Of a stretch of DNA of 38,349 nucleotides, positions 1 through 38,349 are shown in pieces. Location of the stretch: NCBI GenBank assembly GCA_903888645.1, contig CAISUK010000386.1, forward strand, positions 1 through 38,349. The letters are read 5' to 3'. This DNA is from an uncultured Pseudomonadota bacterium. GTDB lineage: Bacteria; Pseudomonadota; Gammaproteobacteria; Burkholderiales; Rhodocyclaceae. The position numbers were made by a program, and so were the translations under genes. The notes beneath the pieces were generated by a model, which saw only the letters and a list, made by a program, of their open reading frames with translations, was not told the origin of the DNA and did not search any database. Positions within the stretch are counted from its first letter, which is position 1, and each line of letters starts with the position of its first letter.

Positions 1-185
1 CCGACATTGCTTCGTGCCACCGGACAATGCTGCAGATGAGACTCCAGCACCTCATTGAACTGGGTATTGAATCTCGGATCATCGTAGTCAAAATCACGGT
101 ATATGTCCCGGCCAAACTCCTTTTTCAGCGCATCTGCTGAAGGAGCTCCTTCCTCTACCATCACCTCTATTTTTCTCTGAGTCAT
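1..185 (-). CDS. Cytochrome P450, N-terminal part (runs off the left edge)
   Basis: Only the first 61 residues are in the window. The reading frame opens with ATG at 185 behind a good ribosome site (AAGGAG about ten bases upstream) and stays open to the edge. The segment HCPVAR near the end of the visible part matches the region that opens many bacterial class I P450s, just before the B/C helices. The heme-binding Cys loop and the I-helix lie outside, so the family call rests on this short match. If right, the product is a soluble haem monooxygenase needing ferredoxin and reductase partners, none of which are visible here. A palindromic operator lies 47 bases upstream of the start, shared with the catabolic operon and the SDR further right, which suggests co-regulation in one pathway. 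Confidence 0.6.
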   Translation of the reverse strand, partial: MTQRKIEVMVEEGAPSADALKKEFGRDIYRDFDYDDPRFNTQFNEVLESHLQHCPVARSNV

Positions 186-231
186 CTTCCCGTCTCCTTC
201 ATCGGTTTGGTTTAAAATCAGCCGCAAAACA

Positions 232-245
232 AACAATCAGTTGTT
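232..245. promoter_or_regulatory. Palindromic operator AACAA-TCAG-TTGTT
   Basis: A 14-base site with perfect AACAA/TTGTT half-sites around a four-base spacer, 47 bases upstream of the P450 start codon. The same layout recurs at 12668, 20728 and 24089. The spacing and symmetry suit a TetR-type dimer. Binding is inferred, not shown. Confidence 0.65.
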
Positions 246-780
246 TTTTTCGGATCTTACTTCATAGATATAACGCGTGTCAAGAATAAACATTACCCAC
301 AGGGGTATGGGTGAATTAATCGGCCCGGATGAATGCTAATCATGCCGAAGAAATACTGTGTCTGTGATGTGGCAAAGAGGCCAAAGTGCCCGTGAAGACC
401 GTTTAGGCAAAGTTGCGTTGTGCCGAAGTGTGCGCGTGCTCCTGAGTGGCCTCATCGACAATGTTGAATTGTCTCGGAGGTTATCGGAGCTGGGTCGATA
501 TTCCTTTTAAGACGATGAGCAAGACCACATACCCGATGTGGCGCCAACTTTCTAACGGAATGATGGAGATCGCCATCAATACTTCGGGTTCAAGGAACGG
601 CAGCAGGCGCCGATAAAAGAATCCTTGGAAGAGCGCTGTGATCTTGACTGACTGAGGCGGCCGGTCTGCGAGTCATCGACCGCCTGGACAACCGCCCCCG
701 TCAAAGACGTGCCCGCGATACGGAAGATCCCTTGAATGCGAATCACCTCGCTCTGGCGACTCACTCCGAGTTAGAACGGT
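246..780. other. Non-coding stretch without a recognised gene
   Basis: About 535 bases between the P450 operator and the lipoprotein gene. Short open frames exist on both strands, but none has a convincing ribosome site or a product I recognise. No clear terminator or RNA structure was seen. It may be decayed coding DNA. Confidence 0.4.
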
Positions 781-2829
781 TTATCGACATAGTTCATCCT
801 TCAAACGGCTTCGTTCCGATTCATTAATGAACTTGTTGAGGACTAGGTATTCACATGCGCTAGCCCCTTTACCGTCGCTATCCTTTTTCGAAGCGCCGTG
901 CCCAAGAAGCAACTGAACCAGTGCTTCACCCGCTGAGCCAGCGGCATACATGAGCGCGGTACGAGCCGAAACTTTTGCATCTTCTTCGTCAACGCCGCCT
1001 GCACCTTCCAGGTGTCGGGCGATAGTCGCCAACCGCACGTTGGCTCCCGCCTTGAGCAACATCTCTGCCGTCGTGAACTGATTCATCTCGGCAGCACTCA
1101 TCAACGGAGTCTTGTGCCAGTCGTTGAGTCCATTGGGATCAAAGCCTGCGTCGAGTAGTTGGCTTAGCGTTGCAGCATCACGTACCGCCGCCATGAGTGC
1201 GGTATCCCCGCCGGGGCCTCGCCCGCGTGTTTCCGTGGGCAATGTGAGGGATTGCTTGAGAAATTCCTCCACCAAATTCGCGGGTGCCCGATTAAGTACC
1301 ACGCCATGGAGATCGCCAAAGCGGCGCCCATTTTCCAGTTCTCCCAGTACAGGGATCACACCGTAGCGAGGGACATAGGCAGCTTCAATCTCTCGGGGTG
1401 ACACGGGAAGCTCCTGCTGCCCCAGATTTTCGGAAGCGCTCTGGAAAATGGCCATGATCACCAGATCGGCCGCCGCGGTGGCTTCCTGTCGTTTCAGCCC
1501 CTGTGTTTCCTGATAGGTGCGGACGAGATCATCGTACGCAGGGCCCATCATCGGCAAAAGTCGGCGATAGAGTAGCTTGCTTTGTACGTTGCGCTCTGAC
1601 CAGGCAAAGACACGCTCCAAGGCCTGATCATGGTGAAAGCGGGATTTAGTTTTGCGACCAAAACGAGCGTGCTCTTCAATGGCCACGAGGGGCATATTGA
1701 ACAGCGTCCATAAAGACTCCTGGCGGAGCAATTCCTCATCGCGACGTTCGTCTGGCGCTAGAGCCTCGGGGCTCGAACCGGCCATGGTATTCAGCATATC
1801 GGTCAGCGCCTTGAATGAAGGCAGTTTGTCGAAGGCGCCTCTGGATGGTGGCGTGAGATAGGTCCGGTAAAGACACTTCGGTTGCAGGGTAGGACCCGCG
1901 CCGATTTCGTACAGACCTGCGTGTGGGTATTCCCCTCGTGCGGCTGCCGCGTAATAGCCCCAAGTTTCGCTGACCAGGGCTAATTCCCTGCCTTCGGTCT
2001 GAAAAACATCGATGGCGCCGTAGTCGGAGGTTTGGGAGGAAATATTGCTGAAGCTGCCTCCACTGTTGGGAAGTGTTCTGATCCATTCCGGAAGCGATTG
2101 GTCATGAAGCAGGATGCGTCCGTCTGCCTCGATGCCCTTGGCGCGAATCTGGAAGCCTGCATACGGGCCGGCATCATAAAGAAGCACCTCCAGTCTACGG
2201 TTACCCTGAACGTATGTGGCGCTACCATGGCTCCCCGCAAGTTCAACAAAACCCTTCATAAGTGCTGGATTAACTTCGCCTTGAGTCGCAATAGCCTCGT
2301 TGAAGAGAGACTCGAATCGACTACATAGAGCCGGATCCCGATTGTCGGAAAGCCTGAACTCAACATAGGCTGCAAGTGCGTGAGCGCCGGATTTCACGGG
2401 CATCGGCAACGGAGTCCGAGTCGCTGCGAGTTCAGCAATACGTTTGCGGTATAGGGCGCTAAGGCAGTCTATCGATTCGGCGGAGGCGGCTCTGCCTCGT
2501 TCCATCGGTACCTGACATTGGGCGATTCGATTCAACAGCCAGCGCCGCTGGTCGTGCATCAAATAGAGTCGCCCGAGTACGTCCAGAGAACGGTATTCCC
2601 GATGGAGTCCATCTGCCATCTCCCGATCAAGGGTGGCGAGCTCGTCGCTTTGACAAATTGTTTCCTGAAGCCCAGATTGAGGATCAAGACAGGAGAAGCT
2701 CGCTGCATTGCGGATCTGCGTTGCGGGTGGCGACACGACAGGAGGTCTGACGGGCGAACTGGTACAGCCAACCAGACAAAGAAGTAAAAAGCCCGACACG
2801 ATTCGTGTTGTGGGTTGAACGGTATTCAT
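781..2829 (-). CDS. Lipoprotein with LprI-like (DUF1311) and ankyrin-repeat domains
   Basis: This 682-residue protein begins with a lipoprotein signal peptide; the lipobox LVGC ends at Cys22, so the mature protein should be lipid-anchored, probably in the outer membrane facing the periplasm. Residues about 48-135 form a Cys-rich LprI/DUF1311-like domain (FSCLDPQSGLQETIC and later Cys residues), a family that includes lysozyme-inhibitor-type lipoproteins. The middle 400 residues are not recognised. Residues about 560-680 hold ankyrin repeats, seen as GDTALMAAV, KTPLMSAAE and RTALMYAAG. The gene overlaps tonB by four bases (ATGA) and is last in the exbB-exbD-tonB operon, so a role with the TonB machine or at the envelope is likely. 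No enzymatic function can be assigned. Confidence 0.75.
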   Translation of the reverse strand: MNTVQPTTRIVSGFLLLCLVGCTSSPVRPPVVSPPATQIRNAASFSCLDPQSGLQETICQSDELATLDREMADGLHREYRSLDVLGRLYLMHDQRRWLLNRIAQCQVPMERGRAASAESIDCLSALYRKRIAELAATRTPLPMPVKSGAHALAAYVEFRLSDNRDPALCSRFESLFNEAIATQGEVNPALMKGFVELAGSHGSATYVQGNRRLEVLLYDAGPYAGFQIRAKGIEADGRILLHDQSLPEWIRTLPNSGGSFSNISSQTSDYGAIDVFQTEGRELALVSETWGYYAAAARGEYPHAGLYEIGAGPTLQPKCLYRTYLTPPSRGAFDKLPSFKALTDMLNTMAGSSPEALAPDERRDEELLRQESLWTLFNMPLVAIEEHARFGRKTKSRFHHDQALERVFAWSERNVQSKLLYRRLLPMMGPAYDDLVRTYQETQGLKRQEATAAADLVIMAIFQSASENLGQQELPVSPREIEAAYVPRYGVIPVLGELENGRRFGDLHGVVLNRAPANLVEEFLKQSLTLPTETRGRGPGGDTALMAAVRDAATLSQLLDAGFDPNGLNDWHKTPLMSAAEMNQFTTAEMLLKAGANVRLATIARHLEGAGGVDEEDAKVSARTALMYAAGSAGEALVQLLLGHGASKKDSDGKGASACEYLVLNKFINESERSRLKDELCR

Positions 2830-3539
2830 CTCACACCTCCTGAAATGGAACTGCCATCGATACGGAAATTGGCGCTCCCGTAGATCACATATTGTTCTGC
2901 GCCCAAGTCGGGCGGCGGGGTGAATGGTCCGGCCTTGAGCAAGGCGGCTTCAGCCGCAGCATCGAGGACTGGGTCGTCACAGGATTCGATATGGTGGGAA
3001 ATCATTCGTCCCGAGCGGTCGACGACGATTTCATAGGGGATCGTGCACTGCCGACGAAGGGTGCGCGGGTCACCTTTGAAGTTCTTGGGAAGCTTGTATA
3101 TTGCATCAGGCGGGTATTCGATTTTGGCCACAATCCTTGATTTAACGTCATCTGCATAACCGTTGGGAACACGGCGAGGTCCCGGACTGTTTGTGGTTGA
3201 CGTCGCAGGAATGATCCACTCATCATCATGGCTGGAATAGGTAGGAGGAGGAGGCTTGGGCGTCGAAGAAATAATTTCCTGGGGCATCTGGGGGACGGGT
3301 ATTCGTACCACCGGCTTTGCCGGAGCGACGGGAGGGGAGGGCGGAGGCGGTGCCGGCTGAGGTGGTGCGGGCGGACGCTGAAGCCGTACCACTTCGATGG
3401 CAATTCCCTGATGTTTCTGTTCTGGCGAAATCGTGGTCGCCGTAATCAGCCAAGCTACCAATGCCGCATGCACTATTAGCGACAGCGCGACTGCGCCACG
3501 CCTTATCCAAGGCAGAAGGGCCAGAGCGTCTTGAGTCAC
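2826..3539 (-). CDS. tonB: TonB-family energy transducer
   Basis: The 237-residue product has the TonB layout: a short cytoplasmic N-terminus, one membrane helix at about residues 14-36, a proline-rich spacer (residues about 56-100, including PPAPPQPAPPPPSPP) and a C-terminal TonB domain with YPPDA and a VVDRSGRM strand. TonB carries proton-motive energy from ExbB/ExbD to outer-membrane receptors. The start overlaps nothing upstream; six bases separate it from the exbD stop, and its own stop overlaps the lipoprotein start, so the four genes form one transcript. A Cys pair in the C-terminal domain (RRQC and ESCDD) could form a disulfide in the periplasm. No TonB-dependent receptor lies in the window, so the transported substrate is unknown. 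Confidence 0.85.
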   Translation of the reverse strand: MTQDALALLPWIRRGAVALSLIVHAALVAWLITATTISPEQKHQGIAIEVVRLQRPPAPPQPAPPPPSPPVAPAKPVVRIPVPQMPQEIISSTPKPPPPTYSSHDDEWIIPATSTTNSPGPRRVPNGYADDVKSRIVAKIEYPPDAIYKLPKNFKGDPRTLRRQCTIPYEIVVDRSGRMISHHIESCDDPVLDAAAEAALLKAGPFTPPPDLGAEQYVIYGSANFRIDGSSISGGVR

Positions 3540-3544
3540 GGGAT

Positions 3545-3973
3545 TTACTTCTCTTCGGCAACCAGACCGATCTTTGTATAGCCACCGGCCTGAAGTGCCG
3601 CCATGACCGTCATCATCAAGCCGTATTCGGCACGCTGGTCACCCCGGATGAACAATCGTGTTTCACGGTTTCCACCGGTTTGAACTTCCAGGGCCGCGAT
3701 CAGGTCTTTCAGGTTTACAGGAGACTCCTGCAAATAGATACTGCCCGTTTTCTGGACGGTGATGTACACCGGGTCGCTGGGTACATTCGACGCGGAAGCC
3801 GCATTCGACGGCAGATCAATGGGTACATCAACGGTAGCCAGAGGCGCAGCAACCATGAAGATGATGAGCAGAACCAAAATGACATCGACAAATGGGGTGA
3901 CATTCATCTCCGCATTCTGTTGGTAGCTGTGTCGCCTCACCTGAGGCCCGAGTCCGTTCAGATGAATGGTCAT
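3545..3973 (-). CDS. exbD: Biopolymer transporter ExbD/TolR family
   Basis: A 142-residue protein with one N-terminal membrane helix and a periplasmic domain, the normal ExbD/TolR build. The helix carries the conserved acidic residue, Asp30 in the sequence VTPFVDVILVLL, which takes part in proton flow through the ExbB/ExbD motor. The ATG overlaps the end of exbB by four bases (ATGA), so the two are translationally coupled. The next gene is tonB, which favours the ExbD over the TolR label: a tol cluster would also hold tolA, tolB and pal, and they are absent. Confidence 0.88.
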   Translation of the reverse strand: MTIHLNGLGPQVRRHSYQQNAEMNVTPFVDVILVLLIIFMVAAPLATVDVPIDLPSNAASASNVPSDPVYITVQKTGSIYLQESPVNLKDLIAALEVQTGGNRETRLFIRGDQRAEYGLMMTVMAALQAGGYTKIGLVAEEK

Positions 3974-4806
3974 AGGGTACCTGCTGCATCGAGACGCCTG
4001 GAAACCACGGTGATGAGTTCCGCAGAGAAATTATCCAGGGAACTGACAAAACCGTTGATGTCGCGAACGAACTTGTTGTAGATGATGACTGCTGGAATGG
4101 CCGCAAACAGACCAATCGCGGTGGCGAGCAGGGCTTCTGCGATGCCGGGTGCGACGACGGACAGGTTGGTAGAGCGGGTGACGGCAATATGGGCAAAGCT
4201 GTTAAGGATGCCCCACACGGTGCCAAACAGCCCGGTAAAGGGCGAAGTCGATCCGATAGTTGCCAGCACGCCCATCAGGGTGCCAAATCTTGCAAGTTCC
4301 TGATCCTGGATGACGCCGGCCTGCAACGCCAGTCGCTGCAGAAGGCGATCAAAGTTGTGCGGTGAGGCAGTGGTATGGGATTTTTTGAAAAGTTCGAATT
4401 CTTCCCGCGCGACTTGCCACATGCGCCCCATCGGACTGGCGCTGTCGGTGGGTGGAAGTTCATTACCTTGGGCGTAGCGGCGGAATTCGACAAGGAATCG
4501 GGCATTGGCGCGACGGGCATTGGCAAAGACCAGGGTCTTTTCGATCAGGATGGCCCAGGTGATCAGGGACGAAAGTGCCAGCACCGTGATGACGATCTTG
4601 ACGACGATGTGGGACTGCATGAACATTTCGCGTACGCCAAATTCCATTCCTGCCAGCGGTATGGGATTGATGGCGGCGCTCTGGACAAGATCCGGCGCTG
4701 CCAGGACCAAGCCGGGAATGGCGGCAATCAAGCCGATCAGTGCCGCCAGCCGCTTGGAAAGGCGACAGCCTGTGCGAGCGTGATCTGAAATCCTGAAATC
4801 ACTCAT
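3970..4806 (-). CDS. exbB: ExbB/TolQ/MotA family proton channel subunit
   Basis: The 278-residue protein shows the ExbB features: a signal-like first hydrophobic segment (about residues 18-37), a membrane helix at about 66-87 (VVKIVITVLALSSLITWAIL), a long cytoplasmic loop, and two closely spaced C-terminal helices with GLFGTVWGILNSF and ALLATAIGLFAAIPAVIIYN. It forms the pentameric proton channel that powers TonB. It is the first gene of the exbB-exbD-tonB-lipoprotein operon; AGGAGAAC precedes the ATG at 4806. The extra N-terminal hydrophobic segment is typical of the longer ExbB variant with a periplasmic extension. Confidence 0.88.
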   Translation of the reverse strand: MSDFRISDHARTGCRLSKRLAALIGLIAAIPGLVLAAPDLVQSAAINPIPLAGMEFGVREMFMQSHIVVKIVITVLALSSLITWAILIEKTLVFANARRANARFLVEFRRYAQGNELPPTDSASPMGRMWQVAREEFELFKKSHTTASPHNFDRLLQRLALQAGVIQDQELARFGTLMGVLATIGSTSPFTGLFGTVWGILNSFAHIAVTRSTNLSVVAPGIAEALLATAIGLFAAIPAVIIYNKFVRDINGFVSSLDNFSAELITVVSRRLDAAGTL

Positions 4807-5019
4807 CTTGTTCTCCTTGAATCTCTGTTGTTTTCGATACTGATGCGTGGCGAGAATTGCCCGGGGTGAGAGCGGGTCAAGGGTATAACGGAGTGGCCGG
4901 CCCAGCCTTGCTTGGCACTTAATCCGACATTACCGCATCCGACTTTCGGCTTTTTGCACCCCAATAAAAGGCCTCATGAACTTTGCCTTGCGGAATCCGT
5001 GGGCATGAAAATTTATTGC

Positions 5020-5760
5020 CTATATCGATGTATAGCCACCATCGACGAGAATCGTCGAGCCGGTGATGAATGAAGATTCATCGCTGGCCAAGAACAAGGC
5101 CAGATTTGCGACTTCCGAGGCCTCTGCCATGCGACCCATGGGCGTTGCCTGACCGACCACCTTGAGGGCAAGTTGATCTATGCCATCCGTCATACCGGTC
5201 TTGATTGCGCCAGGAAGAATGGCATTGACCCTGATGCCTTGCGCTGCGTATTCGACGGCCGCCACTTTGGTCATCATGCACACCGCAGCTTTTGCAGCGC
5301 AGTAAGCTATTTCCTTTTTGAAGGCGACGACCGCAGCCATAGACGAAGTGCTAATGATGGAGCCTCCGCCATACTTGAGCATGATTGGAATGGCATAGCG
5401 GATGCCGAGAAAGCCAGATCGTCCATTGACTGCCCAGACTTCGTCAAAGTCTTCTTCGGAGTATTCGCCCGAACGGCGCATTCGACCAAGGATAGATGCA
5501 TTGTTGTAAAGAATATCCAGCCGTCCGAAGGCGGAAACCGCCTTTTCGAGCATAGCCTGAACTTCTTTTCCTTCTGACACATCCGCATGAAAGGGAATGC
5601 AATTGGGGCCCAGCCGCGTTGCAACCTCCGCCTGCTTTCCGGAGATATCTACCGCAACAATCTTGGCACCTTCGCGACAGAACAGTGTTGCCGTCGCTGC
5701 CCCGATACCAGATCCGGCCCCGGTAATAACTGCAACTTTCCCTTCCAGTCTGCCGGCCAT
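5020..5760 (-). CDS. SDR-family oxidoreductase (tandem copy 1)
   Basis: A classical 246-residue short-chain dehydrogenase. The nucleotide-binding motif TGAGSGIG is at residues 13-20, the catalytic set is Ser140, Tyr153 and Lys157 (YCAAK), and Asn112 is present. Asp38 at the end of the second strand (AVDIS) favours NAD+ over NADP+. The usual NNAG motif reads YNNAS. It starts with the same 20 residues as the neighbouring SDR at 5899 and has the same length, so the two arose by tandem duplication. It is last in the catabolic cluster, 138 bases after its paralogue. Likely role: oxidation of a hydroxyl or reduction of a keto group on a cyclic or acyl-CoA intermediate; the substrate cannot be read from sequence. 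Confidence 0.85.
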   Translation of the reverse strand: MAGRLEGKVAVITGAGSGIGAATATLFCREGAKIVAVDISGKQAEVATRLGPNCIPFHADVSEGKEVQAMLEKAVSAFGRLDILYNNASILGRMRRSGEYSEEDFDEVWAVNGRSGFLGIRYAIPIMLKYGGGSIISTSSMAAVVAFKKEIAYCAAKAAVCMMTKVAAVEYAAQGIRVNAILPGAIKTGMTDGIDQLALKVVGQATPMGRMAEASEVANLALFLASDESSFITGSTILVDGGYTSI

Positions 5761-5836
5761 TTGTTCTTCTGATGAGATTGTTTGGCATCCCCGAAGTGTG
5801 GATGCTAGAGGGCAGAAAGGGCGTCCCCGAAGGCAA

Positions 5837-5871
5837 TTGCCTTAGCTTTCTCTCCAGAAGGCTAAGGGCAA
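5837..5871 (-). terminator. Imperfect hairpin between the two SDR genes
   Basis: TTGCCTTAGC at 5837-5846 pairs with GCTAAGGGCAA at 5861-5871, with one bulged base and a 14-base loop. It lies 27 bases past the stop of the upstream SDR. There is no run of T residues after it on the minus strand, so it may be a processing or stability element rather than a strong terminator. Confidence 0.3.
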
Positions 5872-5898
5872 GTTCATGAAAGACCGAGCGTTTCTGAT

Positions 5899-6639
5899 TT
5901 ATAGGGAGGTGTATCCGCCGTCGATCAGAATGGATGAACCCGTGATGAAAGATGATTCGTCACAGGCAAGGAAGAGACCGAGGTTGGCCACTTCGATGGG
6001 GTCCGCCATACGGTTCATCGGTACAGCCTTTTTAACCCCTTCGATATACTCAGCGGGCATGTGTGCGGTGATGCCGGTAACCACGGGGCCCGGGCAAATG
6101 ATGTTGGCCCGAATGCCCTTGGCGGCGTATTCAACGGCAACCACCTTGGTCATCATGGTGATGGCACCCTTCGAAGCGCAATATGCTGGCATGGTGGGAA
6201 ATGCGACGACCGATGCCATTGACGACGTATTGACAATTGAACCACCGCCATTTTTTAGCATCAGCGGAATTGCATAACGCATGCCGAGGAAAACCGAGCG
6301 GCCATTGATGGCCCACACCCGGTCAAATTCTTCTTCCGGGTACTCGCCTGTCGGTACCATTTCGCCATCGATGGCAGCATTGTTGACCAGAACGTCAATC
6401 TTACCGAATGCCGTCATTGCTGCATTCAACATGGCCTGAACGTCAGAGCTCTTGGAAACATCGGCTTGAAAAGGGAGGCAGTTGCTGCCGATTTTCTTGG
6501 CAACATCATCCTGGCGCCCGGAAATGTCCGCCGCAACGACTTTTGCCCCTTCACGGCAAAACAGTTCGGCCATGGAAGCGCCAATTCCGGATCCTGCGCC
6601 TGTAATAACTGCTACTTTACCTTCCAGTCTGCCTGCCAT
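5899..6639 (-). CDS. SDR-family oxidoreductase (tandem copy 2)
   Basis: Paralogue of the gene at 5020 with the same 246-residue length and an identical start (MAGRLEGKVAVITGAGSGIG). The cofactor motif is at 13-20, the catalytic residues are Ser140, Tyr153 and Lys157 (YCASK), and Asp38 (AADIS) suggests NAD+. It differs most from copy 1 in the loop after the catalytic Lys and in the substrate loop (GPVVTGITAHMPAEYI against GAIKTGMTDGI), so the copies probably act on different substrates. An AAGGAGAGAG ribosome site precedes the ATG. It lies 90 bases after the CoA-transferase fragment and is probably co-transcribed with the MaoC-to-enoyl-CoA hydratase genes. Confidence 0.86.
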   Translation of the reverse strand: MAGRLEGKVAVITGAGSGIGASMAELFCREGAKVVAADISGRQDDVAKKIGSNCLPFQADVSKSSDVQAMLNAAMTAFGKIDVLVNNAAIDGEMVPTGEYPEEEFDRVWAINGRSVFLGMRYAIPLMLKNGGGSIVNTSSMASVVAFPTMPAYCASKGAITMMTKVVAVEYAAKGIRANIICPGPVVTGITAHMPAEYIEGVKKAVPMNRMADPIEVANLGLFLACDESSFITGSSILIDGGYTSL

Positions 6640-6729
6640 TTCTCTCTCCTTGTTTATGAGTGGTAATCAAGTGAAGTGCAATACAAAGGTGCGCTCAGAA
6701 ACAGATAGTTCCAAAAGTACCCGGATGAA

Positions 6730-6912
6730 TTAGTGTTTGGTCAAACGCGCAATTGACGAAGTGTCGTAGCCGAGTTCTTGCAAGATATCCACCGAATGCT
6801 GGTCCAAGTTTGGAGGTGAGAGGCGGACACCAGAACCGTTCGGTTCGATAGGGAAGCGAATCTGCGGCATGCCCTCAGCCCAGTCGATGGCGGAAGGGGT
6901 GACAACCAACAT
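6730..6912 (-). pseudogene. C-terminal fragment of a CaiB/BaiF (class III) CoA-transferase
   Basis: A 60-residue frame whose second half (PPNLDQHSVDILQELGY, followed by SSIARL) matches the extreme C-terminus of class III CoA-transferases, where a GQHT-like motif and an ELGY helix close the protein. Family members have about 400 residues, so some 340 residues, including the catalytic Asp, are missing. It nevertheless starts with ATG at 6912 behind a strong AAGGAG site, six bases after the enoyl-CoA hydratase stop. It may be a deletion remnant that is still translated. A separate function for the tail is possible but unsupported. Confidence 0.65.
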
Positions 6913-6918
6913 TGAATC

Positions 6919-7737
6919 TCACTCCTTGTCGTTCATGTTAAAGCGGGCTGGGCGTTTTTCCCGAGCTGCTGCGATACCTTCCTTCAGATCGCTCGTATGG
7001 GTAAGTGCTGCCACCGACCAGAAACTAGCATTCATGGAACTTACGAGATCCATGTGCCAGCTCTGTCGCAATTGTTGTTTGGTGGCTTCCAGCGCAAGGC
7101 GTGAATGCGTTGCAATTCGTGTGGCCAATTCGATAGCGGTAGGCATTAGCGCCTCCGGTTCGACGACCCGATTGACCAAACCAATTTGCAGTGCGCGCTG
7201 GGCGTCGACGATATCGCCAGTGAGCGCCAGTTCTGCTGCCATGCCGGAGCCAAGCAGGCGTGGCATGAAATAGGTGCCACCGTTGCCTGGTGCAAGACCG
7301 AGCTTAATATAAGTTTCACCCATCTTCGCGGCAGTAGATGCAATGCGAAGGTCACAGGCCAAGGCCAGATCCAGACCGCCTGCAGTTGCGCCGCCGTTCA
7401 CCGCAGCAATAACTGGCAAGCGGCAGGTGACTACCTTCTGAGTAACGGGGAACAGAACACGTGCGTTGTATGGTTCCTGCTCAATGGCCAGGCGTTCATT
7501 GAGGTATTGCTGAAATGCAACGAGATCTGCGCCGGCACAGAACTGCTTGCCAGCTCCGGTCAGGACCAGCACGCGGATCGTCTTGTCCTTTTCGAAACGG
7601 GTCAGTGCTTCCAGAAGATCCCGTGCCATTTCCGGAACCACGCCATTTCCACGCTCGGGGCGATTCAGGGTCAATACGACCACGCCATCCGCTGGACGAT
7701 CGTAGTAGACGGTTTCGAGCTCTACCCTTTGGTTCAT
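6919..7737 (-). CDS. Enoyl-CoA hydratase/isomerase family protein
   Basis: A 272-residue crotonase-fold protein. The oxyanion-hole segments are visible as FCAGADL and NGGATAGGLDLALACDLRIAS, and a Glu lies in the MGETYIKLGLAPGNGG region where the catalytic Glu pair normally sits. It should act on an unsaturated acyl-CoA thioester, as hydratase, isomerase or hydrolase; the exact reaction varies widely in this family. I chose the ATG at 7737 (MNQRVEL, behind TTGGAAAA) over a longer frame reaching 7812, which would run far into the thiolase gene. It sits 17 bases after the thiolase stop, within the acyl-CoA operon. Confidence 0.85.
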   Translation of the reverse strand: MNQRVELETVYYDRPADGVVVLTLNRPERGNGVVPEMARDLLEALTRFEKDKTIRVLVLTGAGKQFCAGADLVAFQQYLNERLAIEQEPYNARVLFPVTQKVVTCRLPVIAAVNGGATAGGLDLALACDLRIASTAAKMGETYIKLGLAPGNGGTYFMPRLLGSGMAAELALTGDIVDAQRALQIGLVNRVVEPEALMPTAIELATRIATHSRLALEATKQQLRQSWHMDLVSSMNASFWSVAALTHTSDLKEGIAAAREKRPARFNMNDKE

Positions 7738-7754
7738 GATATTTTCCAAAATAG

Positions 7755-8933
7755 TTAGTTGACTTTTTGCAGGATAGTGGCGACGGCCAGCGCGTAGGTG
7801 TTGTCGAGCCAACCACCACCGTTAACGGCCATGCCAAGCTTTGCATCTGGAACCTGCCGCTTGCCTGCGCGACCACAAAGCTGGGTGTAAAGCTCAGCGA
7901 CTTGCGCGCAGCCTGTAGCACCCAGCGGGTGCCCGCGGCTGAGTAATCCACCGCTCAGATTGACCGGATGTTTGCCGCCGAGGGCAGTCGCGCCGCTGCG
8001 GAGAAGATGATGAGCCTGGTCTGGTTCGCACAGGCCTATTTCGCCGTATTGGAGAAGTTCTGCCGGCGCTGCGGCATCATGCAATTCGATAAGGTCCATA
8101 TCATGAGGGCCAACGCCAGCCTCTCGATAAGCGGCCGCTGCCGCACCCCAAACCGGGCTATGCTTGTCGCCCTTGCCTGGCGCGCCGATCTTCGAACCGA
8201 TGATTTCGATCAACGGCTTGTTCAATCGCCGGGCGTAGGCTTCCGAGCAGACCACAATCGCAGCAGCGCCGTCGGTGGTTGGGGAGCACATGGGCAAGCT
8301 GAGCGGAGAAACGATCATCCGTGCCGCCATGACTTCCTCTGCTGTCTGCGGCTTACGCAGATGGGCCAAAGGATTTTCAGCGGCATGTTTGCGGTTTTTG
8401 ACGGCAACTAGAGCAAAGTCATACGGTGAAGCCTGGTAGCGATCCAGATACGACTGGGCTTCACCGGCGTAGTAGTCCATCAGGATTGAATTGGTGGACA
8501 CTTCCCCGGGGATGGATTCACCAATTTCCTCAATATCCGTGGCGCCGCGCAGGGCATTAAAAGGGCGGGACTTGTCTTCGTGGTTAAGTTTTTCAGCGCC
8601 GACCACGAGTATTACTTCGGCGCGTCCGCCGGCGACTGCTTCATAGGCAAGAGACAGAGCAGAACCACCAGAGGCGCAGGCATTTTCAATGTTGATGAGG
8701 GGGGTGCCCAACAGGGCGTGATAGCGTAGGGCGATTTGCCCCCGAATCATTTCCTGTTGGGTGACGATGCCGGCAGCCGCATTGCCGAAGAAAATGCGCT
8801 CGACATCTGCCGCGGGTATTCCTGCATCGGCTAGTGCTTCGTCAATCGCGGCAACGGCGAGGGCGCGGAGGCCTGTGCTCAGGTGCTTACCAAAAGGCGT
8901 CATTCCGACACCGGCAATCATTACCTTGCTCAT
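7755..8933 (-). CDS. SCP-x-type thiolase
   Basis: This 392-residue thiolase-superfamily protein keeps the nucleophilic Cys86 in NACASGG and His335 in SRGHPLGATG. Another His is at 285 in LIELHDAAA, as in the SCP-x/lipid-transfer branch. The third classical element, the C-terminal Cys in a CxG motif, is replaced: the matching position reads AVNGGG. This pattern is known in SCP-x thiolases, which cleave bulky branched 3-ketoacyl-CoA. Start at ATG 8933, three bases after the ligase stop, so tightly coupled. Its pairing with a second, Cys-less thiolase-like protein in the same operon suggests two successive chain-shortening steps: one thiolytic (this enzyme) and one aldol-type. Confidence 0.86.
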   Translation of the reverse strand: MSKVMIAGVGMTPFGKHLSTGLRALAVAAIDEALADAGIPAADVERIFFGNAAAGIVTQQEMIRGQIALRYHALLGTPLINIENACASGGSALSLAYEAVAGGRAEVILVVGAEKLNHEDKSRPFNALRGATDIEEIGESIPGEVSTNSILMDYYAGEAQSYLDRYQASPYDFALVAVKNRKHAAENPLAHLRKPQTAEEVMAARMIVSPLSLPMCSPTTDGAAAIVVCSEAYARRLNKPLIEIIGSKIGAPGKGDKHSPVWGAAAAAYREAGVGPHDMDLIELHDAAAPAELLQYGEIGLCEPDQAHHLLRSGATALGGKHPVNLSGGLLSRGHPLGATGCAQVAELYTQLCGRAGKRQVPDAKLGMAVNGGGWLDNTYALAVATILQKVN

Positions 8934-8936
8934 TCA

Positions 8937-10526
8937 TTACCCTTTCTTGTTCGCGGTGGGACCACCGCCACCGATACGGCCTTCGTGACCCGTCCAGTAA
9001 GTCTCGCGAATTTCCTTTCGCATGACTTTGCCATAGCCGCTGACGGGGAGCTTATCCATAAAATCAACGCTCTTTGGTTTCTTGTATCCCGCCATATTGC
9101 GTCCGCAGTGGTCGATGATTTCTTTGGCAGAAACGCTCATGCCTGGTTGGCATTCGATGACCGCATGGACTGCCTCGCCCCAGTATTCGTGGGGAACGCC
9201 AAACACTACAACGTTAGCTACAGCCGGGTGGGCGACGATGACTTCTTCGACTTCCCGTGGGTATACGTTGTTGCCACCACTGATAATCATGTCTTTGGCG
9301 CGGTCAAGCAGGAATAGGTATCCGTTCTCATCGAAGGCACCAATGTCGCCAGTATGCAGCCATCCATTACGCATGGCTTCGGCTGTCGCTTCCGGGTTGT
9401 TCCAGTAGCCTGCCATGACAATGTCGCCACGGACCACGACCTCGCCAGCATTTCCCGGCGGAAGTTCATTGTCATTCTCATCAACCACTCGGGCTTCCAC
9501 GTCGGTACGTATAGTGCCGGTAGACCCGATGCGGGGATCGTTGGCTTCTGCCATCTGCGCAGTGACTGCTGCGTTCATGCCGGTGATGGTGATGGGAGAT
9601 TCCCCTTGACCATAAAGCTGGGTAAACACAGGACCGAAAGCTTTGATGGCGTTACGAAGATGCTCGACGTAGATTGGGGCCCCTCCGAAACAGATAGCCC
9701 GCAGACTGGAGAAGTCATACTTGCCTGGTTCGTACTCTTCCAACATCTTGATGATCTGAGTTGGTGCGAGAAACGCAATGTGGGAGACCTTCATTTTCTC
9801 TATGAGCGCGAAAAGTTCTTTGGGCTCAAAGCTCTTGTTCTCGAAAATGACATTGGTCGCGCCTCTGGCCACGGCAGGCAAGGCGATGATGCCGCTACCG
9901 TGGGACATGGGCGCTGCGTGCACTACCACTTCACCGGGCTGGATGTTGTACAGATCGGCGAGGTAATTCATGATGACAATTTTCACCGTCCGGTGATTCC
10001 AGGTAGCGCCTTTCGGTTTGCCAGTGGTACCGGATGTGTAGAACAGCCAACAGGGATCTGTCTGCTGCACATCCACCGGGGCGGCCAGCTGATTTGCCGG
10101 ATTTAATAGCGTCTCGTAAGTTGATGTACCTTCAGCGGTTGCCAAACAGATTCGGTGTTCCACGCAAGCGAACCCACCGATGTTTTCGACGATCCCGCTT
10201 TGGAATTCAGGCCCATGGATCAGTACCTTTGAGCCGGAATTGGTGACGATGTAGGCAATTTCCTTAGCATGCAAGCGCGCATTCGTGGGCACAACCACGA
10301 GGCCTGCAGCGAAGCAGCCGTAGATTGTTTCAAGAATGCGTGGACTATTAGACAAACAGAAGGCGACTCGGTCTCCTGCTTTTAGCCCAAGGGCGAGGAG
10401 GTTGCCGCCAATTGTCAGAGCGCGCTGATAAAAATCACGGTAGGTGATTTTTTCGTCACCATGAACCAAGGCAAGAGTGTCCGGGTTGCGGCGCGAGGCA
10501 TTCTGCAAAAAAATACAGGTATTCAT
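8937..10526 (-). CDS. Acyl-CoA ligase (AMP-forming, ANL superfamily)
   Basis: A 529-residue adenylate-forming enzyme with all main motifs: the phosphate loop YTSGTTGKPKG at about residues 162-172, YGQGESPITIT, the hinge region LHTGDIGAFDENGYLFLLDR, and the C-terminal lysine in SGYGKVMRKEIR that catalyses adenylation. It should activate a carboxylic acid to its CoA thioester using ATP. The length and layout match medium/long-chain or cyclic-acid ligases; the acid is unknown. I used ATG 10526 (MNTCIFLQ), 11 bases after the DUF35 stop, rather than an upstream start that would overlap that gene. It is the natural entry step of the operon. Confidence 0.88.
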   Translation of the reverse strand: MNTCIFLQNASRRNPDTLALVHGDEKITYRDFYQRALTIGGNLLALGLKAGDRVAFCLSNSPRILETIYGCFAAGLVVVPTNARLHAKEIAYIVTNSGSKVLIHGPEFQSGIVENIGGFACVEHRICLATAEGTSTYETLLNPANQLAAPVDVQQTDPCWLFYTSGTTGKPKGATWNHRTVKIVIMNYLADLYNIQPGEVVVHAAPMSHGSGIIALPAVARGATNVIFENKSFEPKELFALIEKMKVSHIAFLAPTQIIKMLEEYEPGKYDFSSLRAICFGGAPIYVEHLRNAIKAFGPVFTQLYGQGESPITITGMNAAVTAQMAEANDPRIGSTGTIRTDVEARVVDENDNELPPGNAGEVVVRGDIVMAGYWNNPEATAEAMRNGWLHTGDIGAFDENGYLFLLDRAKDMIISGGNNVYPREVEEVIVAHPAVANVVVFGVPHEYWGEAVHAVIECQPGMSVSAKEIIDHCGRNMAGYKKPKSVDFMDKLPVSGYGKVMRKEIRETYWTGHEGRIGGGGPTANKKG

Positions 10527-10537
10527 TTGCGTTTCAC

Positions 10538-10939
10538 TTATGGGTTGATGCGCTTGAATGAAGCGCAGGGTCGGCGCTCGATGGACTCTGCCGAGACTGG
10601 GGTGAACTCGACCGTGTCGTCGCACTTGTAGCTATCCCAGTTGCCATCGGGGTCGGGGATCAGGCGTCCCAGCAATTGCACACCTTCCTGCAGTTTGACG
10701 ACGCCCAGCGCATAAGGAAGGTCACCTTCAAATCCCTGAGGGGCACCCTGTCGCAGTACTGTGTAACTATGAAGAATTCCACGTCCTGAAGCCTTTTGCC
10801 AACCGAGCGATAGGGACTGGCAGTGAGGGCAAGCGTGGCGCGGGTACATGTTCAGCCCGCCACAGTCGTTACATTTCTGGACCAGCAATTCACCCTGAGC
10901 GAGTCCTGCACGAAATCCATCACGGATCGGGTTGCTCAT
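10538..10939 (-). CDS. OB-fold/zinc-ribbon DUF35 protein, partner of the thiolase-like protein
   Basis: A 133-residue protein with an N-terminal rubredoxin-like zinc ribbon (CNDCGG then CPHC, four Cys) and a C-terminal OB-fold (GRGILHSYTVLRQG, YALGVVKLQEG), the DUF35 architecture. DUF35 proteins bind SCP-x/Ltp thiolase-like enzymes and are needed for their activity, as with ChsH2 and Ltp2 in steroid side-chain cleavage. The start codon overlaps the stop of the thiolase-like gene by one base (TAATG), so the two are translationally coupled, which supports a physical complex. A longer frame reaching 11062 would lie inside the thiolase-like gene and is rejected. Confidence 0.85.
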   Translation of the reverse strand: MSNPIRDGFRAGLAQGELLVQKCNDCGGLNMYPRHACPHCQSLSLGWQKASGRGILHSYTVLRQGAPQGFEGDLPYALGVVKLQEGVQLLGRLIPDPDGNWDSYKCDDTVEFTPVSAESIERRPCASFKRINP

Positions 10940-12168
10940 TACTTTCCTCCCTTCGAGGTCCGCTCGAGGAGCAGGACTTGCGCATCCATATAGCTGCCAC
11001 CGGTACCGCCCACGATGCAGCGCTGCACGCCCGTTACCTGACGTTGGCTTGGTGCACGCCAAAGCAGTTGACGGACGCCTTCAACCAGAAGCGCGGTTCC
11101 ACCACCGACCCCTGTGTGGCCCGCAGAAAGCATGCCACCATTGGTGTTGCAGGGCAGGGTTCCACCAGGGTCGGCGGCACCCGACTGAAACCAGCGGGCA
11201 CCTTCACCTGGTTCGCAGAACTCAAGTCCTTCCACGGCTGCCGCAGTGACAGCGGCATAGGTATCGTATATCTGTGCGATCTGGGCGTCCTTCGGACCCC
11301 AGCCGGATTGCTCGTAAGCTCTCTTGGCCGCGGTTGCCCATCCGAGTTTAGCGAGATCCGGTTCCTGACCGATGCTGTAGTGGCTGACACAGCCACCGGA
11401 CCCAGCGACACGAACAGTAGTCTCCAGTCCGCGTTTTTTGGCGTTTTCAGCACTTGTCATGACGAATGCCACGGCTCCATCGGCCAACATCGGGCATTCC
11501 AGCGCGTGTAGTGGCTCGGCTACCATCTTGGAGGACAACACCTTTTCCACCGTCAAGGGTTTGCCGTAGTACATGGCATTTGGGTTGAGCTGCGCCCATT
11601 TACGCAGCGTTACGCAGACGGATGCCATGGCTTCCGGGCTGGACTGGGTTGCGTGCATGTAGCGCCGGGTAATCAGGGCGCCGATGGCGTTGAATTGAAG
11701 GCCGGTGGGCATTTCCCATTCATTGGGGATGCCGTATTTACTGAGCATTGTGACCATTTCGTTCAGGTCAGCAGAGCCCCAGCGCTCACATTGCAGGACC
11801 AGCACTGTACGGGCATGGCCAGAGGCGATTAGTCCAGAGGCCAGACGCACTGCGTTATCGCTGGTGGAACCACCCGAATGGACCATGAAACTGGATTTCA
11901 GATGACCGATCAGACCCAGTTCTTCCGCCATGCGCGAAAAGATGAGGTCAGCTTGGTCTACTGCCGAATGAAGGTTCGGTATCAGCAGGATAGTGTCCAC
12001 GTGGCGGGGCACCATCTGCGCATCCTTCAGCGCAAGCAAGCCGACGTGGGTCAAGTCACCGATGAAGTTGCGGTCTGGATATCGACCGGAGGGCAATTCC
12101 CCGGTGCCGACAAAAACAGGATCGTTGGGGGATTTTGCGTCAACGTTCAGGGGCCAGGTATCAGCCAT
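10939..12168 (-). CDS. Thiolase-like protein lacking the nucleophilic Cys (Ltp2-like aldolase candidate)
   Basis: A 409-residue thiolase-superfamily protein. The segment aligned with the nucleophile loop reads SFMVHSGGSTSDNA: where a normal thiolase has Cys, there is Val96. A glycine/His segment (NTNGGMLSAGHTGVGGG) and a C-terminal Cys (QRCIVGGTGG) remain. Loss of the Cys with a paired DUF35 protein is the hallmark of Ltp2-type retro-aldolases, which split a beta-hydroxyacyl-CoA into a ketone or aldehyde and a short acyl-CoA. The Tyr-containing segment YDTYAAVTAAAVEGLEF is at the place where this branch carries functional Tyr residues. I chose the start at 12168 because GGAGG lies six bases before it; a start at 12180 is possible. 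It overlaps the MaoC gene by eight bases. Confidence 0.75.
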   Translation of the reverse strand: MADTWPLNVDAKSPNDPVFVGTGELPSGRYPDRNFIGDLTHVGLLALKDAQMVPRHVDTILLIPNLHSAVDQADLIFSRMAEELGLIGHLKSSFMVHSGGSTSDNAVRLASGLIASGHARTVLVLQCERWGSADLNEMVTMLSKYGIPNEWEMPTGLQFNAIGALITRRYMHATQSSPEAMASVCVTLRKWAQLNPNAMYYGKPLTVEKVLSSKMVAEPLHALECPMLADGAVAFVMTSAENAKKRGLETTVRVAGSGGCVSHYSIGQEPDLAKLGWATAAKRAYEQSGWGPKDAQIAQIYDTYAAVTAAAVEGLEFCEPGEGARWFQSGAADPGGTLPCNTNGGMLSAGHTGVGGGTALLVEGVRQLLWRAPSQRQVTGVQRCIVGGTGGSYMDAQVLLLERTSKGGK

Positions 12169-12652
12169 TGCTGCCTCCATCCTTATTGCGCCGCTTGGCG
12201 AGCATAATCTGCAGGAAGTTCATTACTTCTTCATCCCGCTGATTGCGGACAGAGTATTGAACATGCAGGGTGCCATATTTAGGATTGCTACCTTCGCTTG
12301 CTTCAACGACCGACGCATGAACCTTGACCGTGTCACCTGGTATCACCGGTTTCATCGCCCGCAGACTCTTGATTTCCAGCAGGGCAACGATGGCATCGCC
12401 GTAGAAGCCGCTCATGCCGACGAGACCAACCGCGATGGCGAAAGTCAGCGGACCATGGGTGATGCGCGTCCCGAAGCGAGTCGACTTGGCGAACTCCTCG
12501 TCAATATGTAGAGGATAGTGATCGCCCGTCAGGCCTGCGAATACGGTCAGGTCGCCAATATCGATGGTTCGGCCTCTAGTGATCATCACGTCGCCCTGAG
12601 AAAAGTCTTCAAAGCACTTTTCCTGTGGATCTGTCCAAGTACGCCCTTGCAT
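12161..12652 (-). CDS. MaoC-like enoyl-CoA hydratase (hot-dog fold)
   Basis: A 163-residue single hot-dog protein. The hydratase-2 motif is clear: FAGLTGDHYPLHIDEEFA, with Asp44 and His49 as the catalytic pair, followed by RITHGPLTFAIAVGL. It should add water to a trans-2-enoyl-CoA to give a 3-hydroxyacyl-CoA. It is the first gene of the operon, with a strong AGGAGGCGAC site before the ATG. Position next to a Cys-less thiolase-like protein and DUF35 mirrors steroid side-chain systems in which MaoC hydration precedes retro-aldol cleavage. The palindromic operator lies only 16 bases upstream of the start, close enough to block transcription start or the leader. Confidence 0.86.
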   Translation of the reverse strand: MQGRTWTDPQEKCFEDFSQGDVMITRGRTIDIGDLTVFAGLTGDHYPLHIDEEFAKSTRFGTRITHGPLTFAIAVGLVGMSGFYGDAIVALLEIKSLRAMKPVIPGDTVKVHASVVEASEGSNPKYGTLHVQYSVRNQRDEEVMNFLQIMLAKRRNKDGGSNG

Positions 12653-12667
12653 GTCGCCTCCTAATAA

Positions 12668-12681
12668 AACAACTGTTTGTT
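12668..12681. promoter_or_regulatory. Palindromic operator AACAA-CTGT-TTGTT
   Basis: Perfect 14-base palindrome with a four-base spacer, directly upstream of the MaoC ribosome site. Its reverse complement is base-for-base identical to the site at 20728. The position at the very start of the transcript fits repression by a TetR-type dimer. Confidence 0.7.
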
Positions 12682-12741
12682 CATTTTACTCAGCAAATCG
12701 ATAGAACGTCAACTGATCTGTACCACGCCACTTGTACGGGG

Positions 12742-12772
12742 GTCATAGTTACCTCAAGGAGGCAACTATGAC
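12742..12772. repeat. Near-perfect 31-base palindrome covering a Shine-Dalgarno and ATG
   Basis: GTCATAGTT (12742-12750) pairs with AACTATGAC (12764-12772), and CCTC pairs with GAGG inside, leaving one a/c mismatch and a three-base loop. On the plus strand the right arm contains AAGGAGG and the ATG of a 35-codon frame. In RNA the hairpin would hide that ribosome site. It could also be an operator or a remnant of a mobile element end. Confidence 0.55.
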
Positions 12773-12875
12773 GGGGATGGAGTTGCTCCAGGAGAGCCTT
12801 CGGTACTCATCAGTGACGACTCCCCAGAAGCTGACTTTGGCCGGGATTGTTAACACGGCGGCCGCCAAGCCTTAA
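12768..12875 (+). other. Small 35-codon reading frame of unknown nature
   Basis: ATG at 12768 follows AAGGAGG at ideal spacing and the frame runs 35 codons (MTGMELLQES...) to TAA. After the stop, another frame continues with a protein-like composition (AVELPAYTAEL, PVYAALTDQLW) but with further stops, so this may be the head of a decayed gene of some 90 residues. I do not recognise the family. It is the only coding-like signal between the MaoC operator and the MaoC-like pseudogene. Confidence 0.3.
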
Positions 12876-13067
12876 CTGCAGTCGAACTGCCGGCCTACAC
12901 CGCCGAGTTAGCCGTGCCGCTTATCTCGGCAGGTTAAGTCCCGGTCTACGCCGCATTGACTGATCAATTATGGCGCTGCCTACGACAGATGACCGAAGCC
13001 ATGCGCTGAAATATCAAGAAGCAGATGTGTCATAACAAAACCGGGTCCAATGCCCCAGATGCAAGTT
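12876..13067. other. Rest of the intergenic stretch before the MaoC-like pseudogene
   Basis: Probable continuation of the decayed frame noted at 12768. No intact gene, terminator or RNA was recognised. Confidence 0.3.
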
Positions 13068-13346
13068 TCAGGCAGCGGCACGCGAGCTGACCATGACCAA
13101 GGTCTCTCCGCCGATCACTAGCTTGTCGCCCATGGTGCAGTTGGTGCTCATTGCGACGCGGCATTTTTCAAGGATGGTGGCCGTCATCTCGATCGTAGCC
13201 CGCACGGTGTCGCCGACCGTTGACCGGGGCCATGAATTTCAGGCGTTGCGCATGCAAAGGACACCCGGTGCCGGCAGGCGGGTGCCGACGGCCGCAGAAA
13301 TGAATCCTGCCAACAACATGCCATGGGCAATAAGTTCCTTGAACAT
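13068..13346 (-). pseudogene. Decayed MaoC/hot-dog dehydratase
   Basis: Minus-strand translation gives FKELIAHGMLLAGFISAAVG and PAPGVLCMR, then needs a shift of one base at about 13240 to read RLKFMAPVN, and an opposite shift a few codons later to read VGDTVRATIEMTATILEK and GDKLVIGGETLVMVSSRA. This is the C-terminal two thirds of a PhaJ/MaoC hydratase, containing the AHGM motif that follows the active site. The N-terminal ~60 residues, with the catalytic Asp/His, are absent; the preceding gene, ETF-QO, ends 24 bases upstream. One missing base, one extra base and a truncation mark it as dead. It is distinct from the intact MaoC at 12161. Confidence 0.75.
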
Positions 13347-13369
13347 AGATTTAGCCGGCGCCTCCTGAC

Positions 13370-15004
13370 TTACATCTGCTGATAAATCGGCCCTTCACCA
13401 CCCTGAGGCGCCACCCAGTTGATGTTCTGCGTGGGATCCTTGATGTCGCAAGTTTTGCAGTGCAAACAGTTCTGGGCATTGATCTGCAGGCGCGGTGTTT
13501 GTTCTGCGTCGCGGACGATTTCATATACACCGGCCGGGCAATAACGCTGCTCGGGCGAGTCATACAGCTCCAGATTGGTCGTGAGCGGCACGCTGGCGTC
13601 CTTCAGTTGCAGATGACAGGGTTGGTCTTCCTCGTGGTTGGTGTTCGAGAGGAATACCGACGCCAAGCGGTCGAAGGTCAGCACCCCGTCGGGCTTCGGA
13701 TAGGTAATCACCTTGCATTCAGCTGCCGACTTAAGTTTCTCGTGATCGGCGGTGTTGTGCAGGGTCCAAGGCGCCTTGCCACGGAACAGCAACTGATCAA
13801 TCCCAAACAGGGCGGCGCCTTGCCACAAGCCCTTCGCCATCAGCGGTTTGAAGTTGCGAGCCCTATGCAGTTCGTCATAGAGCCAGGATTGACGGAACGC
13901 CTCCGGATATGCGCTCAGTTCGTCATGGCCACGCCCGGCCGCCAACGCCGATGCGGCCACCTCGGCCGCCAGCATGCCGGTCTTGAGGGCGGCGTGGCTG
14001 CCCTTGATGCGTGAGGCCACCAGAAAGCCCGCATCGTCGCCTATCAATGCGCCACCGGGGAAGACCAGCTTGGGCATGGATTGCAGGCCACCCGCCGCCA
14101 GCGCGCGTGCGCCGTACGCGAGACGCCTGCCACCTTTCAGCATGCAGGCGATCTGCGGATGTGTTTTGTAGCGCTGCATTTCTTCAAACGGCGCAAGGTA
14201 GGGATTGCTGTAACCGAGGCCGACTACCAGACCGATCGAAATAAGGTTCTCGCCAAAGTGATAGGCAAAACCGCCGCCATACGTATCCGCGGGCAAGGGC
14301 CATCCGGCGGTGTGCACCACGAGGCCCGCTTTGTGCTGCTCCGGATCGACTTCCCAGAGTTCCTTAATACCCAGCGCATAAGTTTGCGGGTCGACACCCT
14401 CGCGCAAAGTGTAGCGTGATTCCAGTTGCTTGCCGAGGTGACCACGACAGCCTTCGGCGAATAGCGTGTACCGGGCATGTAGTTCCATGCCTGGCTGAAA
14501 GCCTCCGCTCTGCTCGCCGGTGCGCGCGACACCCATGTCGCCGGTGGCGACACCGCGCACAGCACCGATTTTGTCGTACAGAATTTCGGCCCCGGCGAAA
14601 CCAGGATAGATTTCGACGCCCAGTGCTTCGGCCTGCTCGCCGAGCCAGCGGCATACTGCACCGAGGCTGACGATGTAGTTGCCGTCATTGAGAAAGCAAC
14701 TCGGCAGGATTCGGTTGGGGATGTCTACGTAACCGTCTTGCTTCAGTAGCGAGAAACGGTCTCGACTGACGGCGGTTTCAAGCGGAGCTCCTAGCGACTG
14801 CCAGTCGGCGAAAAGCTCGGTGATGGCGCGCGGATCCATTACTGCGCCGGAGAGGATGTGGGCGCCGATCTCGCTGCCTTTTTCGATCAGGCAAACGCTG
14901 TACATCGGATTGCATTGTTTGAGGCGGATGGCTGCCGCCAGACCGGCAGGGCCGCCACCCACGATGAGAATATCAAACTCCATGGACTCGCGATCGGTAC
15001 GCAT
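13370..15004 (-). CDS. Electron transfer flavoprotein-ubiquinone oxidoreductase
   Basis: A 544-residue ETF-QO. The FAD-binding GGGPAGLAAAIRL is at about residues 16-28, and the C-terminal ferredoxin-like segment holds the 4Fe-4S ligands in YCPAGVYEIV and NCLHCKTCDIKDP. It accepts electrons from reduced ETF and passes them to ubiquinone at the inner membrane. The length and domain fusion match the single-polypeptide form. It follows the acyl-CoA dehydrogenase by nine bases and completes an electron chain encoded in one operon: dehydrogenase, EtfAB, ETF-QO. That chain would serve acyl-CoA (or similar) dehydrogenation in the adjacent catabolic pathway. Confidence 0.92.
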   Translation of the reverse strand: MRTDRESMEFDILIVGGGPAGLAAAIRLKQCNPMYSVCLIEKGSEIGAHILSGAVMDPRAITELFADWQSLGAPLETAVSRDRFSLLKQDGYVDIPNRILPSCFLNDGNYIVSLGAVCRWLGEQAEALGVEIYPGFAGAEILYDKIGAVRGVATGDMGVARTGEQSGGFQPGMELHARYTLFAEGCRGHLGKQLESRYTLREGVDPQTYALGIKELWEVDPEQHKAGLVVHTAGWPLPADTYGGGFAYHFGENLISIGLVVGLGYSNPYLAPFEEMQRYKTHPQIACMLKGGRRLAYGARALAAGGLQSMPKLVFPGGALIGDDAGFLVASRIKGSHAALKTGMLAAEVAASALAAGRGHDELSAYPEAFRQSWLYDELHRARNFKPLMAKGLWQGAALFGIDQLLFRGKAPWTLHNTADHEKLKSAAECKVITYPKPDGVLTFDRLASVFLSNTNHEEDQPCHLQLKDASVPLTTNLELYDSPEQRYCPAGVYEIVRDAEQTPRLQINAQNCLHCKTCDIKDPTQNINWVAPQGGEGPIYQQM

Positions 15005-15013
15005 AAGATTGCC

Positions 15014-16807
15014 TTACAACAGACCGTCGGCGATATCGAGGACGGCCGCACTGCCTTCCGCGATGGCGGCAGCGTAGGCAGCGGCGAGTGGAAGCTGGTG
15101 GGCCGCAAAGTAGCTTGCGGTGGCTATCTTGGCGCGATAAAAGTCATCGCTGGCACCACTAGCTATTTGCTGCGCGGCGATCTGTGCCGATTTGGCCATC
15201 AGCCAGCCCGACACTACGATGCCGGTGAGTTTCAGATAGGGCACAGCGCCAGCGGCGGCGGCACGCGGGTTGCTGTCATAAGTAGCGAGCAGCCAGTCAG
15301 TGGCGCGCTGCATGGCCGCAATGCCGTCATTCAATTGACGGGCCATGGCCAACAATGATTCGTCGTTGCCCATGCTGTTTGCGAAGGTGGCCATTTCCGC
15401 CAGCAATGCTTTGGCCGTGCTCCCCGGAACCTTCTCGCGGGCCAACTTGCGGCCGATCAGGTCGTTGGCCTGGATGCCGGTAGTGCCTTCGTAGATCGCG
15501 GTGATCCGGGCATCACGGAAATACTGGCAGGCGCCAGTCTCTTCGATGTAGCCGACTCCCCCCCAGACTTGGATTCCGGTGGAGGTGATTTCAATACTTT
15601 GTTCGGTGCTCCAGCCCTTGACTACCGGCGTCAGAAAATCGGCCCGTGCCTGGTGTGTGACACGAGCTGTGGCTTCGGGATGGTTATGGGCGCGATCCAT
15701 CTGTCCGGCGACCCAGTACGCCAGCGTGCGCATGGCTTCAGTGCGTGACTTCATGTCCAGCAGCATGCGGCGTACATCGGGGTGGTGGATGATGGCCTTG
15801 GTTTCGCCGCTCTTGTCACCGATCGGAGCCCCCTGAATCCGCTCGCGGGCATACGACAGTGCATGCTGGTACGAGCGCTCGGCAATGCCGACGCCCTCAA
15901 GGCCGACATTGACCCGGGCGTGGTTCATCATGGTAAACATGTAACCTAGGCCCTTGTTGGCGTCGCCGACCAGATAGCCGATGGCTCCGGCGTTCTCACC
16001 AAATGCCATGACCGCAGTCGGGCTACCGTGGATGCCCATCTTGTGCTCGATCGAGGCGCAGACCAGATCATTGCGAGCACCGAGTGATCCATCGGAATTG
16101 ACCAGGAACTTGGGCACCACGAACAGCGAAATGCCCTTGACCCCAGGGGGGGCGTCGGGCAGACGGGCCAGCACAAGGTGGATAATGTTTTCCGCCATGT
16201 CGTGCTCGCCCCAGGTGATGAAAATCTTGGTGCCTGAGATCAGATAGCTGCCATCGGCTTGTGGTTGCGCCTTGCTGCGGATCGCCGACAGGTCGGAGCC
16301 GGCCTGTGGTTCGGTGAGGTTCATGGTGCCGGTCCAGGTACCCGTCACCATGTTGGGCAGGTAGGTCGCTTTCAGTTCATCAGAGCCGTGGTGGGCGATG
16401 GCTTCGATGGCGCCACCAGTGAGCATGGGACACAGACCGAATGCCATGTTGGCCGACTTCCACATTTCATTGACCGCCATCGAGACCACGGTGGGCAAGC
16501 CCTGACCACCGAACTCGGGACTACAGGGCATGGCGTTCCAGCCGGTATCGACAAACAGTTTGTACGCCTCCTTGAAGCCATCTGCGGCCGTGACTTCGCC
16601 GCCCATCCACTTGGCGCCCTGCTGGTCACCGATGGCATTGATCGGGTCGAGTACGCCGGTGGCAAACTTGCCTGCCTCATCCAGAATGGCTTCGACCAGA
16701 TCAGGAGAGCACTCTTCATAGCCGGGTAGGCTGGTAATCTCCTCCAGACCGACGATATCGTTGAGAACAAAATGCATGTCCCGCACTGGGGCGCTATAGG
16801 TGCTCAT
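15014..16807 (-). CDS. Acyl-CoA dehydrogenase (~600-residue type with C-terminal extension)
   Basis: A 597-residue acyl-CoA dehydrogenase. Seen are the FAD/substrate segment MNLTEPQAGSDLSAI, GTKIFITWGEHDMAENI, the VQVWGGVGYIEETG motif, and the catalytic Glu in IYEGTTGIQANDLIGRKL at about residue 438. An extra C-terminal helical domain of about 130 residues places it in the long branch that includes DmdC-like (3-methylmercaptopropionyl-CoA) dehydrogenases and many uncharacterised ones. It introduces an alpha-beta double bond into an acyl-CoA and reduces EtfAB. The ATG at 16807 follows etfA by 21 bases. The substrate is not readable; context points to the acid activated by the ligase at 8937. 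Confidence 0.88.
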   Translation of the reverse strand: MSTYSAPVRDMHFVLNDIVGLEEITSLPGYEECSPDLVEAILDEAGKFATGVLDPINAIGDQQGAKWMGGEVTAADGFKEAYKLFVDTGWNAMPCSPEFGGQGLPTVVSMAVNEMWKSANMAFGLCPMLTGGAIEAIAHHGSDELKATYLPNMVTGTWTGTMNLTEPQAGSDLSAIRSKAQPQADGSYLISGTKIFITWGEHDMAENIIHLVLARLPDAPPGVKGISLFVVPKFLVNSDGSLGARNDLVCASIEHKMGIHGSPTAVMAFGENAGAIGYLVGDANKGLGYMFTMMNHARVNVGLEGVGIAERSYQHALSYARERIQGAPIGDKSGETKAIIHHPDVRRMLLDMKSRTEAMRTLAYWVAGQMDRAHNHPEATARVTHQARADFLTPVVKGWSTEQSIEITSTGIQVWGGVGYIEETGACQYFRDARITAIYEGTTGIQANDLIGRKLAREKVPGSTAKALLAEMATFANSMGNDESLLAMARQLNDGIAAMQRATDWLLATYDSNPRAAAAGAVPYLKLTGIVVSGWLMAKSAQIAAQQIASGASDDFYRAKIATASYFAAHQLPLAAAYAAAIAEGSAAVLDIADGLL

Positions 16808-16828
16808 GGAATTCTGCTCCAGCGTTAA

Positions 16829-17785
16829 TTAGAGTGCGGCGGTGAATTCGGGCACGGCGGTGAACAGATCGGCAACCAGTCCGTAATCAGCGATTTGAAA
16901 GATTGGGGCATCAGGATCCTTGTTGATGGCGACGATGACTTTGGAGTCCTTCATTCCGGCTAAGTGCTGGAAGGCGCCGGAGATGCCGACGGCGATATAG
17001 AGTTGCGGCGCGACGATCTTGCCGGTTTGTCCTACCTGATAGTCGTTGGGGACAAAACCGGCGTCCACCGCCGCGCGGGTGGCGCCCAGCGCCGCACCCA
17101 GTTTGTCAGCGAGTGGGCCCAGCACGCTCTGGAAGTTCTCGCCGTTGCCGAGGCCTCGACCACCTGAAACTATGACTTTGGCGGCGCCAAGTTCGGGGCG
17201 CGTCGATTTACTTAATTCCCGGCTGATCAGCCGGGGCTGTTTGGCATCCGGCGTTGCGGAAGTATCCTCAATCACCGCCGTTCCCCCTTCAGAAATGGCG
17301 GCATCAAAGCCGGTGGTTCGAACGGTAATCACTTTGGTAACGTCCGACGACTTCACAGTTACAAGTACATTGCCGGCATAAAAGGGACGCACAAAGGTAT
17401 CAACATCCTCGACGGCTATGATTTCCGAAATTTGGGCGACATCTAGCAAAGCTGCTACGCGAGGCAAGGTGTTCTTGCCGTGGCTCGTAGCGGGGGAGAG
17501 GATGTGACTATAAGCGGTTGTCCCATTGGTTACTTCAGCTACGATCAATGCGGCATGGCTCTCTGCAGTCATGTCACCCAGATGTGGGAGATCGGCAAGT
17601 TTGACTTTGGCGACACCAGCGATTCGTGCGGCAGCTTCGGCGACGGCGCGGCAGGCGGCTCCCCCAACAAGTACGTGAATTTCACTTGAGGTTAGCGAAG
17701 CAATGCGAGAGGCCGCACTGACGGTATTGAGAGTAGACGCATGCAAGCTAACGTTATTGTGTTCGGCGATAACAAGTATGGCCAT
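16829..17785 (-). CDS. etfA: Electron transfer flavoprotein alpha subunit
   Basis: A 318-residue EtfA. The C-terminal FAD domain is clear: [55 protein letters not shown] and [20 protein letters not shown]. With EtfB it forms a soluble heterodimer carrying electrons from acyl-CoA dehydrogenases to ETF-QO. The start is two bases after the etfB stop, so the two are translationally coupled in the usual etfB-etfA order. Confidence 0.93.
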
Positions 17786-17787
17786 GA

Positions 17788-18537
17788 TCAGAGAACCTTT
17801 GCTTCGTGTTTGAGTTTGTCGATCAGTTGCGCGACATCGGCGACCTTGATGCCGGCGCCGCGCTTGGGTGGTTCGCTGAACTTCAGCGTTCTTAGGCGCG
17901 GGGCAACATCCACACCGAGAGCGCCTGGGTTGATGGTCTCCAGGGGCTTCTTTTTCGCTTTCATAATATTGGGGAGCGTTGCGTATCGAGGCGCGTTTAA
18001 CCTTAAATCCGCCGAAATCACAGCGGGAAGGGGAAATTCCAAAGTTTCCAGACCCCCATCGATTTCGCGTGTGACCGTTGCTACGTTTTCATTTAAGGTG
18101 ATCTTCGATGCACACGTTGCTTGTCCCCATCCCATCAATGCGGCGAGCATTTGTCCGGTCTGATTTGCATCGTCATCAATAGCCTGTTTGCCGCAAATCA
18201 CTAATTGAGGTTTCTCTTTGTGACAAATCGCGGCAAGCAATTTCGCAACTGCCAAAGGTTGCAACTCAACGTCTGTTTCTACAATAATCGCTCGGTCTGC
18301 TCCGAGTGCAAGTGCGCTGCGAAGCGTTTCTTGACAGCTTGCGACACCACAGGAAACGACGATAACTTCATCCGCGTTGCCGGCTTCCTTAATTCTGACA
18401 GCCTCTTCAACGGCAATTTCGTCAAAAGGATTCATTGACATTTTTACGTTGGAGACATCAACTCCCGAATGATCGGCCTTAACGCGAACCTTTACGTTGT
18501 AGTCGATGACCCGTTTTACTGGGACCACAATTTTCAT
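17788..18537 (-). CDS. etfB: Electron transfer flavoprotein beta subunit
   Basis: A 249-residue Etf[20 protein letters not shown] at the N-terminus, the family signature around [30 protein letters not shown], and [22 protein letters not shown]. It binds AMP and docks the partner dehydrogenase. I chose ATG 18537, which has GGAGGAAAGG just upstream, over a longer frame to 18588. It is the first gene of the etfB-etfA-dehydrogenase-ETF-QO operon. A TTGACA hexamer on the minus strand (18588-18583) is a possible -35 element, but the matching -10 is weak. No AACAA-N4-TTGTT site lies close upstream, so control may differ from the MaoC operon. Confidence 0.93.
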
Positions 18538-18689
18538 GATTTCCTTTCCTCCATTCAGTCCAACAAAAGCGAATAGCTTACGTGTCAAGTGAATCTAATC
18601 ATTCACGCTAAATCTGTGCAGGGAGTCGAATCGCGACCCAGAAATCGGTAAGCATGTGGTGTTTCTGACCAACATTTTCGAATCGCTTG

Positions 18690-19012
18690 CACTCACAATC
18701 GCCGCCGTCTGACAAGAGACAAAAAACCCTTGACCAGCGAAGGCGCGCAGGGCGCTCTTCGCAATGCCGAGATAGCAGGTTCTGGCAAAGCCCCCGCAGT
18801 CGCTTCAATGTCGGGAAGGGATGCTCGACCTTGGAACGTACGCCGGACTTGCGGCAATTCGTTGCGCGGTCGGCTTCTCTCAGCGGCGCGTTGCGATATA
18901 TGGGTGAAGTACTTTGCTTTCGGCATCAGCCGTTCGATCTCCACCAGAAGCTCAGTCTCCCGCGTCGCTTAGATTTTTCGAAGCCCACCGTGACTAAGCT
19001 CAGTTGCTTCAT
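18690..19012 (-). pseudogene. IS5-family transposase remnant
   Basis: The minus strand reads MKQLSLVTVGFEKSKRRGR from 19012, close to the start of IS5-type transposases, then, after a shift, EIERLMPKAKYF, and finally SGVRSKVEHPFPTLKRLRG, which matches the C-terminal RxKVEHPF motif of the same family. The central ~200 residues with the DDE catalytic residues are deleted and the frame is broken. It is a dead internally deleted copy, located between the etf operon and the Sel1-repeat gene. Confidence 0.7.
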
Positions 19013-19346
19013 CGTTGTGCCTCCCGTGAAGGGCCCTGTTCATCTGACATCATGACATTCAATTCAATCACGACAGACGTAACTTCCTCGGTGTTTCCTA
19101 AATTGCTGCCCATAAAAGCCATGGCAATGGTACAGTAAAACAAATGTTAGTTTTAGTCAACGGGTTGTGTGGAAATCTCGGTTGAAATAACCTAGTTTTG
19201 GATCAACGAAGATTTGCTATGTCTGGCCGTTCAGTATCAGCAGAAATTGGCGTCCCAACGCAGCCGACTTGAAACACGAAAATCAAAGTGAAGTCCAAAT
19301 TGCCCCATCGTTCTCAGCAAATTCAGGCGCGAAAAGTACAAAAATC
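19013..19346. other. Intergenic stretch with a degenerate operator-like site
   Basis: About 330 bases between the transposase remnant and the Sel1-repeat gene. At 19139-19152 it holds AACAA-ATGT-TAGTT, one mismatch from the palindrome found at four other places. A frame open from a TTG at 19269 joins the Sel1 gene, but the first 26 residues do not look like a signal peptide. Confidence 0.35.
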
Positions 19347-19832
19347 ATGATAAAACGGACCTTAATATTCATCTTCATAGTCATTTCGCAGGTTTCATCT
19401 GCCTGGGGTGGGCCTTACGAGGATGCACTAGCGGCCCTAGACCGAGGCGATTACAAAACCGCCATAGAGATTTTGAAAGTAATTGCGGAACGAGGGAATG
19501 CCGGTGCACAAGCAATGCTAGCGTTCACTTACGACTTAGGTCATGGAGTTCCCCAGGATATCGACGAAGCTGTCAAATGGTATCGACTAGCCGCTGCTCA
19601 GGGGGAAAGGAGCGCCCAATATAACCTAGGGGGGCTCTACAGCGTAGGACAAGGGGTTCCCGTAGATTACGTCAGAGCCTACATGTGGCTAGATCTCAAT
19701 GTCGGCTCCGGCAACAAATCGTCAATCGAAGAGCGCGACGAATTAGCGAAAAGGATGTCTCCGGAGCAACTCTCTCAAGCAAAAAAAATGGCGGAGGATT
19801 GTCTGGAGGACAAACCCCGGTTGTGTGACTGA
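19347..19832 (+). CDS. Secreted Sel1-repeat protein
   Basis: A 161-residue protein from the ATG at 19347: a signal peptide (MIKRTLIFIFIVISQVSSAWG), then Sel1/TPR-like repeats seen as GNAGAQAMLAFTYDLGHGVP, DEAVKWYRLAAAQGERSAQYNLG and GLYSVGQGVPVDYVRAYMW. Such repeats form protein-binding alpha solenoids, and the protein should be periplasmic or exported. Start choice: beginning at the ATG puts the hydrophobic segment at the N-terminus; no strong ribosome site is visible. The gene is AT-richer than its neighbours and on the opposite strand, suggesting separate acquisition. No partner is evident. Confidence 0.78.
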   Translation: MIKRTLIFIFIVISQVSSAWGGPYEDALAALDRGDYKTAIEILKVIAERGNAGAQAMLAFTYDLGHGVPQDIDEAVKWYRLAAAQGERSAQYNLGGLYSVGQGVPVDYVRAYMWLDLNVGSGNKSSIEERDELAKRMSPEQLSQAKKMAEDCLEDKPRLCD

Positions 19833-19882
19833 CCTAGATCGCTAAAGACGGGAAAGGGTTATCCCTTCCCCGATAGAAATTG

Positions 19883-20632
19883 CTACTGCGCTGTCATGCC
19901 TGCATCGATCACATGTTCGGCGCCCGTTATGTAGGAAGCTTCATCCGATGCTAGAAACAGCACCAGGTTGGAGACCTCTGAAGGATCCGCTATGCGGCCC
20001 AAAGGAATCAATGACATGGCGTCGCCGCCTTCCTCGTTGGTTGCCTCGATCATCATGGGAGTCATGATGAACCCAGGGTGTACCGAGTTCACCCGAATGT
20101 TGTTGGCACCGTACTCAATTGCAGCAGCCTTGCTCATGCCACGGACGGCGAATTTGCTGGCCACATATGCGATATTCGGAAAGCCGTAATTGGCGACGAT
20201 CCCGGCAATAGAGGAAATATTCACGATCGACCCCTTACCGGCCTTGATCATGGAGGGGATGACGGCATGCATACCGAGGTAGATTGAATGCTGATTGACT
20301 GAGATCACCTTCAGATAATCGGCTTCGCTGATATCTGCCGTTTTCGTAACCGGCCCCAGAATACCTGCATTGTTTACCAGTACATTGATGGGCCCCAAGG
20401 CAGCTTCAGTGGCTGCTACGATCCGCGCCCAGTCCGCTGCATCGGATACGTTGTGCTGCATGAAAAGGGCATTTATTCCAAGTTCATCAGCCAATGCCTG
20501 CCCCGCCTTCGCATTCATATCAGTCAATACGACCTTCGCTCCTTCAGCGACAAATCGGCGTGCATGGGATTCGCCCATGCCACGGGCGGCCCCAGTAATG
20601 ATTGCTATCTTCCCTTCCATTCGCCCCATCAT
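19883..20632 (-). CDS. SDR-family oxidoreductase, operator-controlled
   Basis: A 249-residue classical short-chain dehydrogenase: TGAARGMG at residues 13-20, NNAG at 87-90, active-site Ser in VNISSIAG (140/141), Tyr156 and Lys160 (YVASK), and VHPGFIMTPMM after it. Asp38 (LTDMN) favours NAD+. By pattern it is close to the 3-alpha/20-beta-hydroxysteroid and cyclic-alcohol dehydrogenase group, but substrates cannot be assigned from this. It stands alone on the minus strand with an AAAGGAG site before the start (a second ATG is directly next to it). The AACAA-N4-TTGTT operator 96 bases upstream ties it to the P450 and MaoC operon. Confidence 0.87.
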   Translation of the reverse strand: MMGRMEGKIAIITGAARGMGESHARRFVAEGAKVVLTDMNAKAGQALADELGINALFMQHNVSDAADWARIVAATEAALGPINVLVNNAGILGPVTKTADISEADYLKVISVNQHSIYLGMHAVIPSMIKAGKGSIVNISSIAGIVANYGFPNIAYVASKFAVRGMSKAAAIEYGANNIRVNSVHPGFIMTPMMIEATNEEGGDAMSLIPLGRIADPSEVSNLVLFLASDEASYITGAEHVIDAGMTAQ

Positions 20633-20727
20633 GTTTCTCCTTTTCGTTTATTTGGATACGTATCAGCCCTGCCCCTGACGATCGCAGGTGGCGACGACAG
20701 GACGGTGGCAAGGATACCTTAAAACAA

Positions 20728-20741
20728 AACAAACAGTTGTT
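20728..20741. promoter_or_regulatory. Palindromic operator AACAA-ACAG-TTGTT
   Basis: Perfect 14-base palindrome 96 bases upstream of the SDR start. It is the exact reverse complement of the site before the MaoC operon at 12668, spacer included. Confidence 0.7.
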
Positions 20742-20774
20742 CCCGTGTCACGGAAAAAATCTAAACTGATGCCG

Positions 20775-20955
20775 TCCAATGTGTACCAGGTTGATCGTGA
20801 TTTCTTTTCGAAGCGATAGAAGCCTTGTTCGGCCTTACGGCCAAGCTGGCCGGCAGCCAACGAACTCTGTCAACAAGTTGCGGGAAGACAATCTTTGTCA
20901 TTGAAGAAGTCATACAACGCCAGCCTGTCCGTAAGCAGGGCATGCGTGGCCCGGA
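20775..20955 (-). pseudogene. C-terminal remnant of a 3-hydroxyacyl-CoA dehydrogenase
   Basis: On the minus strand, AAGQLGRKAEQGFYRFEK matches the terminal AGrLGrKtGqGFYxY motif of 3-hydroxyacyl-CoA dehydrogenases. Upstream pieces LALYDFFND and FPQLVDRV, in other frames, fit the preceding helices (PpllerlV). At least one frameshift and a stop separate them. The rest of the gene is gone. The remnant lies directly upstream of the operator that now serves the SDR, so that promoter region is bordered by decayed beta-oxidation DNA. Confidence 0.6.
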
Positions 20956-21047
20956 AAAGACGATCAAAAATGCCGTTTGTGCACTCCGGTTGCCGAAAAC
21001 TGCGTGGATCCGGATAAACTCAACATAAAACCGACAGGTGCTGAACG

Positions 21048-21782
21048 ATGCCTTCCGCCAGGCGAAGAAACCCCAGTTCCGACTTCAACTCGACTACTCA
21101 CTCTGACATGACTCTTCCCGCTATCGACGCCATAGCCGGCCGCCGTTCCATACGTGCCTATCAGAAAAACAACGTCCCGCAAGACCTGCTGTCCGAGGTG
21201 CTCTACATTGCCTCTCGCGCTCCATCGGGTACCAACATCCAGCCCTGGCGCGTGCATGTGCTCACCGGCGGCACGCGGCAGATTTTGATCGACCGGGTCT
21301 GCGCTGCCTTCGACGCCGCTGATGGCAGCCATCAGTCCGAATACGCATACTACCCGGGCAAGTTCTTCGAGCCTTATCTGGCCCGTCGCCGCAAGGTGGG
21401 CTGGGATCTCTACGGCCTGCTTGGCATTCAGAAGGGCGACTCGGAGCGCATGCAGGCCCAGCACCGGAAGAATTTCGAGTTCTTCGGTGCGCCGGTCGGC
21501 CTGATTTTCAGCATCGACCGGCGCATGGGTCAGGGCAGCTGGCTGGACTACGGCATGTTCCTGCAAAACATCATGATCGCAGCCCGCGCCAAGGGCCTAG
21601 ATACCTGCCCGCAAGCAGCCTGGACCGACTACCACCGCATCATCGGCGAAGTGCTGAAATTCGGTGAGCAGGAGCAACTGGTCTGCGGCATGGCCCTAGG
21701 CTATGCAGATCCGGCCGCGATTGAAAATACCCTAGTCACTGGCCGCGCGGCGCTGGACGAGTTCGTCGTCTATCACGGCTGA
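21048..21782 (+). CDS. Nitroreductase-family flavoprotein
   Basis: A 244-residue nitroreductase: the FMN-binding segments are RRSIRAYQ near the N-terminus, ASRAPSGTNIQPWRVHVL, SWLDYGMFLQNIMIAARAKGLDTCPQAAW, and GMALGYAD before the C-terminus. It should use FMN and NAD(P)H to reduce nitro, quinone or ene substrates. Two starts are possible: ATG 21048 or ATG 21108 (MTLPAIDAI). The conserved part begins at the second, and neither has a clear ribosome site. It is transcribed alone and away from the SDR. A link to the catabolic pathway is possible but not shown. Confidence 0.85.
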   Translation: MPSARRRNPSSDFNSTTHSDMTLPAIDAIAGRRSIRAYQKNNVPQDLLSEVLYIASRAPSGTNIQPWRVHVLTGGTRQILIDRVCAAFDAADGSHQSEYAYYPGKFFEPYLARRRKVGWDLYGLLGIQKGDSERMQAQHRKNFEFFGAPVGLIFSIDRRMGQGSWLDYGMFLQNIMIAARAKGLDTCPQAAWTDYHRIIGEVLKFGEQEQLVCGMALGYADPAAIENTLVTGRAALDEFVVYHG

Positions 21783-22061
21783 AATTGGGTTGGTTTGGTG
21801 GAGTGTGCTTGGATATACTGAATGCTCTGCGCCCGGATAAATGGGCTTTGTGCTTCCCGCCCCTTCAAGACCTACAGTCTCGCCGCCAAGGCCGGCGGTG
21901 CGGGCAAGGTGCGTTGGCAGGCTCAGCAAGCCGGCACGGAAAATGAATCTCGGTGACGAATCGGCGATCAACTCTCGTTGAAAGAGCCAAACTCTCACGT
22001 TCAAGCCGGTCTGAAAGGGCCCAGGAAGGTGAATCCCCTCGGCACTTTCGCGCCCTGCGGG

Positions 22062-22343
22062 CTAGCTGGCGACTTTCGCCATTGTCATATAGTGGCCGAT
22101 GATGATAATAGCGGCCGCCGTGAAATTCCATATTTCATAGAGGAAGCGCCACTTCGGTTCGGCGTGCTTGGCTTCCATGTAGTGAAGAATTACCAGTCGC
22201 GACTTGATGGCAGAGATGAGGATGATGCCGCCAACACCATAAAAACCCAAGGTCTGTTTTTCGATGAGTGCTACTGACAATACGGATAACCCTATGAGCA
22301 CTGCCCACAGGGCCGAAGGTATGTTGACGAGGTAATTGATCAT
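22062..22343 (-). CDS. Heme-copper oxidase subunit IV-like protein (COX4_pro/NorF type)
   Basis: A 93-residue membrane protein with three helices. The middle part reads IKSRLVILHYMEAKHAEPKWRFLYEIWN, matching the pattern iKa-lV-yFMexr-aP-wr of prokaryotic subunit IV and NorF-like proteins. The ATG at 22343 overlaps the stop of the subunit III gene by four bases. It assists assembly or stability of a heme-copper oxidase or NO reductase. Catalytic subunits are not in the window. Confidence 0.78.
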   Translation of the reverse strand: MINYLVNIPSALWAVLIGLSVLSVALIEKQTLGFYGVGGIILISAIKSRLVILHYMEAKHAEPKWRFLYEIWNFTAAAIIIIGHYMTMAKVAS

Positions 22344-22933
22344 TGCCGTCCCACCAAATAAAGCAAAGGGAAAATGAATATCCAGAGGATATCGACGTAG
22401 TGCCAAAACAAACCGATGTTTTCCAAGCCTGGCAAGTAAGTCTTCGAAGTCAATGCGCTTTTCACTTTGAAGCGGAAATATAGAATGATCAGCATGCCGA
22501 CGATGACATGGAGAAAATGTACGATGGTAATGAAGTAGTAGAACGAGAAGAAGGCATTTGTGGCCGGAGTGATGCCGACGGAGAGTTTGGAACTGTATTC
22601 AATGATTTTGTTGACAGAGAAGGCCATGCCAAAAAGTAGAGCCCCGTTGAGGTAAAGTCCCGCTTTTTTGACATTGAGTTTTCGAACGGACTGAATGGCT
22701 TCCACCACCAGCCAGGAACTGGTGAGAAGTATCAGCGTATTTGAGAGCCCGAAAAACTCGTTTAGCTTGGTCTGTGACGTCACATAGACGTCCAATTGCC
22801 GCATGCGCTCCATCATGAATGTAAAAAAGATCAATAGGAAGATGATCATGTCGATAAAGACAAATGTCCATATACCTTCGGTCCCCGGGCTGCGCAGGGG
22901 CTTGTTGCCGTGCTCGTGAAAAGCGGATTGCAT
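22340..22933 (-). CDS. Heme-copper oxidase subunit III family protein (NorE-like)
   Basis: A 197-residue protein with five predicted helices and the subunit III pattern: GTEGIWTFVFIDMIIFLLIFFTFM at the start, FFSFYYFITIVHFLHVIVGM in the middle, and FWHYVDILWIFIFPLLYLV at the end. Full-size subunit III has seven helices, so this is the short NorE-like form. It is followed by the subunit IV-like gene with a four-base overlap. No subunit I or II is present. The pair may serve an oxidase or NO reductase encoded elsewhere, or a specialised one tied to this locus. Confidence 0.82.
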   Translation of the reverse strand: MQSAFHEHGNKPLRSPGTEGIWTFVFIDMIIFLLIFFTFMMERMRQLDVYVTSQTKLNEFFGLSNTLILLTSSWLVVEAIQSVRKLNVKKAGLYLNGALLFGMAFSVNKIIEYSSKLSVGITPATNAFFSFYYFITIVHFLHVIVGMLIILYFRFKVKSALTSKTYLPGLENIGLFWHYVDILWIFIFPLLYLVGRQ

Positions 22934-23200
22934 CCTTCTCGTGCTCCTTGCCTTGCTTCAAGATCAATAGACATGGAGGAAACGGAAGTTAATTCGGTCG
23001 TCCTCCTTTCGGCCATTTTCTACTCGGATGTCGCGCCTATAGCAGACGATTAACTGAGTCATCGGGCTGATCAAACTGGATACCGACAGGCGAACCTTGT
23101 CGGATTTCATGCGGTCATTTTGGGCGGTATCTGAAAATCTGAGTGCCAGACTCAATGTGGGAATTGGTGCCCGCTCATTTGTATTTATGGCGGTACAAAA
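22934..23200. other. Leader region upstream of the oxidase III/IV pair
   Basis: About 270 bases without a recognised gene, between the oxidase III gene and the terminator at 23201. The promoter for the pair should be here, but no clear -35/-10 pair or AACAA-N4-TTGTT site was seen. Confidence 0.3.
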
Positions 23201-23236
23201 AATGGCCGCCGACTCCAATGGAGAGCGGCGGCCATT
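23201..23236 (-). terminator. Rho-independent terminator after the membrane-protein gene
   Basis: AATGGCCGCC at 23201-23210 pairs perfectly with GGCGGCCATT at 23227-23236; read on the minus strand the stem is followed by a run of six T. It lies 20 bases after the stop of the gene at 23257 and separates it from the oxidase subunit genes. Confidence 0.85.
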
Positions 23237-23256
23237 CTTATCCGGCTAGAGATATC

Positions 23257-23994
23257 TTAGTGCGAGTGAGCGGCGACAAGAGGTTGCGCTAGCTTGTGAC
23301 TCAAAATGTCCTTCAACATGTAGTAGCTAAACGGAGCGAAGAACCCAAAGAGCCAGGTACTGAAGACAATGTAGAAGTTCCAGGTACCGCCGACGGCAAA
23401 AGGACCTTCGGTGATATATGGAATGAGCACCAGGGGCAGAAAGATGATACCAACGGCAATTGCGCTCCAGCCAGTCCAGGCGGGGAACAGTGTTTGCTTC
23501 TTGTTCAGCACGACATAGCAACCCAGACCGGTCAGTTGTACCGTAGTGATCATGAAGGTGCAGTCATAGATGGTCCATGTGGTGAGATGGAGCACCTTGA
23601 TGAATACTGGGTCAATGGTGGTGGCAAAGAAGGCGCAGGTAGCCCACATGGCCGGGCAGAAAGCAAGAACCCATGCCGTCAGCGTGCCGCCAGCAGCTTC
23701 CATGAGGCTCAGAACACCAAGCTTGCCGTCTTCGTCGCTCAGCTTAGTGGCAAGCAGCAGGGACCAAGGGAGATAAAGTAGTCCGACTACACAGCAACCG
23801 ATCATGCCGAGAAGGATGTCGCTACGGTACTTGCCGTAATACTCGGAAATCAGTGCTTCTGGTGTCATGCCATAGGCGCTGGGGGGGGGCACGTTATGAC
23901 CGAGAATTGCCCAAAAAATGAGGTAACCAACTACGAACGCTGGGCCACACAGGGCAACCACGAACTCAACCATTCGCTTAGTTTCTTTATCCAT
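23257..23994 (-). CDS. Multi-pass inner-membrane protein of unknown function
   Basis: A 245-residue, strongly hydrophobic protein with six or seven predicted helices, for example at residues about 10-30, 58-82, 98-125, 138-160, 170-195 and 208-228. It has an N-terminal cytoplasmic charged segment (MDKETKRMVE) and ends in a His-rich tail (AAHSH). I do not recognise the family. It stands in a single-gene transcript ending in a strong terminator, next to oxidase III/IV subunits. An AACAA-N4-TTGTT operator lies 95 bases upstream, shared with the divergent DUF2889 gene, so it probably belongs to the same catabolic regulon, perhaps in uptake or membrane handling of a hydrophobic substrate; that is inference. 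Confidence 0.7.
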   Translation of the reverse strand: MDKETKRMVEFVVALCGPAFVVGYLIFWAILGHNVPPPSAYGMTPEALISEYYGKYRSDILLGMIGCCVVGLLYLPWSLLLATKLSDEDGKLGVLSLMEAAGGTLTAWVLAFCPAMWATCAFFATTIDPVFIKVLHLTTWTIYDCTFMITTVQLTGLGCYVVLNKKQTLFPAWTGWSAIAVGIIFLPLVLIPYITEGPFAVGGTWNFYIVFSTWLFGFFAPFSYYMLKDILSHKLAQPLVAAHSH

Positions 23995-24088
23995 TGAGAG
24001 TCTCCTTGATTGGATATTGGTGGGGTACTACCGGTGTAACCTGAAAACTTTGTGGCAGTGAATCGACGCTTGGTGGTATCCTGATACT

Positions 24089-24102
24089 AACAAGTGTTTG
24101 TT
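24089..24102. promoter_or_regulatory. Palindromic operator AACAA-GTGT-TTGTT
   Basis: Perfect AACAA/TTGTT half-sites, 95 bases upstream of the membrane-protein gene and 53 bases upstream of the divergent DUF2889 start, so a single bound dimer could control both. Confidence 0.68.
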
Positions 24103-24154
24103 TGTAAGTCAAGGTAGAGAACCCGATGAACACACTTCACACAACCTTCAGGTC

Positions 24155-24736
24155 ATGAGCATGCCTTTGAGTCAGCCAGCTACCCGTAGACATATGCATA
24201 CCCGCACCGTGCAATGTGACGGTTATCTTCGGGAGGATGGATTGTGGGATATTGAGGGCAGCCTCATTGATCGCAAACCCTTCCGTTATTCCGAGCCAGA
24301 TCGTGGTGTTCGCGAGCCGGGGGCCGATGTTCATCACATGGCGATTCGCCTGACGATAGGTATGGACATGGTGGTTCGAGCGGTCGAGGTGACGATGCCA
24401 TCGACTCCTTATGTGTCTTGCGCGAATGCAATCCCCAATTACCAGCGCCTCGTTGGGTGCAAGATTGATGGCAACTGGCGGGCGTCGGTCAAGAGCGCCG
24501 TTGGTTTAGAACGAGGATGTACCCATGCGCGGGAGCTTTTGTTTCCCATGGCGACCACCGCATACCAGACGCTATATAGCTGGCGTGAGGAAGGCAGCAA
24601 TAATCCACCAGTACCTCCAAAAAACAAGGACATCAAGCCGGCGTTTGTCGGTGGCTGCATGACATGGGCCACCGATGGACCTGTCGTCGCTCGGTTTTAC
24701 CCGCAGTTTTCGACAACGGCAAAACCTAACGCATAG
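24155..24736 (+). CDS. DUF2889 family protein
   Basis: A 193-residue soluble protein. The family pattern is visible: HMHTRTVQCDGYLREDGLWDIEG near the start, then LIDRKPF, HHMAIRLTIGMDMVVRAVEV, PYVSCANAIPNYQRLVG and GCTHARELLFPM. DUF2889 proteins have no established activity but are common beside aromatic, steroid and other CoA-linked catabolic genes. Start: ATG 24155 (or 24161) rather than an upstream frame that would begin inside the operator. It shares the operator at 24089 with the divergent membrane-protein gene. Confidence 0.8.
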   Translation: MSMPLSQPATRRHMHTRTVQCDGYLREDGLWDIEGSLIDRKPFRYSEPDRGVREPGADVHHMAIRLTIGMDMVVRAVEVTMPSTPYVSCANAIPNYQRLVGCKIDGNWRASVKSAVGLERGCTHARELLFPMATTAYQTLYSWREEGSNNPPVPPKNKDIKPAFVGGCMTWATDGPVVARFYPQFSTTAKPNA

Positions 24737-24872
24737 CGTTGCGTATGACAGCATTCAATTCTGTTTCTCGGGTGAGCTCGCTAGCTCATGCCTTGTTCCC
24801 TAGAGACGATCAGGCATTGATTGTCGGCAGTGTCTTCAGCGGCTGGAATATGGGCGGTTACGGAGTAGCATT

Positions 24873-26606
24873 GTGCCAGTAATGCATCCTTGGATTATCG
24901 AACCCGTCCTCTACGCCCCCGCACCCGGCGAAAACGCCTGGAACCCGGGCGTGAGCCCTGGCATCCCCACCGACTTCCTGGCGCTCGAAACGCTGGTCCG
25001 CCCGGACTGCTGCCTCTCGACCCGGGCACAGGCCGATGAACTGGCGGCGCTGTGCGGCCTGCCCCTGCGGGAAATCGTGCTGCTGCGCGCCGAACGCTTG
25101 GCGCTGCACGAAGTAATCTTGCGCGTGACCGCCGATCTGGCGATTTTGGAAGGTACCGAAGAAGAGGAATTCGGCTACAACTTTCGCCGCGTCGCGACCG
25201 CGCTGTTCGACCAGGTCGTCTTGCCGCAAGTGGACGAAATCGTGGCGGCGCATGCGGCGCTCATCGCGCGCGCCAAGACTGAAGCGGCGCGCCTGCTGCA
25301 TGCCGCCTACGCGCCACCGCCGGCGCCTGCCCGGCCGCGCTTTCCGCGGTCGCTGTTCAAGCGCCGCCCGGCAGCGGCACCCGCCACGCTGGGCGAATCC
25401 GCCGCCGAGCAGGACTACCGCATCGTTAATGAATACAAAGCTGTCGGACTCGCTGCCGCTGATCCGTTCCAGCGTGCGCTGGGCAAGAGCCTGTACCGCA
25501 TCCTCGGTGCCGTGCTGGCGCAGCGCGGGCGCATCGGCGGTAGCCACGACACGCTGGCGACGCTGGTCAGCCACCATCTCGCCAACACCTTCGGCAGCGC
25601 CCAGATCGGCGAGCGCATCGCCCCCTTGCTCGATGCTGTGATCGCCCGTGAAGGATGGCCGCGGGTGCCGGATCAGCCCGCGCCCGTTCTCATCAGCCTG
25701 AAAGGCGCCTCGGCGGCCGGCAAGAGTTCGCTGCGGCCGATGATCAAGCAACGCATGGCCGAGCATGGTATCGCCGAGGGCGGCTTCGGCACCATCAGCC
25801 CTGATGTCTGGCGCCGCCTGCTGCTCGACTACGCCGCGCTCGGCCCGGCGCGCAAGTACGCCGGGCACCTCACGAGTCAGGAACTGATGCTGATCGACGA
25901 CAAGCTCGATCGCCACATGCGCGCCAAGGCCGAGCACAACGGCACGCTGCCGCACCTGTTGGTCGATCGTTTCCGTTTCGACAGCTTCGCCAGCGAAAAG
26001 GTCGGTCGCGTGCTGCACAACACCTACGCCAGCCACGTCGATACGATGTACATGTACTTCGTCGTCACGCCGCCGGAAGCTACTGTCGAGCGAGGCTGGC
26101 AGCGAGCGCTGCTGCGCGGCCGATTCAAGTCGGTGGAGGATTTTCTCGGCCACAGCGTTGAGGCCTACACGGGAATGCCCAAGCTGCTGTTCAAATGGAT
26201 GGCCTACGACAAACCAGTGTTCCGCTTCGCCTTCCTCGACAACCGAGTGCCAATTGGTTGCTTCCCCGCCACCATCGCTGAGGGCGACCAGAGGCACATC
26301 GTCATCTACGACCCACTGCCACTGATCGACATCGAGCGATACCAGAAAATCAACATCCACGCCGCCAGTGCGGCCGAGGTTTATCCGCCGGCTGCGGAAC
26401 TCGCGGTGGAACGCAATGGCGGCTTCCTACGCGAGATCCTGCGCCGGTTCCCGAGCATCGAACTCGTAGAGCGCGGCGCCCTCACGCCCTACGCGCGGCG
26501 TCAGGCAGGCACAGTGGAAATCATTGACCCTGCCGCAGTCGAGCGGTTGCGAGCCGATGCGCCGATGGCAGCGGTACTTGATCTGCTGCTGGCCCCGGCC
26601 CGATAG
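24873..26606 (+). CDS. Large zeta-toxin-like P-loop kinase domain protein
   Basis: A 577-residue GC-rich gene. The Walker A motif GASAAGKSS is at about residues 278-286 (LISLKGASAAGKSS), after an unrecognised N-terminal region of about 270 residues with Pro-rich linker (PAPARPRFPRS, about 150-160). The following part (SPDVWRRLLLDY, LMLIDDKLDRHM, LLVDRFRFDSF, YFVVTPPEATVERGW) fits zeta-toxin/uridine-kinase-like P-loop enzymes in which an Asp/Arg set binds a second substrate. Zeta toxins are normally ~290 residues and paired with an antitoxin; here the domain is fused to a long N-terminal region and no antitoxin gene is adjacent. A housekeeping kinase role is possible. A long minus-strand frame over the same bases is a GC-rich shadow. 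Confidence 0.75.
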   Translation: MPVMHPWIIEPVLYAPAPGENAWNPGVSPGIPTDFLALETLVRPDCCLSTRAQADELAALCGLPLREIVLLRAERLALHEVILRVTADLAILEGTEEEEFGYNFRRVATALFDQVVLPQVDEIVAAHAALIARAKTEAARLLHAAYAPPPAPARPRFPRSLFKRRPAAAPATLGESAAEQDYRIVNEYKAVGLAAADPFQRALGKSLYRILGAVLAQRGRIGGSHDTLATLVSHHLANTFGSAQIGERIAPLLDAVIAREGWPRVPDQPAPVLISLKGASAAGKSSLRPMIKQRMAEHGIAEGGFGTISPDVWRRLLLDYAALGPARKYAGHLTSQELMLIDDKLDRHMRAKAEHNGTLPHLLVDRFRFDSFASEKVGRVLHNTYASHVDTMYMYFVVTPPEATVERGWQRALLRGRFKSVEDFLGHSVEAYTGMPKLLFKWMAYDKPVFRFAFLDNRVPIGCFPATIAEGDQRHIVIYDPLPLIDIERYQKINIHAASAAEVYPPAAELAVERNGGFLREILRRFPSIELVERGALTPYARRQAGTVEIIDPAAVERLRADAPMAAVLDLLLAPAR

Positions 26607-26928
26607 CGTGGTCCGGGGCAGCGCATTATCAGAACCTCATATTGTTCATCGGCCTGCCAGCGAAGGGGGCACGCAACTCCCGCACCATCCACCGACTGCC
26701 GTAGGCGACTTTGATCACTCTTGTCTTCAATTCGATAACCGAAGATCTTGGCTTAGTCAAACAAGCAAACAACAACCGAACTTTCGCAGATGACGACACT
26801 AGCTTCATTGCAGGCAACCAAGATAAAGCTGTCGACAAATGAACACTTCAGCGACAAGCCAATCCATAAGGGACGCCTGTCGCCAGTGTTGTCGATGAAG
26901 TATCCTCATATTCAGCGGAGCACTCCCA
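26607..26928. other. Intergenic stretch upstream of ribA
   Basis: About 320 bases. On the minus strand a short frame reads YGSRWMVRELRAPFAGRP and NNMRF before a stop, which looks protein-like but is not recognised; it could be the tail of a lost gene. No FMN riboswitch signature was seen ahead of ribA. Confidence 0.3.
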
Positions 26929-27552
26929 TTGATTGATGTTATCCGAAAATCTGATTCCAATATTTCAAACTCAGTCGAAACCATCCATACTCTTGAATAT
27001 TGCGGAGCATGTAATATGCCAACGGAATTTGCTATTTTCCGTCTGCACGGCTTCAGCGATTCTGCCAGTGGTAAAGAGCATGTTGTTCTCACTCTTGGAA
27101 ATATTGCAGACGGTATTCCCGTGTTAGCTCGTGTTCACTCGGAGTGCCTAACTGGTGATGCCCTTTTCAGTCAGCGTTGCGATTGTGGAGCTCAACTGCA
27201 AGAGGCAGTAAAAAGGATTGCCGAAGAGGGGTGTGGAATTTTGATTTACTTACGTCAAGAAGGGCGAGGAATCGGCCTGATCAATAAAATTCGCGCGTAT
27301 CAGTTGCAAGATGCAGGTTCAGATACGGTTGAAGCCAATGAGCTCCTTGGCTTTCCGGACGACCTTCGGCGTTATGAGATATGCAAGCCAATATTCGAGA
27401 CGCTGGGGGTTGGCGCCCTGCGCTTAATGACAAACAATCCTCGCAAAATTTCCGCACTTGAAAAAATTGGGATAGTTGTTCATGAGCAAATTCCCCTCCT
27501 GTGTGGACATAATCCGTCAAATAGAGAATATCTTTCCACCAAGAAGAAGTAG
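26929..27552 (+). CDS. ribA: GTP cyclohydrolase II
   Basis: A 207-residue enzyme of riboflavin synthesis that opens the imidazole ring of GTP. The zinc site is Cys-rich HSECLTGDALFSQRCDCGAQ (three Cys), the GTP site includes LIYLRQEGRGIGLINKIRAY, and MTNNPRKI is near the C-terminus. The length matches stand-alone RibA. The start is TTG at 26929, with GGAG nine bases upstream; an ATG at 27016 would cut off about 29 residues, and IHTLEYCG before it fits the normal N-terminus of the family. It is low in GC compared with the gene before it. No other rib genes are near. Confidence 0.93.
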   Translation: MIDVIRKSDSNISNSVETIHTLEYCGACNMPTEFAIFRLHGFSDSASGKEHVVLTLGNIADGIPVLARVHSECLTGDALFSQRCDCGAQLQEAVKRIAEEGCGILIYLRQEGRGIGLINKIRAYQLQDAGSDTVEANELLGFPDDLRRYEICKPIFETLGVGALRLMTNNPRKISALEKIGIVVHEQIPLLCGHNPSNREYLSTKKK

Positions 27553-27699
27553 TTAGGGCATTTGCTTTGAACATTCTGGGTAGCTTGGTAACCGTTAGGG
27601 CGGCAGGAACACTGCTATTGAGCATTTCCAGGCGACCTCCGAAATCAGTCTAGAACCTTCCTCATACAGACACCAGCGCTCTCGGTACGACAAGCCACA

Positions 27700-28527
27700 A
27701 TGCATATCCACCACAGCATCGCCGCACTTCGCGCTGACCTCAAAGAGGCCGGCCGCATCGTTTTGGTTCCAACTATGGGCAATCTGCATGACGGCCATAT
27801 CGCTCTGATGCGGCAGGCGCGCAAGCATGGCGACAGCGCGGTGGTGACGATCTTCGTCAACCGCTTGCAGTTTCGTCCGGGCGAGGATTTTGAAAACTAC
27901 CCGCGGACCTTGGCGGCAGATTGCGAGCGACTCGTTGTCGCCGGGGTCGACTATTTGTTCGCACCTGATGAGGATGAAATGTATCCGGCACAGCAACAAT
28001 ATTATGTCGATCCGCCAAGCGAATTAATAGGCATACTGGAAGGGGAGTTTCGCCCTGGACATTTTCGCGGTGTTGCAACAGTGGTCCTAAAGCTGTTCAA
28101 CATCGTCCTTCCTCAAGTCGCGCTTTTCGGCAAGAAGGATTACCAGCAAATGCTGGTGTTGAGCAACATGGTGCGCGACTTGGCCTTCCCGGTCGAAATC
28201 ATTGCGGCAGACACCGTGCGCGCCGATGATGGACTGGCGCTGTCATCGCGCAATGGTTATCTCACAGCGGAGCAACGAAACGAAGCACCGAGGCTGTATC
28301 ACACGCTAAGCAAGATTGTGGCGGCAATCCGCGCCGGCAAAAATGATTTCCCTGTCCTGGAAGCGGAAGCGATGAATGAACTGCGCGGCAATGGCTGGGC
28401 ACCAAGCTATGTTTCGGTGCGCCGTAAGGCGGACCTCCAACTGCCACAAGTTGGCGAAGCCGGACTGGTCGTTCTGGCAGCTGCACTCCTTGGGAATACG
28501 CGTCTGATTGACAATCTCGAGCTTTAG
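27700..28527 (+). CDS. panC: Pantothenate synthetase (pantoate-beta-alanine ligase)
   Basis: A 275-residue PanC that joins pantoate and beta-alanine with ATP to make pantothenate, the precursor of CoA. Motifs: VPTMGNLHDGHIALM (HxGH-like nucleotide site), IFVNRLQFRPGEDFENYPRTL, FGKKDYQQMLVL and DDGLALSSRNGYLT (KMSKS-like loop). The usual IFVNPxQF is VNRLQF here, so the Pro is replaced by Arg. The ATG at 27700 has no strong ribosome site. panB and panD are not adjacent. An IS200-type element lies 95 bases downstream. Confidence 0.93.
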   Translation: MHIHHSIAALRADLKEAGRIVLVPTMGNLHDGHIALMRQARKHGDSAVVTIFVNRLQFRPGEDFENYPRTLAADCERLVVAGVDYLFAPDEDEMYPAQQQYYVDPPSELIGILEGEFRPGHFRGVATVVLKLFNIVLPQVALFGKKDYQQMLVLSNMVRDLAFPVEIIAADTVRADDGLALSSRNGYLTAEQRNEAPRLYHTLSKIVAAIRAGKNDFPVLEAEAMNELRGNGWAPSYVSVRRKADLQLPQVGEAGLVVLAAALLGNTRLIDNLEL

Positions 28528-28621
28528 CTAGTTTCACAGAACGTAATGCGCTGGCGGGTAAGTCAAGCGGCGCAAAATGCGCTAACAATGTACCGCATAA
28601 ACCGAGGACCTAACTAAACAT

Positions 28622-29278
28622 GAGAGATCCCCCGGCTCTGCCGGGGAGGCAGTAGGAGTTTGACATTTACTTGGGTCCATCGACGAAACTTCCAACCGTG
28701 AGCCGCCAAGCACACGAAAGGGAGAATGCCGATGGACGAATTTGAAAGCCTAAGTCATACGAAGTGGGACTGCAAATATCACGTAGTGTTCATACCGAAG
28801 TGCCGGAGGAAGACGCTGTACGAAGAGTTGAGGAGGCATCTGGGCGAGGTGTTTCGGCGATTAGCGGAGCAGAAAGAGAGCCGGATCGAAGAAGGGCATT
28901 TGATGGTTGATCACGTGCATATGATGATCGCGATCCCGCCGAAATACGCGGTATCGCAGGTGATCGGATACATCAAGGGCAAAAGCGCGATCCACCTGGC
29001 CCGGGTGTATGGCGAGAAGAAGCGTAGTTTTGTGGGACAGCATTTCTGGGCCAGAGGGTACTTCGTCTCGACAGTCGGTCGAGACGAAGCGGTGATACGA
29101 GAGTACATCCGGAATCAGGAGCACGAGGACCGCCGATTGGATCAAATGAACCTGTGGCGCTGACCGGCCACCGAAAGGTGGCTGACAAGAATCGGGGCCG
29201 CGTGAGCGACCCCGCCTAGCCGCTTTGAGCGGCTCACAAAATTAAAGCCTCCGGCTTTGCCGGAGGATACTTACTTGG
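28622..29278 (+). mobile_element. IS200-type insertion sequence
   Basis: One transposase gene (28726-29163) lies between subterminal hairpins. At the left, CCCCGGC/GCCGGGG forms a stem at 28630-28646; at the right, CCTCCGGC/GCCGGAGG at 29248-29266, with further stems at 29167-29180 and 29218-29234. The octamer TTACTTGG occurs near both ends (28667 and 29271). Such elements have no terminal inverted repeats and move as single-stranded DNA. Exact ends are estimated. Confidence 0.7.
28726..29163 (+). CDS. tnpA: IS200/IS605-family HUH transposase TnpA
   Basis: A 145-residue Y1 transposase. The HUH pair is in VDHVHMMIAIPP and the nucleophile Tyr lies in EYIRNQEHED near the C-terminus; the N-terminal KWDCKYHVVFIPKCRRK is typical of the IS200 group. 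It nicks and rejoins single-stranded DNA at the element ends. The frame is intact from ATG 28726 (GGGAGAATGCC before it) to the stop, so the element may still be active. No TnpB is present, which matches IS200 rather than IS605 composition. Confidence 0.92.
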   Translation: MPMDEFESLSHTKWDCKYHVVFIPKCRRKTLYEELRRHLGEVFRRLAEQKESRIEEGHLMVDHVHMMIAIPPKYAVSQVIGYIKGKSAIHLARVYGEKKRSFVGQHFWARGYFVSTVGRDEAVIREYIRNQEHEDRRLDQMNLWR

Positions 29279-29352
29279 CTACTTTGGGTTACGCTTTGGC
29301 ATGTCCGCCTTTTGAGGCGCCAGCATACCAAGGGAGCCGAGCAGGGTTGCCG

Positions 29353-29844
29353 ATGAAGTCATTACTTGTTGTTTATCACTCAATGACCGGTGGCACGCTG
29401 CAGATGGTGCAAGCGGCAACATCTGGCGCGGCCACTGAAACGTCGCTGCAGGTGAGGGTACTCCGTGCTCCAGAAACGGGTGCGGATGATCTGCTTGCCG
29501 CCGACGGCTATATCTTTGCAACACCGGAGACGCTTGCCGCGATCGCTGGCCTCATGAAAGATTTTTTCGATCGAACGTATTACCAGGTACTGGATAAGAT
29601 CAACGGTAATCCCTACGCCACCATGATTTGTGCGGGCAGCGACGGCCAAAACGCTGCGCGGCAAATCGAACGCATCGCAACCGGATGGCGTCTGAAGTCA
29701 ATAGCGCCGCCCCTGATCATCTGCAGTCATGCTCAGACCAAGGATGAAATACTCCGGCCGAAGCAAATTGGCCTGGCACAGCTGGAACAGTGTAAGGACC
29801 TCGGCGCCACGCTGGCCACCGGGATCGCCATGGGCATCTTCTGA
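29353..29844 (+). CDS. Flavodoxin-like/NAD(P)H-dependent oxidoreductase family protein
   Basis: A 163-residue flavodoxin-fold protein: LLVVYHSMTGGTLQMVQAA holds the phosphate-binding loop of flavodoxins, DGYIFATPETLAAIAGLMKDFFDRTYY is the isoalloxazine-binding region of the WrbA/NADPH-dependent FMN reductase type, and ATMICAGSDGQNAARQIERI follows. It should bind FMN and carry electrons or reduce quinones. I chose ATG 29353 because the frame further upstream runs into the IS200 end; an AGGG segment precedes it. The insertion sequence ends about 75 bases upstream and may have replaced its native promoter. Confidence 0.8.
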   Translation: MKSLLVVYHSMTGGTLQMVQAATSGAATETSLQVRVLRAPETGADDLLAADGYIFATPETLAAIAGLMKDFFDRTYYQVLDKINGNPYATMICAGSDGQNAARQIERIATGWRLKSIAPPLIICSHAQTKDEILRPKQIGLAQLEQCKDLGATLATGIAMGIF

Positions 29845-30180
29845 AATCGTCGAACCGACGCCCGCACGACCCTGAACCGAGTCTTGACTCCAGGTAAATG
29901 GAGCACTTATGCCATTCAGGTGAAGATGCTGATAATTTAATTGTCCGCGCGTGGCGGTATCGACGCTGGCTAGCGCTCGTCCAGTGATCGCAACAATCGT
30001 TATGTCCGCCAACGCCATGCTGGCCGTTTCCATCCTTCGGCGGATGGCCGCGCTAGTGATCATGGAGAATTTCTCGCAGGGTGGCGTTGCGCTGATCATT
30101 CCCAGACTCGCGACGGAATTGCTGTAAGCGTTTGCGGCGATGGTGATCAAACAGCCATCCTCAGTAATTTGCGACTCGCC
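29845..30180. other. Intergenic stretch without a recognised gene
   Basis: About 335 bases between the flavodoxin gene and the dehalogenase remnant. A minus-strand frame spans it but has no family resemblance or ribosome site. Probably degraded DNA. Confidence 0.3.
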
Positions 30181-30501
30181 TCAGTCCAACAATGCGGGAA
30201 GCTCTGCCAGAGTCGTCAGGATGCGTTTGGGGCCGATCCTCAGTCGATCCTCGGGTGCGCTGGTCCGGTTGATCCAGAACGTCTCGAAGCCAAAGCTGGC
30301 GGCACCGGCGATGTCCCGGCTGTTGGATGACACGAAGCCGATGCGATTGGCGTCGACACCCAGCGCATCGATTACGAGTTGATACACGCGTGGATCCGCC
30401 TTATACCTCTTGATGCCGGTGTGACGGTGGAACGTATGCAGAGTGGTCTGGCTGACGGCTTGATGAATCGAACGGTAGCGACCCGAATGTAAAAAGCGGA
30501 C
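30181..30501 (-). pseudogene. C-terminal remnant of a type II haloacid dehalogenase
   Basis: The minus strand reads KADPRVYQLVIDALGVDAN, then IGFVSSNSRDIAGAASFGF and FWINRTSAPEDRL, the second half of the HAD-II core with the SSNxxD motif that binds Mg2+ and substrate. The first half, with the nucleophilic Asp, is missing: upstream the frame reads about 35 unrelated-looking residues and then meets the stop codon of the DMT transporter. No start codon is suitable. It is a deletion remnant. Confidence 0.7.
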
Positions 30502-31419
30502 TCAGTCTGAAAAAGTAGTGTCCTGGGTCACTCGCCGTGTGGCCCACCATCCTGCCGCGGATAGGATTGCGAGTCCCGCCGCAATTAGGAAAACACCTGA
30601 GAGTTCAGTTTTCGTGAACGACTCTCCGGTCTGAATGCGTGAGGAAACCATGGCAATAACTGGCGTTCCCAGAACCGAAAGGCTCGCCTCCCACGCCGGC
30701 AGGCGGCCCAGAATATAAATCCATAGGAACCATCCAAGACCGGTGCTGACAATGGATATGAATGCCAGAATGCCAATGTAATTGTGCGACCAATCCACTG
30801 ATCTTTCAGGCACCACGAGGCTGACGATGCCCGCCAGCAAGGCACCGAAGAACATTTGCCAGCCGGTCAATCCGACAAGATCGAATTCCGCCGAATCAGC
30901 TTGCATGCGTTTGATCAGGATGTTGCCAATGGCCCAAAAAAGGGCCGCCATCACCCCCAGCAACTTGCTCAAAAGACTCGTGTGCATATCCCACGGGGCA
31001 ATGATCAGAACAAGGCCAACAAGGGTAGAGACCGTCGCCCACCACTGCCCCCCTCGAATTCGCTCGCCCAGAACAGGCCAAGCCAGAAACAGGGTCCAAA
31101 TCGGCATGGTGAAAATAAGTACTGCTGTTTTCCCCGCCCCGCCCTCGACCAGTGCCCAGGTTTGAAAAATAAGGAAGGCGCCGGTCTGCACTAGACCAAT
31201 CAAGATCGTTTTCTTAGGGCTCGGTAAACGGAGAGAGCGGCCACTGAGCTTGAGGGCCACCATCAGGGCAAAGGCCCCCAGAAAAGCACGTTGTGCAGCG
31301 AATGTAAAAGGGCCGACATGCTCAAGAGCGGCCTTCGCCAATACCCACGAATAGCCCCAGATTGATGAAAGTACGATCAGCGCAAGCAGCGGCAGCCATT
31401 GTTTCTTTGTCTTGCTCAT
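30502..31419 (-). CDS. DMT-family (EamA) transporter
   Basis: A 305-residue inner-membrane protein with ten predicted helices in two EamA repeats. The first begins with PLLALIVLSSIWGYSWVLAKAALEHVGPF, and the second with LLGVMAALFWAIGNILIKRM. Family members export amino acids and small metabolites; the substrate cannot be assigned. The ATG at 31419 is used. It overlaps in frame, with no gap, the dehalogenase remnant downstream, but there is no sign of a functional link. Confidence 0.88.
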   Translation of the reverse strand: MSKTKKQWLPLLALIVLSSIWGYSWVLAKAALEHVGPFTFAAQRAFLGAFALMVALKLSGRSLRLPSPKKTILIGLVQTGAFLIFQTWALVEGGAGKTAVLIFTMPIWTLFLAWPVLGERIRGGQWWATVSTLVGLVLIIAPWDMHTSLLSKLLGVMAALFWAIGNILIKRMQADSAEFDLVGLTGWQMFFGALLAGIVSLVVPERSVDWSHNYIGILAFISIVSTGLGWFLWIYILGRLPAWEASLSVLGTPVIAMVSSRIQTGESFTKTELSGVFLIAAGLAILSAAGWWATRRVTQDTTFSD

Positions 31420-31673
31420 TTTTCATCTTTGCTTGAAAGCATTCCAGGGCTCCTGCGCGGCCCCGGCGTAGGCAGAGAAACGGATTTGCGGTACACACAT
31501 GTCGGCGCGCGTTCAAAAAGTACCCAGCGATGCGCGTTGAAGGACTACTCAGGGACGCCAGCCGTCTGTCATAGGTCGGTCTGTAGATCAGTGTAGCGCA
31601 ATTAAGAGAGTGTTCGGTATTCAGTTGCTGTGATGTTTGCGCGCGGCAACGACTCAGAACGGAGCCTCGTCGG

Positions 31674-32007
31674 GTGTGGATTTGCATCGCTTGCTCTACT
31701 CCCCACCTGGATGCGGGAGGTCGCCGTCGCACTGCCGTGCTGGAAGCGGTAAGACTCGTTGCCCTTCTCCATGGCACTAGCAGCGGGACAGCGCGCGGAG
31801 ATTCGTCACTTTGGGATATTTTCTGCCACTGCCAAGGCACCCCGAATCGGCCGGAATCCGAAAACCGGCGCGTCCGTTTCAATACTTGCCAAACATGCGC
31901 CGCATTTCAAGCCTGGGAAAGAACTGGCGGCGAGAGTGAATGTAAGCCGCTCACAGCAGTTGCGCGCAGCCGATTGGACACCCCGTCAGGCTGCCGCCCC
32001 TGACTGA
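31674..32007 (+). pseudogene. ihfB: Decayed integration host factor beta subunit
   Basis: The C-terminal half is well kept: [20 protein letters not shown], then [19 protein letters not shown] and [14 protein letters not shown], which is the DNA-bending beta-arm and end of IHF-beta. The N-terminal helices are scrambled over three frames (DLHRLLYSPPG in one, TPHLDAGGRR in another), so several frameshifts separate them from the kept part. A frame from TTG 31759 gives an 82-residue product lacking the dimer helices. The C-terminus is extended by about 15 residues. It is probably a non-functional copy. Confidence 0.68.
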
Positions 32008-32084
32008 CTCAGCACTGCATACGGTGAATCTTGCTCATCAACGACGGCTCTGCCTGAATCCTGGGTCCGTGGGAAAAACCTTCA

Positions 32085-32726
32085 TTAAGCCAGGAGCTCC
32101 CTGAGCAGCGTAGGCAATACCGCATCATGTGCCACTGGACCCGTATCGAACGTCCTTCTGCTCCGGGTTTCACGGACGATGACGTCTGCGCCATAGGCAT
32201 CGATGCCGAGAAGCGTGATAGCAGCTGGCAGCCTCGGCCGGGCTTCGGTGAGCAGCTTTGCCTCCTCGTCCAAACTGATGTGCGGTGCTTCGATGAGCCT
32301 GGCACCCTCCATCCATCCCGCGTTGCCGAATCCGCCGACAATCCTTATCCGGCTTGGCTGTAGGCGATGAAACCGAAAATCACCCAGCTGCAGGCATCGC
32401 TCGGCCTCCGGATGAAATCTCAAGTAGCGCGCCACCAGTCGGGCGTCTGCCTCAATGGGCACAATTTCACCGACCAGCGATGCGCGCGCGGTCTCGCCTT
32501 CCCCAAGTGACCGGGCCACCATCAAACTGGCCCTCGCGTCGGCTGTCAGATTCTGGGTGTGTTCGGCAAGTCGAGATATCAGCATCACCGGCCGATGGTG
32601 TTCGTCGATTGCAAAAGGCACAGACGTTGCGAGGGGGTAGCCCGGCATTGCCGCAGACTGGGTGGCAAGGGCGGCGTCGCCGGCCGTGTGCAGCAAATCG
32701 ATGAGAATCTCGAGGCGGGAAGGCAT
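32085..32726 (-). CDS. HugZ-like pyridoxamine-phosphate-oxidase-fold protein with DUF2470
   Basis: A 213-residue protein. The N-terminal ~130 residues have the split-barrel flavin/haem-binding fold (ALATQSAAMPGYPLATSVPFAI, LISRLAEHTQNLTADARASLMV), and the C-terminal part (LLTEARPRLPAAITLLGIDAYGADV) is DUF2470-like. This is the build of HugZ haem-degrading proteins and of many uncharacterised relatives. A haem-utilisation role would fit with the TonB system at the other end, but no haem receptor is in the window. It stands alone and diverges from the AbiEi fragment. Confidence 0.78.
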   Translation of the reverse strand: MPSRLEILIDLLHTAGDAALATQSAAMPGYPLATSVPFAIDEHHRPVMLISRLAEHTQNLTADARASLMVARSLGEGETARASLVGEIVPIEADARLVARYLRFHPEAERCLQLGDFRFHRLQPSRIRIVGGFGNAGWMEGARLIEAPHISLDEEAKLLTEARPRLPAAITLLGIDAYGADVIVRETRSRRTFDTGPVAHDAVLPTLLRELLA

Positions 32727-32768
32727 TGATCGATTTTACTGCTGCCAGGGCGTCAGCTGGCGGAAAGC

Positions 32769-33224
32769 ATGGCGACTTCAGCGCATCCCCCTACTGCAGT
32801 CGCCCACGGAACCGTGTCATCGTGGCGCGTCAGCACTCGGGAGGCGACCTTGCTCGACCTGATTCGCCATCAGGCGGCGATTGGCGGAATCGAGACGGTC
32901 GCCCGGGTTGCCCGGGATTTTTCAGGATCGATCGAAGCGGATGGATTGACACAAGCGCTGGATGCCATGGGCCAAGTGCCTGTCGCCCAACGACTGGGCT
33001 TTCTGCTGGTCCGCTTGGGGTTGGACAAGCCCGCGCGGCGCGTGGCGCGATGGCTCGAACACAGGCGCATGACACTGCAGCCCCTGGCACTGCAAAGTGC
33101 GGAAGCCGAGTGTAACGAAGTGGATCGTGACTGGAACATTCGCTACGCACCTCGGCAACTCGAGCTTGTGGAAAGTTTACGATGTTCAATGCCAACGAGG
33201 TCCGTATGCCGACTAATGGGGTAA
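32769..33224 (+). pseudogene. C-terminal part of an AbiEi-type antitoxin
   Basis: The 151-residue frame matches the C-terminal domain of type IV antitoxins: WRVSTREATLLDLIRH, IGGIETVARVARDF and VPVAQRLGFLLVRLG. Full AbiEi proteins start with a ~90-residue winged-helix DNA-binding domain, which is missing; the frame begins in non-matching sequence next to the HugZ-like gene. No AbiEii nucleotidyltransferase toxin follows. It looks like a truncated orphan rather than a working system. Confidence 0.65.
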
Positions 33225-33392
33225 GTAACCAAGTGAGTGGCGCCATATGATCTTTGCGCGACAGTGTGCAGTGTTGAGTAGCATGCTTTCGTTGAAAGCC
33301 GAATAGCCAGGAGGTTGGAGCAACGTGGGGCCTGTGGGTGATAGCGACTTGGATCGGTGGCGCGCCAGCAGGCCGATGAGGCGCAATGCGTA

Positions 33393-33420
33393 CTGACAAT
33401 GACACTACGCCTGCTATACT
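33393..33420 (+). promoter_or_regulatory. Sigma-70-type promoter of the TacA/TacT pair
   Basis: A -35 box CTGACA (33393-33398) and a -10 box TATACT (33415-33420) are 16 bases apart, 26 bases upstream of the antitoxin start. Antitoxin repression at this promoter is likely by family precedent. Confidence 0.5.
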
Positions 33421-33446
33421 AAGACCATTCAAAGAAAGGATCGGCC

Positions 33447-34222
<776 letters not shown>

Positions 34223-34362
34223 CTTCCGGACGTTGCCGCAATGCGCCATGACTTGTCCACCGGAAAATCCGGTACCTGAATTTGTTAGCAGGGTTGCAGC
34301 GCAGAAAAAGTGCGAGAGCATGAATTGTCGGACTGTCCCGACCTTCATGAAAGATCGCCATC

Positions 34363-35691
34363 ATGGCTCAACCCAACTCACATCCCGCAATTGCCGTGCA
34401 GGGTGGCCCCACCCCCGCCGCGCCAACGATCCTGGGGCAAGGACCCGCCCGCATTCCGACTGGCGGCAAGATCCGCGCTGGCATCAAGGTTCTCACCAGA
34501 AAAGCTGCCGAGCAGCCCAAGGCACAGGCCATTTACGACCAGGGCGTAGCCTCCGGGCAGTCCTTCGAACAGATTGAACGGGCCATCGCCAAAGTCTTGC
34601 CCAATCTCCAGACACCGTTGGTGCCGCGCAACGTGCCCTGGTTCACGGTGCGGGCGCAAGACTTTTCCAATCCCGAACTGGCGCAACAAATTCTCGATGC
34701 CCACGGCGAGGACCGGGGCGAGGGCCGGCATCTTTACCGATTCCCGGTGGTTTTTCCGTCCGACCTTTGGCAAACCGTCATGCCCCACGAACTGGCGGCC
34801 TGGGGAACGCACGATAAGCGCTATTGGTCGCAATATGCCGCTGACGGACGGGTCAGGCAATGCATGTGTCACGCGCCAGTACCGGTGGACGACACCGGCC
34901 GGCGCACGATCCGCCTTTTCGGTGGCCGCAAGACCGTGATCCGGGAAGACAACGGCGGCATCTGCGAACCCGAGTCCTGCCAGGAGTACCAACAGCGCCA
35001 ATGCAATCTGACCGGACGTTTTCTGTTTTTCATTCCTGGTATCCGCTCGATCAGCGCCTTCGAACTGCACACCAACAGTTTTTATGCGATGAACGCCGCG
35101 ATCCAGAAATTCGAGACGGTCAGTTTTTTGCGCGGTGGGCGGATTTCCGGATTTCTTGATCGGCAGCGGACGCCGTTCATCTTTACCAAGAAGCTTATGG
35201 ACGTTGTCCACATCGACGCGCAGGGCAGGGCGGTGCGTCTGCCGCAATGGATCATCGACCTGGAGGCGCCGGTAGACATGACGGCCTTGCTGCGCGATAG
35301 CGACGATACCGAATCGGCACTCGTGCAGGCGCAGCTGGCGACACAGCTGCTGCAAGGCGATCAAGCCGTGATCGATGCCGATTCGCCTACGCCAGATGCC
35401 GACGCTACGCCGACGCCCGTGGCTGGCAATCCACCGGCGATCGAAGCCCCGCCGCTGCGTGATGGGCGGCCCACCCACGAGCAATTGATGGCTCGAGTCA
35501 TCGCCAACGGCATCTTGCCTGAACAGTATCAGGCCTACGCCGACCGGCGCTGGGGCAGGGGCTGGAAGATCCATCCGAATGGCCGCACCCTGGCCTGGGA
35601 TGAACTCGAACGCTATCGCAATGACCCGTCCGGGTATGCCGACAAGATTGAGTCTGAACTGAACCTGGCCTCGCGCGGGAGGACCGCATGA
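34363..35691 (+). CDS. PhiC31 Gp3-like recombination directionality factor-like protein
   Basis: A 442-residue protein. The central region has the Gp3-like pattern: FPVVFPSDLWQTVMPHELAAW, then a zinc-type cluster (CMCHAP, ICEPESCQEYQQRQCNLTG), FFIPGIRSISAFELHTNSFYAMNAAI and GGRISGFLDRQRTPFIF. Phage Gp3 binds serine integrase and reverses its direction; relatives in ICEs and plasmids have unknown jobs. The N-terminal part (LTRKAAEQPKAQAIYDQGVASG) and the low-complexity stretch at about 335-365 (DADSPTPDADATPTP) are extra. The stop overlaps the phosphoesterase start by four bases, so the two proteins are made together. No serine integrase is in the window. Confidence 0.7.
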   Translation: MAQPNSHPAIAVQGGPTPAAPTILGQGPARIPTGGKIRAGIKVLTRKAAEQPKAQAIYDQGVASGQSFEQIERAIAKVLPNLQTPLVPRNVPWFTVRAQDFSNPELAQQILDAHGEDRGEGRHLYRFPVVFPSDLWQTVMPHELAAWGTHDKRYWSQYAADGRVRQCMCHAPVPVDDTGRRTIRLFGGRKTVIREDNGGICEPESCQEYQQRQCNLTGRFLFFIPGIRSISAFELHTNSFYAMNAAIQKFETVSFLRGGRISGFLDRQRTPFIFTKKLMDVVHIDAQGRAVRLPQWIIDLEAPVDMTALLRDSDDTESALVQAQLATQLLQGDQAVIDADSPTPDADATPTPVAGNPPAIEAPPLRDGRPTHEQLMARVIANGILPEQYQAYADRRWGRGWKIHPNGRTLAWDELERYRNDPSGYADKIESELNLASRGRTA

Positions 35692-36998
35692 TGCGTATCG
35701 CCCATTTTTCCGATCTGCACTACGGCAGCAAAACGCTCGCGGAAGCGGATCGCTGCTTCGCTTTTGCCGTCAGTCGGGCCATTGCCCTTGGGGTCGAGGC
35801 GGCAGTGGTGTCAGGCGATGCGACCGACCATGCCCTGGACCTGCACAGTCCGGCCGCGGAGCGACTGTTCGCGCAGGTACGCCGACTGGCAGACCACTGC
35901 CCGGTGCTGCTGCTGCAGGGGACGTTTTCTCATGAGCCACCGGGCACCCTGGCGATCTTCAAGATGCTGGGCGGAAGGTTTCCAGTGCATGTGGCAGATC
36001 GCATCGAGCAAGTCGCGCTCACTGCTCGTGGTCAATGGCTTGCTTCAACGGGCTGGTGCTTCGACGCACTGCCAGCCGGTACCCGTGCCTTGTTCTCCTG
36101 TGTGCCAACAGTGAATAAGGCGGTGGTGGCGGCAACGGTCGGGCCAACCGATGCCGCAGAAGCGGTGGGTGAGCACCTGGCAACCTTGCTGCGCGGTTAC
36201 GCGCCGATCAATCGAATTGCGCGAAACCAGGGAATACCGACCATCGGCCTAGCGCATGGCACGGTGTTCGGCTGCCTGACCGAGCACGGCGTGCCGATGG
36301 CCGGTTTCGATCACGAATTCACTACCGGGGCCTTGTTCGCCGCAGAGGCGCAGGCCTTCCTGCTCGGCCATATCCATCGGCATCAATCGTGGACGCAAGA
36401 CGGCCGGGCAGGGCGGCAGACCATCGCCTATTCTGGCTCCATTGGCCGCTTCCATTACGGCGAGGAAGGTGAGAAGGGGTTTCTGCATTGGGAAGTCGAT
36501 GCCGAGTCGGCGCGTTTCACGCTCGAATCGACACCAGCACGCCGGACAGTCGATATCGTGTTTGATGGCAAACCCAATCTCGAATCTTTGCGGTTGGCCG
36601 TTGCGCAGCAGGAGATTGCCGGAGCTTCGGTGCGTGTGCGCTGGAGTGTTGCCGACGAAGACCGCCACGAGGTCGACCGCGCGGCGATCGCGCGGCTGCT
36701 CGAGGGTGCCGCAGAAGTCAAGCTGGAGGGGCGCATCGTTCCGGTGGTGCGCACACGGTCAGCCGGCATTTCGCAGTTGCCGCACTTGGCGGACAAAGTT
36801 CGCGCTTGGGCGGCAGTGACCGAAGTGACGCCAGAGCCACTGCTCGCGTGCCTGCAATTGCTCTCGACCCACCCGCCTGACGCGATCGCCGAGGTTCTGC
36901 TGCGGACGCAAGCGGCTTCTTGCCAAAATCGTGGCGAGGAGCCTATCGGCACTCCGGCGCCGGAGTTGCAAAAAATCGTCCGTTCAGCCGCTTCTTGA
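35688..36998 (+). CDS. Metallophosphoesterase (SbcD/Mre11-like)
   Basis: A 436-residue calcineurin-fold enzyme. Metal motifs: FSDLHYG at residues 7-13, SGDATDH, and GHIHRHQ. The third motif, GNH(D/E) in Mre11/SbcD, is changed to QGTFSHEP, with Asn replaced by Thr and the spacing altered, which seems to be a family variant rather than a random loss. Such enzymes cut DNA or phosphodiesters; SbcD needs the SMC-like ATPase SbcC, and no such gene follows. The C-terminal ~170 residues (from about 270) are unrecognised. It is coupled to the Gp3-like gene, and the pair looks like an ICE DNA-processing module. Confidence 0.82.
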   Translation: MMRIAHFSDLHYGSKTLAEADRCFAFAVSRAIALGVEAAVVSGDATDHALDLHSPAAERLFAQVRRLADHCPVLLLQGTFSHEPPGTLAIFKMLGGRFPVHVADRIEQVALTARGQWLASTGWCFDALPAGTRALFSCVPTVNKAVVAATVGPTDAAEAVGEHLATLLRGYAPINRIARNQGIPTIGLAHGTVFGCLTEHGVPMAGFDHEFTTGALFAAEAQAFLLGHIHRHQSWTQDGRAGRQTIAYSGSIGRFHYGEEGEKGFLHWEVDAESARFTLESTPARRTVDIVFDGKPNLESLRLAVAQQEIAGASVRVRWSVADEDRHEVDRAAIARLLEGAAEVKLEGRIVPVVRTRSAGISQLPHLADKVRAWAAVTEVTPEPLLACLQLLSTHPPDAIAEVLLRTQAASCQNRGEEPIGTPAPELQKIVRSAAS

Positions 36999-37140
36999 TG
37001 GATGTTAGGGTTGAGTGCGAGGCATACTTTGGCCGTTGTAATGCAGTCCAGCGTCTGCAAGCACCGCAAGCGTGAAGATGGCGAGGATTGTCGCAATGGT
37101 AAGTTTTCGGCATGAAAATGACACTCGCGGCTGGCGAGCA

Positions 37141-37317
37141 TCAGACCTCATTCTTAACTTTTCGAGGATTGGGTTTGAACATTACGCATCGGGCATAGGT
37201 GGCTTCGATAACTTCCATCTCGGGGACGCGGCGACTCTTGAAATTCATGGCACGACAACCGTACGGAAACCGCGTGTCGTAGGTCATGAAATAATGGACA
37301 CATTTGCCGCAGGACAT
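37141..37317 (-). CDS. Small Cys-rich protein, ICE/plasmid type
   Basis: A 58-residue protein from ATG 37317 (a GTG at 37368 would add 17 residues). It has the spaced pattern SCGKCVHYFMTYDTRFPYGC, then NFKSRR, and ARCVMFKPN: four or five Cys that could bind a metal. Short proteins with CxxCxxF, PxGCRxxxFKS and CxxF are common beside conjugative-element genes and often listed as hypothetical. Function unknown. It lies convergent to nothing and opposite to the genes around it. Confidence 0.55.
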   Translation of the reverse strand: MSCGKCVHYFMTYDTRFPYGCRAMNFKSRRVPEMEVIEATYARCVMFKPNPRKVKNEV

Positions 37318-37576
37318 CGTGGATGCTTTGGAGTGCAAAGGTGAACCTCGCCAGACGTGGAGCGCCACCGTGGTGCCAGAATGTGCCTCGGCAGCTTTTT
37401 ATTCGGATTCAATAACATTCGATGCTTACGCGCACGGTGCCCATCGTCAGAAGTCCTTCGAATCTGCAGTCAGCCCACTGATGTCTGAGATTAACTTCGG
37501 CTACAATCCGGCCCCCGCTGAGTCCAAGGCTTCGAAGGCAGCGGCAACGCAAGATGATAATGGAGCGAGAACAACC

Positions 37577-37852
37577 ATGCTTGACCTGACCGAATCCGAA
37601 CCCCTGTCTGATGAAAATGATCGTGCCTCCCTGGTTTCTGAGCGGCTTCTGGCAGACGCCGAAGCCAAGGTCCGCGCGCTTGCCCAAAAGGACGAATTCC
37701 ACGAGGATTTTGACGGCAAGCATTGTGTCGAGTGCGAGGCGCTGATCCCGGAAATTCGTCGGCGCCCGGTCGCCGAAGGTGGCCACGGCAAGGTTCGGTG
37801 CTGCGATTGCCAGACTGCGATCGAAAACCGCAGGAAGTTTTACGCGGCGTGA
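37577..37852 (+). CDS. TraR/DksA-type zinc-finger protein
   Basis: A 91-residue protein with the C-terminal zinc finger HCVECEALIPEIRRRP and VRCCDCQTAIENRRKF, the TraR/DksA C4 pattern (CxxC-x17-CxxC type). TraR-like proteins bind the RNA polymerase secondary channel and act like DksA with ppGpp; plasmid and ICE copies are short like this. I chose ATG 37577 (GGAG nine bases upstream) over a longer frame from 37304, whose N-terminal part has no family match. It fits the ICE-like context. Confidence 0.8.
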   Translation: MLDLTESEPLSDENDRASLVSERLLADAEAKVRALAQKDEFHEDFDGKHCVECEALIPEIRRRPVAEGGHGKVRCCDCQTAIENRRKFYAA

Positions 37853-37987
37853 CTAGGACAGACATCAGTCGAGGAGTGATCGCCTCGGCCAGTGTCCTGA
37901 AGTCACAGTGGGCACACCAATGCTTTCAGGATTCAATGCAATAAAGAGTTTCTCATCGGCCGCCGTTACCGATGATGTCGGCCCTCG

Positions 37988-38171
37988 TCAGGAAACAACG
38001 GTGACGACAATTTCCCGAGATTGTCTAGCCGTTCGGTGTTCCCAGAGGTAAATACCCTGCCAGGTGCCGAGCAGGAGTTGGCCTTGGCCAATGGGCACGG
38101 TGACTTACGATGACGTGAGCACACTTCGTCCGTGAGCCGCCATGTCATCGCTGCCTTCCGTCTGATGCAGA
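37988..38171 (-). pseudogene. yjbQ: yjbQ (secondary thiamine-phosphate synthase-like) remnant
   Basis: The minus strand reads LHQTEGSDDMAAHGRSVLTSS, then a TAA, then VTVPIGQGQLLLGTWQGIYL and WEHR, ending at 37988. This is the C-terminal half of YjbQ, with the conserved DDMPAH-like and GTWQGIYLWEHR motifs. The N-terminal half is cut off exactly where the IS66-family end begins (38172). There are thus two independent lesions: a nonsense codon and an insertion. Confidence 0.82.
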
Positions 38172-38349
38172 GTAAGCGTCCAACCGATCCCTATTGGCTT
38201 ACGCCTCGGGTTGAGATAGGGGCTCCGCCCGCAGGGGCAATAGCGAATCGATCTGGCTGTTGAGGCAGGTCGGCAATTTCTCCAACGTATCGCGCAGCCA
38301 AGCCGCTGGATCGAGGCCATTGAGTTTCGCTGTACCGAGTAATGTCTGA
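38172..38349 (-). mobile_element. IS66-family element end (continues past the right edge)
   Basis: The terminal sequence GTAAGCGTCCAACCGATCC starts at 38172 and has the GTAAGCG form usual for IS66 ends. Left of it lies yjbQ DNA. The other end, and hence the 8-base target duplication (expected to match 38164-38171, GATGCAGA), is outside the window. Confidence 0.75.
38199..38349 (-). CDS. tnpC: IS66-family transposase, C-terminal end
   Basis: Partial frame of 49 residues ending at 38199: LLGTAKLNGLDPAAWLRDTL and EKLPTCLNSQIDSLLPLR. This is the IS66_C tail, in which TAKLNGLDP is highly conserved. The catalytic DDE domain lies beyond the edge. Confidence 0.85.
   Translation of the reverse strand, partial: QTLLGTAKLNGLDPAAWLRDTLEKLPTCLNSQIDSLLPLRAEPLSQPEA

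Follow-up and report, generated by a model that had tools for sequence, protein, structure and literature searches.

The operon at positions 5020–12652 of the window (the whole analysed stretch of 38,349 nucleotides) probably encodes, with a likelihood of roughly 55%, the lower half of a route that degrades an alicyclic compound, probably a monoterpenoid, with its upper module located on another contig. A plant terpenoid ring was favored because the same rare ring-opening gene set accompanies the MaoC, thiolase-like, and DUF35 genes of this operon in unrelated bacteria. As a more tentative extension, possible rather than probable, the thiolase-like protein may be the first to be recognised from a third class of DUF35-bound acyl-CoA aldolases with Val/Ile, YD[T/S]Y, and GHT (Tyr base and His acid), one that cleaves tertiary 3-hydroxyacyl-CoAs from monoterpenoid rings and has moved with a P450–BVMO–lactonase module between Actinobacteria and Rhodocyclaceae-type Proteobacteria.

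Gene organization of the operon

The MaoC, thiolase-like, and DUF35 genes lie head to tail with overlapping ends on the minus strand, at verified coordinates (Table 1), in agreement with the overlapping or abutting trio described in the first-pass annotation. The MaoC stop overlaps the start of the thiolase-like gene by 8 nt if translation begins at the 12168 ATG, preceded at 5 nt by GGAGG, and by 20 nt if it begins at the 12180 ATG. At the second junction (TAATG, with GGAGG upstream), the stop codon of the thiolase-like gene shares one base with the ATG of the DUF35 gene, which bears out the translational coupling claimed earlier. Because of this junction, the 133-aa frame is likely the DUF35 gene, and a TTG-started 174-aa ORF is an in-frame extension of it. 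The ligase and the Cys-containing thiolase (Cys86 in INIENACASGG) also follow the trio as annotated.

Table 1. Features of the operon and of the block upstream of it
Feature	Position	Strand	Evidence
SDR dehydrogenase, tandem paralogue	5020..5760	-	67% to neighbour SDR, 79% to G301 SDR
SDR dehydrogenase	5899..6639	-	PF13561; 85% to L035 SDR
Crotonase-family enoyl-CoA hydratase/isomerase	6919..7812	-	PF00378 1.4e-57
Cys-containing thiolase, 392 aa (Cys86, HDAA, GHP)	7755..8933	-	PF00108/PF22691, alignment
AMP-dependent acyl-CoA ligase	8937..10526 (GTG-started ORF to 10625; ATG near 10526 likely)	-	PF00501 1.2e-79
DUF35 protein, zinc ribbon (4 Cys) + OB fold, 133 aa	10538..10939	-	zf-ChsH2 5.1e-13, OB_ChsH2_C 1e-13
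Thiolase-superfamily protein without nucleophilic Cys, proposed acyl-CoA retro-aldolase	10939..12168 (alternative start 12180)	-	Pfam (Thiolase_C_1 2.3e-42), alignments, solved relatives
MaoC-type enoyl-CoA hydratase, 163 aa, dyad D44/H49 (GDHYPLH)	12161..12652	-	MaoC_dehydratas PF01575 5.4e-25, alignment
etfB–etfA–acyl-CoA dehydrogenase (597 aa)–ETF-QO block, upstream	13370..18588	-	Pfam

Conservation in other genomes

The trio was found in the same order in L035 (a Rhodocyclaceae MAG), in a contig of a same-family genome (G301:C82), and in plasmid pR8L1 of Rhodococcus sp. 008; because the order is kept in all three, the arrangement is more than chance. The corresponding identities were 77, 81, and 55% for MaoC, 93–94, 80, and 63–64% for the thiolase-like protein, and 71–75, 66–72, and 46–48% for DUF35, where ranges give tblastn versus alignment values. 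The Cys thiolase (72, 78, and 48% in L035, G301, and Rhodococcus 008, respectively) and the crotonase (82, 71, and 64%) also had orthologues. The ligase was matched in L035 (89%) and G301:C82 (83%) and lacked a near counterpart in L032, the Rhodococcus stretch (pR8L1), whose most similar ligase was 34% identical. In pR8L1, the cluster runs acyl-CoA dehydrogenase–MaoC–aldolase–DUF35–crotonase–SDR–P450–ferredoxin, with a BVMO, an SDR, and an SMP-30 protein within ~15 kb of the aldolase gene. In G301, a P450 (71%) lies inside the aldolase cluster itself.

The upstream block possibly supplies acyl-CoA oxidation and electron transfer, its ties to the trio being strand and proximity. Its acyl-CoA dehydrogenase (15014–16807) was rejected as part of the conserved module, since no orthologue was present in L035 or L032 (24–27%) or in G301:C82 (23%); the value in L033 was 34%.

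Active site of the thiolase-like protein

No Thiolase_N match was obtained for the thiolase-like protein at E ≤ 0.001, and no NCBIfam model reached its cut-off (best PRK06158, 211/421 bits). The thiolase fold was assigned from sequence, as an AlphaFold model had a mean pLDDT of 33.5 (two sequences) and was not used. The first-pass annotation placed Val96 where the nucleophilic Cys would be. This residue, Val100 of the 413-aa ORF and Val96 in Met5 numbering, was confirmed, and the loop (SSFMVHSGGST) contains no Cys, which is the safe form of the statement: the Val-to-Cys pairing was made by eye on the following SGG, and MAFFT shifts the column by 2–3 residues relative to Cys thiolases.

In the alignment (Met5 numbering), Tyr301 of the motif Y301-D-T-Y304 falls on the Tyr of YDHF in Ltp2 and of YDCY in Sal, which serves as the base in both of these characterised DUF35-bound aldolases, and His351 in GHT falls on the position of the Ltp2 acid Tyr344 and Sal Gln352. 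Both residues are invariant in all four clade members, in which the nucleophile position is Val or Ile and the motif is YD[T/S]Y. Catalytic roles have been assigned to Tyr294 and Tyr344 in TcLtp2 and to Tyr302 and Cys304 in CtSal, and replacement of the CtSal motif Cys by Ser, Ala, or His abolishes activity (PMC12329534). With Thr or Ser throughout the clade at the place of this essential Cys, the Sal signature is absent, and another acid would therefore be needed, for which His351 is no more than a candidate. The Ltp2 signature (YDHF with acid Tyr344) is likewise missing, and the designation as an Ltp2-type aldolase is not supported.

The best solved relatives were 9myr (CtSal, 5e-43), 4u4e (1.8e-38), and the Cys thiolase 7yvy (2e-38), followed in fourth place by TcLtp2 (6ok1, 1.2e-30); the protein is thus about as near to 7yvy as to 4u4e, and nearer to 7yvy than to TcLtp2. 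Two trees were built (44 and 39 rows, the second with five more Cys thiolases dropped), and in both it formed a clade of its own (4 rows, support 100/100) apart from Ltp2 and Sal, each represented by two rows; 9 of the 53 thiolase rows, shorter than 300 aa, had been dropped from the 44-row tree. In the deep branching, the clade may stand next to Sal (68/86 with Cys thiolases left out). Clustering with Cys-less condensing enzymes of unrelated function, a concern raised at the outset, was answered in part: the protein has its own clade and CtSal is much nearer by score than PhlC (5e-43 versus 2.7e-13), in trees whose rows do not include characterised Cys-less condensing enzymes. Cys-less thiolase-like proteins such as 4U4E and those from further genomes in the order have the Tyr within YDxF and frequently a His at the GHT position, yet belong to other clades; they share ~30–37% identity across most of the sequence (up to 43% across a portion), and none in the 37 loci examined had YD[TS]Y. 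No further relatives were found in viral contigs.

The MaoC dyad D44/H49 was kept in four of four aligned proteins, and His and Asp roles in such a dyad are described in the available text of PMC11321319. Together with the coupled DUF35 gene, the Tyr base, and the lack of the thiolase Cys, this partly supports the hydratase/retro-aldolase module proposed earlier, with the thiolase-like protein as a putative acyl-CoA retro-aldolase, for which an Ltp2 type is not supported. The DUF35 protein, whose four Cys are invariant in all five aligned sequences and whose two best solved relatives are 9myr_B (4.1e-14) and 6ok1_B (8.5e-10), is proposed as the partner of the aldolase and perhaps also of the Cys thiolase. 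Its gene was the single PF01796 (DUF35) match in the window's genome, and the operon holds two thiolase-fold proteins, which would also suit a decarboxylase, condensing enzyme, or non-catalytic partner as the thiolase-like protein, with DUF35 serving mainly the Cys thiolase. Archaeal thiolase models match the Cys thiolase (AcCoTHIOL_METTL, 3.3e-66, short of its cut-off), a DUF35 chain is present in the solved structure of the archaeal thiolase 6esq, and the thiolase-like TbSLP (YDCF) shows slow malonyl-CoA decarboxylase activity (PMC12329534). However, such a role is unlikely given that in four of four close loci the DUF35 gene overlaps the Cys-less gene, the Tyr and His are invariant, and the MaoC gene precedes the Cys-less gene.

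Comparison with steroid side-chain systems

The putative retro-aldolase resembles two steroid systems. As described in the available text of PMC12329534 and PMC11321319 (structure 9MYR), Sal–Shy, acting on the bile acid C5 side chain in Comamonas testosteroni, likewise has a Cys-less thiolase fold with the Tyr base in YDxY, a DUF35 partner, and a single MaoC with a D/H dyad; in the window clade, however, the essential Cys is replaced by Thr/Ser and Gln352 by His. Ltp2–ChsH2(DUF35) with ChsH1 (C3 side chain; 6OK1) also combines a Cys-less thiolase fold, the YDxx Tyr, DUF35, and MaoC, whereas the window has YDTY rather than YDHF, His351 rather than Tyr344, and one catalytic MaoC rather than a ChsH1–ChsH2 pair.

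A steroid side-chain module of the Ltp2 or Sal type in a bile acid or sterol degrader would account for the three shared domains (ChsH1/H2–Ltp2 and Shy–Sal) and for the ranking of the solved relatives, CtSal being first and TcLtp2 fourth for the thiolase-like protein and the two best DUF35 relatives also coming from Sal/Ltp2 systems. It is nonetheless very improbable. Both catalytic signatures are missing, the clade is separate, MaoC and DUF35 are encoded by two separate genes instead of the fusion seen in Shy, and the genes conserved with the trio encode a BVMO and a lactonase. PF01796 matched once in the window's genome, once in G441 (a 93% relative), and eight times in G301. KshA_C (PF19298) had no match in the 85.6%-complete genome, a weak test, as the 14 control genomes contained no clear positive (a response in 1/14, none above the cut-off). 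This context, a single DUF35 gene and an absent KshA match at ~86% completeness, argues weakly against steroids. A steroid was rejected as the main reading on these grounds and on the differing active site, the assembly being incomplete and the control weak. Among the substrates first suggested (a steroid, a terpenoid, or another branched acid), the genes conserved with the trio favour a branched acid that is alicyclic and probably terpenoid, and a steroid has become less likely.

Upper module and candidate substrates

With the Rhodococcus BVMO as the query, a 76–77% match was obtained in the window's genome on another contig (G000:C193), and, of the 150 same-family genomes, the remaining 149 reached 45% at best. 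Its neighbours, all compared with Rhodococcus, were an SDR (66%), the only P450 match of the genome (60%), and a lactonase, so named from 71% identity to a protein annotated as SMP-30/gluconolactonase family. A P450, a type I BVMO, and a lactonase are thus all present in the same genome as the trio. The BVMO carries the type I fingerprint FxGxxxHxxxW (FKGQSFHTAAW) and the P450 the haem motif FGAGPHRCIG. The same BVMO (79%) occurs in G441, and the one P450 match there is 89% identical to the P450 of the window's genome; both genomes carry the upper module on one contig and the lower on another. A 378-aa dehydrogenase of G441 has no close copy in the window's genome (34% at best). The BVMO at 77% is absent from G301 (best 38%; bin 83% complete), and the G301 case is less telling because this genome has 16 P450 and 8 DUF35 matches.

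The upper module of the window's genome ends in a Rieske-oxygenase-like ORF, named by eye. This ORF would fit an IpfDE-like reaction, in which an acyl side chain is cut from a ring after dihydroxylation to give an acyl-CoA and a catechol or ketone. In the available text on ibuprofen degradation (PMC9195938, pIBU218), IpfD–IpfE is a non-steroid pair of a Cys-less thiolase-like protein and DUF35 with an acyl-CoA ligase near; IpfD, labelled from the pIBU218 gene order, has a Cys-less loop, YDAF, and a DUF35 neighbour. Such a reaction is nevertheless highly unlikely here: IpfD clusters with another Rhodococcus protein, apart from the window protein, and has ring dioxygenase genes in place of MaoC, whereas no ring-hydroxylating dioxygenase beside the aldolase was annotated in L032 or found by Pfam in the window, and the adjoining MaoC hydratase would be left without a role.

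The best solved relative of the Rhodococcus BVMO was OTEMO (5.4e-179; 48–49% identical over 542–543 aa), to which the BVMO of the window's genome is 48–49% identical as well. OTEMO belongs to the camphor pathway of Pseudomonas putida, which, in the available text of PMC6352141 and PMC8706424, also employs a P450 and a BVMO and leads to the 3-methyl-branched 3,4,4-trimethylpimelyl-CoA; the window's genome differs in its P450 and in the SMP-30 lactonase of its module. Camphor itself is not implied, since the P450 of Rhodococcus scores higher against an ancestral CYP125 construct (178 bits) than against P450cam (~155 bits); for this reason, and with a BVMO 48–49% identical to OTEMO, camphor is not claimed as the substrate.

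An aldolase module for a non-terpenoid branched or alicyclic acid (e.g., a naphthenic acid), with the P450 and BVMO in the same pathway and an anthropogenic or fatty substrate, appears rather unlikely. According to the available text of PMC13304129, pR8L1 bears multiple fatty-acid degradation genes, in line with such a substrate; the terms P450, thiolase, and terpen are all absent from its main text as available. Against it, the nearest solved BVMO is OTEMO, whose substrate is a terpenoid CoA ester.

Proposed pathway

For monoterpene-type rings, a general scheme leads from a ketone via a BVMO and a lactone hydrolase to an acyclic acid (PMC7794910, available text). In the preferred monoterpenoid pathway, the upper module (P450, SDR, OTEMO-like BVMO, SMP-30 lactonase, and CoA transferase) would oxidise and open the ring, and a ligase would bind the resulting acid, branched at the beta carbon, to CoA. 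Ordinary beta-oxidation would stall at the branched acyl-CoA because a tertiary beta-alcohol cannot turn into a ketone. MaoC may instead hydrate the 3,3-disubstituted (beta-branched) enoyl-CoA, and we infer that the thiolase-like protein, held by DUF35, would perform the retro-aldol cleavage of the tertiary 3-hydroxyacyl-CoA to acetyl-CoA and a ketone. Tyr301 would abstract the beta-hydroxyl proton; the enolate would be reprotonated by His351, which occupies the position of Ltp2 Tyr344. What is left of the chain would be handled by the SDRs, crotonase, and Cys thiolase. The acyclic-terpene (Atu/Liu) enzymes deal with beta-branched intermediates by carboxylation, and a third-class aldolase would, if real, provide another route.

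In the literature as available, the bacterial passage of the beta-branch after monoterpenoid ring opening is only sketched: camphor enzymes are assigned up to trimethylpimelyl-CoA (PMC6352141), the CAM operon is said to encode every enzyme, none of them named, as far as acetyl-CoA and isobutyryl-CoA (PMC8706424), and beta-decarboxylation has been suggested for 3-methyl branches (PMC7794910). If the proposal is true, a few genes would permit a direct test of this passage, the DUF35 aldolases, described for steroids in the retrieved papers, would gain a branch for small molecules that has another active site, and the aldolase would be useful for building or cleaving tertiary alcohols. No non-steroid DUF35 retro-aldolase and no paper on the trio cluster were found in the open-access literature. 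The open-access papers containing both DUF35 and aldol concern, by title, steroids or bile acids, a translation factor, omics or annotation, or unrelated topics.

Organisation of the operon

The genes for the MaoC hydratase, the Cys-less thiolase-like protein and the DUF35 protein, given as overlapping or abutting in the first-pass annotation, lie on the minus strand with start/stop overlaps of 8 and 1 nt, and both downstream ATGs are preceded by GGAGG. The ligase and second, Cys-containing thiolase that it had placed after this trio were confirmed as a CoA ligase and then a Cys86 thiolase on the same strand. Its Val96 holds for numbering that begins at Met5, an alternative start, and corresponds to Val100 in the longer ORF.

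Features of the trio operon and its flanks
Feature	Position	Strand	Basis
MaoC hydratase	12161–12652	−	ORF and domain search
Thiolase-superfamily protein	10939–12168 (or 12180)	−	ORF and domain search
DUF35 protein	10538–10939	−	ORF and domain search
CoA ligase, Cys86 thiolase, crotonase, two SDRs	downstream of trio, to 5020	−	
etfB, etfA, acyl-CoA dehydrogenase, ETF-QO	upstream of trio	−	domain search

The spacer between the trio and the upstream etf/dehydrogenase block (12653–13369, ETF-QO to MaoC) contains a broken hydratase-like fragment, MaoC/PhaJ-type by eye and stop-interrupted in minus-strand frame 2, which is probably a decayed hydratase gene. The tandem SDRs (5020–6639) are paralogues with 67% identity to each other, one being nearest to an SDR of another same-family genome, G301 (79%), and the other to that of the trio locus in Rhodocyclaceae MAG STC_64 (85%). 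An ORF at 34363–35691 matched a Gp3-like, recombination directionality factor-like family (2.3e-31), which suggests phage or integrative-element remains at that end of the window.

Active sites and solved relatives

The best solved relatives of the thiolase-like protein were CtSal (9myr, 5e-43), 4u4e (1.8e-38), the Cys thiolase 7yvy (2e-38) and TcLtp2 (6ok1, 1.2e-30). No model reached its cut-off in the NCBIfam search with this protein, and one predicted structure model had a pLDDT of 33.5. An excerpt of PMC12329534 gives a conserved Tyr as the base in both CtSal and TcLtp2, the two characterised DUF35-bound steroid side-chain aldolases compared here; the acid is Tyr344 in TcLtp2 (YDHF motif) and Cys304 in CtSal (YDCY motif), where Gln352 occupies the place of Tyr344. 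The window protein instead has YDTY and a His (GHT) aligned to the Tyr344 place, so the earlier label 'Ltp2-type' is not supported by the active-site alignment, and the Sal signature is likewise absent. Its three close relatives share the His and carry Val or Ile at the nucleophile loop, with YDTY in the STC_64 genome and YDSY in G301 and Rhodococcus sp. 008. In the same alignment, YD[TS]Y was found in none of the 37 further loci drawn from the same order and family, four of which (L023, L026, L030 and L031) combine YDSF with His and one of which (L028) has the Sal signature.

The MaoC dyad D44/H49 is present and invariant in all four aligned proteins. The DUF35 protein has a four-Cys zinc ribbon and an OB fold; among solved structures, the DUF35 subunits of CtSal (4.1e-14) and TcLtp2 (8.5e-10) come closest to it. 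Against a steroid substrate stand the lack of either catalytic signature, the unfused DUF35 and MaoC proteins, a single DUF35 match in the own genome and no match there for KshA_C in a search with a weak control; such gene absences are weak evidence because the assembly is 85.55% complete.

Phylogeny and distribution of the thiolase-like protein

In a maximum-likelihood tree of 44 rows, the window protein and its three close relatives formed a single clade (100/100), joined next by a 39% identical Rhizobium etli plasmid protein (100/99); Sal, Ltp2, the Ipf pair and the Cys-containing thiolases all fell elsewhere. When the Cys thiolases were omitted, the deep order changed with weak support (68/86); thus, the clade itself is firm, and its neighbours are not. 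Clustering with Cys-less condensing enzymes of unrelated function, named on first pass as a possible refutation, is partly answered by this separate clade and by PhlC being a much weaker relative than CtSal (2.7e-13 vs 5e-43), in trees that contained no characterised enzyme of that kind.

Some relative was detected at E ≤ 1e-20 in 70 of 300 genomes of the order, the best outside the own genome reaching 37% over most of its length, and at E ≤ 1e-65 the own genome was the single match among 398 genomes of the phylum. Copies at ≥60% occurred in two of 150 same-family genomes (the own genome and G301). STC_64 gave a 93% match in a named collection, where the scan detects close relatives only, and among 553 plasmid records with any match, one reached ≥60% (pR8L1 of Rhodococcus sp. 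008, 64%). The STC_64 match places the source of the window in Rhodocyclaceae or close to that family.

The Rhizobium etli relative (pRetNXC12e locus L033, 11983–14014) has YDAY, GHT and its own DUF35. Genes for a P450, for a member of the acetoacetate-decarboxylase family and for hydantoinases lie nearby; a small thioesterase-family protein adjoins the relative, and no MaoC is annotated beside it. Plasmid pR8L1 carries a second P450-ferredoxin-reductase-thiolase-like-DUF35 set (L056, 3230–7527), whose thiolase-like protein (YDCY, nucleophile loop without Cys) groups in trees with IpfD, a label taken from pIBU218 gene order and an excerpt of PMC9195938. Near the ibuprofen cluster of pIBU218 (L034, 10939–14557), an Ltp2-type protein (YDHF, GEAY), annotated merely as a lipid-transfer protein, is accompanied by its own DUF35, crotonase and CoA transferase.

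Co-occurrence with a P450-BVMO-lactonase module

Approximately 18 kb of pR8L1 encodes acyl-CoA dehydrogenase-MaoC-aldolase-DUF35-crotonase-SDR-P450-ferredoxin, together with a thiolase, ferredoxin reductase, ligase and CoA transferase; genes for a flavin monooxygenase, an SDR and an SMP-30 protein come after these. The monooxygenase is a type I Baeyer-Villiger monooxygenase (BVMO), whose best solved relative is OTEMO of the camphor pathway (600 bits vs 480 for phenylacetone monooxygenase); this and the P450 relationships were drawn from sequence comparison. Used as a query, it found one BVMO in the own genome (77% identical, contig C193), adjoining the only P450 match of that genome. Counterparts of the Rhodococcus region on C193 are the P450 (60%), SDR (66%), SMP-30 lactonase (71%), TetR regulator (47%), ferredoxin reductase (42%) and CoA transferase (33%); two further ORFs were named by eye, one as a hotdog thioesterase and the other as a Rieske-type oxygenase, the latter on the opposite strand at the end of the module (40589–41761).

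BVMO matches at E ≤ 1e-30 occurred in 18 of 150 same-family genomes, exceeding 45% in the own genome only. The STC_64 genome has a 79% BVMO and a single P450 match, 89% identical to the own-genome P450. In G301, a P450 within the aldolase cluster (contig C82) shows 71% identity to the own-genome P450 and another (61%) adjoins a BVMO of only 38%; with totals of 16 P450 matches and 8 DUF35 matches, this genome is less telling. The close aldolase has four carriers, of which three have the 76–79% BVMO group and all four have the P450 group (60–89% to the own-genome P450). The upper (P450-BVMO) and lower (trio) modules of the own genome lie on separate contigs of a 727-contig assembly, where a binning error could have paired them; this is made unlikely by the recurrence of both in the STC_64 genome, there too on separate contigs, and by their linkage on a single Rhodococcus plasmid.

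Putative route

For such rings, an excerpt of PMC7794910 describes a general route in which the ring is oxidised to a cyclic ketone, a Baeyer-Villiger step gives a lactone and a lactone hydrolase yields an acyclic compound, and states that beta-decarboxylation is necessary for 3-methyl branches. Parts of two further sources give 3,4,4-trimethylpimelyl-CoA as what the OTEMO step leads to (PMC6352141), and acetyl-CoA and isobutyryl-CoA as end products, with all steps covered by the CAM operon (PMC8706424). A 3-alkyl-2-enoyl-CoA can be hydrated; since the resulting alcohol cannot be oxidised at C3, retro-aldol cleavage would be the natural exit from this tertiary alcohol, comparable to Ltp2 cleavage at the C17 alcohol of steroids. 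On this reading, MaoC, the Cys-less protein and DUF35 may together constitute the gene set for a hydration/retro-aldol route. Gene content, residues, clade and co-occurrence were observed directly, and we infer the whole chain from ring opening to retro-aldol cleavage. Directly after the dehydrogenase of the STC_64 cluster lies a 599-aa outer-membrane-like ORF (L035, 18966–20765), DUF1302-type by eye, which might be a substrate porin.
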